Origin: Streptomyces niveus
GTDB lineage: Bacteria; Actinomycetota; Actinomycetes; Streptomycetales; Streptomycetaceae
Assembly: GCF_002009175.1 (NCBI RefSeq)
Contig: NZ_CP018047.1
Span: 434,001 to 498,000, forward strand
Length of the DNA: 64,000 nucleotides
Reading direction: 5' to 3'
The position numbers and the translations under genes were made by a program. The notes under the pieces were generated by a model. That model saw only the letters and a list, made by a program, of their open reading frames with translations. It did no database searches and was not told the DNA's origin. This document shows, piece after piece, positions 1 through 64,000 of this stretch. Numbering within the stretch: position 1 is the first letter of the stretch; every line of letters begins with the position of its first letter.

Positions 1-55
1 GGCGCCCGTGTACCGCACGTACCGCGGCGCGGAAGCGGACGCCTGCCCGTCCTGA
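1..55 (+). CDS. 3' end of an unidentified gene (partial)
   Basis: An open frame enters from the left edge and stops at TGA 53-55, giving about 17 residues (ending AEADACPS). It is too short to identify. Being open from the edge and followed by a non-coding gap before yidD suggests the tail of an upstream gene, but chance is not excluded. The 56-172 gap holds no other feature I can support. Confidence 0.25.
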   Translation, partial: APVYRTYRGAEADACPS

Positions 56-172
56 CCTCCCGCCGTCGCAATCGCCCCTCCTGACCTCCACGCCGACGAA
101 TCGGGCATCGTCCGGGGCGACTTCGGCGAGGTCAGAGGCCCACACGTATCATCCGCGGGGAACGGGAGGCGT

Positions 173-652
173 GTGGTGGCGACGTCGGGGAGGGCCGGTC
201 GGGCCCGCGAGAAGCAGGCGCGGCGCGGACGGCAGGGGCGGTACGAGAGCAGACCCGACGACGGGCCCGCCAAAACGGAGGAAAGCTGCTTCGAGGGGGT
301 CCTGGACCAGTGCGTCATGTGCCGGCAGTGCTGCCCCCAGATGTGGATGAGCGCGCTGCCCGCCGTGTTCCTGGCCTTCGCGCGGCCCTCAACCGCCCAG
401 GACCCCGCGGCGCCCCGGCCTGCCGGTCGGCCGGCCGCCGCGATGTACGCCGCGGTGCGCCACTACCGGGCGGAGATCAGCCCGGACCGGCCGCCGTGCT
501 GCCCCTACACCCCGAGCTGTTCCACGTACGCGGTCAAGGCCCTGCACCGGCACGGCGCGCTGCGCGGCGGGCGCCTGGTGCTGGCCCGGCTGCTGCGCTG
601 TCGGCCGGGGACGGCCCGCAGCCGGGGCTACCGGGACCCGGTCCCGGAGTAG
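173..652 (+). CDS. yidD: Membrane protein insertion efficiency factor YidD, N-terminally extended
   Basis: YidD is a small amphipathic protein that helps YidC-type insertases place proteins into the membrane. The C-terminal ~70 residues carry the family signature: a short helix with ISPDRPPCCPYTPSCSTYA, then HGALRGG, a RLLRC segment and a terminal GYRDPVPE. The protein has 159 residues, about twice the usual length, because of a roughly 85-residue N-terminal extension with a Cys-rich patch (SCFEGVLDQCVMCRQCC). Start GTG 173 (or GTG 176) is supported by GGGAGG at 164-169. It is not beside rnpA/yidC as in the canonical rpmH-rnpA-yidD-yidC cluster, so it may be a second copy. The family call is firm; the start is less so. 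Confidence 0.8.
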   Translation: MVATSGRAGRAREKQARRGRQGRYESRPDDGPAKTEESCFEGVLDQCVMCRQCCPQMWMSALPAVFLAFARPSTAQDPAAPRPAGRPAAAMYAAVRHYRAEISPDRPPCCPYTPSCSTYAVKALHRHGALRGGRLVLARLLRCRPGTARSRGYRDPVPE

Positions 653-710
653 GCACCCGTCCGTATCCACCACTTGGAGCAGAGGGAAACACAGAGATGA
701 AGGTCGGCCG

Positions 711-1778
711 GTGAAGGCGATACGCCCCTGGACCCCGTACATAGTGCTGGTGTTGATACTCGCCATCGGCGGCGGCTACGGGTGGTACCGCATGAGCGAC
801 ACCGCCAAGGGCTGGCGGTACGAGGAGAGCCTGAAGTCGTTCTGCGAAGGGCTGATCCCGTACGAGGAGTCCGCCGGGTACACCGGGTTGGACGGGTCAC
901 GCCTGTCGGCCGACTACCGCGCGGGAGGCTCCGAGGGGGACTTCGACTCGTGCACGGTGGCGGGCTTCGACCTCACCATCGCCCGGGTCCCCGACTCGAC
1001 GCTCAAGTCCTTCGACGGGAACGACGCCTTCGACAGGCTGGACGAGGTGCCGGGTGACTCACCGCCGATCCCGCTGGGCGGCGGATGGCGCGGCTACACC
1101 GATCTCGTCAACACGGCGGTCGTTCTGAACTGCGACAACAAGGCCGGGTCGGTCTTCGTGACAGCGAACGACGATGACGTGGACGACCTGGACGACACAT
1201 ACGACGCGAGCGACTCCGAGCGGGCTCGCGGAATCGCCGAGCTCGTGGCCGCGACGGCGGTCAACGCGGCCGAGGAGTGGGACTGCGACGCGAAGGCCGG
1301 CAGCCGCATCCCGCGACTGCCCGCACCGGCGGAGCGCACGTCCCCCTACGCCCCGAAGGGCACCTGCGCGGGGATCCGGCTGCACGACCAGGAGTACGTC
1401 CACTGGATCCAGGACGCCCCGGCGAGCGGGACCGCGCCTCTGGAGCGCTGTGTACTGGGCGAGACGAAGGCCGAGGCCGTGCATCTGTTCGAGTTCGAGG
1501 CCGCGTTCGGACCGTTCGCGCAGCGCCTGCGCTCGGACGACCCCGACGTCGGCACGTATCGGCGCGGCGCGGGCGGCGCCAAGGGCTCCTACTGGGCGTC
1601 CGCGCAGTGCCCCGGTGACGGTCCCCGGGCCCTCTTCCGCGTCGATCCCACGCAGTACGTGCACATCGACGGCGGCTCGGTCGACGAATTCGCCAGGGAC
1701 GCCCTCGCCACGTTCGCCGAGCGCAGAGCCGAGCAACACGGCTGCACCGACCTGACGTTGCCGCCCGCCTCGTCGTAA
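711..1778 (+). CDS. Membrane-anchored extracytoplasmic protein of unknown function
   Basis: 355 residues. A single hydrophobic segment (about residues 8-26, YIVLVLILAIGGGYGW) follows a basic N-terminus, so the remaining ~325 residues probably lie outside the membrane. That part contains scattered Cys residues (CEGL, CTVAGF, NCDNK, WDCDA, GTCAG, ERCVL, AQCPG, HGCTD) that could form disulfides. I recognise no enzymatic motif. The GTG start at 711 overlaps the stop of a five-codon frame beginning at ATG 697 (GTGA overlap), which suggests translational coupling to a short leader. Lone gene 58 bp after yidD. Resembles conserved Streptomyces hypothetical lipoprotein-like proteins; function unknown. 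Confidence 0.75.
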   Translation: MKAIRPWTPYIVLVLILAIGGGYGWYRMSDTAKGWRYEESLKSFCEGLIPYEESAGYTGLDGSRLSADYRAGGSEGDFDSCTVAGFDLTIARVPDSTLKSFDGNDAFDRLDEVPGDSPPIPLGGGWRGYTDLVNTAVVLNCDNKAGSVFVTANDDDVDDLDDTYDASDSERARGIAELVAATAVNAAEEWDCDAKAGSRIPRLPAPAERTSPYAPKGTCAGIRLHDQEYVHWIQDAPASGTAPLERCVLGETKAEAVHLFEFEAAFGPFAQRLRSDDPDVGTYRRGAGGAKGSYWASAQCPGDGPRALFRVDPTQYVHIDGGSVDEFARDALATFAERRAEQHGCTDLTLPPASS

Positions 1779-1874
1779 CACGCACTGTCGCCCCGCGCCG
1801 CCTGCGGCCAAGTCGGCCGCCGATGGGGAATGCTGACGCGGGGACGTCAGAAGCGGCGGTGCGAGGAGCGGTCG

Positions 1875-3080
1875 GTGGTGCGAGAGACGGATGTGATCGT
1901 CGTCGGCGCGGGCGCCGCCGGTCTCTCGCTCGCGTACCGGCTCCGTACCCCTCCCCCCGGTCACCCGGCGCCCGGCGTGACGCTGATCGACGCCCCCGCC
2001 GGTCCGCTCAGACCGCCGGAGCGGACCTGGTGTTTCTGGGAGGCGTCTCCCGGCGACTTCGACGGCGCGCTGAGCGCGTCGTGGGAGTCGCTACGCGTAC
2101 GGGGGCGGGACGGGGCCGAGAGCGTGGGGCGGCCCGCTCCGTTCCGCTACAAGATGCTGCGGTCCCGGTCCTTCGAGGCGCTGCTGGCCGATCGGCTCGA
2201 CGGGCCCGGTGCGCCGCGCCGCGTGACGGCGCGGATCGACCGGATCAACGATGTGGCGTCGGGCGCGGAGGTGACGGGCGTCGCGGCCGACGGAAGTGAA
2301 CTGACTCTGCGGGCCCGCTGGGTGTTCGACTCGCGTCCGCCACGCGTCCTGCCACCCGCGCGGACGACGCTGCTCCAGCACTTCCGCGGCTGGTTCGTCC
2401 GGACGGAGCGGCCGGTGTTCGATCCCCGGATCGCCGATCTGATGGATTTCCGGACCCCGCAGCCCACGCACGGGCTGTCGTTCGGATACGTCCTGCCGAC
2501 GACCGCCCACGAGGCGCTGGTCGAGTACACCGAGTTCTCCCGCACGGTGCTGGACGACGCGGGCTACGAGCGGGCGCTCGCGCGCTACACCGAGCGCGTG
2601 CTCGGGCTGGGCCCCTTCGAGGTGACCGCGACCGAGCAGGGGGTCATCCCGATGACCGACGGCCGCTTCCCGCGCCGCGCGGGCCGTTCGGTGTTCCGTA
2701 TCGGGACCGCCGGCGGCGCCACCCGCCCGTCGACCGGCTACACCTTCGCCGCCGTTCAGCGACAGGCCCGCGCCGTCGCCGCCGCGTACTTCGGCGGACG
2801 GGTGCCCGAGCCGCCGCCCGCCTACCCGGCACGGGCACGGGCGATGGACGCGGTGCTGCTGCGGGGGCTGGACAGCGGCCGGGTCGAGGGCGCCGAGTTC
2901 TTCGAGGGGCTGTTCCGGCGCGTACCGATGGAGCGGCTGCTCCGTTTCCTCGACGGCGACACCCGCCCGTACGAAGACTTCACGATCGGCCTGCGCACCC
3001 CTGTCGGGCCGATGCTGCGCACCGTGGCCGAACTGCCCCGGCTGGCCCGCCGGGTACACAGAGGGAGGGCCGTCGGATGA
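1875..3080 (+). CDS. crtY: Lycopene beta-cyclase CrtY
   Basis: Cyclises both ends of lycopene to give beta-carotene. About 401 residues. An N-terminal Rossmann motif (DVIVVGAGAAGLSLAYRL) binds the flavin or nicotinamide cofactor, followed by the cyclase signatures TWCFWE, VFDSRPP and GVIPMTDG and a C-terminal GGATRPSTGYTF segment. GTG 1875 is chosen because AGGAG lies 6 nt upstream (1864-1868); an in-frame ATG at 1830 lacks a ribosome site and adds unrelated residues. First gene of a translationally coupled crtY-crtT-crtU unit (ATGA overlap with crtT). Family assignment is firm. Confidence 0.93.
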   Translation: MVRETDVIVVGAGAAGLSLAYRLRTPPPGHPAPGVTLIDAPAGPLRPPERTWCFWEASPGDFDGALSASWESLRVRGRDGAESVGRPAPFRYKMLRSRSFEALLADRLDGPGAPRRVTARIDRINDVASGAEVTGVAADGSELTLRARWVFDSRPPRVLPPARTTLLQHFRGWFVRTERPVFDPRIADLMDFRTPQPTHGLSFGYVLPTTAHEALVEYTEFSRTVLDDAGYERALARYTERVLGLGPFEVTATEQGVIPMTDGRFPRRAGRSVFRIGTAGGATRPSTGYTFAAVQRQARAVAAAYFGGRVPEPPPAYPARARAMDAVLLRGLDSGRVEGAEFFEGLFRRVPMERLLRFLDGDTRPYEDFTIGLRTPVGPMLRTVAELPRLARRVHRGRAVG

Positions 3081-4024
3081 CGCTCCTGCACGACGCCGAA
3101 CTGTCCGCCGCGTTCGACCACGCCGCGCTCGCCTACGACCGGCTGGTCGCCGTCAACCCCGGCTACCACGCGCACCTCAGACGCTCCGCCCGGCGTCTTG
3201 GTCCGCCCCGTGGCGGCGCCGGACTGCGGCTGCTGGACCTGGGGTGCGGGACAGGCGCGTCGACGGCCGCACTGCTGGCCGCCGCGCCGCACGCCGAGAT
3301 CGTCGCCGTCGACGCGTCGGCCGGGATGCTGGAGCGAGCGGCCGCCAAGTCGTGGCCGGCGGGCGTCTCGTTCGTGCACGCGCCCGTGGAGCGGCTGGGC
3401 GAGGCGGGTGTCACCGGCCCGTTCGACGGGGCCTTCGCCGCATACCTCTTCCGGAACCTCACCGACCCGGACCGGGCGCTCGCCCTCGTACGGTCCCTGC
3501 TGGCGCCGGGCGGCCGGATCGGGGTGCACGAGTACGCGCTAGGGGGTGTCCGCAAGGTAGCGCCGTCCGCCCGCAGGGCGGGGCCCGCGGCGTCTGGTGC
3601 GGTGTATCGCAAGGCGGAGGATCGGTGTTGTGGATGGACCAGCCGTACTCGGCCGACTCCGACAACGCAGGGGGCACCTCCCGTGCCCCCTCGGGGGCTA
3701 CGGGGGAGAGGTGCCGTGCCAGGCGTCGCGGGCCAGGCGGGACTTTGCGGACACGCCCTAGGCGGGCGCGCCGTGGACCGCGCGGTCTGGACGGCGGTCT
3801 GCAAGGGCGTCGTGCTTCCCGCGGGGCGGCTCGCCGGTGACGCGGACCTCTACCGTCATCTGTGGCGCAGCGTGGTCGAGTTCGACGCCGCGCCGGCCTT
3901 CGGTGACCGGCTGCGGCGCGCCGGGTTCGGGTCCGTCCGGGTGCTGCCGATGCCGGGCTGGCAGACGGGCATCGCGCACACCTTCGTGGGCCGCCGCGCG
4001 GCGGAGAGCGGGGACGCGCGGTGA
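3077..4024 (+). CDS. crtT: Carotenoid-cluster SAM methyltransferase CrtT carrying an in-frame MITE insertion
   Basis: Class I SAM-dependent methyltransferase (UbiE-like) found next to crtU/crtY in Streptomyces. The SAM-binding motif LLDLGCGTGAS is at about residues 53-63 and the acidic VDASAGM loop follows. After residue ~156 (HEYALGG) the reading frame enters a repetitive element and returns 219 bp later at LGGRAVDRAVW, so residues ~157-229 are Arg/Pro/Gly-rich sequence encoded by mobile DNA. Removing exactly 219 bp restores a normal ~242-residue protein. Activity of the interrupted enzyme is doubtful. ATGA overlap with crtY and GTGA overlap with crtU are intact, so crtU can still be translated from the same message. 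Confidence 0.85.
   Translation: MTLLHDAELSAAFDHAALAYDRLVAVNPGYHAHLRRSARRLGPPRGGAGLRLLDLGCGTGASTAALLAAAPHAEIVAVDASAGMLERAAAKSWPAGVSFVHAPVERLGEAGVTGPFDGAFAAYLFRNLTDPDRALALVRSLLAPGGRIGVHEYALGGVRKVAPSARRAGPAASGAVYRKAEDRCCGWTSRTRPTPTTQGAPPVPPRGLRGRGAVPGVAGQAGLCGHALGGRAVDRAVWTAVCKGVVLPAGRLAGDADLYRHLWRSVVEFDAAPAFGDRLRRAGFGSVRVLPMPGWQTGIAHTFVGRRAAESGDAR
3539..3761 (+). mobile_element. MITE-like element, copy 1, inside crtT
   Basis: About 219 bp of net inserted DNA bounded by CTAG at 3539-3542 and CTAG at 3758-3761, which look like a 4 bp target duplication. The termini are imperfect inverted repeats: GGGGTGTCCGCAAGGT at the left and, read inward from the right, GGCGTGTCCGCAAAGT. No transposase frame is present, so it would need a helper in trans. 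A CTAG target fits the YTAR preference known for the IS5 group (inference). Its length is a multiple of three and the crtT frame crosses it without a stop. Copy 2 lies at 6188-6407. Confidence 0.85.
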
Positions 4025-5598
4025 CCGCCGGGGTCCTGACGGACAGGGGTGGTGTGCCACGCCGGGGCCGGGACCGCCGCGCCGGGGTGGTCCGGCCGGC
4101 GCCGGGACGCGACCGCTTCGGCGGCGACGCACCGGACGTGGCGGTCGTGGGAGGCGGCATCGCGGGGCTCGCCGCCGCCACCGGGCTCGCGGAGCGCGGT
4201 GTGGGCGTCACGCTGTACGAGCGTGAACAAGGTCTCGGCGGGCGCCTGGCGGGATGGCCCGTCACGCTGGCGGACGGTTCGACGGCCACCATGAGCCGGG
4301 GTTTCCACGCCTTCTTCCGGCAGTACTACAACCTCCGGGGTCTGCTCCGGCGTGCCGATCCCGGCCTCCGTATGCTCTCCGGGCTGCCGGACTATCCGCT
4401 GCGCCACGGCGGCGGCCGGGAACTGTACGACAGCTTCGCACGCGTCCCCCGCACACCGCCGTGGAGCGCCCTGGGGTTCGTCGCGCTCAGCCCCACCTTC
4501 GGCCTGCGCGATCTGGCCCGGATGGATCCGAGGGCCGCGCTGCCCCTTCTCGATGTGCGAGTGCCGCGGGTTTACGAGGAGTTGGACCGGGTCAGCGCCG
4601 AGGACTTCCTGTCCGGGATCCGCTTCCCCGAGGCGGCACGGCATCTGGCGTTCGAGGTGTTCTCCCGCAGTTTCTTCTCCGATCCCGGTGAACTGTCCGC
4701 CGCCGAACTGGTGTTGATGTTCCACATCTACTTCCTCGGGTCGAGCGAGGGGTTGTTGTTCGATGTGCCGGACGAGCCTTTCCCGGCCGCTCTGTGGGAG
4801 CCGCTGGGCTCGTATCTGGCAGGGCTCGGGGTCGGGTTGCGCACCGGTACGGCGGTGGACGAGGTGGCTCCGGCGCCCGGCGGTGGTCTGACGGTGACGG
4901 CGAACAAGCAGCCACGGCGGTACGACGCGGTGGTGCTCGCGCTGGACAGCGGCGGGTTGCGCCAAGTGGTCGCCGAATCGGCCCAGTTGTGCGACGAACG
5001 GTGGCGGGCCAGGATCGGCAGGTTGCGCGGCGCCCCGCCGTTCCTGGTGTCGCGGCTGTGGCTGGACCGTCCGGTGACGGCGGACCGGCCCGGTTTCCTC
5101 GGGACCAGCGGATTCGGCGGGCTCGACAATGTGAGCGTGCTGGACCGCTGGGAGGGCGAGGCGGCGCGGTGGGCGGCCGGGACCGGCGGCTCAGTGGTCG
5201 AGCTGCACGCGTACGCCGTCGCCCCCGGCACCGACCGGGCCGCCCAACAGCGGCTGCTGGTCGAGCAGTTGAACCGGGTGTATCCGGAGACGCGGTCCGC
5301 GAGGATCGTCGACGCGCTCCACGAGTGGAGGTCGGACTGTCCGCTGTTTCAGGTGGGCGGTTACGGCGACCGCCCCACGGTACGCACACCCGACCCGGAC
5401 GTCGTGGTGGCGGGCGACCTGGTCCGTACGGATCTCCCGGTGGCGCTCATGGAGCGTGCCGCGACCACGGGTTTCCTGGCCGCCAACGCGCTGCTGGAGC
5501 GGTGGGGCGTACGCGGTCAGACGCTGTGGACCGTGCCGGACCGAGGCCGGTCGGCGGGGCTGCGAGCACTCGCGCGGCTGGCACGGCGCGCCCCCTGA
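4021..5598 (+). CDS. crtU: Beta-carotene desaturase/methyltransferase CrtU (isorenieratene synthase)
   Basis: Converts the beta-ionone rings of beta-carotene to aromatic phi rings by desaturation and methyl migration, giving beta-isorenieratene and then isorenieratene. 525 residues, normal for the family. An N-terminal extension of ~38 residues precedes the FAD motif DVAVVGGGIAGLAAATGLAERG; further signatures are the SRGFHAFFRQYYNLR block and the C-terminal GDLVRTDLPVALMERAATTGF cofactor-binding segment. GTG 4021 overlaps the crtT stop (GTGA), so it is the third coupled gene. Substrate is supplied by CrtI, CrtB and CrtY encoded nearby. Confidence 0.93.
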   Translation: MTAGVLTDRGGVPRRGRDRRAGVVRPAPGRDRFGGDAPDVAVVGGGIAGLAAATGLAERGVGVTLYEREQGLGGRLAGWPVTLADGSTATMSRGFHAFFRQYYNLRGLLRRADPGLRMLSGLPDYPLRHGGGRELYDSFARVPRTPPWSALGFVALSPTFGLRDLARMDPRAALPLLDVRVPRVYEELDRVSAEDFLSGIRFPEAARHLAFEVFSRSFFSDPGELSAAELVLMFHIYFLGSSEGLLFDVPDEPFPAALWEPLGSYLAGLGVGLRTGTAVDEVAPAPGGGLTVTANKQPRRYDAVVLALDSGGLRQVVAESAQLCDERWRARIGRLRGAPPFLVSRLWLDRPVTADRPGFLGTSGFGGLDNVSVLDRWEGEAARWAAGTGGSVVELHAYAVAPGTDRAAQQRLLVEQLNRVYPETRSARIVDALHEWRSDCPLFQVGGYGDRPTVRTPDPDVVVAGDLVRTDLPVALMERAATTGFLAANALLERWGVRGQTLWTVPDRGRSAGLRALARLARRAP

Positions 5599-5602
5599 GC
5601 GG

Positions 5603-6061
5603 TCACCCGCCGTACCGCGCGCACTCGCTGTTGTCGCCGCCGCTGCGACAGCCCACGGGCCCGGTAGGGGCGGGGACGGGACGCTCCTTCTCGTCCTGGT
5701 GGGACTGGAGCGCGGCTCCGGCGAAGAAGGCGAAGGCGATGAGCACGGCCATCGCGCCCTGGCTCACCGCGGTGACCGTGGCCCGCGCACGGGAGGCGAT
5801 CACCGCGGCCGCGAACGCCAGGACGCCGACCGCGCCGAGGGCGGGCAGATAGCGCCAGAGGGAGTGCGGTTCGACGTTCGTGGCGGGATCGAGGTCGAAA
5901 TGATCGAAGAACGGCCACAGGACGACGATCACGGCCAAGGCGATCAGCTCAAGAAAGACGAGCCCGCACGAGACCCCCACATCGGCGCCCCGCTCCACGG
6001 GGGGCTTCACCGAGGGGTCGGAGGAGTCGAAGGCCGGAGGCGCGATGGGCAGGTCGCTCAT
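5603..6061 (-). CDS. Small integral membrane protein of unknown function
   Basis: 152 residues from ATG 6061. A hydrophilic N-terminus (~30 residues) is followed by three hydrophobic segments (around residues 32-52, 72-90 and 98-118) and a polar tail with a short Cys-containing end (GCRSGGDNSECARYGG). No known domain recognised. An in-frame ATG at 6070 is an alternative start; AGGATGG just upstream favours 6061. It faces crtU tail to tail with only 4 bp between the stop codons, so there is little room for a separate terminator. Position inside the carotenoid locus is suggestive only. Confidence 0.65.
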   Translation of the reverse strand: MSDLPIAPPAFDSSDPSVKPPVERGADVGVSCGLVFLELIALAVIVVLWPFFDHFDLDPATNVEPHSLWRYLPALGAVGVLAFAAAVIASRARATVTAVSQGAMAVLIAFAFFAGAALQSHQDEKERPVPAPTGPVGCRSGGDNSECARYGG

Positions 6062-6187
6062 ACGGACCATCCTGCCGGGCGGCCGGCACGGGAACATGAG
6101 TACGGATACCCATACGGGGCGGTTGATCCTCGAACGCCGGACGGGCAGAAAGGGCAGCGGGGCCGGCCCACGGCCGGGGGCCCGCCC

Positions 6188-6407
6188 GGAAGGTAGCGCC
6201 GTCCGCCCGCAGGGCGGGGCCCCGCGGCGGCTGGCGCGGTGTGCATCGCGAGGCGGAGGACCGGCTTCGTACCGTGCGTACCTCGGCAGACTCCGACTCC
6301 GACTCCGACAACGCTGGGGGCACCTCCCGTGCCCCCAGCGGGGCTACGGAGGAGGGGTGCCGTGCCAGGCGTCGCAGGCCAGGCGGGACTTTACGGACAT
6401 GCCCTAG
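6188..6407 (+). mobile_element. MITE-like element, copy 2 (left end decayed)
   Basis: Colinear with the element in crtT from the GGAAGGTAGCGCC block at 6188 to the right terminus GGACTTTACGGACATGCC at about 6386-6403, ending at CTAG 6404-6407. Shared blocks include the CCCGCAGGGCGGGGCC palindrome, the CGAGGCGGAGGA segment and GTGCCGTGCCAGGCGTCGCA. The left inverted repeat has lost its GTGTCCGCA core and no left CTAG remains, so this copy looks older or truncated. Its last bases (CTA, minus strand TAG) are the stop codon of the Rieske gene. Confidence 0.75.
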
Positions 6408-7444
6408 CCGGGGAACCGGCCCGTGCTGCGCAGGTGCCAGCGGCGTTCCGCGTAGGCGAGGTCGTCGCGCCACAGACGGCCAGCGACGGCGCGCATCAGT
6501 GGGCGCAGCGCTGGGGCGGCGGCCCGTGCCGCGGCGAACCCCGGGCGGTCGGAGGCCGCGACGACCGCCTCGACCACGGCCGTTCGCGGTCGGCCGCGCT
6601 CGTCGTGGCCGACCGGGGTGGCGTGGGTCTCCACGACGGAGCCCCGGCCCTCGCCCTCCGTGATGCGCATGACGACCGTGCGCGGGCCGGGCGCCGTGAA
6701 GACCGCGCGGACGGGCACCACGGCCCGCCCGGCGACCTTGAAGGACACGTCCACCGCGAAGCCGTCGCCCGCACCGGAGTCATCGCCCTCTCCCGGCGTG
6801 GACAGGACCGTGAGATCGACGAACGAGTACGGGTGGAGCCAGGCGCCGTGCCAGGGGTCGAGCCGGTTGGCCACGACGTCCTCGGGTTCGCACGCGCCGA
6901 AGCCGGTGTAGACGGCGGCGACGGCCGCGTCCGGCCGGGGCGGGACGAGCGGCCGGTCCGACGGGCTCTCACCGCCCGCCCGGTCGAGCCGTACCCACGC
7001 CAACACCCCGTCGTCGTGGGCCGGGACGGGGTCCCAGCCCGCGAACGACCCCCCGTCCAGGGCGAGTCCGTGCCAGTGGCAGATGAGCGTGCCGCAGTGC
7101 ACCCGGCCGTCCTTGAGCGGCGCGCCGAGGTGGGGGCAGGCGCCGGGGCCGGCCACCAGGCGCCCCGACTCGTCGCGCCACAGGACCAGTTCGGTGCCGG
7201 CGACGGTACGTCCGAGCGGGCGGCCGGGGCGTACGTCGCGGGCGGCGCCGATCACGTACCAGTTCCCCGAAGGTCCGGCGAGCGCGCGCCGCAACGCCCC
7301 CGTGATGAGCGCCGGTCGGGCCTCGCGCCAACTCGGCCGCTGTTCCGCCCAGTTGACGGCCCCACGGCGCAGCCGCAAAGGGTACCGTCCGCGCCACCCG
7401 CCGCCGGGCGTATGTCTCCGCGTACCGTCGTCGTGACCGCTCAT
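6404..7444 (-). CDS. Rieske non-haem iron oxygenase of the carotenoid cluster
   Basis: 346 residues from ATG 7444, which overlaps the crtB stop (ATGA). A Rieske [2Fe-2S] site is complete: C103-P-H105 and C122-x2-H125. Downstream, N-x2-D196-x2-H199-x4-H204 matches the mononuclear iron ligands and bridging aspartate of ring-hydroxylating/Rieske oxygenases, so this looks like a catalytic oxygenase and not just an electron carrier. Similar proteins in actinobacterial crt clusters are, from memory, annotated DUF5914. Third gene of crtI-crtB-Rieske, in the slot where S. griseus and S. coelicolor carry crtV. Likely oxygenates the carotenoid (inference). The TAG stop is contributed by a MITE end. Confidence 0.85.
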
Positions 7445-8394
7445 GCCACTCCCTCGCGTGCGGCGGCCATGGTCCGGGCCGCCGCCACCCGTACCAGCCC
7501 GTCGACGGCGACGGCCGCCCGCCGCCGGCGCCGTACGACGGCGCGGCGGTGCAGTACCGCGTACCCCTCGTCGGCGACGGCGTCGAGGATCCCGCCGTAC
7601 AGGACGAACGCCGCCCGGATGCAGGGGCGGGAGACCGGGTCGAGCATCCGGATGCCGGGCGCCGCACTCCGGTAGACGCCTCGGGTCAGGTCGACGGCGG
7701 CCTTCAGCGCGGCGGTGATCCGCGTGTCCCGGGCGCCGGTGGTGCGGCTCCACTCCAGCAGTTCGCGGTCGACCCCGTGCGCCGCGAGCAGGTCGGCGGG
7801 TAGGTAGACCCGGCCGCGGTCGAGGTCTTCGCCGACGTCCCTGACGAAGTTGGTCAGTTGAAAGGCGACGCCGAGCGCGGCAGCGTGCGGGGCGGCCACC
7901 TCGCGCGGGACGACGGTGCCGAGGACCGGCAGCATCTGGAGGCCGATCACGGCGGCCGAGCCGTGCATGTAGCGGCGCAGATCGTCGTAGGTGGGGTAGT
8001 CCGTGACGGTGAGGTCGCTGCGCATGGCGGTCAGGAAGTCGCGGAACAGCCGGTGGTCGATGCGGTACGCCTCCGCCGTGTGGGCGAGCGCCCTGATCAC
8101 CGGTTCCCGGCTGCGGCCGGAGCGCAGTCCATCCGCCAACCGGGCCTGGAGCAGGCCCAGTTGCTCCGCCCGTTCGGCAATGGTGGCGGGTCTGTCGAGG
8201 TCGTCGACGATGTCGTCGGCCCAGCGGGCGAAGCCGTAGAGGGCGTGGACGGCGGGGCGCCGTTCGACGGGCAGGAGGCGGGTGGCGAGGAAGTAGGTCT
8301 TGCCGTGGCGGGCGTTGAGCCGGCGGCAGCGGGCGTAGGCGACGCGCAGATAGGGGTCGTCGATGCCGGCTGCGTCGAGTTCACGGTCGGTCAT
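7441..8394 (-). CDS. crtB: Phytoene synthase CrtB
   Basis: Condenses two geranylgeranyl diphosphates head to head to phytoene via prephytoene diphosphate. 317 residues, normal length. The first Asp-rich motif is [15 protein letters not shown] (about residues 53-67) and the second lies in [20 protein letters not shown] (about residues 160-180); both bind the Mg2+-diphosphates. ATG 8394 overlaps the crtI stop (ATGA) and its own stop overlaps the start of the Rieske gene, so the three genes are translationally coupled. Confidence 0.95.
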
Positions 8395-9968
8395 GCGCGC
8401 CGTCCTTTCGGTACGCGGACGGCCGCCCCGCTACCGGATCCGGTGACGCGGGCGGCGGCGAGTTTGCCGGAGATCAGGACGGTGGGGACACCCACTCCTG
8501 GGGTGGTGCCGCATCCGGCGAGCACCGCGTTCGTGGTGCCGCGCACCAGGTTGCGCGGCCGGAAGGGGCCGGTCTGCGCGAAGGTGTGGGCGGCGGAGAA
8601 CGGGGTCCCCGCCGCGTGTCCTTCGGCGGTCCAGTCGGCGGGGGTGACGAGGCATTCCTCCTCGATGGCGGCGCCGAGTCCGTCCAGCCCGCGGCGTTCG
8701 AGTTCGGTGAGGAGGCTGTCGCGGTAGCGGGGGCCGAGGTCCGCCCACTCCTGGACGCCCGGTCCGATACGGGTGTTGGGGCAGGGCGCCAGGATGTAGT
8801 GCAGATGGCGGCCCGGCGGGGCGAGGCCGGGGTCGGTGGCCGTGGGACGGGTGATGAGCAGGGACGGGTCACTCATGAGGCTCCCGGTGTGCGTCAGTTC
8901 CCGGAACGTACGCTTCCAGGCGTGTCCGAACGAGATGGTGTGGTGGCCTAGTCCCGGCCAGGTGCGGTCGGTTCCGGCGTGCAGGATCACCGCGGACGGC
9001 GAGAACCTCAGCGGCACCGGGCGGCGCGGCGGCCGGCCGAGCAGACGGTAGGTGACGGGCAGGTCGGGTGTGAGGACGACCGCGTCGCAGGGGATGCGTA
9101 CCTGGTCGTCGCCGTGTCCGGTGATGACCGCAGTGATCCGGTCGCCGGATCCACCGCGCGCTCCCCCGGATCCGCCGCCGGATCCGCAGCCCGAGCGCTC
9201 CAGGCGCGTGACGTCGTGCCCGTAACGGAAGTCGGCGCCCGCGTCCGCCGCCGCGTCGGCCATGGCGCGGGGCAGGGCGTGCATGCCGCCGCGCGGGAAG
9301 CAGACCCCGGCGACGGTGTCCATGTAGGCGATGACGGCGTACGCGGCCAGGGCCTTGGCGGGCGGGATTCCGGCGTACAGGGCCTGGAAGGAGAAGATCC
9401 GGCGCAGGCGTTCGTCCGAGATGAACGACCCGATGCGCGCGTCGAGCCGGCCGAAGCCGCCGAGTGCGGCGAGCCGTACGAGGTCGGGGTGGAGAAGGGA
9501 CAGCGGCGAGTCGAAGTTGGCGTCGATGAAACGACGGGCCTGGACCGCGTACAGCTTCTCCAGCCAGTGCCGCAGCCGCCGGTAGCCGTGTGCCTCACGG
9601 GATCCGGCGAAGCGTTCGACCTCGGCCGCCATCGCGTCGGCGCCGGTGTGGACGTCGAGTGCGCTGCCGTCGGCGAACCGCGCCCGGTAGGCGGGGTGCA
9701 GGGGGATGAGGTCGAGCCGGTCGGCGAGCCGGTCTCCGACGGCGGCGAAGGCGTCCTCGACGAGGTCGGGCATGGTGAGGACGGTGGGGCCGGTGTCGAG
9801 GTGATAGCCGCCGCGTTCGACGCGACCGGCCCGGCCGCCGGGCCGTGTGCCGCGATCGACGACGGTGACGGCGCGTCCGGCGCCGAGAAGGTGCAGGGCC
9901 GCGGAGAGCCCGGCGAGTCCGGCGCCGACCACGACGACGTGGTCGGTGGGTCCGTCGAGTGTCCTCAT
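8391..9968 (-). CDS. crtI: Phytoene desaturase CrtI
   Basis: Four-step desaturation of phytoene to lycopene with FAD. 525 residues, normal length. The N-terminal dinucleotide-binding motif [21 protein letters not shown] is followed by RPGGRAG and the [16 protein letters not shown] block; near the C-terminus [20 protein letters not shown] is the typical CrtI bacterial-type signature. A Gly/Ser-rich stretch (~residues 258-274) looks like a low-complexity loop. First gene of crtI-crtB-Rieske. Starts at ATG 9968; the shared 9969-10278 spacer also serves the divergent photolyase gene. Confidence 0.95.
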
Positions 9969-10278
9969 CGGCCGCTCCCTGGCAGGTGTCTTGTCGGTCG
10001 GGCCGGATCGGGGAGCGCCCGCCGCGCGGCGGCCGATGTCCGCGTCGGTGCGTGCGATCGCAAGGCGGAGGGCCGGATGGGCGGCCCCCGGTGCGGCTCT
10101 GATGACGCCTCAGTCCACCATGATCATGGGCCGCATGCCGGACAACCCGTCAGCGGTGCGTCTCTTCGGGTGAACCGGCCGGCCCGATGGCCGGGTGGAT
10201 GGTGCCCGCACCGCATGCTGACGCCTTGAGCGGACAGAGATACGGGCCACCGTGGCCCGTGCGAGGGGAAGTGGCTTC
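9969..10278. promoter_or_regulatory. Divergent spacer between crtI and the photolyase gene
   Basis: 310 bp without a convincing gene. It must hold the promoters for crtI (minus) and the photolyase (plus). A perfect 12 bp palindrome, CCATGATCATGG, lies at 10118-10129 and could be an operator. A segment near 10049-10070 (GCGATCGCAAGGCGGAGG) resembles the interior of the two MITE copies and may be a relic. The photolyase ribosome site GAGGGGAAG is at 10263-10271. In other Streptomyces such spacers are light-controlled through LitR/LitS; neither gene is in this window. Confidence 0.5.
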
Positions 10279-11651
10279 ATGACCGTCTCGGTCGTCCTGT
10301 TCACCAGCGACCTGCGTGTGCACGACAACCCCACCCTGCACGCCGCCGTCAGCGGCGCCGACGAGGTGGTGCCGCTGTTCGTCCTCGACAAGGCCATCGT
10401 GTCGGCCGGGTTCGCCACACCCAACCGGCGCGCGTTCCTCGCCGACTGTCTGACCGATCTCGACGCCGGGCTCCGGGCGCGCGGCGGGCGGCTCGTCGTA
10501 CGTACCGGCGATGTCGTGGACACGGTGCGCGAGGTCGCCGCCGAGGTCGGCGCCGGGGAAGTGCGGACGGCCGGCGGAGTCAGCCGCTACGCCCAGCGGC
10601 GCGAGGAGCGGCTGCGCATCGCCCTGGAGTCCGACGGCCGCCGGCTGCACGTCCACGACGCCACGCTCACGGCGCTCCCGCCGGGCGCCGTCACACCGGC
10701 CGGCTCGGATCACTTCGCGGTCTTCACCCCCTACTTCCGGCACTGGTCGCAGGAACGCCTCCGCGATGTGCTCGCCGCGCCGCGGACGGTGCGGGTCCCG
10801 GCCGGGGTCGGCTCCGACCGTGTACCGGCGCGCGCGGACACCTCCGGCATCTCCGAAGGTCTGGCCGAGGGAGGTGAGAGCGCGGGCCGTAAACGCTTCG
10901 CGGCCTGGAAGCGCGGGGGGCTCGCGACGTACGAGAGCGGCCACGACGACATGGCCGGCGATGTCACCTCGCGGCTCTCACCGCATCTGCACTTCGGCAC
11001 CCTCTCCCCCACCGAGCTCGTCCAGCGGGCACGGCGTGCGGGTGGCGGGGGCGCCGACGCGTTCGTACGGCAGTTGTGCTGGCGGGACTTCCACCACCAG
11101 GTGCTGGCCGCCCGCCCCGACGCCTCGTCGGCCGACTACCGCACCAAGAACGACCGTTGGCGGTCCGCGGAGTCCGCAGGCGAGGAGATCGAGGCGTGGA
11201 AGGCGGGCCGTACCGGCTATCCGGTGGTGGACGCCGCGATGCGCCAACTGCTCCACGAGGGGTGGATGCACAACCGGGGCAGGCTGCTGACCGCGAGCTT
11301 CCTCACCAAGACTCTGTACGTGGACTGGCGGATCGGCGCGCGCCACTTCCTGGAGCTGCTGGTGGACGGCGATGTCGCCAACAACCAGCTGAACTGGCAG
11401 TGGATGGCCGGTACCGGCACGGACTCGCGCCCCAACCGGGTGCTCAACCCGGTGATCCAGGGCAAGCGTTACGACCCGGACGGCCGCTACGTACGCCGAT
11501 GGGTGCCCGAGCTGGCGGGCTGGCGGGCGCGGCCGTCCATGAGCCGTGGAAACTCCCCGCGCGTGAGCGGGCCCGGTACGACTACCCGGACCCGCTCGTG
11601 GAACTGGCCGAGGGCCGGGACCGGTTCCAGCGGGCCCGCGGGAAGGACTGA
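10279..11651 (+). CDS. phr: Deoxyribodipyrimidine photolyase, frameshifted near the C-terminus
   Basis: Light-driven repair of cyclobutane pyrimidine dimers with FAD and an antenna pigment. The N-terminal SVVLFTSDLRVHDNPTL antenna domain and the FAD-binding block (FVRQLCWRDFHHQ, GYPVVDAAMRQL, WMHNR, NNQLNWQWMAGTGTDSRP) are all present. ATG 10279 follows GAGGGGAAG. The octamer CTGGCGGG is tandemly duplicated at 11512-11519/11520-11527; removing one copy joins WVPELAG to AAVHEPWKLP...RARGKD and stop 11649-11651, giving a normal 454-residue enzyme. As sequenced, the frame runs on to 11958 into the opposite-strand regulator. The missing tail includes the conserved HEPWK segment. May be a real mutation or an assembly error. 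Confidence 0.85.
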
Positions 11652-11728
11652 GCCGGCGCGAACCGGGCCGGCGGCCGGGGGCTGGGGGTGCGGGGTGCGG
11701 GGTGCCGTCGGCACTCATCGGTGCCCGC

Positions 11729-12664
11729 TCAGGCGGCATCGACGGTGGCGTGCGCCTTGCGGTAGGCGGACGGGGTCACTCCCGTCTCTCTGCGGAAGAC
11801 GGTCCGGAAGTTCGCCGCCGTGCCGAACCCCGTCGCCGAGGCGATCCTCTCGACGGACCAGTCCGAGGCTTCGAGGAGTCGGCGCGCACCGAGAACCCTC
11901 TGCCGGGCGACCCAGTGCATGGGAGGCATTCCCGTCTCGCTCACGAAACGCCGGATGAAGGTTCTGCGCGAGAGGAGGCTGTGGTCCGCCATCCGCTGCA
12001 CGGTGATCGGCGACCCGATGTTCTCGATCACCCATTCGCGGGTCGCGTGCAGGCTCGCCCGCGTAGGGGTGAGCACATCCGTGAACCGCGGCTCGTTCGG
12101 CCCGCGTACGGACGAGAAGGCGACGTCCTTCGCCACATCGTCCGCGACCGTGGTCCCGAAATCGGACTGAATGACATGGAGGCAGGCGTCCATTCCGGCG
12201 CCGGTACCAGCGGAAGTGAGAATCGCCCCGTCCTCGACGAACAGACGATTCTCGACGACGTCGACCTCCGGATACATCGACCGGAGTTCGTCGGTATGAC
12301 GCCAGTGCGTCGTGGCCGATCTGCCATTCAGAATTCCACCTGCCGCGAGCGCGAATACGCCCGTGCAGACGGCGACGACGCGAGCGCCTCGCCCGACGGA
12401 AATCCGCAGTGCCTCAAGATATTCCGTAGGAATCGGCAGCTGTGGATTCTCGTAGCCCGGCACCACGACGATGTCGGCGTACCGCAGGTCAAAGAGCGAG
12501 CGGGTCGGCCGGATGTCCGCCGCGTCGAGCCCGTGGTCCCCGTACACGGAGACCCGATAACCCGGGTGGCGGCCGAACACCTGCGCCGCGATGCCGACGT
12601 CCAGCGCGAACACCCGTGGTACGGCGAGGATCGCGACAACCTTCCTGTCATCCCTGGATCGCAA
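11729..12664 (-). CDS. GlxA-family regulator (DJ-1/PfpI-like domain plus AraC DNA-binding domain)
   Basis: About 311 residues. N-terminal ~170 residues form a class-I glutamine amidotransferase/DJ-1-like fold (VVAILAVPRVFALDVGIAAQVFG, ADIVVVPGYE, VVAVCTGVFALAAGGILNG, where the nucleophile-elbow Cys is kept). The C-terminal ~95 residues are an AraC-type double helix-turn-helix (ITVQRMADHSLLSRRTFIRRF and SVERIASATGFGTAANFRTVFRRETGVTPSAYR). TTG 12664 is chosen because GGGGAG lies 5 nt upstream; TTG 12697 is possible. Diverges from ridA, which is its most likely target. Confidence 0.88.
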   Translation of the reverse strand: MRSRDDRKVVAILAVPRVFALDVGIAAQVFGRHPGYRVSVYGDHGLDAADIRPTRSLFDLRYADIVVVPGYENPQLPIPTEYLEALRISVGRGARVVAVCTGVFALAAGGILNGRSATTHWRHTDELRSMYPEVDVVENRLFVEDGAILTSAGTGAGMDACLHVIQSDFGTTVADDVAKDVAFSSVRGPNEPRFTDVLTPTRASLHATREWVIENIGSPITVQRMADHSLLSRRTFIRRFVSETGMPPMHWVARQRVLGARRLLEASDWSVERIASATGFGTAANFRTVFRRETGVTPSAYRKAHATVDAA

Positions 12665-12818
12665 CGACGCTCCCCTGTCCCGGCGCTTTCCGTTCAACCT
12701 AGCCTACGAGTACGGCCGTCGAACCGGGCGTTCCGTTCCGGCACAATCCTTGCGAGGAGTGGCACGACCGGCTCTGGTCCGCCCCGATCCGGCGTCGATA
12801 ACGTGTTGCCGGAAACCG

Positions 12819-12839
12819 GAAATCGATTCCAAGGATTTC
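12819..12839. promoter_or_regulatory. Possible operator in the regulator-ridA spacer
   Basis: Inverted repeat GAAATC-N9-GATTTC lying 22 bp before the ridA start in the 197 bp spacer between the divergent GlxA-type regulator and ridA. The spacer is locally AT-richer than its surroundings. Position and symmetry fit a regulator site; six-base arms are short, so this is a weak call. Confidence 0.3.
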
Positions 12840-12861
12840 ACTTCCAAACGGGCGGAGCACT

Positions 12862-13293
12862 ATGAGCAAGCCGGATCAGGTCGAAAGCTTCGGAGTCCCC
12901 TGGGAAGAGAGCTTCGGCTACGCACAGGCGGTCAGGCGCGGCGACACCATCTATCTCTCCGGTCAGGTGGCACACGACGGGACACGGCTTGTGGCCCCCG
13001 CTCCGGTCGACGCTTCCGGACGGGTCACCGATTTCGGGAACATGGGCGAGCAGATGCGCCGGTGCTATGCCAACGCGGCGCGGTTGCTGGCGCGGTTCGG
13101 GGCGTCGCTGGACGATGTCGTCGACGAGGTCCTCTATGTGATCGACGTCGACGCGGCCGACGCGGCGGCGGGGCCGGTGCGCAAGGAGGCGTACGGCCGA
13201 CCGGATCCGCAGGTGGCGAGCACCATGATCGGCACGCCTCGGCTGGCGTTCCCCGAGTTGCTGATCGAGGTCAAGTTCATCGCCCGCGTCTGA
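12862..13293 (+). CDS. ridA: RidA/YjgF/YER057c-family enamine/imine deaminase
   Basis: RidA proteins hydrolyse reactive enamine or imine intermediates made by PLP enzymes. 143 residues with the family blocks YAQAVRRGDTIYLSGQVA, FGNMGEQMRRCYANAARLLARFGASLDDVVDEVLYV and a terminal IEVKFIARV. The invariant arginine of archetypal RidA lies in a CRxxNC-like motif; here the corresponding stretch is RPDPQVASTMIGTPRLAFPELLIEV, so the substrate may differ. ATG 12862 is preceded by GGAGC. Divergent from a GlxA-type regulator, which suggests inducible expression. Confidence 0.88.
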   Translation: MSKPDQVESFGVPWEESFGYAQAVRRGDTIYLSGQVAHDGTRLVAPAPVDASGRVTDFGNMGEQMRRCYANAARLLARFGASLDDVVDEVLYVIDVDAADAAAGPVRKEAYGRPDPQVASTMIGTPRLAFPELLIEVKFIARV

Positions 13294-13306
13294 AGGGCGA
13301 GTTGTC

Positions 13307-13342
13307 CGGCCGGCCGTGGCGCGTGCGTGCCACGGCCGGCCG
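13307..13342. terminator. Bidirectional hairpin between ridA and the GT-C gene
   Basis: A 14 bp perfect stem (CGGCCGGCCGTGGC at 13307-13320 with its complement at 13329-13342) around an 8 nt loop, placed between two converging genes whose stops are at 13293 and 13349. No U-tract follows, as is common for actinomycete terminators. Confidence 0.75.
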
Positions 13343-13348
13343 CGCTCG

Positions 13349-14860
13349 TCAGGCGTCCGGTTCGGCCCGGGCCGACCGTGACAGATACACACGGCAGTTG
13401 CGCAGGCCCGGCAGGTCGGGGATCCGCTCGACGCGCCAGTCGCGCGCGTACGCCGGGGGCCCGGCCTCCCCCGCGACCACGAAGGCCACCGGCTTCTCGC
13501 GTGCCACGGCGACGAGTTCGGAAGGGGTGATGCTGCCGTCGTGACCGCCGGTCTGCCGTGACGCGCAGCCGACCCGGAAGGCGACCCTGATCGCCTCCGT
13601 ACCGCTCACGACACAGGGCGGAGTGACGCCCTGGCGTGCGAACTCGGCGGCGATCAGGTCGAACTTGCCCCGGTCGACACGGCTGCGCTCGGCCCGGTCG
13701 GCGACGACGGACCCCTGGACCCAGAGATGCGCGACCGCCGCCGCCACGAGCAGGGTCACGACCAGTGCGCGGGGCCGTACGGTCCTCACGAGCCAGGTCA
13801 GGAACAGCGCGGTGGGCAGCGCGAGGAGCGCGTACACGGGAAGCAGGAAGCGCGGCGCGGCGTATCCGATCAGGAGCAGGTACTGCGCGGCCATCGACAG
13901 ACCGACCAGCGTCGGCACCAGCACGAGCGGCAGCCGCCGCAGGCGCGCGGCGACCAGTACTCCTCCGAGGGTGAGCAGCGGCAGGGCGAACCACCAGATC
14001 GCGGTGGCCGGCCGCCGCCACCGAATGTCGCAGGGACGGCAGAGCAACCGCCCGTCGAGCGAGCGCATATGGTCGCCGAAGACGAGGTTCCAGCCCAGAT
14101 GGCCCTGGATCTCGCTGGCCCGCGCGAGCCGTGTGAAGAGCCCGCCGTAACTGACGTACGCCTCGATGATCCACTCCGCGCAGCCGACGGCCCCGCCCAC
14201 GGCGAGCGCCGCCAGGAGCGCCCACCGGCGCCACCGCCGGACGGCGAGCGCGATGAGGGCGAGCGGCGCGGTGAGCCAGAAGGCGTCGGTGGGGCGCATG
14301 AGCGCGACGAAGGCCACCGCGACGCCGAGCCCGATGAGGGCCGTACGGTCCGTGCGGTCGCGCGCTGCCCGGAGGAAGAGTCCGACGGCGCAGAGGCAGC
14401 CGAGGGCGACCCAGAGGTTCGGCATGACCTGCGGCCCGTAGTAGACGGTGATCCACAGTCCGGCGAACAGGGCGCCGGCGAGGGCGAGTACGGATGCGGG
14501 GAGCAGGCGCCGCCACACCCACAGGGCGAGGAAGAGTCCGGCGCCGGAGAGCAGCGCCAGATAGACGCGGAGCACATCGACGGAGGAGGTGAGCGAGGTC
14601 ACCGGCGCGATGAGGAAGGTGATGCCTCGCGCGCGGGGGGCGCTGAAGAACGCGGTATCGGAGGCGGCGCGGCTGACTTGGCTGGTGTACACGGTCTCGT
14701 CCCAGCCGAGCCCGGATCCCGGTACGACGAAGACGAGTTGAACGATCGTGTAGACGCCCGCGACGACCGCCGTCCACAGGAGACCACCGCCGGCCGTCCA
14801 GTCCCGGACCGGCCGGCTCGTCTCTCGCAGGCCGGTCGCGACGGCCTTGGTCTGTGTCAT
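13349..14860 (-). CDS. Polytopic GT-C type glycosyltransferase (family 39/83-like)
   Basis: 503 residues with about ten to eleven hydrophobic segments. The first external loop after TM1 carries SGLGWDETVYTSQV, where the Asp-Glu pair matches the metal/lipid-phosphate binding acidic motif of polyprenyl-phosphate-dependent GT-C enzymes such as ArnT or PMT. A C-terminal ~110-residue soluble domain follows the last membrane helix. Such enzymes transfer a sugar from a lipid-linked donor outside the cytoplasmic membrane; donor and acceptor are unknown. ATG 14860. Transcribed alone; shares an AT-rich 215 bp spacer with the divergent MFS gene. Confidence 0.78.
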   Translation of the reverse strand: MTQTKAVATGLRETSRPVRDWTAGGGLLWTAVVAGVYTIVQLVFVVPGSGLGWDETVYTSQVSRAASDTAFFSAPRARGITFLIAPVTSLTSSVDVLRVYLALLSGAGLFLALWVWRRLLPASVLALAGALFAGLWITVYYGPQVMPNLWVALGCLCAVGLFLRAARDRTDRTALIGLGVAVAFVALMRPTDAFWLTAPLALIALAVRRWRRWALLAALAVGGAVGCAEWIIEAYVSYGGLFTRLARASEIQGHLGWNLVFGDHMRSLDGRLLCRPCDIRWRRPATAIWWFALPLLTLGGVLVAARLRRLPLVLVPTLVGLSMAAQYLLLIGYAAPRFLLPVYALLALPTALFLTWLVRTVRPRALVVTLLVAAAVAHLWVQGSVVADRAERSRVDRGKFDLIAAEFARQGVTPPCVVSGTEAIRVAFRVGCASRQTGGHDGSITPSELVAVAREKPVAFVVAGEAGPPAYARDWRVERIPDLPGLRNCRVYLSRSARAEPDA

Positions 14861-15075
14861 GGCCCAACGCTGCCTGGCGGTGGGCCACCGGGCCGACGGG
14901 ACACGCCACGGGGCGAATATTAAGAAATCGCATCTAAAACATACGATTCACTCGATGGGTGAGTATCCCGGCATCGGTACCGGCCTTCAGGACGAGACCA
15001 TCGGTGGACACGGTGCGTCGCCACATCGAGGATATGGGGGAAATGTTCCTTTTTGAACGGTGAGGACGCGTCCCC

Positions 15076-16293
15076 ATGCCGCAGCGCACCACCCGAGGGT
15101 TCTCAGTCGGCTATCTCGGCGCCGCGGTCGTGTTCGCGATCGGGATGCTGGGTACGACGCTGCCCACCCCGTTGTACGGGCTCTACCGCGAGGAGCTGGG
15201 CTTCTCCGAGTTCATGGTGACGGTGGTCTTCGCCGTCTACGCCTTCGGGGTCATCGCCGTACTGCTGCTGGCGGGCGACTTCTCGGACCAGGTCGGCCGT
15301 CGGCCCGTCCTCTTCATCGGGCTCGGGCTCTCCGTCGCCAGTGCGGTGTGCTTCCTGTCGGAGGGCGGGCTGCCCCTGCTGTTCGCGGGGCGCCTCCTGT
15401 CGGGCTTCGCGGCCGGACTGTTCAGCGGGGCCGCCACCGCCACCGTGATCGACCTGGCGCCCCCCGGCCGTGAGGCGCGCGCGGGGCTGGCCGCCACGGC
15501 GGCGAACATGGGTGGTCTGGGGTGCGGCCCGCTGCTCGCGGGGCTGCTCGCGGAGTACGCGCCGCTGCCGCTGCGACTGCCGTTCGCCGCCGCTCTGGGG
15601 CTCGCGATCGTGGGCATGGTGCTGACCTGGTTCCTGCCGGAGCCGGTCGAGCGCCGGACGCGGCGGCCGAGGTTCCATCCGCAGGGTCTGAAGGTCCCAC
15701 CGCAGGTGCGCGGGATCTTCGCGCCGGCGGCGCTGGCCGCGTTCGCCGGCTTCGCGCTGCTGGGACTCTGCACCGCGGTGTCGCCCACGTTCGTCGCGAC
15801 GACTCTGGACGAGCCCAATCTGGCCGTGGCGGGCGCCGTCGTGTTCTCGGTCTTCCTGGCCTCGACCGTCGGACAGTCCCTGATGGGCCGGGTGGGCGCG
15901 GCCAGGGCGCTGCCGGGCGGCTGCCTGGTGCTGGTGGCCGGGGTCGTACTGGTGGGCGCTTCCCTGCTCGTGGAGTCGCTGGCACTGCTGGTGATCGGCG
16001 TGATCTGCGCCGGGCTGGGGCAGGGCCTCGCGTTCCGCGCCGCCATCACGGCCATCGGCGCGGCGGCGCCGCAGGAGTCGCGGGGCGGCACGATCTCGAC
16101 GTTCTTCGTCGTCGCGTACGTCGGCATCTCACTGCCGGTGATCGGGATCGGCGCGCTGACGCTGCTGGTGAGTCTGCGGGTCTCGGGGCTGATCTTCACC
16201 GCGTGCGTGGCGGTACTGGCCGCGTGTGTCGGGCTGTACGAGCTCCGCGAACTGCGGGTACGGCGGAACGCGGGCGCGGCGTCAGGCGGCTGA
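15076..16293 (+). CDS. MFS transporter (drug/small-molecule efflux type)
   Basis: 405 residues with 12 predicted membrane helices. The conserved loop 2-3 motif appears as GDFSDQVGRRPVLFIG (DxxGRR), and LLSGFAAGLFSGAATATVIDLAP is the helix 4/5 region with a motif C-like pattern. ATG 15076 follows GAGGACG. Substrate unknown; proton-driven export is inferred from the family. The 14861-15075 spacer upstream is AT-rich (around 14914-14960) and probably contains both divergent promoters. Confidence 0.88.
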   Translation: MPQRTTRGFSVGYLGAAVVFAIGMLGTTLPTPLYGLYREELGFSEFMVTVVFAVYAFGVIAVLLLAGDFSDQVGRRPVLFIGLGLSVASAVCFLSEGGLPLLFAGRLLSGFAAGLFSGAATATVIDLAPPGREARAGLAATAANMGGLGCGPLLAGLLAEYAPLPLRLPFAAALGLAIVGMVLTWFLPEPVERRTRRPRFHPQGLKVPPQVRGIFAPAALAAFAGFALLGLCTAVSPTFVATTLDEPNLAVAGAVVFSVFLASTVGQSLMGRVGAARALPGGCLVLVAGVVLVGASLLVESLALLVIGVICAGLGQGLAFRAAITAIGAAAPQESRGGTISTFFVVAYVGISLPVIGIGALTLLVSLRVSGLIFTACVAVLAACVGLYELRELRVRRNAGAASGG

Positions 16294-16327
16294 GGAGGCT
16301 CGGGTGGTGCTGTGACGGGGCGGCGGA

Positions 16328-17116
16328 CTACCGTACGCGCGCGGCTCCGACGTAGAAGCCGCTCTCCTCGTTCGCCGGCGCGGTTGTGTCCTTGTACCAC
16401 TCGGGAGCGCGTACGAGACCCGGCTCCACCAGGTCCAGCCCGTCGAAGAACCGCTCGACCTCGGCCCGGGTGCGAGGCCGCAGGGTGATGCCGCCCGACT
16501 GGTAGGTGCCGGTGACCTTCTTCGCCTGTTCGGGATCCAGGAAGTCCGCGGTGCCGTGCGAGATCACCAGGAGGCTGCCGGACGGCAGGGCGTCGACGAG
16601 GGTCCGGGTGACGCCGTACGGATCGTCGTCGTCCCCGAGGAAGTGCAGGACCGCGACGAGTGACAGCGCGACGGGCCGGTCGAAGTCCAGGAAACGGCGG
16701 GCGTGTTCGAGGACTTCTCGCGGTTCGCGTACGTCGGTCTCGACGTAGTCGGTCGCCCCTTCGTCCGTGCTGATCAGCAGGGCCTCGGCGTGCCGGAGCA
16801 CGACCGGGTCGTTGTCCGCGTAGACGATCCGGGCGGACGGGACGATCTTCTGCACGATCTGGTGCAGGTTGGGCTGGGTGGGTATGCCGGTTCCGATGTC
16901 GAGGAACTGGTCGAACCCGCTCCTGGCCGCCCAGGCGACGGCACGGTGCATGAACTCCCGGTTGATCTGCGCACCCCGCTGCGCCCCCTTGGCCAGCTTC
17001 TCCGCCAACTCCCGGTCGACCGGGTAGTTGTCCTTGCCGCCCAGGAAGTAGTCGTAGAGCCGGGCCGGGTGCGGCTTGCTGGTGTCGATCTGCGGCTTGG
17101 GGGTGCCAGATGTCAT
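16328..17116 (-). CDS. SAM-dependent methyltransferase, DUF574 (PF04672) family
   Basis: 262 residues. Family hallmarks are the N-terminal PHPARLYDYFLGGKDNYPVDRE, the FLDIGTGIPTQPNLHQIVQ SAM-binding motif and VYADNDPVVLRHAEALL. These proteins are expanded many-fold in Streptomyces and often sit near regulatory genes; substrates are mostly unknown. ATG 17116. Converges with the MFS gene (35 bp between the stop codons), and no operon partner is evident. Confidence 0.9.
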   Translation of the reverse strand: MTSGTPKPQIDTSKPHPARLYDYFLGGKDNYPVDRELAEKLAKGAQRGAQINREFMHRAVAWAARSGFDQFLDIGTGIPTQPNLHQIVQKIVPSARIVYADNDPVVLRHAEALLISTDEGATDYVETDVREPREVLEHARRFLDFDRPVALSLVAVLHFLGDDDDPYGVTRTLVDALPSGSLLVISHGTADFLDPEQAKKVTGTYQSGGITLRPRTRAEVERFFDGLDLVEPGLVRAPEWYKDTTAPANEESGFYVGAARVR

Positions 17117-17216
17117 GCGCGGGATTATGTCACCGCGAGCACACGCCCGATGACTCGCCCTCCGTTTGTGGTGGTGTCAACTCCCGTGCGGGGTCGTCCT
17201 GTTCGGGCCGCTTCGG

Positions 17217-17705
17217 TCAGCTGACGGTCAGTCGGTAGATCTGTCGTGAGCCGCCCTCCGGGCCCGGATCGGTGGCTTCGGCGGGGGTGAAGCACAGCCG
17301 CTCGTAGAAGACGCGGGCGCCGCTCTCGACGGCGCCCGGATGGTCGGCGCCGAAGGTGACCACCTCAACGGTCCCGGGACCGGTGACGTACCTCTTCATC
17401 GCGTCGGCCATCAGCGCCGCGCCGACTCCCTGGCCGCGTGCCTGCCGCGAGACGACGAGCCAGTGGACGTGGAAGGTCGGGGCGTCGGACCCGAACAACA
17501 GGCCGCCGAGCAGCGGCGGTTGCGGATCCGGTTCCGGGGTGGTGTCCGGGCCGACGGCGAGCAGGGCCTTGGAGTCACGAATGTGCTCGGCCACGGCATC
17601 ACTGAAGCCGGGATCATCGACCATCGGCCCGAACCAGTGCTCCACCTGGGCGGCGAGGCCGAGAAAGCCGGGCAGATCCCGCTCCCGCGCGAGTCTCACG
17701 ATCAT
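17217..17705 (-). CDS. GNAT-family N-acetyltransferase
   Basis: 162 residues from ATG 17705. The GNAT core is seen as FHVHWLVVSRQARGQGVGAALMADAMKRY, where RQARGQGVG is the pyrophosphate-binding motif A (Q/RxxGxG/A), and ARVFYERLCFTPAE is motif B. Transfers an acetyl group from acetyl-CoA to an unidentified amine. The start overlaps the stop of the upstream MFS remnant (ATGA), so the two were originally co-translated. Confidence 0.85.
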   Translation of the reverse strand: MIVRLARERDLPGFLGLAAQVEHWFGPMVDDPGFSDAVAEHIRDSKALLAVGPDTTPEPDPQPPLLGGLLFGSDAPTFHVHWLVVSRQARGQGVGAALMADAMKRYVTGPGTVEVVTFGADHPGAVESGARVFYERLCFTPAEATDPGPEGGSRQIYRLTVS

Positions 17706-18028
17706 GCGGGCATTCTGACAGTGCCGGAACCGCGATGGCCCGCGGTTATCAGTACGACGAGCGCCGCCGTCGCCGCGCCGAACAGCATGACCGCCGACGG
17801 CGAGGAACGGTCGAGCGCGAGGCCACCGACGAGCGCGCCGACGGAGATGGTCGCGTGGAAGGACGCGGTGGACAGGACCGAGGACGCATCCGGCGTATCC
17901 GGAAAGGCGTTGGCGAACCAGGTCTGCGAGCAGACGGGATCGGCACCGTACGCGATTCTCCCAACGCAGGGACACACCAACGCACCGACGACGGCCGCCC
18001 GCTCACGATGGGCGTTTTCACGCGCCAC
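17702..18028 (-). pseudogene. C-terminal remnant of an MFS transporter
   Basis: Only the last ~65 residues resemble a transporter (NAFPDTPDASSVLSTASF, then GALVGGLALD and VMLFGAATAALVVLI), matching the final helices of MFS efflux proteins. The preceding ~35 residues of this 108-residue frame look unrelated. No upstream frame continues the transporter, and the tRNA-like gene starts only 14 bp away, so some 300 residues are missing. Fusion point is near 17930-17950. Still coupled to the downstream acetyltransferase gene. Confidence 0.65.
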
Positions 18029-18041
18029 GGAGGGCCGGAAA

Positions 18042-18117
18042 TGGCGGCGAGGGCAGGATTCGAACCTACGTCCACCCGGAAAGCGAGCCGGGCGCTCCTC
18101 CGCAGAGCTTCCTCGCC
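18042..18117 (-). tRNA. tRNA-like gene with an 8-nt anticodon loop and encoded CCA (identity undetermined)
   Basis: On the minus strand the sequence folds as a cloverleaf: acceptor GGCGAGG/CCTCGCC (7 bp), D arm GCTC/GAGC, anticodon stem CCCGG/CCGGG, 5-nt variable loop, T arm GTAGG-TTCGAAT-CCTGC, discriminator G and encoded CCA. Departures from the norm: positions 8-9 are AA rather than U-purine, and the anticodon loop is CTCGCTTT (8 nt) with no purine after the anticodon. UGG ahead of the 5' end can also pair with the CCA. It could be a degenerate tRNA, a tRNA-like attachment site, or a functional unusual tRNA. Confidence 0.6.
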
Positions 18118-18183
18118 GCCACCGTGATCCTCAGGCGTCGGTGCCCCCTGCCGCAACCCAATTCCCGGCGCCCGCCCGGCGGA

Positions 18184-19581
18184 TCAGAGCCACTCCCCCG
18201 CCGCCTCGCGCTTGTTCCGGCCCGAGAACACCCCGGCGGAGCGCAGCGCGCTCGCCATCAGCGGATCGCGCACCGCGACTCCGTGCACCAGTTCGGGCGT
18301 GCGAATGAACCGGACCGCTTTCGCCGCAGGTCGCGGACCGGTCCAGCCGCCGGCCACCGGATCCACCCCGTTCCGCGCGCAGGCGGCCTCCACCAGCGAG
18401 CGCGGGCACTCCCGCTCGCCCCGCAACACCTCCCACGGCAGGGGCAGTTCGGCCCAGACATACGTGTCGGGGTGCAGTCCCCCACGGGTCTTGCGGTGCC
18501 AGTACGCCACGTCGGCGGCCATGAGCCGGGGCACCTTCCCCGGGCAGAAGCGGTCCAGGATCGCCTCCTCCCCCAGCTCCGTGAGCAGCGCGAACCAGTG
18601 CGCTCGGGCCGTGCTCCACGCCTGCGCGGCCTGGTTCCAGGTCGACGAGTCGTTGCCTGGGCGCACGATCATGCTGTGGCGCTCAAGCCTTGAGCGGTTC
18701 CAGGCGTCCTCCAGCAGTCCGGCCGCCACCCGCAGGACCTGGTTCCAGTGCACCAGCAGCCGCTTCAGATCGTCGTCGGCCACCTGGCCGAGCACTTCGG
18801 CCGTGGGATGCGCGTGGGCCAGCGCGTACCAGTTCGTCCGCTCGGGCCGGTCACGCAGCCGCCGGAAGAGGGCGTCGGCGATCTCGTCGTACGGCCGGCG
18901 CTGTTTGCCGTTGGTGAAGACGCTGCGCATATGGGCGCGGGCGGTGAGATACGCGATGAATGCGGCGGTGTCCGGGTCGGCGGCGAACAGCTCGTACGGG
19001 AGGGTACGGGCGAGCGCGCCCTTGCCGGTCATGGTGACCTCGCGGCGCCGCTGCTCGTGCACGACCCGGGCCAGCTTCGCCTCCATCCGGCGCAGCAGCC
19101 GGAAACGCTTGTTGTACTGACGCTTGGAGATCTCACCGATGCCCGCATCGGCGCGCTCGGCGCGGTTGAGCCGGTCCCGGCCGAAGTCGTTGTCCCCGTA
19201 ACGTCGTTGGATCTCCTCCCCGGCGGTGCGTATCAGTGCCTCGATACGGGCGGGGTCGTCCCCGTCACTCGCGGGCACCTGTGGCACGTCGGTGAACAGG
19301 GCGGCGGCGCGGCCGAGTTGGCGCTGTGCGCCGACCGGCCTGGCGAAGTCCTCACGCATGGAGGTGTAGCCGTGCCACAGCCGGCTCAGCGAGTGCTCGG
19401 CGGCCTTCTCCAGGGCCGCGCGGGTGGTTACGTCGAGTTCCGTCCCCCCGGCGGTGAACAGATTCTGGATGAGCTGGGCCACGTCTTCGGGACGCCTGCG
19501 GAGCGTGAGCGACGCGTGCAACTCACGGAGGACGGGCTCGGTTCGGTCGGTTCGGACAGCTCTGGACGACGACGCGCACAT
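18184..19581 (-). CDS. Conserved actinobacterial protein of unknown function
   Basis: About 465 residues from ATG 19581; the open frame extends to 19833, but the extra residues look like non-coding translation. The protein is soluble and Arg/Glu-rich, with a central basic segment (SKRQYNKRFRLLRRMEAKL followed by a HEQRRREVTMTGKGAL stretch) that may be coiled-coil, then a helical region with several conserved-looking Trp residues (SSTWNQAAQAW, RAHWFALL, VAYWHRK). I recognise no catalytic motif. Lies 66 bp upstream of the tRNA-like gene on the same strand. Confidence 0.7.
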   Translation of the reverse strand: MCASSSRAVRTDRTEPVLRELHASLTLRRRPEDVAQLIQNLFTAGGTELDVTTRAALEKAAEHSLSRLWHGYTSMREDFARPVGAQRQLGRAAALFTDVPQVPASDGDDPARIEALIRTAGEEIQRRYGDNDFGRDRLNRAERADAGIGEISKRQYNKRFRLLRRMEAKLARVVHEQRRREVTMTGKGALARTLPYELFAADPDTAAFIAYLTARAHMRSVFTNGKQRRPYDEIADALFRRLRDRPERTNWYALAHAHPTAEVLGQVADDDLKRLLVHWNQVLRVAAGLLEDAWNRSRLERHSMIVRPGNDSSTWNQAAQAWSTARAHWFALLTELGEEAILDRFCPGKVPRLMAADVAYWHRKTRGGLHPDTYVWAELPLPWEVLRGERECPRSLVEAACARNGVDPVAGGWTGPRPAAKAVRFIRTPELVHGVAVRDPLMASALRSAGVFSGRNKREAAGEWL

Positions 19582-19715
19582 CTGGCCCACCCTGCCACCG
19601 CGCCCGGCGGACCTCCACCGGATATCCGTCGGAACGGTTACGGCATCCGACCACCCCCTGGGTGGATGCGCGCGTCCGTCTCCCACGGGCGGGCCGGTCA
19701 TGAAACCGTACGGGG

Positions 19716-20336
19716 ATGAGCACCTTCGTACCGCCGCCCGCGACCGCGGCATGGGCGCACGAGCACGCGCGACAGGGCTTCGAGGTCGTCTACTTCCGGC
19801 GCTCGGGCGACGTACGGCGGGACCAGCACGCACCGCACGGGCAGGACTGGCTGCACATCGTGGGGTGCACCACCGCCGTCGAGGACGGCCGGACGTGGAC
19901 GGTGGACTACGACCTCACCCTGGACGCCGGGTGGGTGACGCGCCGGGCCGTCGTCACCTGCCGGTCCGAGGCCGGAACGCGCTCGACGGTGCTCCAGGCC
20001 GACGGCGCGGGCCGCTGGCGGGTGGACGGCGCGCCGGCGCCGTATCTCGACGGGTGTCTAGACGTCGATCTGGAGTCGTCGGCGATGACCAACGCCCTTC
20101 CCGTGCATCGCTTCCGGCTACCCGTCGGGACACTGACGTCGGCGCCGGCCGCGTACGTACGCGCGCTCGACCTGTCCGTCGAACGGCTCGACCAGGACTA
20201 CCGGCGCGCCCCCGACGAGGGGTCGCGGCAGTGCTACGACTACTCGGCCCCGGTCTTCGACTTCCGCTGCCGGCTGGTCTACGACGAGGCCGGTCTGGTG
20301 CTCTCGTACCCGGGGATCGCGACCCGCGCGGCGTAG
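19716..20336 (+). CDS. Putative glycolipid-binding domain protein (DUF1089-like)
   Basis: 206 residues that cover the whole family length. Recognisable segments are [29 protein letters not shown] at the N-terminus, a central [33 protein letters not shown] (the family's D(V/I)D-x-x-x-T-x-LP-(I/V)-R pattern) and a C-terminal beta-rich [28 protein letters not shown]. Binding to glycolipids is the family label, not shown here. ATG 19716. No partners on its strand. Confidence 0.8.
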
Positions 20337-20361
20337 GCACGGGGCAGCCGCACGCGCCGCG

Positions 20362-20821
20362 TCAGCGGATCGGGAACTCGACCCGTGCTCGCTCTCCGGA
20401 CGCGGGCCGAAGACGCGCCGCTCGGACTCCTCGATCCGCAGGTCGTTGATGCTGGCCTCGCGGCGCCGCATCAGCCCGTTCTCGTCGAACTCCCACAGCT
20501 CGTTGCCGTAGCTGCGCCACCACTGCCCTCCGCTGTCGCGGCACTCGTACTGGAACCGCACCGCGATCCGGTCGCCATCGAACGCCCACAGGTTCTTACG
20601 GAGCGCGTAGTCCAGCTCGCGCGACCACTTGGCGCTCAGGAATTCCACGATCGCCGGGCGGCCGGTGACGAAGGTGTCGCGGTTGCGCCAGACTGAATCG
20701 GCCGTGTACGCGCCGGCGACGCGCTCGGGGTCGCGGGTGTTCCAGGCGTCTTCGGCGGCCTGCACCTTCTTCAGTGCGGCGGCGCGGTCGAACGGCGGTA
20801 CGGGCGGACGGTCATGGGCAT
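20362..20821 (-). pseudogene. DUF1348 / NTF2-like protein gene with frame disruptions
   Basis: A single frame encodes an almost complete DUF1348 protein ([20 protein letters not shown] to [13 protein letters not shown]), a small cone-shaped NTF2-like fold of unknown substrate. At the 3' end the family-like finish [14 protein letters not shown] (TGA at 20362-20364) is in another frame; the main frame instead runs on to 20118 through the converging gene. At the 5' end an AGGAG (20822-20826) precedes two ATGs (20821, 20815) that are out of frame with the conserved body. One base or so is out of register at each end, so this is a pseudogene or contains sequencing errors. Confidence 0.6.
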
Positions 20822-20949
20822 CTCCTGACGACGGTATTGCCGGGTGGGCTCTGGGCGGGCGCTGGGCCTGAGCCGGGTCCGGGGCTAGGATCGCGGAGCG
20901 ATTCTCGCCCAGCACCGCAAGCGAGTCCATCAATACCGAGGGAGCATCA

Positions 20950-21825
20950 TTGTTCACCCTCGTCCAGCTGACCAACTTCGTCGCCGTCGCCGAGGAGCTG
21001 CACTTCGGGCGGGCCGCCGAGCGGCTTCAGATGACGCAGCCGCCGCTCAGCCGCCAGATTCAGCTCCTTGAGGCGACGCTGCGGGTCCAGCTCTTCGACC
21101 GCACCAACCGTTCCGTACGGCTGACGCCCGCCGGCCGCGCGTTCCTGCACGAGGCACGCCGCATCCTGCGCCAGACGGAGCAGGCCACGATCGCCGTACG
21201 CCAGGTGTCCACCGGCGAGGCGGGCGCGATCGCCATCGGGTTCACCGCCGCCAGCGCGTACTCCATGCTCGGCAAGGTCCTCGACACCGCCCGTGCGGTC
21301 ATGCCCGGGGTGGAGATCGTCCTGCGTGAGATGGTCACCGGCGACCAGCTCGACGCGCTGACCGAGTCCAGCCTTGACCTGGGGCTGGTACGGCCCCCGG
21401 TGAACAGCCCGGAGCTGAGCTCACGGCCCGCGGCACAGGAACGGCTCGTGGCCGCGCTGCCCGCGGGCCATCCGCTCGCCGAGGGCGAGGGCGCGCTCGA
21501 CATCGCCGCGTTCGACCGGCAGGACGTGCTGATGTACTCCACCAAGGAGTCCCGCTATTTCCACGAGCTGCTGATCAGTGTCTTCCGGGCGGCGGGCATC
21601 GCCCCCACCTTCAGCCAGTATCTGAGCCAGGTCCACAGCATCCTCGCGCTGGTGAACGGCGGCTGGGGCATCGCGCTGGTCCCGGAGGCGGCCACCCAAC
21701 TGCGTTACGCGGGCGTGGTCTTCAGGGACGTGCACCTGGCGGCCCCCGCGCCGGTCGAGCTGTCGCTCACCTGGCGCACCGGCAACGACAATCCGGCGCT
21801 GCACGCCCTGCTCCGGCACCTGTGA
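20950..21825 (+). CDS. LysR-type transcriptional regulator
   Basis: 291 residues. N-terminal winged helix ([41 protein letters not shown]) and a two-lobed effector-binding domain ([23 protein letters not shown] onward). TTG 20950 is used as start because GGGAG lies 5 nt upstream and the protein then begins exactly at the LysR consensus. Immediately upstream (147 bp) of the glucarate dehydratase gene on the same strand, which it probably controls in response to a sugar acid. Confidence 0.9.
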
Positions 21826-21971
21826 GGTCCGGCCCGGATGTCCCGGCCCGGACGTCCGATTCAATTTGGGTATCGCAGCATACGAAACAAGTGTTTGACC
21901 CGCATGCGTACGCGTCCTAGCTTCCTCGGTAGCGAGAGCCGTATCCCGCACCGATCCCGGAAGGACTCCCA

Positions 21972-23348
21972 TTGAGCGCCCCCGCACCCGGTGCACGCCC
22001 GCCGCAGGTCGTCTCCGTCCGCGTCGTACCCGTCGCCGGGCAGGACAGCATGCTGCTCAATCTCAGCGGCGCGCACGCTCCCCACTTCACCCGCAATCTG
22101 GTCGTCCTGACCGACTCCGAGGGACGTACCGGAGTCGGTGAGGTGCCGGGCGGTGAGGGCATCCGGACGACGCTGGAGGAGTCGCGGGACCTGGTCGTCG
22201 GGCGGTCCGTCGGCGATCACCACGCCGTACTGCGCGCGGTGCGTGAGCGCTTCGGCGACCGGGACACGGCGGGGCGCGGCACCCAGACCTTCGATCTGCG
22301 GGTCACGGTGCACGCGGTCACCGCGCTCGAATCTGCGCTGCTCGACCTGCTCGGCCAGCACCTCGGGCTGCCCCTGAGCGCGCTGCTGGGCGAGGGGCTG
22401 CAGCGCGACAGGGTGCCCGTACTCGGCTATCTCTTCTACGTGGGTGACCGGGGGCGTACCGACCTGGCGTACCGCGACGGGAGTGACGAGCGGGACGACT
22501 GGCTGAGGCTGCGCGACGAGGAGGCGCTGACCCCGGAGGCCATCGTCGCTCTCGCCGAGGCTGCTCAACAGCGGTACGGCTTCCAGGACTTCAAGCTCAA
22601 GGGCGGTGTGCTGCCGGGGCACGAGGAGGCCGACGCCGTACGGGCACTGGCCGAGCGATTCCCGGAGGCGCGGATCACCCTGGACCCGAACGGCGCCTGG
22701 CCGCTCGCCGAAGCCGTGGCGCTGGGCCGCGAGTTGCGCGACGTCCTGGCGTACGCGGAGGACCCGTGCGGCGCGGAGGGCGGTTACTCGGGCCGGGAGA
22801 CCATGGCCGAATTCCGCCGCGCCACCGGGCTGCGTACGGCGACGAACATGATCGCCACCGACTGGCGGCAACTCGGGCACGCCGTACGCGCCGACGCGGT
22901 CGACATCCCGCTGGCCGACCCGCACTTCTGGACGATGAACGGTTCGGTGCGGGTGGCGCAGCTCTGTGAGGCGTGGGGGCTGACCTGGGGGTCGCACTCC
23001 AACAACCACTTCGATGTCTCGCTGGCGATGTTCACGCATGTCGCTGCCGCCGCTCCGGGCGACATCACGGCGATCGACACCCACTGGATCTGGCAGGACG
23101 GCCAGCGGCTCACCGCGCGACCGTTCGAGATCAAGGACGGCATGCTGGAGGTGCCGGAGCGGCCGGGGCTGGGTGTCGACCTCGACATGGAGCGCGTGGA
23201 GGCGGCGCACGAGCTGTACCGGAGTCTCGGGCTGGGGGCCCGCGACGACGCGACGGCGATGCGGTATCTGGTGCCGGACTGGCAGTTCGACAACAAGCGT
23301 CCGGCGCTCGTACGCGACACCGACCGCCGCCGCCCGAGTCAGCCCTGA
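21972..23348 (+). CDS. gudD: Glucarate dehydratase (enolase superfamily)
   Basis: Dehydrates D-glucarate (and usually L-idarate) to 5-keto-4-deoxyglucarate. 458 residues. Superfamily residues are in place: KxK as K208/K210 in FKLKGGV, metal ligands D238 (LDPNGAWP), E263 ([10 protein letters not shown]) and N292 ([10 protein letters not shown]), and H342 of the His-Asp dyad in [11 protein letters not shown]. The ATNMIATDW and EDPCG wording is typical of the glucarate dehydratase subgroup. TTG 21972 follows GGAAGGA. The next pathway enzyme is not adjacent. Confidence 0.9.
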
Positions 23349-23365
23349 CGTCCTCTGGAACGGAC

Positions 23366-24115
23366 CTAGTAGATGGACAGGCCGTAGACCGACAGCCACT
23401 CCACGACCGGCTGGTAGTAGGTGACACCGCCCGAGGAGCAGTTTCCGGACGAGGCGACGATGATGCCGAGTGCGGTGCCTCCGGAGAACGCGGGGCCGCC
23501 GGCGTCACCGGGCTCTGAGCAGATGTTGGACCTGAAGAGTCCGCTCACGGAGCCCTCCGGGTAGTTGACCGTGACGTTCACGGCCGTGACGGTGCCGCAG
23601 CGGACGCCGGTCGTCCGGCCGACATGGCAGAGGGACTGACCGACCGTCGGGTTCGCGGCGCCGGTGATGTCCTGGTTGCCGCCGCTGCCGAGTGCGACCT
23701 CACCGGGGAAGGCCACCGTCGAGCTGTTGATGTAGCGGACGAGGGCGTAGTCGTTGCCCGGGAAGCTCGTTCCGGCGGTGGTGCCGATGAACACGGTCAG
23801 GGCCGCGTCCGCGTACCAGTTGGAGGTGCCCTGGGCGCAGCGCCCGGACACCAGGCCGAAGAAGGTGGCGCTGGTGCGGGCGTTGAAGCCGACGGTGCAG
23901 CGGGCGCCGCTGCTGCTGTAGATGAGGTTGCCGCCGCGTACCTGAACGACCTTGCCGCTCTCGGCCGTTGAGGCCGTCGCGGCGGCCGGCTCCTGCGCGT
24001 ACGCCGTCGATCCGGTCGCGGCGGACCAGCCGAGCAGCAGGGTCAGCGCCGCGACGGCGGACCCGGCGGTGCGCAGCGCTCTTCGGAACGGTCTCTCGAT
24101 GCGGTACGGACTCAT
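23366..24115 (-). CDS. Secreted S1-family (streptogrisin-like) pseudoprotease
   Basis: 249 residues from ATG 24115. A signal peptide (RR...ALTLLLGWSAATGSTAYA, cleavage near residue 40) is followed by a chymotrypsin-like fold related to streptogrisins: TVGFNARTSATFFGLVSGRCAQG, GNDYALVRY, CSEPGDAGGPAF and SSGNCSSGGVTYYQPV, with six Cys placed for three disulfides. Two of three catalytic residues are changed: His to Arg92 (SGRC for AGHC) and Ser to Ala205 (GDAGG for GDSGG); Asp122 remains. The long pro-domain of streptogrisins is also missing. Fold, signal and disulfides are kept, which suggests a maintained binding or inhibitory role instead of proteolysis. Confidence 0.88.
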   Translation of the reverse strand: MSPYRIERPFRRALRTAGSAVAALTLLLGWSAATGSTAYAQEPAAATASTAESGKVVQVRGGNLIYSSSGARCTVGFNARTSATFFGLVSGRCAQGTSNWYADAALTVFIGTTAGTSFPGNDYALVRYINSSTVAFPGEVALGSGGNQDITGAANPTVGQSLCHVGRTTGVRCGTVTAVNVTVNYPEGSVSGLFRSNICSEPGDAGGPAFSGGTALGIIVASSGNCSSGGVTYYQPVVEWLSVYGLSIY

Positions 24116-24205
24116 GTTCCCTCCCCGATTACCCTGACATGTCATGGGCCTGCCATTCTGGAGGGGCGGGGCGGGATGTGTCAGTCCCAAAGACGCCATT
24201 CGGCC

Positions 24206-24279
24206 GGACCCGGCCAAGCAGGGCCGGACTCGGCCAGCGGGTGGCTGGACTCGGCCAATCTCGTGGCCGAACGCGGCCA
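24206..24279. repeat. Four phased direct repeats with a nested palindrome upstream of the pseudoprotease gene
   Basis: GGACCCGGCCA (24206-24216), GGACTCGGCCA (24226-24236), GGACTCGGCCA (24247-24257) and GAACGCGGCCA (24269-24279) recur every 20-22 bp, about two helical turns, so all face the same side of the DNA. TCGGCCA-N6-TGGCCGA (24251-24270) is a perfect inverted repeat inside the array. The array is about 90-165 bp ahead of the pseudoprotease start and beyond the 3' end of the alkyltransferase gene, which suits a cooperative activator or repressor site. Confidence 0.6.
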
Positions 24280-24296
24280 CGGGCCGGCCGCCCGGC

Positions 24297-24932
24297 TCAT
24301 CCGCCGGTGTGCCGGGCCGCGGCCTCCAGGTCCAGCAGGACGGACTTGGCGGCCGGACCGCCCGCGTAACCCCCGAGCGTTCCGTCGCTGCGCAGCACGC
24401 GGTGGCAGGGGACGACGACGGGCAGCGGGTTGGTCGCGCAGGCCGTGCCGACCGCGCGGACCGCCTTCGGATTGCCCACGAGACGCGCGACCTCGGCGTA
24501 ACTGAGCGTGCGTCCGTAGGCGATCTCCGGGAGGTGACGCTGCACCAGCTGCCGGAACCCGTGGGACAGCGACAGGTCGAGGGGCAGGTCGAACGTCCTG
24601 CGCGCGCCGGCGAAGTACTGGTCGAGTTCGCGGGCCACGTCGTCGAGCCGCCTGGGGGCACGCAGCACCCGGGGGCTCAGTGTCGTGGCGAGGGTGTCGA
24701 GGACCTGGTCGTGGTCCTGGTTGTGGAAGGCCACGCGGACGAGGCCCTTCTCGGTCGAGGCGAGCAGCAGGCGGCCGACGGGGCTGTCGACGACGGTGTA
24801 CGCGACGTCCAGCAGGCCGTCGCGGCCGGCCGCGTCCTCCAGCCTGGTGTGCAGCCGGGCGAGGGTCCCGGGGTCCGCGGAGGCGCGGGCGAGGAGGGTG
24901 GAGAGGTCCGGGTCAGCGGCGGTGTCCTTCAC
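24297..24932 (-). CDS. ogt: Methylated-DNA-[protein]-cysteine S-methyltransferase (second copy)
   Basis: Suicide repair of O6-alkylguanine by transfer to an active-site Cys. 211 residues. An N-terminal ~45-residue extension precedes the ribonuclease-like domain (YTVVDSPVGRLLLASTEKGLVRVAF); the C-terminal DNA-binding domain has the helix-turn-helix (YGRTLSYAEVARLVGNPKAVRAVGTA) and the active site VVPCHRV with C176. Ten bases downstream of the sigma factor gene stop, so co-transcribed with it. Confidence 0.92.
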   Translation of the reverse strand: MKDTAADPDLSTLLARASADPGTLARLHTRLEDAAGRDGLLDVAYTVVDSPVGRLLLASTEKGLVRVAFHNQDHDQVLDTLATTLSPRVLRAPRRLDDVARELDQYFAGARRTFDLPLDLSLSHGFRQLVQRHLPEIAYGRTLSYAEVARLVGNPKAVRAVGTACATNPLPVVVPCHRVLRSDGTLGGYAGGPAAKSVLLDLEAAARHTGG

Positions 24933-24942
24933 GGTGTCGCTC

Positions 24943-25566
24943 CTATCGGCTTCGCGTTCTGGCGGGGCTCGGGCCGGCCGCGCGGGTCGGTGTCCGCGTC
25001 GGTGTCGCGTTGGCGTCCACGCTGGCCTCCGCGTTGGTTCCCGGGTCGGCGTCCGGGCCGGCGTCCGCTGTTTGGGACGCGCCCCGGTCCGGCTCCGAGA
25101 GGGTGGTTCTGAGCGCCTTGATGCCGTCGGAGGCGGCGCGGCGTGCCGCTTCCGGGGTGCCGCCGACGATCTCCGCGACCTCCCGGTAGGGCAGTCCGGC
25201 GAAGTGGTGGTACGCCACCGCCTGCCGCTGTTTCCCGGGCAGCGCCCTGACGGCCCGCCACAGGTCGTGGTCGGTCCCGCCCGGCAGGCCGACGGTCGAC
25301 GGCCGCTCGGGCAGATCCGCCACGGGGACCGCGTGCCGCTGCCCGGCGCGCGTGAGGTCGATGGCCTTGCGGTGGGCGATGGTCACGAGCCACGCCTCCA
25401 CGTTGGCGTCGTCCGGCAGGTCCGGATAGGCGCGCATCGCCGCGAGGAACGTCTCCGACCAGGCGTCGTCGGCGTCGTGGACGCCGACCACCGCCCGGCA
25501 CACGCGGAGCACGGTGTCCGCGTGCTCCTCGACCACCCGCTCGAAAGGCTTCTTCATGTCCATCAT
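24943..25566 (-). CDS. ECF-type RNA polymerase sigma factor
   Basis: 207 residues. Region 2 is seen as FERVVEEHADTVLRVCRAVVG and AWSETFLAAMRAYPDL with NVEAWLVTIAHRKAIDLTR; region 4 is LWRAVRALPGKQRQAVAYHHFAGLPYREVAEIVGGTPEAARRAASDGIKALR. The last ~45 residues are a low-complexity Ala/Asp/Thr/Pro tail (DADPGTNAEASVDANATPTR). Met at residues 1, 2 or 4 could start translation. No anti-sigma gene is adjacent. Lies between two DNA alkyltransferase genes, which implies a role in the alkylation response (inference). Confidence 0.88.
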   Translation of the reverse strand: MMDMKKPFERVVEEHADTVLRVCRAVVGVHDADDAWSETFLAAMRAYPDLPDDANVEAWLVTIAHRKAIDLTRAGQRHAVPVADLPERPSTVGLPGGTDHDLWRAVRALPGKQRQAVAYHHFAGLPYREVAEIVGGTPEAARRAASDGIKALRTTLSEPDRGASQTADAGPDADPGTNAEASVDANATPTRTPTRAAGPSPARTRSR

Positions 25567-25621
25567 TCTGTAGACGTCCGGGCCCCGCGGAACGTGAGGT
25601 CCGGCGTGCGGTGAGCCGCGC

Positions 25622-26200
25622 TCAGAAGAGCCTGGCCTCCTTCACGGTCTGCGGCTCCTCGATCTCCAGGAGGCGCTGTTTGCGTTCGAGTCCGCCGGCG
25701 AAACCCGTGAGCTTCCCGTTGCTGCCGACCACCCGGTGGCAGGCCACGATGATGGAGATCGGGTTGTGGCCGACCGCCTGGCCCACGGACTGCGCGAGCG
25801 CCTTGTTCCCGAGCCGTTCGGCGAGTTCGCCGTACGTGGTGGTCGCGCCGAACGGGATCTCCCGGAGCATCGCCCAGACCCGCTCCTGGAACGCGTCCCC
25901 GTTCGTCCGCGTCGGCAGGTCGAACACGGTCCGTTCGCCGTCCAGGTACTCGCCGAGCTGGGTCGCGGCCTGTGAGATCAGGGTGTCCTCGTGGACGTCG
26001 ACACGCCTGCCGAGGCTCGCCTCGGACGGCATGTACCAGTGGTGCGGGAAGTACAGCCCGGTGATCGCGCCGCCCGACGCCACCACGGTCAGCCCGCCGA
26101 GCGATGTCTCGACGACCGCGTGACGGACGTCCGTTCGACTGCCCGCACCCGCGCCCGTGCCTGTGTCTGTGCCTGCGATTGCGCCTGTGTCCGTGCTCAT
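25622..26200 (-). CDS. ogt: Methylated-DNA-[protein]-cysteine S-methyltransferase (first copy)
   Basis: 192 residues from ATG 26200. After a low-complexity Thr/Gly/Ala N-terminus (TDTGAIAGTDTGTGAGAG) come the family domains, ending in the DNA-binding part FGATTTYGELAERLGNKALAQSVGQA and the active site IIVACHRVVGS with C154. The usual Pro before the nucleophile is Ala here, which is also seen in other actinobacterial members. First gene of the alkyltransferase-sigma-alkyltransferase unit (55 bp gap before the sigma gene). Sequence differs clearly from the second copy, so not a recent duplication. Confidence 0.92.
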   Translation of the reverse strand: MSTDTGAIAGTDTGTGAGAGSRTDVRHAVVETSLGGLTVVASGGAITGLYFPHHWYMPSEASLGRRVDVHEDTLISQAATQLGEYLDGERTVFDLPTRTNGDAFQERVWAMLREIPFGATTTYGELAERLGNKALAQSVGQAVGHNPISIIVACHRVVGSNGKLTGFAGGLERKQRLLEIEEPQTVKEARLF

Positions 26201-26786
26201 GGTCCCGACCTCCCTCTCGTACCGCGTTCGCCTTCGGTACGTAGACGCGTGGGGACGGAAGAACGTGAGGTCATGGGCGGAGCGCCGCCTCGTGGCGGTG
26301 CCGCGGAGTGGTCCTCGGCTGCGCTCCGTCGCCAATCTTTCGTCTCTCCGTGGACATTGAGTGTCGGAACGCCGCGAAAGAAGGTTTCCAAAAGCTCCGC
26401 CACCGGCCATTTCGCGGCGCTGAACTGCCGAAACCGATATGTGAAGGCCATCGGACCCACTCGCCCGAGATTCATCACGCTCCGTAGCCATAAGGCCGGA
26501 ACCGGACACCCATCGAGAAAGTTATTGTGATCTGGAGCACAGCCTCGGGCGCGGATCCGCCATGAACGTTCCGCGAGCATGTCAGGTCGATATCAGCGAC
26601 ATGATCCACGGATGACGCACATGAAAAACGCCCCCCAACCCCCCGTCTGCCGGAATCCGCCGCGCGTCAAAGTCGCACAGATGTTCGACAAATGGGGACG
26701 GTGACGCTCTGCGATCGGTTGACTCTGGGGAAGCGCGGCTACTTAACTGCCAATCCCCACAACTGCCCCCCGCAACTGGAGAGTTC
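26201..26786. promoter_or_regulatory. 586 bp divergent spacer upstream of the PKS operon
   Basis: No open frame here looks like a real gene. The stretch is richer in A/T than the flanking genes, particularly 26330-26530 and 26570-26760, as expected for regulatory DNA between the divergent alkyltransferase gene and the polyketide synthase operon. GGAGAG at 26777-26782 is the ribosome site of the PKS gene. I see no convincing long palindrome or terminator. Confidence 0.5.
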
Positions 26787-29700
26787 ATGCGGACTCCAGG
26801 ACCTTCCCGGTCCAACGACTTTTCCCTGCCGCATTCGGTCATCGTGATCAACCCTCTTCAACGGCCGTCCCCACGACTGACAGCTACGGCCGCGGCATCC
26901 GGCGCGATCGGCGTCCTCGAACTCCCCGTCGAGGACCCCCGCGAGACGGTCGACCTGCTCGACCGGACGTGTCGCTGGTCGTCCGCGCCGTTCGGCGTCC
27001 GCGTACGGGAAGGCTGTTCCGCGACCGCCGGTGAGCTGCCCGAACTCGTGGACACGGTGCTCCTCGCCGACCCCGGGCGCTCACCCGCCGAGTTCGCCGG
27101 CCTCCGCGTCCTGGTCGAAGTCACCTCTCTGGCACAGGCGTTGAGCGCCGCCGAGGCCGGTGCGGCCGGGCTGATCGTGCGCGGCTCGGAGAGCGGCGGA
27201 CGCGCGGGTGAGCTGAGCACCTTCGTCCTGCTCCAGCAGGTGCTCGCCGAACCGGCTCTGGATCTGCCGGTCTGGGCCTGCGGCGGCATCGGACCGCACA
27301 CAGCCGCGGCGGCCGTCGCCGGCGGAGCGGCCGGTGTCGTGCTCGACACGCAACTCGCGCTGTTCGACGAGGCGGGGCTGCCGACCGAGCTCGCCGGGGT
27401 GCTGGCCGGGCTCGACGGTTCGGAGACCGTGCTTCACCACGGGACACGCGTGCTGCGCCGCCGTGGCCCCGGCGCCCCCGAACTCCCCTCGGACCAGGCC
27501 GAGTTCATCGCCCGGATCGGCACGGACGATCTCCGTACCCAGTTCGTCCCCCTGGGCCAGGACGCTTTCCTCGCAGCCTCCTTCGCCGATCGCTGGACCA
27601 CGGTGGCCGAGGCCGTACGCGGCATCGCGTCCGCCATGGCGGACGCCTTCGCCGACGACGCGCCGGCCGCCGCGCTGGCCGCCGGCTCGGCCGGGGCGCG
27701 CGCACTGGGCACCCGACTGCCCATCGCCCAGGGGCCGATGACGCGCGTCAGCGACGAGCCCGCCTTCGCGGCGGCAGTCGCGGCCGACGGCGGTCTGCCG
27801 TTCCTCGCGCTCGCCCTGGCGAACGCCGACCGGACCCGCTCGATGCTGCGGCGCACCCGCGACGCGCTCGGCGACGCCAAGTGGGGCGTCGGCATACTCG
27901 GTTTCGCCGACGAGGAGATCAAGGCCGCGCAACTCGACGTCGTACGGGAGCTCAGGCCCACGCACGCGATCGTCGCGGGCGGCAGGCCGGCCCAGGCGGC
28001 CGCGCTGGAGGCGGAGGGCATCACGACCTTCCTGCATGTGCCGTCCCCCGGGCTGCTGCGGCAGTTCCTGGCTGCGGGCGCGCGCCGGTTCATCTTCGAG
28101 GGCGCCGAGTGCGGCGGCCATGTCGGGCCGCGCAACAGCTTCCCGCTGTGGGAGGCGCAGACCGAGGTCCTGCTCGAATTCCTCGCCGCCACCGAGGCGG
28201 GCAGCAAGGGTGGTACGGAGACGGCCGCGGAGCTGACCGTGCTCTTCGCCGGTGGCATCCACGACGAGCGGTCGGCCGCGATGGCCTCCGCGCTGGCGGC
28301 CCCGCTGACCCGGGCCGGTGTCGCGTTCGGCGTACTGATGGGCACGGCCTATCTGTTCACGGAGGAGGCGGTGGGCGGCGGCGCCATCCAGCCGCTCTTC
28401 CAGCGCCGGATACTCGACGCGGAGCGCACCGATCTGCTGGAGACCGCGCCGGGGCACGCCACCCGGTGCGCGCGCAGCGCCATCAGCGAGGACTTCGCTG
28501 CCCTCAAGGACGAGTTGCGCGAACAGGGCGTCCCCGACCGGGAGATCTGGGAGCGCCTTGAGCGGTTCAACGTCGGCCGGCTGCGGCTCGCCAGCAAGGG
28601 GATCGAGCGCGTAGGCGACGATCTGCTCGCCGTGGACGAGACCCGGCAGGCCGACGAGGGCATGTTCATGGCCGGCGAGGTCGTGGTCCTGCGGGACGCG
28701 GTCACCACCGTCGCCGCGCTGCACGATTCCGTGACCGAGGGCGCGGCGGCACGGCTGCGCGTCAGGGCCGGTGAACTGCGCGGTCCGCTCGGTATCGGCG
28801 CGAGCGACGAGCGGCCGGCTCCCGAGCCGCTGCGGGTCGCCGTGGTCGGCATGGCGGGCATGTTCCCCGGCGCGCCCGACCTGGCGGACTTCTGGGCCAA
28901 CATCCTCGCGGGCAAGGACTGCGTCACCGAGGTCCCGGCCCAGCGCTGGGACCAGGAGCGGTACTACTCGCCCGACGGCGACGGCGAACGCACCCCCTCA
29001 CGCTGGGGCGGCTTCCTGCCGGAGATCCCGTTCGACCCGCTGCGCTACGGCATTCCGCCGGCCTCGCTCGCCGCCGTCGAACCGGTTCAGCTCCTCGCGC
29101 TGGAGGCCGCGCGGCGCGCGCTCGCCGACGCGGGGTACGACGCGAAGGGCACCGATCACGCCCGTACGTCGGTGGTGTTCGGCGCCGAGGCGGGCAGTGA
29201 CCTGTCCAACGCGACGACGCTGCGTACGGTGCTGCCCGGCTACATCGGCACGATCCCGCCCGCGCTCGACGAGCAACTGCCGCGGCTCACCGAGGACTCC
29301 TTTCCCGGGATGCTCGCCAACGTCATCGCGGGACGCGTCGCCAACCGGCTCGACCTCGGCGGCGCCAACTACACCGTCGACGCCGCGTGCGCCTCCTCGC
29401 TCACCGCCGTGGACGTCGCCTGCAAGGAACTCGTCGCGGGCACCAGCGACATGGTGCTGTGCGGCGGCGCCGACCTGCACAACGGCATCAACGACTATCT
29501 GCTCTTCTCGTCCGTGCACGCGCTCTCCCCCACCGGCCGCTCGGCCACCTTCGACGCCGCCGCCGACGGCATCGCGCTCGGCGAGGGTGTCGCCTGCGTG
29601 GTCCTCAAGCGGCTCGCCGACGCGGAGCGCGACGGCGACCGGGTGTACGCCGTGATCGACGGCGTGGGCAGCGCGAGCGACGGCCGCGCGCTCGGCCTGA

Positions 29701-32700
29701 CCGCGCCCCGCCCGGAGGGCCAGCACGCCGCCCTCACCCGCGCCTACCGCAACGCCGGTGTCTCGCCCGCCGATGTGGGGCTCGTCGAGGCACACGGCAC
29801 GGGCACCGTCGTCGGGGACCGTACGGAACTGGGCACGCTGACCGAGGTGTTCACCGAAGCCGGGGCGGAGGTGGCCAGTTGCGCCGTCGGCTCCGTCAAG
29901 TCCCAGATCGGGCATACCAAGTGCGCCGCGGGTCTCGCCGGACTGATCAAGGTGACGCTGGCGCTGTACCACGGTGTGAAGCCGCCGACCCTGCATCTCA
30001 AGGAGCCCAACGCCGCCTGGAAGTCGGCGAGCAGCCCGTTCGTCTTCCACACCACGGCGACGCCGTGGGCGGTGGAGCCGGCGGAACGTGTCGCGGGAGT
30101 CAGCGCCTTCGGATTCGGCGGCACCAACTTCCACGCCGTTCTACGCGCGTACACGCAGGCGCCACCCGCGCATGCCCTCGACACCTGGCCCGCCGAACTC
30201 TTCACGTTCCGGGGCCTGGACGCCGAGGCCGCCCGGCGGTCGGTCCGGGCGCTTCAGGACCTCCTCGCCAAGGGTGGCCGGTGGCGCCTGCGCGACTACG
30301 CGCGTAGCGCCGCACAGCGAAGCGACCGGGCCGCGGTGCGCGGCGAGCGCGTATGGATCGCCGTGGTGGCGGACAGCCTCGCCGAGCTGCCCGACCTGCT
30401 GCGCCGCGCGGCAGAGGGGGAGCACGCGCCCGAGGCGGGGATCCACGCGGCCGAACCCGCTGAGAAGGACGGGACGGCTCGGGCAGCCGGGTCGGCTCGG
30501 ACGGCCGACATCGGCGACGGGAAGCTGGCCTTCCTGTTCCCCGGCCAGGGCAGCCAGCGTCCGGGCATGCTCGCCGAACTCTTCGTCGCCTTCCCCGAGT
30601 TGCAGCGACATCTCCAGCTCGGCGCGCGGTGGGCCGATGTCCTGCACCCGCCGGCCGCCTTCGGCGAACAGGGCAAGGCGGGTCAGCTGGCCCGTATCAC
30701 CGACACGGCCGTCGCCCAGCCCGCGCTCGGTGTGGTCGAACTCGCCGCCGCCGAGTTGCTCGCCTCCGTCGGCGTACGTCCGGACATGGCGGCGGGGCAC
30801 AGCTACGGCGAACTGGTCGCGCTCGGGGTAGCCGGGGCGCTCTCCCCCCGGGACGTCATCACGGCGAGCGCCGAGCGCGCCGAGGCGATCCTGTCCCGGA
30901 CGGCGGGCGGCGACCCCGGCACGATGGCCGCCGTCACCGCGTCCCCCGAGCAGGTGGACGAGGTGCTGCGGCTGGCCGGTCTCGCCGGTGAGGTGGTGGC
31001 CGCGAACCGTAACTCGCCCACCCAGACGGTCATTTCGGGGCCGACCGAGCAGGTGGCCGCGGCGGTCGCACGGCTGCGGGACGCGGGACACTCCGTCAAA
31101 CCGCTCCAGGTGGCGTGCGCCTTCCACAGTCCGCTGCTGGCCGGCGCGGGCGACGCCTTCGCCGAGCGGCTCGGCGAACTGACCGTCTACCCGCCCGCGT
31201 TCGACGTGTGGGCCAACCGCACGGCCGAGCCCTATCCGACGGATCCCGCCGGGGTACGGGCCGGGCTCGCCGCCCAGATCGGCTCGCCGGTCAGGTTCGC
31301 CGAGCAGATCGAGGCCATGTACGCGGCCGGTGCCCGGGTCTTCGCCGAGGTCGGGCCGGGCCGGGTGCTCAGCCGGCTGGTCTCGGCCGTTCTCGGTGAC
31401 CGTCCCCATCGCACGATTCCGCTCGACGGGGGGCGGGGCGGCGGACTGTCCGGTTTCCTCACCGCCCTGGCCCAACTCGCCGTGAGCGGCGCCGATGTCC
31501 GCACCGGCAGGCTCTTCCGGGGCCGGGACGCGGTCGATCCGGAGACGGCCGTCGCCGAGCGGAGCCCCGGCTGGACCGTGGACGGCCAGCTCGTCCGTCT
31601 CGCCGACGGAACCATTCCCCCCCACGCCCTGCACCCCGCCCGACCCGTTACGGAGCTGATCGTGCCGGAGAACCATTCCCCCCACGCCCCCCACAGCGCA
31701 CCGGACGCTCTCGTCGCCGAGTTCCTGCGTACCAGTCGCGATCTGGTCGCCGCCCAGCGCGACGTCCTGATGACCTATCTCGGTGGCCCGGGAGCAGTGG
31801 CCGCCGTCTCCGCCCCGGCCGCCGTCACCTGGCAGCCCGCGGCGCTCGCCGCACCGACCGCACCGTCGGTCCTCACACTGCCCGCCGCCGTGTCCCCCAC
31901 CGCGGCGGCGGGCCCCAGCACAACGAACGGCACCGAGCCAGGGCCCGCGACCGTCGCGCCGGCCGAAACGGCCACGTCGCCGACGGACCCGGAGTCGGTG
32001 CTCGCCGCCGTACTGACCGTGGTGGCGGACCGCACCGGCTACCCGGTCGAGATGATCGAGCCCGAGCTCGATCTGGAGGCGGACCTCAGCGTCGACTCCA
32101 TCAAGCGCGCCGAGATCGCCGGTGAACTGGCCGTACGCCTCGGCCTGCCCGTCGACGCGAGCGGCGAACTGGACGGTCTCAGCACGGCGCGCACCGCCGC
32201 CGGCATCACCGGCCTGCTCGTCGAACGGCTCACCGGCTCCGACGCGCCGGCCGCCGCGGACGTCCCGCGGGTGGTGGAGAGCGCCACGGCACCGGACGAC
32301 CCGGCCGAGGCGGAGATCCTGGCGCCGCAGCGACTGGAGTTCACCGAGGCCCCGCTGGACGAGGTGACCGGCACGATCGCCGCCGGTGCCTCCGTACTGC
32401 TGCTCGGCGGCGGCGAGTCGGCGCCCGCGCTGGCCGAGCGGCTGCGCGCGGCCGGTGCCTCGCCCACGCTCGTACCCGCAGGTGAACTGCCGACGGCCAC
32501 GGCCGACGCCGTCGTCTTCCTGGGCACCCTGGACGCGGCGGAGCCGCCGCTCCCCGAGGCTCTTCCGCTGTTCCAGGCGGCGCTCGCGGGCGCGCCCGGC
32601 ACGCTCGTCGCCGTCGAGCGCAGGGCCGAGGGCGCGGCCAGCGGTCTGCGCGGTTTCTTCCGCAGTGTCGCCCGTGAGTACCCCGACATGAAGACGACCC

Positions 32701-33752
32701 TCGTCGAGGTGGCGGCCGACGCGACCGCCGAAGCGGTGTCCGACGCCGTCGTCCTCGAACTGGCCGCCACCGACCGGGAACCGGTCGTCCTCAACGACGG
32801 CGGCGGGCGGCGCGCGCTGCGGCTGACCCAGACCGATCTCGGCGCGCTCGCCGCCACCGGCGCGGGCCCGGCGGGAGAGGGTCAGGCGGAGGCGGAGGCC
32901 GCGGGGCTCGACCGTGAGTCGGTCGTCCTGCTGGTCGGCGGCGCACGCGGGATCACCGCGCGCTTCGCCCGCACGATCGCCTCGGCGAGCCGGTGCCGTA
33001 TCGAACTCATGGGCAGGACCCCGGTGCCCGCTGCGGCGGAGGACCCGGCCACGGCCGGAGCCGCCGACCGTGACGGTCTGCGGGCGGCCTTCCTGGCCAC
33101 CGGTCTGACCTCTCCCGGCGAGGTGGAACGCCTGGTCGGGGCGGTCCTCGCGGAACGCGAGGTGCGCGCCACCGTCGAGGCCCTGCGGGCGCTCGGGAGC
33201 GAGGTGCGCTACCACTGCGTGGACGTGCTCGACACGGAGGACGTACGCGCCACGGTCAAGGACATCTACGCCGAGCACGGCCGGCTCGACGGTCTCGTGT
33301 ACGCGGCCGGGGTCATCGAGGACAAGCTGCTGGCCGAGAAGTCGGCGGAGTCCTTCGGCCGGGTGTTCTCCACGAAGGTCGACGGCGCGCGCGCCGTGCT
33401 CGACGCGGTGGACGTACTGCCGCGCGGCCCGCGTTTCGCGGTGCTGTTCGGCAGCATCGCGGCGGCGCTGGGCAACCGCGGTCAGTCCGACTACGCGGCG
33501 GCCAACGACGCGCTGGAGGAGCTGGGCCGCCGCTGGTCGACGGACGACCGGCGCGGTCTGACGGTGCACTGGGGACCGTGGGCCGCCGCCGAGACCAACG
33601 GCGGCATGGTGACTCCGGCGCTGATGCGCTCGTATGCCGCTCGGGGGATCAAGCTCATCGACCCCGAGGAGGGGCCCCTGAGCTTGCTGCGTGAACTCGC
33701 CTGGGGCGCGCCCCAGGTGCACGCGGCCGTCTACACCGCGTCGGGCTGGTGA
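26787..33752 (+). CDS. PUFA-synthase-like polyketide synthase A (flavin barrel-flavin barrel-KS-AT-ACP-KR)
   Basis: 2321 residues. Residues ~15-240 and ~300-610 are two nitronate-monooxygenase/PfaD-like TIM barrels, each with a flavin-phosphate motif (GSESGGRAG; GAECGGHVG), probably the enoyl-reductase activity that PUFA synthases carry on separate PfaD. KS ~680-1110 has Cys868 (DAACASSL), EAHGTGT and KSQIGHTKCAAG. AT ~1240-1550 has FPGQGSQ and Ser1339 (GHSYGE). After an Ala/Pro linker a single ACP carries Ser1771 (DLSVDSIKRAE, the PUFA-type DSIKR motif). KR ~2045-2300 has LLVGGARGITARFA and Tyr2236 (QSDYAAAND). GTGA overlap with the next gene. Confidence 0.9.
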   Translation: MRTPGPSRSNDFSLPHSVIVINPLQRPSPRLTATAAASGAIGVLELPVEDPRETVDLLDRTCRWSSAPFGVRVREGCSATAGELPELVDTVLLADPGRSPAEFAGLRVLVEVTSLAQALSAAEAGAAGLIVRGSESGGRAGELSTFVLLQQVLAEPALDLPVWACGGIGPHTAAAAVAGGAAGVVLDTQLALFDEAGLPTELAGVLAGLDGSETVLHHGTRVLRRRGPGAPELPSDQAEFIARIGTDDLRTQFVPLGQDAFLAASFADRWTTVAEAVRGIASAMADAFADDAPAAALAAGSAGARALGTRLPIAQGPMTRVSDEPAFAAAVAADGGLPFLALALANADRTRSMLRRTRDALGDAKWGVGILGFADEEIKAAQLDVVRELRPTHAIVAGGRPAQAAALEAEGITTFLHVPSPGLLRQFLAAGARRFIFEGAECGGHVGPRNSFPLWEAQTEVLLEFLAATEAGSKGGTETAAELTVLFAGGIHDERSAAMASALAAPLTRAGVAFGVLMGTAYLFTEEAVGGGAIQPLFQRRILDAERTDLLETAPGHATRCARSAISEDFAALKDELREQGVPDREIWERLERFNVGRLRLASKGIERVGDDLLAVDETRQADEGMFMAGEVVVLRDAVTTVAALHDSVTEGAAARLRVRAGELRGPLGIGASDERPAPEPLRVAVVGMAGMFPGAPDLADFWANILAGKDCVTEVPAQRWDQERYYSPDGDGERTPSRWGGFLPEIPFDPLRYGIPPASLAAVEPVQLLALEAARRALADAGYDAKGTDHARTSVVFGAEAGSDLSNATTLRTVLPGYIGTIPPALDEQLPRLTEDSFPGMLANVIAGRVANRLDLGGANYTVDAACASSLTAVDVACKELVAGTSDMVLCGGADLHNGINDYLLFSSVHALSPTGRSATFDAAADGIALGEGVACVVLKRLADAERDGDRVYAVIDGVGSASDGRALGLTAPRPEGQHAALTRAYRNAGVSPADVGLVEAHGTGTVVGDRTELGTLTEVFTEAGAEVASCAVGSVKSQIGHTKCAAGLAGLIKVTLALYHGVKPPTLHLKEPNAAWKSASSPFVFHTTATPWAVEPAERVAGVSAFGFGGTNFHAVLRAYTQAPPAHALDTWPAELFTFRGLDAEAARRSVRALQDLLAKGGRWRLRDYARSAAQRSDRAAVRGERVWIAVVADSLAELPDLLRRAAEGEHAPEAGIHAAEPAEKDGTARAAGSARTADIGDGKLAFLFPGQGSQRPGMLAELFVAFPELQRHLQLGARWADVLHPPAAFGEQGKAGQLARITDTAVAQPALGVVELAAAELLASVGVRPDMAAGHSYGELVALGVAGALSPRDVITASAERAEAILSRTAGGDPGTMAAVTASPEQVDEVLRLAGLAGEVVAANRNSPTQTVISGPTEQVAAAVARLRDAGHSVKPLQVACAFHSPLLAGAGDAFAERLGELTVYPPAFDVWANRTAEPYPTDPAGVRAGLAAQIGSPVRFAEQIEAMYAAGARVFAEVGPGRVLSRLVSAVLGDRPHRTIPLDGGRGGGLSGFLTALAQLAVSGADVRTGRLFRGRDAVDPETAVAERSPGWTVDGQLVRLADGTIPPHALHPARPVTELIVPENHSPHAPHSAPDALVAEFLRTSRDLVAAQRDVLMTYLGGPGAVAAVSAPAAVTWQPAALAAPTAPSVLTLPAAVSPTAAAGPSTTNGTEPGPATVAPAETATSPTDPESVLAAVLTVVADRTGYPVEMIEPELDLEADLSVDSIKRAEIAGELAVRLGLPVDASGELDGLSTARTAAGITGLLVERLTGSDAPAAADVPRVVESATAPDDPAEAEILAPQRLEFTEAPLDEVTGTIAAGASVLLLGGGESAPALAERLRAAGASPTLVPAGELPTATADAVVFLGTLDAAEPPLPEALPLFQAALAGAPGTLVAVERRAEGAASGLRGFFRSVAREYPDMKTTLVEVAADATAEAVSDAVVLELAATDREPVVLNDGGGRRALRLTQTDLGALAATGAGPAGEGQAEAEAAGLDRESVVLLVGGARGITARFARTIASASRCRIELMGRTPVPAAAEDPATAGAADRDGLRAAFLATGLTSPGEVERLVGAVLAEREVRATVEALRALGSEVRYHCVDVLDTEDVRATVKDIYAEHGRLDGLVYAAGVIEDKLLAEKSAESFGRVFSTKVDGARAVLDAVDVLPRGPRFAVLFGSIAAALGNRGQSDYAAANDALEELGRRWSTDDRRGLTVHWGPWAAAETNGGMVTPALMRSYAARGIKLIDPEEGPLSLLRELAWGAPQVHAAVYTASGW

Positions 33753-36700
33753 CAGCGGTGGACTCCCGCACACCGGTCGCCGTCGTCGGCATGGCCGTGT
33801 ACTTTCCGGGCGCCAACAATCTGGAGAGTTACTGGCACAACATCGTCAACGGCGTCGACTCGATCACCGAGGTCCCCGAGGGCCGTTGGGACGAGGAGTT
33901 CTACGCGCCCGGCGGGCCCCCGCGCAGCGACCGGGTGTACTGCCGCCGGGGCGGATTCGTGGACCAGAGCGCCGAGTTCGACGTGACGCGGTTCGGCATC
34001 ATGCCGACGTCGGTCGCGGGGACGGAGCCGGACCAGCTGATCGCGCTGGATGTGGCCCATCAGTCGATCGCGGACGCGGGCGGTGAGCCGGTGCTGCCGG
34101 TGGACCGGCAGCGGGCGGGGATCGTGCTGGGCAGGGGCGGTTATCTGACACCGGGTCTGGTCAGGCTGGACCAACGGGTGCGTACGTCCAACCAGTTGGT
34201 GCGCACCCTGCGTGAGCTGGCGCCGGAGCTGGGCGACGACCGGCTGGAGGAGGTGCGTTCGGCCTTCGCCGGCCAACTCGGCCCGGAGCAGCCGGAGTCG
34301 GCGATCGGACTGGTGCCGAATCTGGCCGCGTCGCGGGTGGCGAACCGGCTCGACCTGCGCGGCCCCGCGTACACGGTCGACGCCGCGTGCGCCTCGTCAC
34401 TGGTGGCCGTCGACCACGCGGTACGTGAACTGGCCAGTGGTCGCTGCGACGTGATGCTCGCCGGCGGGGTGCACCACTGCCACGACATCACGCTGTGGAG
34501 TGTGTTCAGCCAACTCGGCGCGCTGTCGCCGAGTGAGCGGATCCGTCCGCTGCACCAGGGCGCGGACGGTGTGCTCATCGGCGAGGGCACGGGCATCGTG
34601 GTGCTCAAGCGGCTGGCGGACGCGGAACGTGACGGCGACCGGGTGTACGCGGTGGTCTCCGGTACGGGTGTGGCCAGCGACGGCCGCTCGGCCAGTCTGT
34701 TCAACCCGGATCCCGGCGGGCAGGTCCGTGCCGTACGGCAGGCGTGGGACGCGGCGGGTCTCGATCCGCGTGCGGCCGACGCGATCGGTCTGCTGGAGGC
34801 GCACGGTACGGCGACCCCGGCCGGGGACCGGGCCGAACTGACCACGCTGGCCGAGGTGTTCGGTCCGGCCGTGGGCGCGCGTGCCGCGATCGGGTCGGTG
34901 AAGTCGATGATCGGTCACACGATGCCGGCGGCGGGTGTCGCGGGTCTGATCAAGGCGGCGCTCGCGCTCCATCACCGGGTGCTGCCGCCGACGTTGCACT
35001 GCGAGGACCCGAATCCGGCGCTGGAGGCGACGAGGTTCGCGCCGCTGGCGCGGTCCGCGCCGTGGGAGGACCCCGGCACGGGCGCGCCGAGGCGCGCGGG
35101 TGTCAACGCGTTCGGCTTCGGCGGCATCAACGCGCATGTGGTGCTGGAGCAGGCGGCGCCGGTCGCCTCCGCGTCGGCTCCGGCCGGTGGGAGCGTGACA
35201 GTCGGCGGCCGTACGGCACGAGCGACGGCGACGGCGACCGTCACCGAACCGGAGCGGGTGCTGCGGCTCGCGGCCCCCGACCGGGCGGCGCTCGCGGCGC
35301 TGCTGGACGCGGACGACTCGACGGTCCTGGCGGCCGGTCTCGACGAGCGCGACACCGCCGGCGGGCCGGTCAGGCTGGGCATCGTCGACCCGACGGCGCG
35401 CCGGCTGAAGCTGGCCAGGAAGGCGGTCACCAAGGGCGCGGCCTGGCGCGGGCGCAGCGACGTGTGGTTCAGTCCGCGTCCGCTGCTCGGTCCCGGCGGC
35501 GGGAAGACGGCGTTCGTCTTCCCCGGTCTCGAAGCCGAGTTCGAGGCCCAGGTGGACTCGCTGGCGGAGCGGTTCGGGCTGACGTGGTCGCCGGGGCACG
35601 GAGCCGAGGTGGGCGACGTGGGCCGGCACGGCGCGGCGGTGTTCCAGCTCGGGCGGCTCCTGGACACGGCGCTGCGCCGGCTGTCCGTGGTGCCCGACTC
35701 GGTCGCGGGGCACAGCGTCGGTGAGTGGACGGCGATGGCCTGCGGCGGGATCCACGCGGCGGACGAGGTCGACACGTTCCTCGCGGGCTTCGACCCGGAC
35801 GCGCTGCGCGTGCCCGGTGCGGCCTTCGCCGTGCTGGGGATGCCCGCCGACCGGGTGCTCGCCGAGCTGGCGGGCCGGAGCGATGTCGTGCTGTCGCACG
35901 ACAACGCGCCGAACCAGTCGATGATCTGCGGTCCCGAGGACGCGGTCGGCGAACTGGTCCACCGGTTCCGGACCGAGGGTGTGATCGGGCAGGTGCTGCC
36001 GTTCCGTTCCGGCTTCCACACCCCGATGCTCGCCCCGTACCTGGACCCGATCCGACGGGCCGCGGAGACGTACACACTGAATCCGCAGTCCACGCCGGTC
36101 TGGTCGGCGACGAGCGCCGCCCGTTATCCCGAGGACCCGGTGGCGGTAAGGGAGTTGTTCGTCCGGCATCTGCTCGAACCGGTGCGGTTCCGGCAGTTGG
36201 TCACGGCGATGCACGACGCGGGGCACCGCGCGTTCATCCAGCTCGGCGCCGGTCAGCTCGGCTCGCTGATCGACGACACGCTGGCGGGCAAGGACCGGCT
36301 GGTCGTCTCCGCGCACTCCTCGGCGCGCGACAGTCTGGCGCAGTTGCGCCGGGTCGTCACCGCGCTGTGGGTGGAGGGCGCGGCGCCGGACGCCGGTCCG
36401 CTGCTCGGGTCGGCGCCCGTCGCCGCTTCCGCCGCCGCTCCGGCGAGCGCCGGACGTCCCCGGTCGGGTGTACGGCTCGACCTCGGCGGGGCGCTGGTGT
36501 CCCTGCCCGATCAGGCCAGAAAGCTGCTCGCCGACAGCATCGGCTATCCCCCGGCCGCCCGCTCGCTCGGTGACGGCGGCGCGCTCGCACGGCTGGAGGC
36601 GCTCGGCCGGGACGGTGCCGGGTTCCCGATGGCCGCCGAACTGTCGGCGCTGATGAACGACACGGCGGCCGTCGCGGACGAGCTGATCGCGGCACGCCGC

Positions 36701-38314
36701 GCGGGACGGGCCGTGCTTCCGTTCCCGGCGGCACCCCCCGCACCCGCGCCCGCCCCGGCGCCCCCCGCCGTGCCCACCACGCTGCGCGTGGACGTCGCCA
36801 AGATGCCGTACCTCCTCGACCACTGCTTCTTCCGGCAGCGCCCCGGCTGGCCCGACGAGGGCGATCGCTGGCCGATCGTCCCCGCCACCACCGTCATCGG
36901 TCATCTGATGGGGATCGCCGAACGCGTCGTACCCGGCACACGGGCGGTGGCGGTGCACGACGTACGCCTGCTGAAGTGGATCGAGGCGATGCCCGCCGTC
37001 GATGTGCCGGTGGAGGTACGGCAGTTGGCGGCGGACCGGGTCGAGGTGTCACTCACGGGATACTCGCGCGCCGTGGTCGAACTGGCCGGCGCCCACCCCG
37101 CGCCGCCCGCACCATGGCCGGTGGACACCTCCGTCGAACGAGTGCCTGAACTGACGGCTCGTCAGCTCTACGACGAGCGGTGGATGTTCCACGGACCGCG
37201 CTTCCAGGGCGTCAGTGAGCTGTCGGCCGTCGGCGACCGGTGGGTACGCGGCGCGCTGACCACGCCCTCGGCTCCGGGCGCCCTGCTGGACAACGTCGGT
37301 CAGCTGCTCGGTTACTGGATCATGGCGACGCTCACCGAGCGCACGACCGTCTTCCCCGTCCGTATGGAGCACATCCGCTTCCACGGGCCGCACCCGAGGC
37401 CGGGCGAGCGGCTGACCTGTCTGATCCGTATCACCGAGGTCACCGACCTCACGCTCACCGCCGACATGCAGCTGATCGGTCAGGGCGGCGCCGTGTGGGC
37501 GGAGTTCACGGGCTGGCAGGACCGGCGTTTCGACACCGACCCCAACATCCGTGCGGTGGACCGTTTTCCGGGTGACAACACCCTGTCCACGGAGCGGCCG
37601 GGCGGCTGGACGATGGTCCACGAGCGCTGGCCCGATCTCGCGACGCGCGAGCTGATCATGCGCAACATGCTCGGCAGCACCGAGCGGGCGCGTTACGACG
37701 AACTCCCGCCGGTGCACCGGCGCCAGTGGCTCCTTGGACGCATCGCGGCCAAGGACGCGGTGCGCGGGCTGCTGTGGCGGGAGGGCGCGGGTGAGATCTA
37801 TCCGGCCGAGATCGCCGTACGTAACGACAGGACGGGGCGCCCGCTGGCCGAGGGCGTACACGGCCGGGAACTGGGCGAGCTGACGGTCTCGATCGCGCAC
37901 CGGCGCGAGACGGGGGTGGCCGTCGCGGCGCGCGGGGCCTGCGGCATCGACGTCGAGGAGATCGCCGAACGGCCGCGCGCCACGGTCGAGACCTCGTGCG
38001 ACACCAGCGAACTCGCCCTGCTCGACGGTCTGGTGGCGCGGTCACCGGGCAGCGGCCCGCTCTGGTTCACCCGGTTCTGGACCGCGAAGGAAGCCGTCGC
38101 CAAGGCGCGCGGCACGGGTCTGCGGGGCCGCCCGGCGGAGTTCCGGGTGGTGTCCGCCGACGAGAGGCGCGTCCGTGTGATGGCCGGGGGCCGGCTCTAC
38201 GAGGTGCGTGTGGAACAGACAGCCAATCCGCCGGGGCTGCCGGATCGGCAGTACGTCGTCGCCTGGACGACGACCGAGCACAACAAGACAGACCAGACAG
38301 GAGATCCGACATGA
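33749..38314 (+). CDS. PUFA-synthase-like polyketide synthase B (KS-AT-DH-PPTase)
   Basis: 1521 residues. KS ~8-460 is complete (Cys214 in DAACASSL, EAHGTAT, KSMIGHTMPAAG). An AT-like domain follows (~585-900): the nucleophile is present (GHSVGEW, Ser656) but the entry motif reads FPGLEAEF instead of FPGQGSQ. Residues ~1010-1280 resemble the hot-dog dehydratase of PUFA/heterocyst-glycolipid synthases (RWMFHGPRFQGV, FPVRMEHIRFHGP). The C-terminus (~1330-1500) is a Sfp-type phosphopantetheinyl transferase with GIDVEEI and WTAKEAVAKARGTG, so the assembly line can activate its own ACPs, as enediyne PKSs do. ATGA overlap with the ACP gene. Confidence 0.88.
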   Translation: MTAVDSRTPVAVVGMAVYFPGANNLESYWHNIVNGVDSITEVPEGRWDEEFYAPGGPPRSDRVYCRRGGFVDQSAEFDVTRFGIMPTSVAGTEPDQLIALDVAHQSIADAGGEPVLPVDRQRAGIVLGRGGYLTPGLVRLDQRVRTSNQLVRTLRELAPELGDDRLEEVRSAFAGQLGPEQPESAIGLVPNLAASRVANRLDLRGPAYTVDAACASSLVAVDHAVRELASGRCDVMLAGGVHHCHDITLWSVFSQLGALSPSERIRPLHQGADGVLIGEGTGIVVLKRLADAERDGDRVYAVVSGTGVASDGRSASLFNPDPGGQVRAVRQAWDAAGLDPRAADAIGLLEAHGTATPAGDRAELTTLAEVFGPAVGARAAIGSVKSMIGHTMPAAGVAGLIKAALALHHRVLPPTLHCEDPNPALEATRFAPLARSAPWEDPGTGAPRRAGVNAFGFGGINAHVVLEQAAPVASASAPAGGSVTVGGRTARATATATVTEPERVLRLAAPDRAALAALLDADDSTVLAAGLDERDTAGGPVRLGIVDPTARRLKLARKAVTKGAAWRGRSDVWFSPRPLLGPGGGKTAFVFPGLEAEFEAQVDSLAERFGLTWSPGHGAEVGDVGRHGAAVFQLGRLLDTALRRLSVVPDSVAGHSVGEWTAMACGGIHAADEVDTFLAGFDPDALRVPGAAFAVLGMPADRVLAELAGRSDVVLSHDNAPNQSMICGPEDAVGELVHRFRTEGVIGQVLPFRSGFHTPMLAPYLDPIRRAAETYTLNPQSTPVWSATSAARYPEDPVAVRELFVRHLLEPVRFRQLVTAMHDAGHRAFIQLGAGQLGSLIDDTLAGKDRLVVSAHSSARDSLAQLRRVVTALWVEGAAPDAGPLLGSAPVAASAAAPASAGRPRSGVRLDLGGALVSLPDQARKLLADSIGYPPAARSLGDGGALARLEALGRDGAGFPMAAELSALMNDTAAVADELIAARRAGRAVLPFPAAPPAPAPAPAPPAVPTTLRVDVAKMPYLLDHCFFRQRPGWPDEGDRWPIVPATTVIGHLMGIAERVVPGTRAVAVHDVRLLKWIEAMPAVDVPVEVRQLAADRVEVSLTGYSRAVVELAGAHPAPPAPWPVDTSVERVPELTARQLYDERWMFHGPRFQGVSELSAVGDRWVRGALTTPSAPGALLDNVGQLLGYWIMATLTERTTVFPVRMEHIRFHGPHPRPGERLTCLIRITEVTDLTLTADMQLIGQGGAVWAEFTGWQDRRFDTDPNIRAVDRFPGDNTLSTERPGGWTMVHERWPDLATRELIMRNMLGSTERARYDELPPVHRRQWLLGRIAAKDAVRGLLWREGAGEIYPAEIAVRNDRTGRPLAEGVHGRELGELTVSIAHRRETGVAVAARGACGIDVEEIAERPRATVETSCDTSELALLDGLVARSPGSGPLWFTRFWTAKEAVAKARGTGLRGRPAEFRVVSADERRVRVMAGGRLYEVRVEQTANPPGLPDRQYVVAWTTTEHNKTDQTGDPT

Positions 38315-38622
38315 CCACCGAAACGATCGCGGGTACGGCGGCGGCCGTGCAGAGCGACATCACCGCGATGCTGCGGACCATGCTGGAGGAGGACGGCCTC
38401 GACGACGCGGAGATCACGCGCGAGACCACCTTCCACGACGATCTCGAACTGGAGAGCATCGATCTGGTGACCCTGGCGGGTTCGCTCCGCGAGCACTACG
38501 GCGACCGGGTCAACCTGGCCCTGTTCATCGCCGACCTGGACCTGGAGGAGATCATCGCGCTGACGGTCGGCGAGCTGATCGACTACGTCGCCGCCTCCTT
38601 GCACGCGGACGGGCAGGTCTGA
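38311..38622 (+). CDS. Discrete acyl carrier protein
   Basis: 103 residues. Phosphopantetheine attachment site is the Ser in FHDDLELESIDLVTLAGSL, with the four-helix ACP pattern on both sides. Slightly long at both ends for an ACP. ATG 38311 overlaps the PKS B stop (ATGA). Since PKS A has only one internal ACP, this free carrier probably presents either the starter or the finished chain to the hydrolase or the tailoring enzymes (inference). Confidence 0.9.
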   Translation: MTTETIAGTAAAVQSDITAMLRTMLEEDGLDDAEITRETTFHDDLELESIDLVTLAGSLREHYGDRVNLALFIADLDLEEIIALTVGELIDYVAASLHADGQV

Positions 38623-38624
38623 CG

Positions 38625-39437
38625 ATGGCGAAGGTACGCACCGGGGAGATCACCACCCACGTCCAGCGGCTGCCCGCGGCGAACCCGCCGGCCGACGGCG
38701 GCGAAACGCCGGTCGTCGTGTTCGTCCACGGTCTGCTCACGGACAGCCTGGCCAGCTACTACTTCACGCTCGGCCCGGCGTTCGCGGCGGCGGGCATCGA
38801 CGTGATCATGTACGACCTGCGCGGCCACGGCCGCAGCGACCGGCCGCCCACGGGTTACCGGCTCGAATCGTTCGTCGGGGACCTCGTCGGCGTACTCGAC
38901 GCGCTCGGCGAGACGCGCCGGGTGCATGTGGTCGGCAACTCCTTCGGCGGCACGATCGCGACCGCGTTCGCCGCCTGGCATCCCGACAGGGTCGCCACCG
39001 TCACCATGATCGAGTCGGAGCCGCCGGTCGCCGAGTGGACCCGGCACATGGCCGACGGGCTCACCGACGCGAAGAACCAGCTGGCCCGCGAGGAGGTCAT
39101 CGGCTGGATCTCGGCGAACCACGGCGCGCACACCGCCCGGCTGTCGCGGGGAGCGAGCCGCATTCTCGCCACGACCACCCTCGCCGAGGACGTCCCGGCC
39201 GGGCGGGTCATCGACGACGGCCTCGACGCCCTCAGCGGCTGCCCGGTGCTGGCGATCTTCGGTGACGAGTCCGGGCTGAGCGCGCAAGTGCCCGACCTGG
39301 AGGCGAAGTTGATGTCGTGCCGCACCGTGGTCCTCGCCGAGCAGGGCCACTCGGTGCTGGTCGAGCGCACCGAGGAGACCCAGGAACTGATCCTGCGCTG
39401 GGTACGGGAACACACCCTGGCCGAGGCAGTGCGGTGA
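38625..39437 (+). CDS. Alpha/beta-hydrolase (thioesterase-like)
   Basis: 270 residues. VVVFVHGLLTDS gives the oxyanion region, GNSFGG the nucleophile elbow, FGDESGL the acid and EQGHSVLVE the catalytic His. Begins 2 bp after the ACP stop and its own stop overlaps the glycosyltransferase start (GTGA). No signal peptide. As the PKSs have no thioesterase domain, this is the best candidate for chain release, either by hydrolysis or transfer (inference). Confidence 0.85.
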   Translation: MAKVRTGEITTHVQRLPAANPPADGGETPVVVFVHGLLTDSLASYYFTLGPAFAAAGIDVIMYDLRGHGRSDRPPTGYRLESFVGDLVGVLDALGETRRVHVVGNSFGGTIATAFAAWHPDRVATVTMIESEPPVAEWTRHMADGLTDAKNQLAREEVIGWISANHGAHTARLSRGASRILATTTLAEDVPAGRVIDDGLDALSGCPVLAIFGDESGLSAQVPDLEAKLMSCRTVVLAEQGHSVLVERTEETQELILRWVREHTLAEAVR

Positions 39438-40618
39438 CACGGTTCCTGCTCGTCGTCCCCCCACTGGTCGGGCACACCAACCCGCTGGCCGCCGTCGCCG
39501 GCGAACTGCTGTCCCGGGGCCATGAGGTGGCGTGGGCCGGTTACGGCGAACAGATCCGGGCGCTCGCGGGCCCGCGGGCCGAGGTGTTCGAGTGCGCCAT
39601 GCCGGACAGCGGGCTGAGCCGGCCGCCGGGCCTCACGGGGCCCGCCGCCTTCCAGCACCTCTGGGAGAAGTTCTTCGTCCCGCTCGGTGATCTGATGGCG
39701 CCGGGCGTCGACGCGGCGATCGACGCGTTCCGGCCCGACGCCGTGTTCACCGACCAGCACGCCGTCGCGGGCGCGCTGGTCGCCGAACGGCGCGGGATCG
39801 TGCATGTCACCTCAGCGACCACATCGGCCGAACTCGTCGACCCTCTGGCCGAGTTGCCCAAGGTGGGGGCCTGGCTGGCCGATCTCCTCGGCGGTCTGCG
39901 GGCACGCGTCGGCGATCCGTCGGCGTCGGGCGATCCGCGCTTCTCGCCGCACGGCGTGATCGCGTTCACGGGACGGGAGCTGGTCGGCGACAAGCCGTTG
40001 CCGAGCGAGCACGTCCATCTGGTCGGTCCCGCCGTCGCCCCGCGTGCGGGGAGTTCGGACTTTCCCTGGGAGCGTCTCGACCCGGCCCGGCGCCTCGTTC
40101 TCGTCTCGCTCGGCACCGCCAACGCGGACGCCGGTGGCCGCTTCCTCACGGAGGCGGTGACCGCGCTCGACGCGCTCGGTGACCGTGTGCAGGGGGTCGT
40201 GGTCGATCCCGGCCGCAACCTCGGAGCCGTACCGCCCGGTGTGATCGTGCGCCCGCACGTACCTCAACTCGATCTGCTGGCACGGGCCGACGCCGTCGTG
40301 TGCCACGCCGGCCACAACACGGTGTGCGAGACGCTGTGGCACGGCCTGCCGCTGGTACTCGCCCCGATCCGTGACGACCAGCCCATCGTCGCGGGGCAGG
40401 TGGTCGACGCGGGCGCCGGTGTGCGCGTCCGCTTCCGGCGGGTGGACGCCGCCCGGCTCGGGGCGGCGATCGAGACCGTACTGGACGACGCCGGCGGCCA
40501 CCGGGCCGTCGCCCAGTCCATCGGCCGGTCGCTGCGCGCGGCCGGCGGCCGGTCCGCCGCCGCCGATCACCTCGAACGGATCGCGGCAGCACACGCCCCC
40601 GTCCCCGCGTCCGGCTGA
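39434..40618 (+). CDS. GT1-family (MGT/UGT-like) glycosyltransferase
   Basis: 394 residues from GTG 39434. GT-B fold: N-terminal FLLVVPPLVGHTNPLAAVAGELLSRGHEV acceptor domain and C-terminal donor domain with RPHVPQLDLLARADAVVCHAGHNTVCETLWHGLPLVLAPIRDDQPI (the H-x-G-x-x-T and P-x-x-x-D-Q elements of macrolide/zeaxanthin-type enzymes). Transfers a nucleotide-activated hexose to a hydrophobic hydroxyl. Position points to glycosylation of the PKS product. It could alternatively act on a carotenoid, but it lies 29 kb from that locus and inside this operon. Confidence 0.88.
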   Translation: MTRFLLVVPPLVGHTNPLAAVAGELLSRGHEVAWAGYGEQIRALAGPRAEVFECAMPDSGLSRPPGLTGPAAFQHLWEKFFVPLGDLMAPGVDAAIDAFRPDAVFTDQHAVAGALVAERRGIVHVTSATTSAELVDPLAELPKVGAWLADLLGGLRARVGDPSASGDPRFSPHGVIAFTGRELVGDKPLPSEHVHLVGPAVAPRAGSSDFPWERLDPARRLVLVSLGTANADAGGRFLTEAVTALDALGDRVQGVVVDPGRNLGAVPPGVIVRPHVPQLDLLARADAVVCHAGHNTVCETLWHGLPLVLAPIRDDQPIVAGQVVDAGAGVRVRFRRVDAARLGAAIETVLDDAGGHRAVAQSIGRSLRAAGGRSAAADHLERIAAAHAPVPASG

Positions 40619-40666
40619 GACCCCACCTTCCTGCCGAACTCCCCCACCGCTACCACGGGACCCCCC

Positions 40667-42595
40667 ATGACATCGGCTTCCGCCCCCACCGACTCCCCCA
40701 CCGAACCCGCCGGTGAGGCCAGCACGACTGACGGTCCGTCAGGCACAACTCCCCTGCGCGTCCTGCTCGGTTACGCCCGGCCCCACCGGCTCGTGCTGTG
40801 CGCCACCCTGTTGCTCCTCCTGGCGGCGAGCGGGGCCGGTCTCGTACAGCCGCTGGTGGCGCAGCACGTACTGGACGGACTGGCCGACGGCGACGGAGTC
40901 ATGGGGCCCGTACTGCTCCTGGCCGCCCTGGTCGTCCTGGGCGCCGTACTCACCGGGCTCCAGTCCTGGTGGCAGCAGCGCACCTCGGAGCGGGTGGTCC
41001 GGCAGATCCGCCGGGACCTGGTGTTCCGGCTGATCCGGCTGCGGGTGCCCGAACTCGACCGCCGCGCGCCGGGCGATCTCATCTCCCGGGTCACCTCCGA
41101 CAGCACCCTCGTGCAGAACGCCGCGACCGAGGGCCTGGTGATGGTCGCCAACGGTGTGCTCAGCATCCTGGGGGCCGTGGTCCTGATGGGACTGGTGCAT
41201 CTGGGACTGCTCGGAGTGACCGTGGGGGTGCTGCTCGCCGTCACCCTGGTGATGGTGCTGATCCTGCCGCGGATCCGTGAGGCGGTCGCCCGCTCTCAGG
41301 AGTCGATCGGCTCCGTCGGCGCGGCGCTCGACCGGGCGCTGGGCGCGGCGCGGACCGTGAAGGCCAACGGCGCCGAGGGCCGGGAGACGGCGCGGGCGGG
41401 AGAGGCGGTCGACGGCGCGTACCGGGCGGGACTGACCGGCGCGCGGTACGTGGCGATGGTGAAGGTGTTGTCCGGTGTCTCCATCCAGGCGGCGTTCCTC
41501 GCCGTGCTCGGGGTGGGCGGCGCGCTGGTCGCCTCGGGAGGTCTGGAGGCGTCGGCGCTCATCGCGTTCCTGCTGTACGTGTTCTATCTGGCGAGTCCGA
41601 TCGGCTCGCTGGTCGCGGGGCTCGGAATGCTTCAGCAGGGGCTGGGCGCCGTGGGGCGTATCGAACAGGTCGGGCGGATGCCGATCGAGGACGACGTCGA
41701 CACCGACGGTGATGCCGACGGGCGTGCGAGCGTGGGCCGTTGGGACGGGAAGGACGCACCGCCGGTCGAGTTCAGGGACGTCCACTTCTCCTACCCGGAC
41801 CGGTCCCCCGCGCTGCGGGGGGTCTCGTACACGGTGCGCGGCGGCACCCAGAGCGCGCTGGTCGGTCTGTCGGGTGCGGGAAAGACCACGATGTTCGCCC
41901 TGCTCCAGCGGTTCTACGAGCCCGCGGCCGGCCGGATCCTGATCGGCGGTGTGGACATCGCCACGCTGCCGCGCGCCGAGGTACGCCGCCGGATCGCCTA
42001 TGTCGAGCAGGAGTCGCCCGTCATGGCGGGGACGATCGAGGACAACCTCACGTACGCGGCGTCGGAGGTGTCGGACGAGGAAGTGGCGGAGGTCCTGCGG
42101 CTGACACGGCTCGACTCGCTGATAGAGAGGCTGCCCGACGGGCTGCGCACGGAGGTCGGCAGCCGGGGCGTCGCGCTGTCGGGCGGTGAACGGCAGCGGC
42201 TCGCGATCGCGCGGGCCCTGCTGCGCGGTCCCGAGGTGCTGCTGCTGGACGAGGCGACGGCGCAGCTCGACGCGAGCAACGAGCGGGCGCTGCGCGAGGC
42301 GGTCGAGCAGGCGGCGCGGCGCTGCACCGTGATCCTGATCGCGCACCGGCTCTCCACGGTGACGGGGGCGGAGCAGATCGTGGTGCTCGAACACGGCCGG
42401 GTCCGTGCCACGGGGACGCACGAGGAGCTGGTCGAGGCCGATGTGCTGTACCGCGAACTCGCCGCCTCCCAGATGCTGGTCGGCGACGACGGCGCGGACG
42501 TCTCCGAGGTGACGGGTGTCGCGGGCGTCGCGGGTGACACGGGTGTCGCGCGCGTCGGCGGAGCGGCCGGGGAGCCGGTGCCGGTGAATCGGTGA
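40667..42595 (+). CDS. ABC exporter (fused membrane and ATPase domains, MsbA/MDR type)
   Basis: 642 residues. Six membrane helices in residues ~30-320, then an ATPase with Walker A ALVGLSGAGKTT, Q-loop YVEQES, signature ALSGGERQRLAIARALL, Walker B VLLLDEATAQLD and switch His in LIAHRLSTV. The C-terminal ~35 residues are Gly/Val/Ala repeats (GVAGVAGDTGV). Such half-transporters homodimerise and export lipids, peptides or drugs. Last gene of the PKS operon, 48 bp after the glycosyltransferase and followed by a hairpin terminator; probably exports the glycosylated product. Confidence 0.9.
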   Translation: MTSASAPTDSPTEPAGEASTTDGPSGTTPLRVLLGYARPHRLVLCATLLLLLAASGAGLVQPLVAQHVLDGLADGDGVMGPVLLLAALVVLGAVLTGLQSWWQQRTSERVVRQIRRDLVFRLIRLRVPELDRRAPGDLISRVTSDSTLVQNAATEGLVMVANGVLSILGAVVLMGLVHLGLLGVTVGVLLAVTLVMVLILPRIREAVARSQESIGSVGAALDRALGAARTVKANGAEGRETARAGEAVDGAYRAGLTGARYVAMVKVLSGVSIQAAFLAVLGVGGALVASGGLEASALIAFLLYVFYLASPIGSLVAGLGMLQQGLGAVGRIEQVGRMPIEDDVDTDGDADGRASVGRWDGKDAPPVEFRDVHFSYPDRSPALRGVSYTVRGGTQSALVGLSGAGKTTMFALLQRFYEPAAGRILIGGVDIATLPRAEVRRRIAYVEQESPVMAGTIEDNLTYAASEVSDEEVAEVLRLTRLDSLIERLPDGLRTEVGSRGVALSGGERQRLAIARALLRGPEVLLLDEATAQLDASNERALREAVEQAARRCTVILIAHRLSTVTGAEQIVVLEHGRVRATGTHEELVEADVLYRELAASQMLVGDDGADVSEVTGVAGVAGDTGVARVGGAAGEPVPVNR

Positions 42596-42601
42596 AACGC
42601 G

Positions 42602-42637
42602 GTGAGGGCATTCCGCCTTCGAGCGGAATGCCCTCAC
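42602..42637. terminator. Terminator of the PKS operon
   Basis: Perfect 15 bp stem (GTGAGGGCATTCCGC at 42602-42616, complement at 42623-42637) with a 6-nt loop CTTCGA, seven bases after the exporter stop and followed by TTTCCTC. Placed between convergent genes, so it can serve the SGNH hydrolase gene as well. Confidence 0.85.
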
Positions 42638-42679
42638 TTTCCTCAGCCGTTCTCAGCGTTCTCGATCAGTGCGATCGGG

Positions 42680-43489
42680 TCAGCCGGTAATGGCGTTCAG
42701 GGACGCGAGATATCCGTCCCTGTGTCCTGCCACATTGGGGTGGTAGGACTCATTGATCTTGTCCCACTCCAGACTCGTCACCCATTCCGACCCGCCCGAG
42801 CAGAGCGCGTGCTGGTCGAATGAGGGACGCGGGTCCAGGAAGGTGAATCCGGCCTCGGAGGCGCGGCTCGCCATAATGTCGTTCAGTACGTCGGCCGCCG
42901 AATTCATGGCCGCACGCTCCGCGTCACTGAGACCGAGGATTCCGCAGTTTCCGCCGATCTTGTAGAGACGCGGGTAGCCCACGACGACGACCTTGGCCGA
43001 CGGCGCGGCGGCCCGCACCGCGCCGTAGGTCTGCGCGAGCGCGGGAGACAGCGCGCCCTGGGCGGCCTGCTTCGCGAGCTCGACGCCGGCGATGCAGTCC
43101 GCGTCGTCGATCGTCAGGATGCAGTTGGTCAGGACATCGACGAAACCGACGTCGTTGCCTCCGACCTGCACCGTTACCAGCGTGGTGTCCGCGGTCAGCT
43201 GCGGTATCTGGGTGCTGGCGACGTCGGCCGTGGTCGCGCCGGAGCACGATGCCTCGACGAAACCGACGGACGGGTGCTGGGCGGCCCAGAGCCTGGGGTA
43301 GGTCAGCGGACCGCGCCGGCACGGGTCGTCGGGGTTGTCGTAGGTACGCGTTCCGGGAGCGACCGCGTAGGAGTCGCCGATGGCGACGTACTTACCGGCC
43401 GCCTTCGGGGCCGCGGTCGCAGTGGGGGCGACGGTTGCGGCTACGACCATTGCCAGAAGTGCGGCGATGATTGGTCTTTTTGAGCGCAC
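42680..43489 (-). CDS. Secreted SGNH/GDSL esterase or lipase
   Basis: 269 residues from GTG 43489, chosen because GGAGAAG lies 5 nt upstream and the residues that follow form a signal peptide (VRSKRPIIAALLAMVVAATVAPTATAA). SGNH blocks: YVAIGDSYAVAPGT (Ser), FVEASCSGAT (Gly), VTVQVGGNDVGF (Asn) and the terminal YHPNVAGHRDGYL (Asp-x-x-His is seen as the His of YHPN). Six Cys fit three disulfides as in S. rimosus-type lipases. Upstream 43490-43646 is AT-rich with TATATAAAT and carries the divergent promoters. Confidence 0.9.
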   Translation of the reverse strand: MRSKRPIIAALLAMVVAATVAPTATAAPKAAGKYVAIGDSYAVAPGTRTYDNPDDPCRRGPLTYPRLWAAQHPSVGFVEASCSGATTADVASTQIPQLTADTTLVTVQVGGNDVGFVDVLTNCILTIDDADCIAGVELAKQAAQGALSPALAQTYGAVRAAAPSAKVVVVGYPRLYKIGGNCGILGLSDAERAAMNSAADVLNDIMASRASEAGFTFLDPRPSFDQHALCSGGSEWVTSLEWDKINESYHPNVAGHRDGYLASLNAITG

Positions 43490-43646
43490 GAATACTTCTC
43501 CGATGAGTGGGGTCATGGACTCTATATAAATAGCACCGGTCAGCACTCTGCGGAATAGGTAGTCATAAATTATCTGATGGCATTTCAGGAGCCACCCCTT
43601 CCAGCGCGCAACCTTCATGCAACGTTGCGTCGGGTTCACTGGCGGG

Positions 43647-44003
43647 ATGAGCCAAGAGGAGACCGCGCGCGTGGAAGTGACGCCCGCCGCCGCCGATCTG
43701 ATACGGCGACTGCGGGCGGACCACGGACCACTGATGTTCCACCAGTCGGGCGGCTGCTGCGACGGCAGCGCGCCCATGTGCTACCCGGACGGCGAGTTCC
43801 GTACGGGGAACTCGGACGTACTGCTCCAGTCCCTGGAGGTCGAGGGCGTCACGGAGCCGGTGCCGTTCTGGATGTCGGTGAGCCAGTACGAGGCATGGCG
43901 GCACACCCGGTTGATCGTGGACGTCGTGGAGGGACGCGGCAGCGGTTTCTCGCTGGAGGCGCCGGAAGGGGTGCGGTTCCTGATCCGCTCACGGCTGGTC
44001 TGA
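43647..44003 (+). CDS. DUF779 family protein
   Basis: 118 residues from ATG 43647. Family signature is MFHQSGGCCDGSAPMC plus VPFWMSVSQYEAWRHTRLIVDVVEGRGSGFSLEAPEGVRFL. The Cys cluster suggests metal or thiol chemistry. Members usually sit beside an aldehyde dehydrogenase gene, which is not the case here. The last codons and stop form the first unit of a 26 bp tandem repeat. Confidence 0.85.
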   Translation: MSQEETARVEVTPAAADLIRRLRADHGPLMFHQSGGCCDGSAPMCYPDGEFRTGNSDVLLQSLEVEGVTEPVPFWMSVSQYEAWRHTRLIVDVVEGRGSGFSLEAPEGVRFLIRSRLV

Positions 44004-44050
44004 GACCCCGGCCCTCACGGCTGGTCCGAGGCCCCGGCCGTCACGGCTGG
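43989..44050. repeat. 26 bp tandem repeat, 2.4 copies, bridging two convergent gene ends
   Basis: Units at 43989-44014, 44015-44040 and 44041-44050 (partial), each beginning TCACGGCTGG and continuing TCYGAGRCCCCGGCC. Unit 1 contains the end of the DUF779 gene (stop 44001-44003), and the start of unit 3 is the stop of the small membrane protein gene (44041-44043). Only three bases differ between the two full units. Confidence 0.75.
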
Positions 44051-44235
44051 AGGCTGCTCACCACGTTCGCCGTGGAGTTGATCCCGTCCTGGATCGTGGG
44101 GGCCATGCTCGTGCCCGCGAGGAAGAACCCGAGCAGCACGCAGACGATCGCGTGCCCCATCTTGAGTCCGCCGTTGCGCACGAAGATCACGGTGAGTAGC
44201 AACAGAAGCAGGACCAGTGAGATCGAAATGGCCAT
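44041..44235 (-). CDS. Small two-helix membrane protein
   Basis: 64 residues from ATG 44235, preceded by GGAGGAGG at a 6 nt distance, which decides the start over the TTG at 44241. Helix 1 is about residues 2-17 (ISISLVLLLLLLTVIFV); helix 2 is about residues 26-43 (MGHAIVCVLLGFFLAGTS). Resembles small hydrophobic proteins of unknown function common in Streptomyces. Confidence 0.75.
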   Translation of the reverse strand: MAISISLVLLLLLLTVIFVRNGGLKMGHAIVCVLLGFFLAGTSMAPTIQDGINSTANVVSSLQP

Positions 44236-44336
44236 CGCCAACCTCCTCCGCCGCGCCGGAATTGCGGCATTCGGCCGTCAGTCTGGCGGAGCGGAGGGGC
44301 TGTTCGTGCAACTGGCGTGTAGGCCGTACGGGTTGA

Positions 44337-45194
44337 CTACCGGTCGTTCGCGGTCAGGAAGCGCTCCAGGCCGGCGAGGTCGTCGGTGTTGATGTGGTCG
44401 ACGCCCGCGTCGAGCAGCTCGGTCCAGACGGCGTCGCGGGCGGGCCCGGCGAGGTCGGGGGTCGCCCAGAACCGGACGCGCTGACCGCGCCGGTGGGCGG
44501 CGCGGACGATGCGGTGCAGCTCGGTGCGCTCGGTGACGGGGAACGCGCCGACTCCCTGCCAGGTGAAGCTCGTTGTCCAGTTGCTGCTGATGAGCGGGAT
44601 GAACGAGGCGCGTGCCGTGCTGCCGAGGTCGTCGAGCCGGCCGTCGTAGAAGGCGTGGCGCACCTTCTGCGCCTCCATCGGAACACGGGCGGCGCGGTCA
44701 CCGGAGATGACCGGGGTGACGGCGCCGTACCGTACCGCGCCGTGGGAGTAGGTGCTCAGCATCGAGCGGTGGGCCCGCAGTTGGCGGTGGAGCTCCAGGT
44801 AGGCGGCGGCGCCGTCCGTCTTGATGTCGATGAGCAGTTGCACCGGCCGGTGGTGGCCCCGGTACACGGCTCCGCCGTTGGCCCGGACGCGGTCGCGCAG
44901 CGGGTCGAGGTAGAGCGAGCGGAGCGTACGTGTGGGGTCGAGCGTCTCGGGCTCGTGGGCGACCAGCAACTCGCCGTCGACCAGGAAGATATCGGCCTCG
45001 ACGCTGGTGAAGCGGTGCGACAGCGCGTCGTGGAGGGGCCGCTCGTGCAGGTAGTCGTTGTGCGCGTGGGCACGGCGCAGCGGCGCGGGGCCGCCGCCGC
45101 GCTCCGTCGCACCCGCGTACGAGGAGACGGCGACTGCTCCGGCGAACGCGGCGGCGATGGTGGTCACCGCTCTGCGTCGGGTGGTGAGGGCCAT
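44337..45194 (-). CDS. Secreted glycerophosphodiester phosphodiesterase-like protein (Tat signal)
   Basis: 285 residues from ATG 45194 with CATCATGG preceded by GGAGG. Signal sequence TTRRRAVTTIAAAFAGAVAVSSYAGA is Tat-like. The PLC/GDPD TIM barrel starts at RRAHAHNDYLHERPLHDAL (His-Asn of the family HRG motif region), then FTSVEADIFLVDGELLVAHE (the E-x-D metal ligands and the second His), LLIDIKT and VDHINTDDL. Would hydrolyse glycerophosphodiesters outside the cell, supplying phosphate or glycerol. Confidence 0.85.
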   Translation of the reverse strand: MALTTRRRAVTTIAAAFAGAVAVSSYAGATERGGGPAPLRRAHAHNDYLHERPLHDALSHRFTSVEADIFLVDGELLVAHEPETLDPTRTLRSLYLDPLRDRVRANGGAVYRGHHRPVQLLIDIKTDGAAAYLELHRQLRAHRSMLSTYSHGAVRYGAVTPVISGDRAARVPMEAQKVRHAFYDGRLDDLGSTARASFIPLISSNWTTSFTWQGVGAFPVTERTELHRIVRAAHRRGQRVRFWATPDLAGPARDAVWTELLDAGVDHINTDDLAGLERFLTANDR

Positions 45195-45298
45195 GATGCC
45201 TCCGGGGTGTGTGGGGCGGACGACTCGCCGAGTATCCGCCGCCGACACCCTCAAGGGGCAGGCTCTTACGTAGAGTTCCACGACCCGACGGCTGTGAT

Positions 45299-45961
45299 TC
45301 AGACAGCCTCGGCGATCTCCGGCCAGCGGACCGTACGGTCGCACCAGCGCTCCAGGAGCACCCGGTCGTGGCCGACGGCCAGCAGTCCGGCGCCCTGCGC
45401 GTGCCGGTACTCCTCGACCACCGTGACCAGCGCGGCCGTGGTCGACGCGTCGAGCATCGCGGTCATCTCGTCACAGACCAGCCATTGCGGGCGCAGCACC
45501 AGCGCGCGTGCCAGACAGGCGCGCTGGAGCTGGCCGTCGCTCACCTCGTGCGGTCTGCGGCCGAGCAGGTCCTCGGTGAGCCCGACCGTGCTCGCCAACT
45601 CCCCCACCCGGTCGCTGACTTCGTCGCGGCGGCCGTTGGCACGCAGCGGTTCGGCGATCAGGTCGCGCAGCCGCAGCCGGGGGTCGGCCGACAGCCGGGG
45701 CTGCTGGAAGACCACGCCGATCGCGGTGCGCCGTGCCTTCGGCGCGCGGTGGCGCCAGCCGGTGACGCGTTCTCCGTCGAGGGTGACGGTGCCCGCGTCG
45801 GGCCGGTGCAGCAGGGCGGCGACCCGGGCGAGAGTGGACTTGCCGCAGCCGCTGGGTCCGAGGAGCCCGACCGACTCACCGGGGGCGACGGTGACCGACG
45901 CTCCCCTGACGACGGGGGCGCCGCGCTCGTATCCGGCGGTGATACCGAGGAGTTCAAGCAT
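45299..45961 (-). CDS. ABC importer ATPase, NikE/DppF-type
   Basis: 220 residues. Walker A GLLGPSGCGKSTLARV, Q-loop GVVFQQPRLS, signature EVSDGQLQRACLARALVL, Walker B WLVCDEMTAMLD and switch VGHDRVLLERWC. Short for the family and lacking the C-terminal Cys motif of longer Opp/Dpp ATPases. Its start overlaps the stop of the previous ATPase gene by 8 bp. Last gene of a five-gene importer operon. Confidence 0.88.
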   Translation of the reverse strand: MLELLGITAGYERGAPVVRGASVTVAPGESVGLLGPSGCGKSTLARVAALLHRPDAGTVTLDGERVTGWRHRAPKARRTAIGVVFQQPRLSADPRLRLRDLIAEPLRANGRRDEVSDRVGELASTVGLTEDLLGRRPHEVSDGQLQRACLARALVLRPQWLVCDEMTAMLDASTTAALVTVVEEYRHAQGAGLLAVGHDRVLLERWCDRTVRWPEIAEAV

Positions 45962-46958
45962 CGACGCGCTCCTCGGCGTGGTGGCAGGCGACGGACGAAC
46001 CGGGACCGGGTGTCAGGGCGGGCAGGACGGCGCAGACGTCGGTGGCCCGGGTGCAGCGGGCGGCGAAGGCGCAGCCGTCGGGGAGGTCGCCCAGCTCGGG
46101 CGGCATGCCGGGGATGGCGGTGAACTCCCGCTCGGGCAGCGCGTCGAGCAGACCGCGTGCGTAGGGATGGCGAGGGCCGCGGTCGCCGAAGAAGCGTGCA
46201 GCGGGGCTGAGTTCGACGATCCGGCCCGCGTACATGACGGCGACGCGGTCGGCGATCCGCTCGGCCGCTGCCAGGTCGTGGGTGATCATCAGCAGGGCGC
46301 GGCCTTCGTCGGTGTGGCGTCGCAGCTCGTCGGCCGTGCGGTCGACCAGCTCGCGGTCGAGTCCGGTGGTCGGTTCGTCCGCCAGCAGCAGCGGGGCGTC
46401 CCCGATGAGCGCGAGCGCGGTCGCGGCGCGCTGCGCGAGTCCGCCGGAGAGTTCGTGCGGGTAGCGGTCGAGATGGTCGGCGGGGAAGGACGCCCGTCCG
46501 GCGGCGGTCTCGGCGGCCTTGCTGAGCGCCGGGCCTCGGGCGCCGGTCAACTCGCTCAGTACTTCGCCGAGTTGGGACCGTACGGTGCGTACGGGGGTGA
46601 GGTGCGTGGCGGGGCTCTGCGGTACGAGGCCGATCCGCCGGCCGCGTACGGTACGGGCCAGGGTCCGTTCGTCGGCGGCGAGCAGATCGGTGGGCGCCGC
46701 CGGGTCCGGACCGGTGAGCAGGGCGGCTCCGGTGGTCTGCGCGTTGCCGGGCAGCAGGCCGAGCAGCGCCGACGCGAGGACGGACTTTCCGCAGCCGCTC
46801 TCGCCGACGAGCGCGAGGCATTCGCCCGCGGCTAGGTCGAAGGTGGCGTCGGTGACGGCCGCGATGTGCCGTCCGCCGCGCATCCGGAAGCGGACGCCGA
46901 GGCCGCGTACCGACAGCACGGGCGGGGCGACGGGCTCGGACTCGGGCGTGGGGGTCAC
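45954..46958 (-). CDS. ABC importer ATPase, NikD/DppD-type
   Basis: 334 residues from GTG 46958, which overlaps the stop of the permease gene (GTGA). Walker A ALVGESGCGKSVLASALLG, Q-loop LVPQSPATHLTP, signature ELSGGLAQRAATALAL, Walker B LLLADEPTTGLD, then the peptide/nickel-family C-terminal domain with FAARCTRATDVCAVLPAL, whose Cys residues resemble the Fe-S motif of Opp/Dpp ATPases. Pairs with the following shorter ATPase. Confidence 0.88.
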   Translation of the reverse strand: MTPTPESEPVAPPVLSVRGLGVRFRMRGGRHIAAVTDATFDLAAGECLALVGESGCGKSVLASALLGLLPGNAQTTGAALLTGPDPAAPTDLLAADERTLARTVRGRRIGLVPQSPATHLTPVRTVRSQLGEVLSELTGARGPALSKAAETAAGRASFPADHLDRYPHELSGGLAQRAATALALIGDAPLLLADEPTTGLDRELVDRTADELRRHTDEGRALLMITHDLAAAERIADRVAVMYAGRIVELSPAARFFGDRGPRHPYARGLLDALPEREFTAIPGMPPELGDLPDGCAFAARCTRATDVCAVLPALTPGPGSSVACHHAEERVDA

Positions 46959-47872
46959 AGCATCAGCTCCGATCGGCGGCGCGGATTGATCCGGTCCCGC
47001 CACACCCCGGCGAGACCGGCGATGGCGAGCGTCGGGACGATCAGGAACAGTCCGGGGAAGAGCGTCGGCCACCAGTCGCCCGCGAGCAGCGAACCGCGCG
47101 CCGTCTGCACCAGGTTGCCGAGGCTCGCCTGGTGGCTGGGCAGACCGAGGCCGAGGAAGGAGAGCGCCGACTCGTGCCACATGGCGTGCGGCACCATCAG
47201 CACGGCGGCGAGCCCCGCCTGCGGCAGGACCCCGGGCAGCAGATGGCGCACCGTGATCCGCCACCGCGACGAGCCGCCGGAGACCGCCGCGTCCACGTAG
47301 GGGCGCGAGCGCAGCGAAAGAACCTCGGAGCGGACGATCCGGGCGGTGGAGAGCCAGTGGGTCAGGGCGACCGACACGATCACCGGCCAGACGCCGGGCC
47401 GGAACATCGCGACGATGAAGATCCCGAGGAGCAGGTGTGGCACCGAGGAGAACGTGTCGACCAGACGCATGACGACGCGGTCGGTCCAGCCGCCGAAGGC
47501 CGCGGCCGCTGCGCCGACGGCGGTGCCGATGACGGTGGCCACGAGGGCGGCGACCAGTCCGACGAGGAGGGAGACGCGGAGCCCGTACACACAGCGCAGG
47601 AGCAGATCGCGGCCGACGTCGTCGGTGCCGAACGGGTGGGCAAGGGACGGTGGTTGGAGTTTCAGCGCGAGGTCGACGGCCTGTTCGTCGAGCTGGACGA
47701 CCGGCGGGACGATCAGGACGGCCAGGGCCACGGCTGCGACGACGACGGCCGAGGTGACCGCGCGGACGCTCCGGGTCGAGCGGCGGCTGCGCCCGCGTGA
47801 GCGCCACCGCGCGTCGCTCGCCGACTTGGGCGCGTTCTCCGGACGGGTGGTGCGCGTGGATGTGTCAGCCAT
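46955..47872 (-). CDS. ABC importer permease, NikC/DppC-type
   Basis: 305 residues with one N-terminal helix and a five-helix transport domain; HPFGTDDVGRDLLLRCVYGLRVSLLVGLVAAL is the classic DppC beginning, and AVSGGSSRWRITVRHLLPGVLPQ is the EAA loop that contacts the ATPases. Overlaps the upstream permease gene by 8 bp. Basic ~35-residue cytoplasmic N-terminus (RSRGRSRRSTRSVR). Confidence 0.9.
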   Translation of the reverse strand: MADTSTRTTRPENAPKSASDARWRSRGRSRRSTRSVRAVTSAVVVAAVALAVLIVPPVVQLDEQAVDLALKLQPPSLAHPFGTDDVGRDLLLRCVYGLRVSLLVGLVAALVATVIGTAVGAAAAAFGGWTDRVVMRLVDTFSSVPHLLLGIFIVAMFRPGVWPVIVSVALTHWLSTARIVRSEVLSLRSRPYVDAAVSGGSSRWRITVRHLLPGVLPQAGLAAVLMVPHAMWHESALSFLGLGLPSHQASLGNLVQTARGSLLAGDWWPTLFPGLFLIVPTLAIAGLAGVWRDRINPRRRSELML

Positions 47873-48857
47873 CGAAGCCCACCCTCGGGTCGGCGAGTCC
47901 GTACAGCAGGTCGGAGAGCAGGTTGCCGAGGAGCACGGCGGCCGTGGCGAGCACGGTGAGGGCGGCCAGCAGCGGGAAGTCCACGGAGGTCGCCGCCTCG
48001 ACGGTGGCCGCCGCGATCCCCGGCCAGCTGAAGACCGTCTCGATGAGGAGCGCGCCGGTGATGAGTTCGGGGACGCGGGAACCGATGAGGGTGAGCATCG
48101 GCAGCATGCCGGAGCGCCAGGCGTGGCCGAGCAGTACGGTGCGTTCGCTCAGTCCGCGGGCGCGCGCCCCGCGTACGGGGTCCTCCTCCAGCGCGTCGGC
48201 GACCCCTTGGCGTACGTAGAGGTAGAACCACGGCATCTGCGAGACGCCCAGTACGGCGGCGGGCAGCACCAGATGCGAGGCGACCTGGCCGAAGGTGACG
48301 GTGTCGCTCCCGGAGTCGGTGAGCCCGCCGGCGGGCAGGACACCGAGCCGCAGGGCGAAGAACCAGATGGCGAGCAGTCCGAGCCAGAACGCGGGCGCGG
48401 CCTCCAGGGTGTACGCGGCTGAGCTGACGCAGCGGTCGAGCAGACCGCCTGGGCGCCGGGCCGCGGCCACTCCGAGCGCCGTGCCGAGCAGGATCGCGAG
48501 GACGAAGGCGGTGGTGGCCAGGAGCACGGACCAGCCGAGGCGCTCGGTGATCACGTCGGCGACCGGTCTGCGCATGACACTGGAGTCGCCGAGGTCGCCG
48601 GTGACGGCCGATGTAAGCCACTCCCACCAGCGTGCGACGAGCGGTCGGTCGACGCCGAGGTTGGCGCGCAGTTGGTCGAGGGTCTCCTGCGAGGCGGTGA
48701 GACCGGCGGTGCCGGCGTACGCCTTGACGGGGTCGAACGGAGAGGCGGCGGCGACGGCGAAGACGCCGAAGGTGACGACCAGCAGGACGGGGGCGGCGAA
48801 CAGCAGCCGCCGCCCCGTCATACGGGCCATCGCCCCCCACGGGAGGCCTCGGTTCAC
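47865..48857 (-). CDS. ABC importer permease, NikB/DppB-type
   Basis: 330 residues from GTG 48857, which overlaps the stop of the binding-protein gene (GTGA). DppB features: RRLLFAAPVLLVVTFGVFAV first helix, LGVDRPLVARWWEWLTSAVTGDLGDSSV external loop, EDPVRGARARGLSERTVLLGHAWRSGMLP EAA loop and terminal YGLADPRVGFDG. Forms the membrane channel with the DppC-type permease. Confidence 0.9.
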   Translation of the reverse strand: MNRGLPWGAMARMTGRRLLFAAPVLLVVTFGVFAVAAASPFDPVKAYAGTAGLTASQETLDQLRANLGVDRPLVARWWEWLTSAVTGDLGDSSVMRRPVADVITERLGWSVLLATTAFVLAILLGTALGVAAARRPGGLLDRCVSSAAYTLEAAPAFWLGLLAIWFFALRLGVLPAGGLTDSGSDTVTFGQVASHLVLPAAVLGVSQMPWFYLYVRQGVADALEEDPVRGARARGLSERTVLLGHAWRSGMLPMLTLIGSRVPELITGALLIETVFSWPGIAAATVEAATSVDFPLLAALTVLATAAVLLGNLLSDLLYGLADPRVGFDG

Positions 48858-50452
48858 GGTGTGGGGGCCCACTTCTCGACGTTCCACCACGGGCCGGACG
48901 CGAGGCCGTGGTCGTGCGGTTCGACCTGGGTGGTGAGGGTGCCCCAGGTGTCGTTCACGACGTACACATGGTCGATGTGGGTGAGGAAGGTGTAGCCGGG
49001 GTCCTTCGCCAGCTCACGCTGGACGGTGTCGTACGCGGCCTTGCGGTCCTTCTTGTTCCCGCTCTCGCGTCCGGCGTCGAGGGCCTTGTCGACGGCCGGA
49101 TTGTCGTACCAGGCCATGTTGTTGAAGCCGTCGCCCGCGAGGCCGGAGTTGAGTAGGCTGAACTGGTCGAAGTCCGGGTCGCCGGGGGCGCCGCCGCCGG
49201 CCAGGACGGCGTCGGTCCTCATCCGCGGCTCGATGACCTCCCAGGTGCCCGCCTGGGTCTTGATGTCGATGCCGGCCTTCTTGGCGTCGGAGGCGTAGGC
49301 GAGGGCGTGGTCCTGGCGGAGTTTGTCGCCGGTCAGGTACCAGAGCGGGAAGCTCGCGCGTACGCCGTCCTTCGTACGGACGCCGTCCCGGCCGGTCTTC
49401 CAGCCCGCCTCGTCGAGGATCCGTCCGGCCTCGTCGAGGTCGTGTACGCGCTCGGTGCCCTTGGTGAACCACTCGCTGCCGGTGGGGACCGGGCCGTAGG
49501 CGGCTCTGCCCGCGCCGTCGAGGATCTTGTCGACCATGGTGTCGCGGTCGACGGCGACGTCGAGCGCGCGGCGTACGGCGTTGTCGCCCGCGACCTTGTT
49601 GTGGGTCGGGAGGGTGACGGTGCGGTAGTCGTACGACGTGGCCGAGTAGGTCCGCCTGCCCTTGTCGTTCTCGAAGCCCTTGGCGAGGTTGGGCGGCAGG
49701 ATCGCGCCGTCGAGGTCCCCGGCGCGCAGCCGGGTGGCGCGGACGTCGTCGTCCTTGATGATCGCCATGGTGAACTTCTTCACCTTCGGCGCGCCGTCCC
49801 AGTAGTCCGGGTTGGCCTTGAAGCTGATCTTCTCGCCCTTGGACCAGTTGGTGAGGAGATAGGGCCCGGTGCCGACGGGCTTGGTGGTGAACGGGCCGGT
49901 GTTGACGTCCTGCTTCCCCGCCAGGTGCTCCGGCGCGATGGGGAGCACGGTCCGCTGGGCGAAGGGCGCGTAGGGGTACTTGAGGGTGAAGACGACGGTG
50001 TCGTCGCCCTTGGCCGTGACGTCCTTGATCGCCGCCAGCTCGGTCTTGGACGGGTTGTTGGTCTTCGCGTCCAGGATGGTGCGGTAGGTGAAGACGACGT
50101 CCGCGGCGCTGAAGGGTTTGCCGTCGCTGAACTTCACGTCGTCGCGCAGCCGGTAGGTGTACGTCGTGCCGTCCGCGCCGACCTCGGGAAGCGCGGAGGC
50201 GAGGGCGGGCCTGAGGTTCATGTCGCCGTCGACCGCGAGCAGTCCGTCGAAGAGCTTGGAGTTGCCGTCCTTGCCGTAGCCGAGCAGCGGGCTGAGGCTG
50301 TCCGGCTCGTAGGCGATCCCGACGACCGCGGACTCCTGGTCCCCGCCGTCGGGGCCGGAGCCGCTGTCCGGGTTCGAGCAGGCCGCGGCGGTGAAGGCCA
50401 GCGAACCGGCCAGCGCCGCCGCGGCCGTGCCGCGTATCGAACGGGCGGTCAT
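48854..50452 (-). CDS. Extracellular solute-binding lipoprotein, nickel/peptide (SBP_bac_5) family
   Basis: 532 residues from ATG 50452 (GTG 50461 also possible). Lipoprotein signal with lipobox FTAAACSN. Family-5 blocks: VGIAYEPDSLSPL, KLFDGLLAVDGDMNLRPALAS, TYTYRLRDDVKFSDGKPFSAADVVFTYRTIL, GTGPYLLTNWSKGEKISFKANPDYW and AVRRALDVAVDRDTMV. First gene of the five-gene importer in NikABCDE order. The upstream Nur-like palindrome favours nickel over peptides as substrate; family sequence alone cannot tell. Confidence 0.9.
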   Translation of the reverse strand: MTARSIRGTAAAALAGSLAFTAAACSNPDSGSGPDGGDQESAVVGIAYEPDSLSPLLGYGKDGNSKLFDGLLAVDGDMNLRPALASALPEVGADGTTYTYRLRDDVKFSDGKPFSAADVVFTYRTILDAKTNNPSKTELAAIKDVTAKGDDTVVFTLKYPYAPFAQRTVLPIAPEHLAGKQDVNTGPFTTKPVGTGPYLLTNWSKGEKISFKANPDYWDGAPKVKKFTMAIIKDDDVRATRLRAGDLDGAILPPNLAKGFENDKGRRTYSATSYDYRTVTLPTHNKVAGDNAVRRALDVAVDRDTMVDKILDGAGRAAYGPVPTGSEWFTKGTERVHDLDEAGRILDEAGWKTGRDGVRTKDGVRASFPLWYLTGDKLRQDHALAYASDAKKAGIDIKTQAGTWEVIEPRMRTDAVLAGGGAPGDPDFDQFSLLNSGLAGDGFNNMAWYDNPAVDKALDAGRESGNKKDRKAAYDTVQRELAKDPGYTFLTHIDHVYVVNDTWGTLTTQVEPHDHGLASGPWWNVEKWAPTP

Positions 50453-50484
50453 GGATTCCACACCCCTACTGAAGATCAACCGTT

Positions 50485-50503
50485 ATTGCGAACGACTCGC
50501 AAT
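50485..50503. promoter_or_regulatory. Nur-like operator upstream of the ABC importer
   Basis: Perfect inverted repeat ATTGCGA-N5-TCGCAAT, 33-51 bp ahead of the binding-protein start in an AT-rich 109 bp spacer. It matches the architecture of the S. coelicolor Nur (nickel Fur-family repressor) box, TTGCAA-N5-TTGCAA, in its TTGC/GCAA outer bases and 5 bp spacing. Nur represses nikABCDE in S. coelicolor when nickel is plentiful (established knowledge). Confidence 0.6.
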
Positions 50504-50561
50504 TAAACAGTATGTAAAGGGGTGCTTGTCCAGGTCATGGGGAGCCGACCGGCGGCCGGAA

Positions 50562-51788
50562 CTACGCCGCAGGCGCGCCGGGGGCCGGCAGGGCGGCCAG
50601 GGTCGCGAGCCTTTCGCGGTGCGATCCGGTCGAACCCAGCGCGATCTCGGCGGACTTGGCGCGCTTGAGATACAGATGCGCGGGGTGCTCCCAGGTCATG
50701 CCGATGCCGCCGTGGAGTTGCACGCACTCCTCGGCCGCGTGGACGGCGACCCGGCCGCAGTACGCCTGGGCGACCGCCACGGCGAGCGGCGCGTCGGGGC
50801 TGTCGGTGGCCAGCGCGTCGGCGGCGCTCCGGGCGGCGGCGCGTGCTGACACGACCTCCAGCCAGAGATGCGCCATCCGGTGCTTGAGCGCCTGGAACGA
50901 GCCGATGGGCCGGTTGAACTGGTGCCGTTCGCGGGTGTGCCGCACCGTCTCCTCCAAGCACCACTCCGCGAGCCCGAGTTGCTCGGACGCGAGCAGTCCC
51001 GCGCCCGCGAGCAGTCCATGGCGTACGGCGGCCTCCGCGCCGCCGGCACCCGTACCCGCGTCCGTGAGGCGTGTCCCGGCGGCGAGGGCGGCGGGGTCCA
51101 CGGTGACGGTGGCGAGCGGGCGCGTGAGGTCGAGCGGGGTGACCGGGTGGACGGTGACGCCGGGCGCCGACGTCTCGACCGCGTACAGCCCGTCGTCGCC
51201 CAGGACGAGCAGGACATCGGCGAGCACGGCGTCGGCCACGGCCCTGACGCCGCCGCTCGTGGTGGCGGTGGGCAGCGGGGCGTCCGGCCCGGTGGAGAGC
51301 GGGACGGCGAGCACGGCGACCGTACGGCCCCCGGCCAGCGCGCCGAGCAGTTCGCCGGCGGCAGCGCTCCCGGCGCCCCTCGGGCTCACCGGGTTCAGGG
51401 CGAGCAGCGTCTGCGTCGCGATCACGGAACTGGTCAGGTACGGCGCGGGCGTGACCGCCCGGCCCAGCTCCTCCAGCACCACCGCCGCCTCGCGGTGGCT
51501 CGCCCCCTGGCCGCCGAGGGCTTCGGGGACGAGCAGCCCTGCCGCGCCGATCCCGGCGGCGAGCGACGTCCAGAGCGCGGTGTCGTAGGGCGCGCCCGAT
51601 TCCGCGCGGGCGAGCGTGGCGGGGAGGTCGGCGCGGTCGGTGAGCAGGGACCGTACGGCGGCGCGCAGGTCGTCCTCCGCCTCGGAGTACAGCAGGTCGG
51701 GTGCGGCCCCGGCCGTCCCGGTCTCCGCAGCCACGTCTACGTCCCTGTCCCTGACCGTGTCCGTGTTCAGGTCGTTCAGCGTGCTCAT
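50562..51788 (-). CDS. Acyl-CoA dehydrogenase (second subunit or paralogue)
   Basis: 408 residues from ATG 51788, overlapping the stop of the upstream dehydrogenase gene (ATGA). Flavin-dependent fold: LLVPEALGGQGASHREAAVVLEELGRAV, QLGLAEWCLEETVRHTRERHQFNRPIGSFQALKHRMAHL and AEECVQLHGGIGMTWEHPAHLYLKRA. Pairs of divergent acyl-CoA dehydrogenases in one operon often form heteromeric enzymes acting on sterol or branched acyl-CoAs (FadE pairs in mycobacteria), which is plausible here. Confidence 0.88.
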   Translation of the reverse strand: MSTLNDLNTDTVRDRDVDVAAETGTAGAAPDLLYSEAEDDLRAAVRSLLTDRADLPATLARAESGAPYDTALWTSLAAGIGAAGLLVPEALGGQGASHREAAVVLEELGRAVTPAPYLTSSVIATQTLLALNPVSPRGAGSAAAGELLGALAGGRTVAVLAVPLSTGPDAPLPTATTSGGVRAVADAVLADVLLVLGDDGLYAVETSAPGVTVHPVTPLDLTRPLATVTVDPAALAAGTRLTDAGTGAGGAEAAVRHGLLAGAGLLASEQLGLAEWCLEETVRHTRERHQFNRPIGSFQALKHRMAHLWLEVVSARAAARSAADALATDSPDAPLAVAVAQAYCGRVAVHAAEECVQLHGGIGMTWEHPAHLYLKRAKSAEIALGSTGSHRERLATLAALPAPGAPAA

Positions 51789-53014
51789 CGGGCGAGGTCC
51801 TTCCATGCGACGTCCTTGTCGTCGCGCGGCTCGGCGGGCAGCCCGAGGACGCGTTCGGCGACGATGTTGAGCAGTACCTCGCTCGTACCGCCCTCGATGG
51901 AGTTGCCCTTCGAGCGCAGATAGCGGTAACCCGCCTCGCGGCCGGTGAAATCGACCAGCTCCGGGCGCCGCATCGTCCAGTCGTCGTACAACAGGCCGTC
52001 GTCGCCGAGGAGTTCGACCTCCAGTCCGCTGATCTCCTGGTTGAGCCGGGCGAACGACAGCTTCAGGCCCGAGCCTTCGGGGCCCGGCCTGCCCACGGCG
52101 AGCTGCTGGCGCAGGCGTTCACCGGTCAGCCGTGCGACCTCGGCCTCCACCCAGAGCGCGAGGAGACGCTGGTGCAGTTCGTGGGTGCGCAGTTCGGGGC
52201 GCTCGCGCCACGTCCGGGAGACCTGGCCGATCATGCCGCCCTCGCGCGGGAGACGGGCGCCGCCGATCGAGACGCGCTCGTTCATGAGGGTGGTCCGCGC
52301 GACTTTCCAGCCGTCGCCGACCGGGCCGAGCCGGTGGGCGTCGGGGATCCGGACGTCGGTGAGGAAGACCTCGTTGAACTCGGCCTCGCCGGTTATCTGG
52401 CGCAGCGGCCGGACTTCGACGCCGGGGTCGGTCATGTCGCAGATGAAGTAGCTGATGCCCTGGTGCTTGGGCAGGGTGGGGTCGGTGCGCGCTATGAGGA
52501 TGGCCCAGCGGGCGAGATGGGCGCTGGAGGTCCACACCTTCTGCCCGTTGACGATCCAGTCGCCGCCACTCGGGTCGCCACTCCGCTCACCGGTCCGCTC
52601 GCCCGTGTCGTGGCGTACGGCGCGGGTCGCGAGCGCGGCGAGGTCGGACCCGGCGCCGGGCTCGCTGAACAGCTGGCACCAGACCTCGTCGCCGACCCAC
52701 AGGGGCCGCAGGAAGCGGCGCTTCTGCTCGTCGGTGCCGTACGCGAGGATGGTGGGCGCGGCCATGCCCAGGCCGATGCCGATTCGGCGCGGGTCGTTGT
52801 CGGGGGCGCCGGCGGCGGCCAGTTCGGCGTCGACGACCGACTGGAGTGAGCGCGGGGCGCCGAGTCCGCCGAGACCGGCCGGGAAGTGCACCCAGGCGAG
52901 TCCGGCGTCGAAGCGGGCCTTCAGGAAATCGGCCGCTGCCGTGCCGACGGGCGGATGCGCGGCGAGCAGGTCCTCGGTGCGGCGGCGCAGTTCGGCCGCG
53001 TCCGGCGCGGTCAC
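51785..53014 (-). CDS. Acyl-CoA dehydrogenase (first subunit or paralogue)
   Basis: 409 residues from GTG 53014, overlapping the stop of the oxidoreductase gene (GTGA). Family motifs: QLFSEPGAGSDLAALATRAVR, WIVNGQKVWTSSAHLARWAILIART, FICDMTDPGVEVRPLRQITGEAEFNEVFLTDVRIPD and RYLRSKGNSIEGGTSEVLLNIVAERVLGLP (the IxGGTxE(I/V) FAD-binding end). It has the full-length FadE26/29-like appearance. Central gene of a three-gene operon. Confidence 0.9.
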   Translation of the reverse strand: MTAPDAAELRRRTEDLLAAHPPVGTAAADFLKARFDAGLAWVHFPAGLGGLGAPRSLQSVVDAELAAAGAPDNDPRRIGIGLGMAAPTILAYGTDEQKRRFLRPLWVGDEVWCQLFSEPGAGSDLAALATRAVRHDTGERTGERSGDPSGGDWIVNGQKVWTSSAHLARWAILIARTDPTLPKHQGISYFICDMTDPGVEVRPLRQITGEAEFNEVFLTDVRIPDAHRLGPVGDGWKVARTTLMNERVSIGGARLPREGGMIGQVSRTWRERPELRTHELHQRLLALWVEAEVARLTGERLRQQLAVGRPGPEGSGLKLSFARLNQEISGLEVELLGDDGLLYDDWTMRRPELVDFTGREAGYRYLRSKGNSIEGGTSEVLLNIVAERVLGLPAEPRDDKDVAWKDLAR

Positions 53015-53997
53015 GGGGCGCTCTCCCCCGACGCCGCGGCCAGGCCGGGGATCACGACCAGCCGGCCGGTGGTCGTGCCGTCGGCCACGCGCTGGACGGC
53101 CGACGCGGCGTCCGCCATCGGCACCCGCTCGCTGATGAGCGGCTTGACGACACCCTTGGCGGCGAGTTCGGTCAGTTCCTGGTGGCAGCGGAGGATCGCG
53201 GCGGGGTCCTTCTGGTTGTACAGGCCCCAGTGCAGTCCGACGATCGAGTAGTTCTTCACCAGCGCGTGGTTGAGTGCGGGGGCCGGGATGGTGCCGCTCG
53301 CGAAGCCGATGACGAGGATGCGGCCTTCGAAGGCCACGCACTTGGCGGATTTGGTGTACGCGTCGCCGCCGACCGGGTCGTAGACGACGTCCGCGCCGCG
53401 CCCGCCGGTGAGGTCCTTCACGGCGGTGACGATGTCGTCGGTGCGCCGGTCGATGACATGGTCGCAGCCCAACTCCTCGGCCACACGCGCCTTGTTCCGT
53501 CCGCCGGCCACGCCGATGACGGTGGCGCCCGCGGCCTTGCCGAGCTGGACGGCCGCGCTGCCGACGCCTCCGGCGGCGGCGTGCACGAGCAGCGTCTCGC
53601 CCGCCTGGAGGTGCGCCCTGCGGTGCAGTCCGAACCAGCCCGTCTGGTAGCCGATGTGCAGGGCCGCCGCCTCGGCGTCGTCGAGCGCGTCCGGCGCCGG
53701 GAGCACGGCGGCCTCGTCGGCGACGACGTACTCGGCGAGTCCGCCGTCGGGCAGCGCCGGGGTCGCGATGACGCGCCGCCCGTCCGGCGTCTCGCCGCAG
53801 ACCTCGACACCGGGCGTGAAGGGCAGCGGCGGGCGGACCTGGTACCGGCCCCGGCAGAGCAGCGCGTCGGGGAAGTTGACGTCCGCCGCGAGGACCTTCA
53901 GCAGGAGCTGACCGTCACCGGGTGTCGGCCGGTCCACCTCGTCCAGCCGCATCACCTCGGCCGGCTCGCCGTTCCGGTGCACTCGCCATGCCTGCAT
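53011..53997 (-). CDS. NADPH:quinone oxidoreductase-like MDR-family reductase
   Basis: 328 residues. Zinc-free medium-chain reductase: N-terminal GroES-like domain (AADVNFPDALLCRGRYQVRPPLPFTPGVEVCGE), nucleotide-binding VHAAAGGVGSAAVQLGKAAGATVIGVAGG and GADVVYDPVGGDAYTKSAKCVAFEGRILVIGFASG. Leads the operon with the two acyl-CoA dehydrogenases; may act on an enoyl-CoA or quinone. A palindrome lies 48 bp upstream of its start. Confidence 0.9.
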   Translation of the reverse strand: MQAWRVHRNGEPAEVMRLDEVDRPTPGDGQLLLKVLAADVNFPDALLCRGRYQVRPPLPFTPGVEVCGETPDGRRVIATPALPDGGLAEYVVADEAAVLPAPDALDDAEAAALHIGYQTGWFGLHRRAHLQAGETLLVHAAAGGVGSAAVQLGKAAGATVIGVAGGRNKARVAEELGCDHVIDRRTDDIVTAVKDLTGGRGADVVYDPVGGDAYTKSAKCVAFEGRILVIGFASGTIPAPALNHALVKNYSIVGLHWGLYNQKDPAAILRCHQELTELAAKGVVKPLISERVPMADAASAVQRVADGTTTGRLVVIPGLAAASGESAP

Positions 53998-54042
53998 TCG
54001 GGGGCCTCCACAGCTGGGGGTCGGTACGCGCTCCCTCGCATA

Positions 54043-55194
54043 CTAAGCGGTCGCTTGCCCTGTGGGAACAGGCTCGTCGGCGTCGTAACGCGCGGCGGCG
54101 AGCACCGCCATGTCGTCGTCGCGTCCGCCCTTCGTCCACCGCCCGACCGACGAGAACAGCGCCCCGATCAGCCGCTCCGGATCCCCGTCCGGGACCGGCT
54201 TGAGCTCGCTGAGCGGGTCGTAGAAGACCCCCTCCGCGTTCCGCGCCTCCGTCACCCCGTCCGTGACGCAGAGCAGGGTCGCGCCGACGGGGAAGTCGTA
54301 CGAGCGGGTCCCGCCGATGCCGGGCGCGAGGTTCCGCATGCCCAGCGGAGGCGTCGGCTGGCCGGTGTCCAGCCGGCTCACCTCGCCGTTCCGTACGAGA
54401 TAGGGGGCGGGATGGCCGCAGCTCAGCACCCGCAGGGTGGTGCCGTGCGGGTCGATCTCGACCAGGAGCGCGGTGGCGAAGGCCTCTGCGGCGTCGACGG
54501 CGAACGGGTCGGCGTACTGCTCGACGGAACGCACGACGGCGCGGTCGAGCCGTTTCGCGAGCCCGACCAGGTCGGGCTCGGACTCGGCGCGCTCACGGAA
54601 CGCGCCGACGATGATGGAGACGGCGGACACCGCGCCGAGACCCTTGCCACGCACATCGGCGATGAGCAGCCGGAGACCGAAGGGTGTCTCCTCCACGGCG
54701 TAGAGGTCGCCGCCGATCCGGGCGGCGGCGTCCGCCGCTTCGTAGCGGCAGGCGACGGTCATCGGGCCGGCGATCCTCGGCAGCGGTGGCAGCACGGCGC
54801 GCTGTAGTTGCTCGGCGGTGGATCTGACCCGGGAGAATCTGGCGCTCTGGCTGTCGAGCATGCGCCGGACGGCCAGCGCGAGGGCCGAGGCGATCACGAT
54901 TTCCAGCAGCTGCACGGTCGCGGACGCGTAGCCGTGGTGAGCCTGGATCGCGGAGACGCTGGTGAGCCCGATACCGACGGCCACGATCAGCAGCGTGTAG
55001 CGGAATGTGCCGCTGATGGCCGCCGCCATGGCGGCGACGGCGATGAGCGCGGCGCCGCTGACGATCTTGGGCGTGACCAGTTCGAGGCCGACGGAACCGA
55101 CGAGCAGTACCGGGGGCAGCCAGGGGTACTGCTGGATGCGGGAGTGCCCCTCGTCCATGTCACCGGTCGTTCTCCGCCGCGCCCGTCTCTCCAT
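54043..55194 (-). CDS. PP2C/SpoIIE-type serine/threonine phosphatase with membrane domain
   Basis: 383 residues. N-terminal ~115 residues contain about four hydrophobic helices; a linker helix follows, then the SpoIIE catalytic domain (LQRAVLPPLPRIAGPMTVACRYEAADAAARIGGDLYAVEETPFGLRLLIADVRGKG with the metal-binding GGDLY and DVRGKG, and LLCVTDGVTEARN, RDDDMAVL). No GAF or PAS sensor. Typically resets anti-anti-sigma factors in stress signalling. ATG 55194; stop lies in the spacer that contains the oxidoreductase operator. Confidence 0.9.
   Translation of the reverse strand: MERRARRRTTGDMDEGHSRIQQYPWLPPVLLVGSVGLELVTPKIVSGAALIAVAAMAAAISGTFRYTLLIVAVGIGLTSVSAIQAHHGYASATVQLLEIVIASALALAVRRMLDSQSARFSRVRSTAEQLQRAVLPPLPRIAGPMTVACRYEAADAAARIGGDLYAVEETPFGLRLLIADVRGKGLGAVSAVSIIVGAFRERAESEPDLVGLAKRLDRAVVRSVEQYADPFAVDAAEAFATALLVEIDPHGTTLRVLSCGHPAPYLVRNGEVSRLDTGQPTPPLGMRNLAPGIGGTRSYDFPVGATLLCVTDGVTEARNAEGVFYDPLSELKPVPDGDPERLIGALFSSVGRWTKGGRDDDMAVLAAARYDADEPVPTGQATA
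54045..54056. promoter_or_regulatory. Palindrome upstream of the oxidoreductase/acyl-CoA dehydrogenase operon
   Basis: AAGCG-GT-CGCTT lies 48 bp upstream of the oxidoreductase start, overlapping the stop of the phosphatase gene. Similar AGCGxxCGCT palindromes serve TetR-family repressors of fatty-acid degradation genes in actinobacteria (from general knowledge). No TetR gene is adjacent, so the regulator would act in trans. Confidence 0.4.
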
Positions 55195-55275
55195 CCGGTA
55201 ACCACATCACGGGAGCGATGCACTCACCGTGCTGCGAAACCACCAAAACCAGACGAAAAAGCGCGGGACGCCGGG

Positions 55276-56016
55276 TCAGCGGCCGAAGACCTCGAAGGAC
55301 ACCGCGGGCCGGCCGCCGAAGCGCGCGGCCACCCCCTGCGCGTTGGCCGTGAGGAACGTACGGCAGTACGCCTCGGGGTCCTGGTCCGTCAGCACCTCGA
55401 TATAGCTGCGGTGTTCGAGCAGCGACTGTACGGAGCGTTCCAGGCCGGCCGTCGCGTCGACGGCGTGCGTCGGGGTGGTGGAGCCCGCGACGGCCACCCA
55501 GCGCACCCCGTCCCACGGCTGGAGTCCCCGCTCCGCCAGTTCGGGGAAGATCCACCGGTTCCCCGCGTCACCGGCGGCGTCGAGCGTGGCGCGCCCGACG
55601 GCGCGGTGGTCCGGGGTGTTCCAGGCGGTGCCGCCCCAGGTGTCACGGTGGTTGAGGGTGATGACGAGTTCGGGGCGGTAACGGCGGATGGCCGCCGTGA
55701 TGTCCCGGCGCAGCGCGAGCCCTTCCTCGATCACACCGTCCTTGTGGTCCAGGAAGACCACCTCGGACACACCGACGACGGCCGCGCTCGCCCGCTGCTC
55801 CCGCTCGCGCAGCGGGGCCGCGGTGACGGGGTCGATGGTGTCGATCCCCGCCTCGCCGCGGGTGGCCAGGAGATAGGTGACCTCACGGCCCTCGTCGGTC
55901 CAGGCGGCGACGGCGGCCGAGCAGCCGTACTCCAGGTCGTCGGGGTGCGCGACCACGGCGAGGGCGCGCCGCCAGTCGGCGGGCATGGGGGCGAGCTGTT
56001 CGGTCGAATCAGTCAT
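55276..56016 (-). CDS. PIG-L family deacetylase
   Basis: 246 residues. Zinc site AVVAHPDDLEYGC (H-x-D-D), then TRGEAGI, LREREQRASAAVVGVSEVVFLDHKDG and the second His region LVITLNHRDTWGGTAWNTPDHRAVGRATLDA (HxDH-like PDH). Relatives include the mycothiol pathway deacetylase MshB and mycothiol amidase Mca, but this shorter form is of unknown substrate. ATG 56016; isolated, with the VOC gene divergent. Confidence 0.88.
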   Translation of the reverse strand: MTDSTEQLAPMPADWRRALAVVAHPDDLEYGCSAAVAAWTDEGREVTYLLATRGEAGIDTIDPVTAAPLREREQRASAAVVGVSEVVFLDHKDGVIEEGLALRRDITAAIRRYRPELVITLNHRDTWGGTAWNTPDHRAVGRATLDAAGDAGNRWIFPELAERGLQPWDGVRWVAVAGSTTPTHAVDATAGLERSVQSLLEHRSYIEVLTDQDPEAYCRTFLTANAQGVAARFGGRPAVSFEVFGR

Positions 56017-56238
56017 GTCCGCAGATTAGGTCCTGCCCGGCGCCGGACAGGTGACGCCGGCGGGCGACGGTGTCGTTCCGCGCGAACGCCGTCTCGCGGA
56101 GGGCCGCCGCCTCGCGGAGGGCCCGGCCGCTCCGGGACGGAAACTCGGATGCGGGTGCCGCGCGGCCACCCCTAGGCTGCGCCCGCGGGTGAGGCGGGGC
56201 GACGTATCGGGCGTCGGCGGATCGGAGATGCACGGGGT

Positions 56239-56997
56239 ATGACCAGTCAACTGTTCGCGATCTGTTTCAACGCGACCCGGCCGTCGGGCCTCGCGCGGTT
56301 CTGGTCCGGTGTCCTGGGCCGGGAGTTGGCCGAGGGTCCGGACGGTGACGCCGCGATCCTGCCCCCTGACACCTCCGGGTTCCGCATCCGGTTCCTGCCG
56401 GGCCAGGAGCCGAGGACGGGCCGGAACCGGGCGCACTTCGATCTGACGAGCACATCCCCGGAGGACCAGCGGCGGACGGTGGCCAGGGCGCTGGAACTCG
56501 GCGGGAGACACATCGACGTGGGCCAACTCCCGGAAGAGGGGCATGTGGTGCTCGCCGATCCGGACGGCAACGAGTTCTGCGTCATCGAGCCGGGCAACGA
56601 GTTCCTCGCCGACACCGGCTTCATCGGGGCGCTGGCCTGCGACGGTACGCGGAAGGTCGGTTACTTCTGGAGCGAGGCGCTGCGGTGGCCGCTGGTGTGG
56701 GACCAGGATCAGGAGACCGCGGTCCAGTCACCAGACGGCGGCACGAAGATCACATGGGGCGGTCCTCCGGTGGAGCCGAAGACGGGCCCGAACAGGCTGT
56801 ACTTCGAGCTGACGCTCCCCGCCGACGCCGACACCGACGCCGATCGGGAGGCGGAGGTCGACCGCCTGATCTCCCTCGGCGCGACGCGCGCCGACACCGG
56901 CACCGGCACCGGCACCGGCACCGGCGGGAGCGACGGCGGCCGGATGCTGATGCTCGACCCCGACGGCAACGAGTTCTCCGTACGGCGGCCCGGCTAG
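56239..56997 (+). CDS. VOC/glyoxalase-like protein with two domains
   Basis: 252 residues with two tandem glyoxalase-like halves: residues ~1-115 (FAICFNATRPSGLARFWSGVLGREL ... VVLADPDGNEFCVIEPGN) and ~120-250 (GALACDGTRKVGYFWSEAL ... MLMLDPDGNEFSVRRPG). The DPDGNEF motif occurs in both. A run of five ACCGGC hexamers near 56897-56926 encodes TGTGTGTGG just before the last strand. Function unknown; fosfomycin- or bleomycin-resistance relatives exist. The stop overlaps the converging M55 gene by 4 bp. Confidence 0.85.
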   Translation: MTSQLFAICFNATRPSGLARFWSGVLGRELAEGPDGDAAILPPDTSGFRIRFLPGQEPRTGRNRAHFDLTSTSPEDQRRTVARALELGGRHIDVGQLPEEGHVVLADPDGNEFCVIEPGNEFLADTGFIGALACDGTRKVGYFWSEALRWPLVWDQDQETAVQSPDGGTKITWGGPPVEPKTGPNRLYFELTLPADADTDADREAEVDRLISLGATRADTGTGTGTGTGGSDGGRMLMLDPDGNEFSVRRPG

Positions 56998-57821
56998 CCG
57001 GGCTTGATGCTCGCGAGCTGCACGAGCAGCAGGACCAGCCGGTAGGCCTCGGCGAAGTCGGCGGCGGTGAAGGTGACCGTCCGGCCGCCCTCGGCGCGTG
57101 AGACACCCGGCACGAGTGTCGCCAGATCGACCATGTAGGGGCCGTAGAGGTCGATCTCGACCTCGAGCGGTCCGGCAAGCACGAGTGGCGTGACTTGCGC
57201 TCGCTGCTCGACAGCGACGGCGGCCGCCCGGCGCAGCCGCTCTCGGGCCTCCTCGGGGTGCAGCGCCACGGCGGCGGCCTGACCGAGGGCCTGTTTGACC
57301 GCGACAGTGACCGCCGACGGCACCAGTTCACCCAGTTCCGCACAGGCGGTGTCATCGCCGCTGAGCAGCACGACCGGCACACCCGCGTGCCCGGCCATGG
57401 CGGCGTTGAGGCCGATCTCGCCCAAGGAACGTCCGCCCACGCGTACGTCCAGGACGGCGTCGCTCATGGTGTGCGCCAGCACGCCCGGCCCGCCCCCGGC
57501 TCGGGCGTGGTAGCCGACGAACATCACCGCGTCGGTAAGCTCGTCGAGCCCCCCGAGCATCCCCATGGGACGGGGTTTCCCTCGAACCAGCCGGGCCCGC
57601 CGGTCCAGGTCCTCCGGCAGCAGATTCCGGAAGGGCCCGTGCGCGTCGGCGACCCACACCTCGGCCGCGGGCTCGGCGTCCAGGACACCCGCGATCACGG
57701 CGTTCGCCTCGGCCGTCATCAACGCACGGCCTCGCTCGTAGTCGTAGCGCTCCGGATTCGTCTCGGCGGGATGCACGATCCCCGAGATGCCCTCCATGTC
57801 GACAGAGATCAGAACCTTCAT
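56994..57821 (-). CDS. M55-family D-aminopeptidase (DppA-like)
   Basis: 275 residues. Metal ligands and nucleophile of DppA line up: D8 and E10 (ISVDMEGISG), H61 (VADAHGPF), H105 (VGYHARAG), H117 (LAHTMSD) and E135 (LGEIGLNA). DppA forms a decameric zinc enzyme that cleaves D-Ala from peptides, helping recycle cell-wall peptides. ATG 57821. Co-directional with the proline iminopeptidase-like gene 24 bp upstream, so both may take part in peptide turnover. Confidence 0.9.
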   Translation of the reverse strand: MKVLISVDMEGISGIVHPAETNPERYDYERGRALMTAEANAVIAGVLDAEPAAEVWVADAHGPFRNLLPEDLDRRARLVRGKPRPMGMLGGLDELTDAVMFVGYHARAGGGPGVLAHTMSDAVLDVRVGGRSLGEIGLNAAMAGHAGVPVVLLSGDDTACAELGELVPSAVTVAVKQALGQAAAVALHPEEARERLRRAAAVAVEQRAQVTPLVLAGPLEVEIDLYGPYMVDLATLVPGVSRAEGGRTVTFTAADFAEAYRLVLLLVQLASIKPG

Positions 57822-57845
57822 AAGGCAGGGAGCCTATGCCGCTTT

Positions 57846-59144
57846 TCAGATCTCGTCGCGGGCCAGTGCCAGCAGCCGGTCGAGCACCCGGGGGCCCGAG
57901 GCGCGGACGCCGTCGTGTTCGTATTCGTCGGTGACCCAGGTGCGCAGGCCCCGGATGGCGCGGGCCGTCCGAAGGCTGTGGGTGGTGTCGACGTACATGT
58001 CGTCGTGGTAGACGGCGGCGGCGACCGGGACCTTGTTGGCGGCCAGGCGGTCGGGGTCGTACAGCGTGGGCCAGTCCTTGCGGGCGGCCAGCAGTTCCGC
58101 CGTCTCGCGCAGCGGGCGCAGCGCGGGGTCGGCGGTGAAGTGCCAGGGGTGGATGGTCTCGCCCGTGAAGAGCAGCGGGGTGTCCCCGGCCAGGGTCCGC
58201 GCCGCGTCGAAGCGGGGGAACTCCGCGCGTACCCGGTCGGCCGACCAGGCGGTGGGCCGGTCGTCCTGGGCGTAGATCGCCTCGTGGATCAGCGCGTACA
58301 GCGGGTGCCCGGCGAACGAGAGCTGGGCTGCGACGCTCTCTTGGAAGGTGTCGGAGAGTTCGTGGCCGCCGGGGGTGGGTACGAAGGCGTTCTCCAGCAG
58401 GTAATGGAGTTGGTGGGTGCCGTCGCCGACGCCGAGGAGGATGCCGAGGGACTGGAATGCCTCGGGGGTGAGGGTGTAGCCGTTCGGCAGGACGGGGTGG
58501 TGCTCGGCGATGTGTGCGACGATCCGCCGGGCCTGTTCGACGTCCTGCGGATAGCGGGCGTAGTGCGCGGCGACCTTGCGTTCGATGCGCGGGTAGGCGG
58601 CGCGGTAGACGTCGTCGGGACCGCCGTCGAGCGTGGGCAGGCCGCCGGTGATCAGTACGGTACGCAGGCCCTCGGGCGCGGCGGAGAGATAGCGGACGGC
58701 GCAGAAGCCGCCGAAGCTCTGGCCGAGGAGGGTCCAGGGCGCGCCGCCGGTGAGCTGGGGCCTGATGGCCTCGCAGTCCCGCACGATGTTGTCGGACCTG
58801 AAGTGGGCGAGGTGGTCGGCCTGTTGCCGGGCGTCACCGCGTGCCGGGAGCGTCTGGCGGTTGGCGGGCGTGGAGAGGCCGGTGCCGCGCTGGTCGAGGA
58901 GGAGCACCCGGAAGTCCTCCAGGGCGCGCCCGAGCCAGGCCTGCCGGCCGATGAAGCGGCGGGCGCCGAAGCCGGGTCCGCCTTCCAGGTAGAGGAGCCA
59001 CGGCAGGTCGGCGCCGGCCTTCTCGGTGGCCACGGCCTCGCGGCCGTACAGCTCTATCCGCTCCCCCGACGGGTTCGCGTGGTCGAGCGGGACCGAGAAG
59101 CGGTGGTCGGTGAGGGTGACGCCGGGCTGGCGGTAGCTGGTCAA
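57846..59144 (-). CDS. Proline iminopeptidase-like alpha/beta hydrolase (S33)
   Basis: 432 residues. LLYLEGGPGFGARRFIG (S33 oxyanion GGPG motif), LLLDQRGTGLSTP, nucleophile LLGQSFGGFCAVRYLS and a late AAVYHDDMYVD segment with the catalytic Asp/His region. Longer than the ~310-residue core, with an inserted cap. Removes N-terminal residues such as Pro from peptides. ATG 59144; probably co-transcribed with the M55 gene. Confidence 0.88.
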   Translation of the reverse strand: MTSYRQPGVTLTDHRFSVPLDHANPSGERIELYGREAVATEKAGADLPWLLYLEGGPGFGARRFIGRQAWLGRALEDFRVLLLDQRGTGLSTPANRQTLPARGDARQQADHLAHFRSDNIVRDCEAIRPQLTGGAPWTLLGQSFGGFCAVRYLSAAPEGLRTVLITGGLPTLDGGPDDVYRAAYPRIERKVAAHYARYPQDVEQARRIVAHIAEHHPVLPNGYTLTPEAFQSLGILLGVGDGTHQLHYLLENAFVPTPGGHELSDTFQESVAAQLSFAGHPLYALIHEAIYAQDDRPTAWSADRVRAEFPRFDAARTLAGDTPLLFTGETIHPWHFTADPALRPLRETAELLAARKDWPTLYDPDRLAANKVPVAAAVYHDDMYVDTTHSLRTARAIRGLRTWVTDEYEHDGVRASGPRVLDRLLALARDEI

Positions 59145-59158
59145 AGGTCCTCCTGGTT

Positions 59159-59199
59159 CGGCGCGGCGCGGTGCGATGCGGCGCGGCGCGGCGCGGTGG
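59159..59199. repeat. GCGGC-type low-complexity tract
   Basis: Overlapping CGGCG/GCGGT units (CGGCGCGGCGCGGTGCGATG and similar) for about 40 bp in the 137 bp spacer between divergent S33 and OpuCA-like genes. Likely slippage-prone; no clear regulatory meaning. Confidence 0.45.
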
Positions 59200-59281
59200 T
59201 CGGTGTGGGTCCGTGGGCCGGCCGTGACCGTTCGGCCGCGGCCCGTGTGCGGGCGTCCCCGCCCACTCCTAGCGTGAACGC

Positions 59282-60445
59282 ATGATCCGGTTCGAGCAGG
59301 TGAGCAAGGTCTACCCGGACGGTACGGCAGCCGTCGACGACCTGTCCTTCGAGGTCCGCGAAGGCGAGCTGGTGACCCTGGTCGGCCCGTCCGGCTGTGG
59401 CAAGACGACCACGATGATGATGGTGAACCGGCTGATCGAGCCGACCTCGGGACGCGTCCTCCTGGCGGGGGACGACATCTCCGCCGTGGACCCGGTGCGG
59501 CTGCGCCGCCGGATCGGCTATGTCATCCAGCAGGTGGGGCTCTTCCCGCACCGCACGATCCTCGACAACACCGCGACCGTGCCCGCCCTGATCGGCTGGA
59601 AGCGGTCGAAGGCACGCGAGCGGGCCGCCGAGCTGCTGGATCTGGTGGGGCTCGATCCGAGCGTGTACGGGCCGCGCTACCCGGCGCAGTTGTCGGGCGG
59701 GCAGCGCCAGCGGGTGGGCGTGGCACGCGCGCTGGCCGCCGATCCGCCGGTGCTGCTGATGGACGAGCCGTTCGGCGCGGTGGACCCCGTGGTGCGCGAG
59801 CGCCTGCAGAACGAGTTCCTGAAGCTCCAGGCGACCGTCCGCAAGACGGTGCTCATGGTCACGCACGACATCGAGGAGGCGGTGCGGATGGGCGACCGCA
59901 TCGCGGTGTACGGGCAGGGGCGCGTCGAGCAGTACGACACCCCGGCCGCCGTGCTGGGCAGACCGGCCACCCCGTACGTCGCGGAGTTCGTCGGCGCCGA
60001 CCGGGGACTGAAACGGCTGTCGGTCACCACGATCGAGCCGGCCGACCTGGAACAGCCGCCGGTGGCGCGGCTCGACGAGCCGGCCGCGGGCGCGGCCGAG
60101 CGGCTGCGCGAGGAGGGCGCGCGCTGGGCGGTGGTGCTCAACGGCGGGGGCGAGCTGCACGGCTGGGTCTCGGCGCAGGCGCTGGAGCGCGTGGGCGGGC
60201 GCGGCACGGTGGGTGACACGGCGCGCCGTATGGAGGCATGGGTGCCGGTCGGGGCGCCGCTGAAGCGGGCGTTCGGGGAGATGCTTCAGCATGACGCGGG
60301 ATGGGTGGCGGTGGTGGACGGTTCGCGGTTCGCGGGTGTGCTGACGCCGGCGAAGCTGCACGAGGCGCTGCGCCGGTCGGTCGACGCGGACGCGCACGGG
60401 ATCCCGCGCGGCGAGGTCGAGTTCGACTCGGTGGCGGACGCGTAG
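59282..60445 (+). CDS. Glycine betaine/quaternary amine ABC ATPase (OpuCA type)
   Basis: 387 residues. FEQVSKVYPDGTAAVDDLSFEVREGELVTLVGPSGCGKTTTMMMVNRL starts the family; IGYVIQQVGLFPHRTILDN, QLSGGQRQRVGVARALAADPPVLLMDEPFGAVDP and MVTHDIEEAV complete the ATPase. The C-terminal ~130 residues contain CBS-like segments (RWAVVLNGGGELHGWVSA, GWVAVVDGSRFAGVLTP) that sense ionic strength in OpuA-type systems. The partner permease and binding-protein genes that normally follow are absent; a terminator ends the transcript at once. Confidence 0.88.
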   Translation: MIRFEQVSKVYPDGTAAVDDLSFEVREGELVTLVGPSGCGKTTTMMMVNRLIEPTSGRVLLAGDDISAVDPVRLRRRIGYVIQQVGLFPHRTILDNTATVPALIGWKRSKARERAAELLDLVGLDPSVYGPRYPAQLSGGQRQRVGVARALAADPPVLLMDEPFGAVDPVVRERLQNEFLKLQATVRKTVLMVTHDIEEAVRMGDRIAVYGQGRVEQYDTPAAVLGRPATPYVAEFVGADRGLKRLSVTTIEPADLEQPPVARLDEPAAGAAERLREEGARWAVVLNGGGELHGWVSAQALERVGGRGTVGDTARRMEAWVPVGAPLKRAFGEMLQHDAGWVAVVDGSRFAGVLTPAKLHEALRRSVDADAHGIPRGEVEFDSVADA

Positions 60446-60490
60446 GACGACGCGCAGGACGAAGGTTGGACGAAGGTTGGACATGCCGGG

Positions 60491-60531
60491 GCCGCCGGGC
60501 GGGGTACGTGGGACGCACCCCGCCCGGCGGC
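60491..60531. terminator. Bidirectional hairpin between OpuCA-like and glycosidase genes
   Basis: Perfect 15 bp stem (GCCGCCGGGCGGGGT at 60491-60505, complement 60517-60531) with an 11 nt loop between converging stops at 60445 and 60538. An 11 bp direct repeat (GAAGGTTGGAC, twice) sits just before it at about 60460-60481. Confidence 0.8.
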
Positions 60532-60537
60532 GGTGGC

Positions 60538-61638
60538 TCAGCCGCGGGCCACGGCGATCGAGCCCTGGAGACGCTCGCCCGCCTCGTAGACCATGTACGG
60601 CACACCCCGGTCGGTACCGAAGGAGGGTGCGGCGCTGCGCCCGTTGTCGGGCGGTGTGTTGGCGGAGTCGTAGAAGAGGCCGAGGTGGTTGCGGCGGCTG
60701 AAGTCGTTGCCGACCTCGGTGATCAGCAGATTGCCGCCGTTCTCCTTGCTCGTGTTGTAGACGACGTACGTGCTGCCGTCGCGGCTCAGCAGATGCGGGC
60801 CGCCGATGTTGTTCGCGCCGACGTCGGAGTGGCGGACGAGCGGCGTCTGGTCGAACGTCCAGTTGCGGCCGTCACTCGACCAACCCCACGCGATGTCACG
60901 GTGGTTGGACTTGTTGTTGAGCATGAAGAGCATCACGTAGTGCGCGCCGCGCGAGGGCAGTTCGTGCGCGAAGACGCGGGCGTACGAGGTCTCTGTGCTG
61001 CCCGCGGGCATCATCGCGGTGGTGAGGACCACCTTGTCGTACGTGAAGGTGATCCCGTTCTTGGAACGGGCGAGGCGGGTCGTGCCGTTCTCGCCGTGGA
61101 AGTAGAGCCACAGCTCCTTGAGGTCCGCCCGCCAGACGACGTGCGGCGAGGCGACATGGCTGACCTGGTAGTGCGGCTGCCAGTTGTTGGAGACGATCGG
61201 GTTGGCGGTGTACTCGGTGAACGGCCCTTCCAGCGAGTCGCCGTAGGCCAGGCAGATGCCGCCGGGCGCGTCGTGCGGACCGTAGTAGAGGTAGTAACGG
61301 CCCAGCGGATCGGCCAGCTTGTCGTAGACGCCCCGGATGCACGGGAAGATGATCTCGCCGGTGGGGTTGTACTTGAGCTGAGACGGCGTCAGAAGCGTCT
61401 TCAGATAACGGTAGTTCGGAAATCCGCCGGGCGCCGCCTCCAGAGCGGGGGCGGGGGCGGCCCCGACGGGCGCCGCGGCCGCGCTGCCCGCCGCCGCGCC
61501 GGTGGCCACGACTCCCGACGCCACCGCGGCGGTGGCCGCCGCCGCGCGCAGGAATATCCGCCTGCCCGGGTTCCTCGGCTCATCGGCGGCGTGCTGAGAT
61601 CCGTTGTCGCCGTGCTGACTCATGTCGTGCTGTGTCAT
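60538..61638 (-). CDS. Secreted five-bladed beta-propeller glycosidase-like protein (GH43/117-like)
   Basis: 366 residues. N-terminal Tat signal RRIFLRAAAATAAVASGVVA followed by an Ala-rich cleavage region. The mature part has propeller blades typical of GH43/GH62/GH117 relatives: FPCIRGVYDKLADPLGRYYLYYGPHD, SHVASPHVVWRADLKELWLYFHGEN, LARSKNGITFTYDKVVL, IAWGWSSDGRNWTF and HLLSRDGSTYVVYNTSKENGG. Candidate acidic residues exist but the exact family and sugar are not clear to me. Upstream and co-directional with a gluconate-type permease. Confidence 0.78.
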   Translation of the reverse strand: MTQHDMSQHGDNGSQHAADEPRNPGRRIFLRAAAATAAVASGVVATGAAAGSAAAAPVGAAPAPALEAAPGGFPNYRYLKTLLTPSQLKYNPTGEIIFPCIRGVYDKLADPLGRYYLYYGPHDAPGGICLAYGDSLEGPFTEYTANPIVSNNWQPHYQVSHVASPHVVWRADLKELWLYFHGENGTTRLARSKNGITFTYDKVVLTTAMMPAGSTETSYARVFAHELPSRGAHYVMLFMLNNKSNHRDIAWGWSSDGRNWTFDQTPLVRHSDVGANNIGGPHLLSRDGSTYVVYNTSKENGGNLLITEVGNDFSRRNHLGLFYDSANTPPDNGRSAAPSFGTDRGVPYMVYEAGERLQGSIAVARG

Positions 61639-61665
61639 GTCGTTCTCCGTCCCGGGAGTGAGAGA

Positions 61666-62946
61666 TCACAGATAGGTGGCGGCGGTGACGCAGAATCCGC
61701 CCAGGGCGACGGCCCAGACGTACGGCAGGGTCCGCAGCATCACCTGCTGCGGTGTGACCCCCGCGTACTGGGCGCTCCACACGGTCTGGGTGCTGGTCGG
61801 GTCCGACACACCGAAGACCTGGTTGTACGAGGTGGCCAGCCCCAGTACCGCGACGGCCGGGTAGATGCCGGCGGCGATGAGGACACCGGCGATTCCGGCG
61901 CCGAGGCCGAAGACGTTCAGCGGTCCCCGGTAGAGGCAGAGCGGCACGAGGAGGGTGAAGACCACGACGAACAGCACCGGGTTCTGCGGGCTGACCGCCT
62001 TGATCAACGGCTCCAGGGCCTCCACCGCGCCGGGCAGCTTCACCGCGGCGAGCAGGATGCCGATGGCGATGAACAGCACGATCGGCGCCGCCGCGATCTC
62101 GAAGCCGCCGTACAGGGTGCGCAGCAGCCGCTTGTTCATCTCGCCGGGCCGGGTCGTGGTGAACAGCGCGAACAGGACACCGGCCAGCATCGACGGCAGG
62201 ATCGGGATCTCGAAGCCGAGGGCGAGGACCAGCGGTACGAGCGGGGTGAGCAGCGCGTACCACGGTGCGTCGCCGAGCTGCTTGCGGCGTGAAGTGGGCT
62301 TCGCGGACGCGGACTTGAGCGACCAGGCGTGTTCGACGCCGCGTCGCCGCGTCTCGATGAGGACGAAGGCGACGGCGGCGGCCAGGGCGAACGGGAACAG
62401 CTTCAGCATGAAGCCGCGCACCGTCTCGACGGGCAGTTCGAGCGCGGTCGAGAAGAACTGCCAGATGGGCAGTTCGAAGGGCATGCCCGCGGCGATGCCC
62501 ATCAGGATCGTGCCGGCGGCGGTGACCTTGGGGATGCCGACGGCGATCATGGCGGGGATGCCGATGATGCCGGCGAGCATCGCGGCGGGTGCCGAGCCCG
62601 TGACCGTACCGACGAGGGTGGAGACGCCGAGGACTCCGAGGGCGACCACGACCGGGCGGTCTCCGCCGAATTCGACGATCTTGCGGACGAGGGTGCCCGC
62701 GATGCCGGTCTCGTCGAGGAGTTTGCCGAGCCAGGAGCCCAGCAGGATCGCGATCATCGTGGCGGCGAGGGCCGGGGCGCCCTCCTGGATGACCGTGCCC
62801 AGGACGCTGTTCTCGCCGGTCAGCGGGGCACCCGCGAGGAAGGCGATGACGACGGCCAGGATGACGAGGGCGAAGGCGGTGGGGATTTTGCGGGTGAGCA
62901 TCGCGGCGACACCGGCCGCCATGACAAGAAGGATGACGACGCCCAT
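61666..62946 (-). CDS. Gluconate/dicarboxylate-type permease (GntP-like, IT superfamily)
   Basis: 426 residues with about 12 hydrophobic segments and two re-entrant-looking loops (TGSAPAAMLAGIIGIPAMIAVGIP and LYRGPLNVFGLGAGIAGVL), the pattern of ion-transporter superfamily carriers of sugar acids or C4-dicarboxylates. Starts at ATG 62946, 4 bp after the stop of the preceding gene, and is followed by the secreted glycosidase 27 bp later. Probably imports a sugar acid released by that enzyme (inference). Confidence 0.8.
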   Translation of the reverse strand: MGVVILLVMAAGVAAMLTRKIPTAFALVILAVVIAFLAGAPLTGENSVLGTVIQEGAPALAATMIAILLGSWLGKLLDETGIAGTLVRKIVEFGGDRPVVVALGVLGVSTLVGTVTGSAPAAMLAGIIGIPAMIAVGIPKVTAAGTILMGIAAGMPFELPIWQFFSTALELPVETVRGFMLKLFPFALAAAVAFVLIETRRRGVEHAWSLKSASAKPTSRRKQLGDAPWYALLTPLVPLVLALGFEIPILPSMLAGVLFALFTTTRPGEMNKRLLRTLYGGFEIAAAPIVLFIAIGILLAAVKLPGAVEALEPLIKAVSPQNPVLFVVVFTLLVPLCLYRGPLNVFGLGAGIAGVLIAAGIYPAVAVLGLATSYNQVFGVSDPTSTQTVWSAQYAGVTPQQVMLRTLPYVWAVALGGFCVTAATYL

Positions 62947-62950
62947 GGCG

Positions 62951-63604
62951 TTACTTCTCTCTTCCGTGCGGGGGCCTGTGCGGGGCCCCGTGCTGCGGTT
63001 CGGCCACGGCGGCGAGGGCGGCCGTCAGCATGAGCGGGCTGCGGCCGAGGCCGCAGACGGTGCGGGCATAGGCGTGGGCGGCGATCTCGTCGGCGCCCGC
63101 GACATGGCCGTAGAGGCGGTGGCGTCCCGCGCGCAGCACGACATGGTCGAGGGACCGTTTCAGCGCCGTCTTCGCCGGGCCGTGGTGGAGCTGTTCGTGT
63201 ACGGCCTCGTGGGCGATCGCCGCCGCCCGCAGCGAACCGGCGGGATACCAGTGGCGCCAGCCGAGCCGGTCGGTCAACTCCTCGGCGAGGGCCAGGGTGT
63301 CGGTGAACAGTTCGACGGTCGGAACCGGCCGGGAGGTGTAGCGGGCGAGGAGGCCCTTCGCCAGGCCGTCGTCGCTCTCCACGACGCGGGCCGTGGTGGC
63401 CAGGGGCTCGGGGCCGAGTGCGAGCGCGGCGCCGAACTCGTCGGCGGTACGCGCCCATCGGCGCAGCCGCTCCGGGTCGCGGCCCTCGTGCGTGGGGGTG
63501 TTCGCGAGCAGCCGGACACCGAACTCGATGTCGTCGGTCGCGACGAGTGCGTCGAGTTCTTCGAACGTCCCCTTCGGGGCGCGGTCGAGCAGGGACGCGC
63601 TCAT
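62951..63604 (-). CDS. Protein of unknown function in the permease operon
   Basis: 217 residues, soluble, mostly helical; motifs such as DDIEFGVRLLANTPTHEG, AAIAHEAVHEQLHHGPAKTALKRSLDH and HRLYGHVAGADEIAAHAYARTVCGLG contain several His residues (HEAVHEQLHH) that could bind metal, but I do not recognise the family. ATGA overlap with the upstream gene and 4 bp from the permease gene make it part of the same operon. Confidence 0.6.
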   Translation of the reverse strand: MSASLLDRAPKGTFEELDALVATDDIEFGVRLLANTPTHEGRDPERLRRWARTADEFGAALALGPEPLATTARVVESDDGLAKGLLARYTSRPVPTVELFTDTLALAEELTDRLGWRHWYPAGSLRAAAIAHEAVHEQLHHGPAKTALKRSLDHVVLRAGRHRLYGHVAGADEIAAHAYARTVCGLGRSPLMLTAALAAVAEPQHGAPHRPPHGREK

Positions 63605-64000
63605 GACCGCACCTCCAGGACGGCGACGACCGGTTCGTCGGCGGCGCGGGCGCGCAGTTCGCTGCGGGCGAGCGCCAGCAGGGGCCCCGGGTCGAGTACG
63701 CCGGAGAGGTCGGCGATCCGGGAGCCGAGGAGGAGCCGCAGGGCGGGGGCGCGGACGCCGCCGTCGCCGTACGACGTGGCCTCCTTCACCAGCCCGGCGA
63801 GGACTTCGGGGGCGCGGCCGACGGTCGTGGTCTCGACATGGGCGTCCGGCGCGTGGAGCCGTACGACCCCGTCGGCGTCCACGACCCGGACCGGGTGGCG
63901 GTCGGCGCGGAACCTCCGGCGCACGTCGGTGCCGTACACGGTGTGCGCGGGGGTGCCCGCGAGCACGCGCACCGACGCCGGGTCGGTCTTGAGGCTGTCG
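63601..64000 (-). CDS. Protein of unknown function, 5' part beyond the window
   Basis: C-terminal ~132 residues, open from the right edge (DSLKTDPASVRVLAG...) to TGA at 63601-63603. Beta-rich look, with VYGTDVRRRFRADRHPVRVVDADGVVRLHAPDAHVE and a terminal DEPVVAVLEVRS. A GTG at 63972 could be an internal start, but the frame stays open to the edge. Not recognised. Overlaps the next gene by ATGA, so it belongs to the same operon as the permease and glycosidase. Confidence 0.55.
   Translation of the reverse strand, partial: DSLKTDPASVRVLAGTPAHTVYGTDVRRRFRADRHPVRVVDADGVVRLHAPDAHVETTTVGRAPEVLAGLVKEATSYGDGGVRAPALRLLLGSRIADLSGVLDPGPLLALARSELRARAADEPVVAVLEVRS

What the first reader, a model, noticed from the sequence alone, without database searches (positions are those of the whole stretch)
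26787..42595. PUFA-synthase-like operon with glycosyltransferase and exporter: candidate new glycolipid pathway
Six coupled genes encode two PUFA-type PKSs, an ACP, a hydrolase, a GT1 glycosyltransferase and an ABC exporter, ending in one terminator. S. coelicolor has a PUFA-like locus (SCO0124-0129, from memory) with no known product; the glycosyltransferase and exporter here suggest a secreted or surface glycolipid.
Basis: partly seen in the sequence, partly recalled or inferred. Interest (0 to 1): 0.85.

Follow-up and report, generated by a model that had tools for sequence, protein, structure and literature searches.

The report
Glycolipid gene cluster with fatty-acid megasynthase
A bacterial gene set that very probably builds a long fatty acid and joins it to a sugar; its five core genes travel together through many soil bacteria, its product is unknown, and a group of antiviral sugar-lipids is one concrete candidate.

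Summary
Six same-strand genes at 26787-42595 encode two Pfa-type megasynthases, an ACP, an alpha/beta-hydrolase, a GT1 glycosyltransferase and an ABC exporter, followed by a strong hairpin. The glycolipid reading is strengthened: the glycosyltransferase is found in 82 of 82 related loci chosen by the second synthase and in 19 of 20 more distant ones, and mostly overlaps the hydrolase gene by 4 bases (60 of 80). The exporter is not core: it alternates by clade with a SAM methyltransferase.

Three corrections. (1) It is not a PUFA synthase: P1 scores below the PfaA cut-off, and I found no chain-length-factor stretch, no FabA-type dehydratases and one ACP in P1. (2) It does not fit the domain order described for the S. 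coelicolor locus (Type L); the same genome holds a separate PUFA-like locus. (3) It is not a new family: it is very probably the uncharacterised 'Type M' of Shulse and Allen (2011), conserved in Frankia.

Most likely product: an exported glycosylated long-chain hydroxy-fatty acid or its lactone. The boldest reading still open is the macrodiolide glucolipids (glucolipsin, fattiviracin, cycloviracin). The product itself was not tested.

The parts
26787..33752 (+). P1, 2321 aa megasynthase: two FabK-like ER stretches - KS - AT - ACP - KR
   Evidence: P1 proper in 76 of 82 related loci, the held DNA of the other 6 starting inside P2
26826..27536 (+). P1 ER-like stretch 1 (aa 14-250, union of matches), no His at the FabK GGH position (R in window)
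   Evidence: (R 47, P 9, A 1, V 1, gap 8 of 66 rows)
27705..28739 (+). P1 ER-like stretch 2 (aa 307-651), FabK-like with GGH445
   Evidence: (H in 66 of 66)
28833..29999 (+). P1 ketosynthase with Cys-His-His
   Evidence: 66 of 66
30531..31496 (+). P1 acyltransferase, GHSYG and AFH motif (malonyl type by recalled rule)
   Evidence: 66 of 66
32007..32192 (+). P1 single ACP domain (VDSIKR)
   Evidence: Ser 66 of 66; 47 of 66 rows have one ACP-like motif, 18 two, 1 three
32922..33584 (+). P1 ketoreductase, Tyr/Ser/Lys intact
   Evidence: 66 of 66
33749..38314 (+). P2, 1521 aa: KS - AT - DH - phosphopantetheinyl transferase
33770..35005 (+). P2 ketosynthase with Cys-His-His (active-type KS, not a CLF)
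   Evidence: 77 of 77
35687..36247 (+). P2 acyltransferase (GHSVG...GFH)
   Evidence: Ser 76 of 77, His 77 of 77
36776..37531 (+). P2 PS-DH-type dehydratase, H1025 / D1181
   Evidence: 77 of 77
37940..38203 (+). P2 phosphopantetheinyl transferase domain
   Evidence: D 70, E 75, K 73, E 73 of 77
38311..38622 (+). stand-alone acyl carrier protein, Ser49
   Evidence: 82 of 82 loci; Ser in 82 of 82 rows
38625..39437 (+). alpha/beta-hydrolase, proposed thioesterase/lactonase: S106-E130-H242
   Evidence: 80 of 82 loci; not in L073, L080; Ser 73 + Cys 8, Glu 81, His 81, of 81 rows
39434..40618 (+). GT1 glycosyltransferase of the macrolide-GT kind (below that model's cut-off)
   Evidence: 82 of 82; 19 of 20
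40667..42595 (+). ABC exporter, MsbA-related, permease and ATPase in one protein
   Evidence: clade-limited
42601..42638 (+). terminator-like hairpin after the operon
   Evidence: not listed by the scan

Best explanation
An iterative synthase that makes a glycosylated long-chain hydroxy-fatty acid. P2's own PPTase domain activates the ACPs. P1 (KS-AT-ACP-KR with fused FabK-like ER) and P2 (second active-type KS, second AT, DH) extend a malonyl-derived chain, reducing it fully in most rounds and keeping a hydroxyl in at least the last. The finished chain passes to the stand-alone ACP and is released by the hydrolase as acid, ester or lactone. The GT adds a hexose, probably glucose, to a chain hydroxyl. 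In this clade the ABC exporter moves the product out; in others a methyltransferase takes that place in the operon. Shown: gene content, order, spacing, conserved catalytic residues, clade-wise swap of the last gene. Inferred: every chemical step.
For: Core order P1-P2-ACP-hydrolase-GT: GT in 82 of 82, ACP in 82 of 82, hydrolase in 80 of 82 loci; hydrolase and GT overlap by 4 bases in 60 of 80 loci and lie within -4 to +1 in 74 of 80. The order persists at lower identity (best pieces 32-59% over the five proteins) in 20 fetched distant loci: P1, P2, ACP, hydrolase 20 of 20, GT 19 of 20. GT presence tracks the synthase in 41 same-genus genomes. Catalytic residues conserved. The hydrolase has an invariant acid 24 residues after the nucleophile and matches the chain 3qit, named polyketide synthase. 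No match to the genome's own fatty-acyl-reductase-like gene in 102 loci or the window, so a fatty alcohol is unlikely. The one of those 41 genomes with the GT but no P2 match has it next to a P450 gene, as hydroxy-fatty-acid glucosylation would want. The GT carries a DQ pair (81 of 81 rows), which by recalled rule favours UDP-glucose. No FabA-type DH or CLF stretch argues against methylene-interrupted polyenes.
Against: No product, acceptor, sugar or expression data. The GT belongs to a family that also glycosylates macrolides and other aglycones. One of 20 distant loci (L126) has no GT match. The 80 genome loci were picked by P2 similarity and are the best 80 of 123, so they are not independent samples; the 20 distant loci were chosen by me from the places. 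The hydrolase resembles esterases and epoxide hydrolases more than thioesterases and is not found in 2 of 82 loci. Fully reduced rounds are assumed from domain content alone. The exporter is absent next to the GT in most of the family.
Confidence: 0.65

Rival explanations
1. A special case of the best explanation (its odds lie inside the 0.65): the cluster makes macrodiolide glucolipids of the glucolipsin / fattiviracin / cycloviracin kind, two 3-O-glucosyl hydroxyacyl units closed head to tail by the hydrolase acting as a dimerising thioesterase; the MT-type clusters make O-methylated members.
For: Described structures need long (poly)hydroxy acyl chains, glucosylation and two ester closures, from Streptomyces, Nocardia and Kibdelosporangium (PMC4365757 passages); the non-cyclic sugars of cycloviracin are methoxylated at C2, which would need a methyltransferase, and 64 of 103 assessed loci have one after the GT. 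Gene content otherwise fits. I found no gene cluster for them in the passages opened from 6 of the 25 papers listed.
Against: No producer genome could be examined by name. Glucolipsin has a 2-methyl group that the malonyl-type AT motif does not explain. The MT is a zinc-ribbon-like Methyltransf_23 protein of unknown substrate, not shown to be a sugar O-methyltransferase. Some members carry four or five sugars with only one GT here.
Confidence: 0.2
2. A free or membrane fatty acid is the product (the 'secondary lipid synthase' reading of Shulse and Allen), the GT acting on something else.
For: Pfa-type KS-AT; the Type M pathway was called the likely only complete fatty-acid pathway of one species (PMC3098273 passages).
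Against: GT tied to the core in 82 of 82 and 19 of 20 loci and overlapping the hydrolase gene by 4 bases in 60 of 80.
Confidence: 0.12
3. A true PUFA synthase (EPA/DHA-like).
For: Best-scoring NCBIfam model is PfaA, 857.5 bits; nearest own-genome relative of P1 is the separate PUFA-like locus, 45%.
Against: Below the PfaA cut-off of 1010.1; no FabA-type DH, one KS stretch per protein, one ACP in P1; a FabA-didomain probe matched 1 of 102 loci, on the opposite strand of a neighbouring gene, and not the window.
Confidence: 0.03
4. A heterocyst-glycolipid-like fatty alcohol glycoside that serves as an oxygen barrier, in Frankia as in cyanobacteria.
For: Pfa-like synthase plus GT; P2 segment in 32 of 35 genomes of the family that holds nitrogen fixers.
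Against: No match to an acyl-reductase probe in 102 loci. The MT-type copy is also in genomes without a nifH match (G139, G150, G171), and the P2 segment is in 85 of 295 genomes of the window's genus, whose own member has no nifH match. The Frankia vesicle envelope is described as hopanoid (PMC5745019 passages).
Confidence: 0.05

Closest known systems
Type M pfa-like cluster (Shulse and Allen 2011, PMC3098273; passages seen)
   Same: Actinomycete distribution including their three Frankia genomes; Pfa-type; product unknown
   Different: Their main text never mentions a glycosyltransferase ('glycosyl' 0 occurrences); domain order of Type M is in a figure not held, so identity is inferred
Type I PKS cluster conserved in all Frankia strains studied, duplicated in EuI1c and ACN14a (Doroghazi and Metcalf 2013, PMC3848822; passages and section 14 seen)
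   Same: Conservation and two-copy pattern match the genomes examined here
   Different: No gene-level description or product in the main text; 'glycosyl' 0 occurrences
Heterocyst glycolipid synthase (hgl, Type F)
   Same: Pfa-like iterative synthase for the lipid part of a glycolipid
   Different: HglC is KS-CLF-AT and Type F lacks the DH/I domains; here no CLF stretch, DH and PPTase fused in P2, a hydrolase and no reductase match
PfaABCDE PUFA synthase (Types A, B)
   Same: KS-AT-ACP-KR order, second KS/AT protein, flavin-type ER, PPTase
   Different: No CLF stretch, no FabA-type DH pair, one ACP in P1, FabK-like ER fused to the N-terminus of P1
Macrodiolide glucolipids glucolipsin / fattiviracin / cycloviracin
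   Same: Chemistry the gene set could produce
   Different: No genes known to me or seen in the passages opened; link is a hypothesis

Membership tests
PfaA-type PUFA synthase (TIGR02813) | Score over the curated cut-off of 1010.1 bits | tested here: not met
   P1 857.5, P2 479.0 bits; no place in the window's genome passes, its other PUFA-like locus included
PfaA-type PUFA synthase (TIGR02813) | FabA-type dehydratase/isomerase pair | tested here: not met
   None in P1 or P2; control: present in the genome's other locus; probe matches 1 of 102 loci, in an opposite-strand neighbour, and not the window
PfaA-type PUFA synthase (TIGR02813) | KS followed by a chain-length-factor domain | tested here: not met
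   P2 has one KS stretch, with Cys in 77 of 77 rows; the other locus shows two KS stretches
PfaA-type PUFA synthase (TIGR02813) | Tandem ACP domains | tested here: not met
   One in the window's P1; by motif 47 of 66 rows one, 18 two, 1 three. Shulse and Allen do not require it for secondary lipid synthases
Type M secondary lipid synthase | Occurs in Frankia and some streptomycetes | tested here: met
   P2 segment in 32 of 35 genomes of the family of G127; nifH over cut-off in 4 of 4 tested g35 genomes and in 0 of 3 tested g64 genomes; 85 of 295 same-genus genomes.
Type M secondary lipid synthase | Domain order and KS phylogeny of Type M | not testable with these tools
   Figure 1 of PMC3098273 not held; no named reference KS sequences at hand
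Heterocyst glycolipid synthase (Type F) | KS-CLF-AT protein | tested here: not met
Heterocyst glycolipid synthase (Type F) | Reductive release to an alcohol (recalled) | tested here: not met
   own-genome acyl-reductase-like gene as probe: 0 of 102 loci, none in the window; a very different reductase, or one beyond the held DNA, would be missed
Macrodiolide glucolipid pathway | Core genes present in a known producer | not testable with these tools
Macrodiolide glucolipid pathway | Product is a glucosyl hydroxyacyl dimer | not testable with these tools
   needs chemistry

The most novel reading that the evidence does not exclude
The five-gene core is the missing biosynthetic route to the actinomycete macrodiolide glucolipids (glucolipsin, fattiviracin, cycloviracin, macroviracin), with the swapped last gene (exporter or methyltransferase) setting the subtype; the same machinery, found in 32 of 35 sampled Frankia-family genomes, would then supply an undescribed long-chain hydroxy-glycolipid there.
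Probability: 0.17. Interest if true: 0.82.

Novelty: new variant of a known kind. Interest (0 to 1): 0.6.

Why it matters
A cluster type listed as product-unknown in 2011, and found in 32 of 35 sampled genomes of one family with nitrogen fixers and 85 of 295 of the window's genus, gets a concrete, testable product class. The linked GT, the non-PUFA domain set and the swap of exporter for methyltransferase say what to look for by mass spectrometry and which gene to delete. If the macrodiolide link is right, it would give the first genes I know of for an antiviral glycolipid family.

Tried and rejected
Rejected: PUFA product (domain content, cut-off); likeness to SCO0124-0129 (Type L domain order not met; no S. 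coelicolor sequence compared); fatty alcohol / heterocyst-type product (no match to the acyl-reductase probe in 102 loci); a link to nitrogen fixation alone (MT-type copies in genomes without a nifH match); f18 as mycolic-acid bacteria (2 of 13 genomes, G077 and G134, pass the Pks13 cut-off, each only with neighbours in a long PKS frame summed).

No product for the family turned up in literature searches; these were listings, of which I opened 14 papers in all, at passages or single sections.

In 'none' (20) includes L079, where the MT is present but my ORF coordinates failed. 'cut' (4) means the contig ended. Five loci have both ABC and MT matches, but there the ABC matches are 26-48% and not next to the GT. 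The GT tree is a quick one and warns of long branches.
Full report
What is there. Six genes on the + strand run from 26787 to 42595. P1 and P2 overlap by 4 bases, P2 and ACP by 4, ACP and hydrolase are 2 bases apart, hydrolase and GT overlap by 4, and the exporter follows after 48 bases. A hairpin with a 16-bp stem from 42601 closes the unit, with a short T tail that the consensus scan does not accept. P1 has two FabK-like ER stretches, then KS - AT - ACP - KR. P2 is KS - AT - PS-DH - PPTase. The first ER-like stretch lacks the His of the FabK GGH motif; the second keeps it in 66 of 66 rows. Only sequence supports the two-stretch reading, because the structure job did not finish. The window sits at 434-498 kb of a 7.99 Mb single contig, very probably a Streptomyces: the nearest named relative is Streptomyces sp. 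NP-1717, 94% in the best segment of the queried part of P2.

Not a PUFA synthase. P1 scores 857.5 bits against the PfaA model's cut-off of 1010.1. There is one KS stretch in P2, with an intact Cys in 77 of 77 rows, so no chain-length factor was seen. No FabA-type dehydratase is present. As a control, the same genome has a second Pfa-like locus near C1:679-695 kb: one protein with KS, AT, ACP, KR and PS-DH, one with two KS stretches, AT and two FabA domains, and a fatty-acyl-reductase-like gene upstream. It too stays below the PfaA cut-off. Its order (KS-KS/CLF-AT-FabA-FabA) is not exactly that given for Type L (KS-CLF-DH2-AT in S. coelicolor; PMC3098273 passages), and I did not compare either locus with S. 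coelicolor sequence. The window's cluster lacks the CLF and DH2 parts of Type L altogether.

The family. A plasmid search with P2 found 296 records, 2 of them covering at least 80% of the query, both Streptomyces megaplasmids at 59.6%. Both carry P1-P2-ACP-hydrolase-GT and then a methyltransferase instead of the exporter. A scan of named genomes with the C-terminal part of P2 gave 123 relatives, of which the best 80 were kept. In these 82 loci tblastn finds the ACP in 82, the GT in 82 and the hydrolase in 80. P1 proper is in 76; the held DNA of the other 6 begins inside P2. Where both genes could be placed, hydrolase and GT overlap by 4 bases in 60 of 80 and lie between -4 and +1 in 74 of 80. 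The loci were selected on P2, so the presence of P2 is by construction; that of the GT is not.

Breadth. The same P2 segment matches (E up to 1e-60) in 42 of 296 sampled genomes of the class (11 of 114 genera), in 85 of 295 of the window's genus and in 32 of 35 of the family of G127. Of that family, 4 of 4 tested genomes of genus g35 have nifH over the cut-off and 0 of 3 of genus g64. I chose 20 places and fetched them: P1, P2, ACP and hydrolase match in 20 of 20 and the GT in 19 of 20, L126 being the exception; best pieces are 32-59% identical. Doroghazi and Metcalf report a type I PKS cluster conserved in all Frankia strains they studied and duplicated in EuI1c and ACN14a (PMC3848822, section 14). 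G077 (by length ACN14a) and G139 (by recalled length EuI1c) have two copies here and G127 one. Shulse and Allen's Type M, conserved in their three Frankia genomes, is therefore very probably this family, although its domain order is in a figure that is not held. Neither main text mentions a glycosyltransferase ('glycosyl' 0 occurrences in both).

The swapped last gene. Of 103 assessed loci (window, 82 and 20), 64 have the methyltransferase after the GT, 14 the exporter, 20 neither, 4 end too soon and 1 has no GT; one of the 20 (L079) has the MT but failed my coordinate rule. On a quick tree of 100 GTs the MT label needs 5 changes against 30.1 in shuffles, ABC 8 against 13.3 and 'none' 9 against 18.5. 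Four genomes of the Frankia-like family (G077, G139, G150, G171) hold one copy of each type. In the one Amycolatopsis locus examined (L020) an SDR and an MFS transporter follow the GT. So the exporter is a clade trait and the GT a family trait.

Tie between GT and synthase. Among the 41 same-genus genomes, 15 have a close GT (E below 1e-80) and 14 of these have the P2 segment; all 14 with P2 have the GT (seven of the 41 fall in the unlisted part and are taken as negative). The exception, G002, has the GT (62%) beside a cytochrome P450 gene, and no match to P1, P2, ACP or hydrolase in 19.9 kb around it. A hydroxylase-plus-glucosyltransferase pair is what a hydroxy-fatty-acid glucoside would need; this is one example.

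Mechanism. Active-site residues are conserved: KS1 66 of 66, KS2 77 of 77, KR 66 of 66, DH 77 of 77, stand-alone ACP 82 of 82, GT His14, Asp107, His291, Glu299 and DQ 81 of 81 rows; the PPTase residues are less constant (70 to 75 of 77). The hydrolase nucleophile is Ser in 73 and Cys in 8 of 81; Glu130 and His242 are invariant, while the residue I first took for the acid (214) is not. An acid 24 residues after the nucleophile is the layout I recall for the curacin CurM thioesterase; 3qit, which I recall as that protein, is among the matches, below several esterases and epoxide hydrolases. PfaB is reported to act as a late or terminal acyltransferase (PMC12895367 passages); P2's second AT could hand the chain to the stand-alone ACP in that way (inference). 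No relative of the genome's own acyl-reductase-like gene is found in 102 loci or the window, so release as acid or lactone fits better than an alcohol. Chain type, length, hydroxyl positions and sugar are inferred.

A concrete candidate. The macrodiolide glucolipids are described as dimers of glucose and iso-branched C18 acyl chains with 2-methyl and 3-hydroxyl groups (glucolipsin) or of long trihydroxy acyl chains (fattiviracin, cycloviracin), the non-cyclic sugars of cycloviracin being methoxylated at C2 (PMC4365757 passages). The gene set could make such compounds, and the MT-type clusters would suit cycloviracin. I saw no gene cluster for them in the passages opened from 6 of the 25 papers. 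Against it: the 2-methyl of glucolipsin, several sugars with one GT, an unassigned methyltransferase, and no producer genome examined. I give the macrodiolide reading 0.2, and 0.17 with the Frankia extension.

Verdict.

Noticed in passing
window 24297-26509 (-): An ECF-like sigma factor gene (24943-25566) lies between two O6-methylguanine-DNA methyltransferase-like genes, divergent from the operon.
   Followed up: no
window 42680-43777 (-): A GDSL lipase gene converges on the operon; a relative lies beside the operon in L013, L014, L017, L072 and, in the other orientation, L015 and L028.
   Followed up: partly
G000:C1 about 679-695 kb (L096): Separate Pfa-like locus with FabA-type dehydratases, a fatty-acyl-reductase-like gene and a WS/DGAT-like ORF.
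   Followed up: partly
L020 13902-17281: In this Amycolatopsis locus an SDR and an MFS transporter, not the exporter or methyltransferase, follow the GT.
   Followed up: partly
L050, L063, L065, L075, L076, L079, L081, L090: The hydrolase has Cys in place of the nucleophilic Ser.
   Followed up: no
L120 14836-16698, L129 15265-17145: In these Frankia-like genomes the methyltransferase lies in a 620-626 aa protein whose N-terminal part has no Pfam match.
   Followed up: no
L073, 19740-21407 (-): In S. eurocidicus a FabA-didomain coding stretch lies close to this cluster on the opposite strand, so both lipid synthase kinds may be neighbours.
   Followed up: no
L140 7162-10101: Lone close relative of the GT next to a P450 gene, without the synthase.
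   Followed up: partly
window 18042-18117 (-): ARAGORN calls an unassigned tRNA with a four-base anticodon; probably spurious.
   Followed up: no
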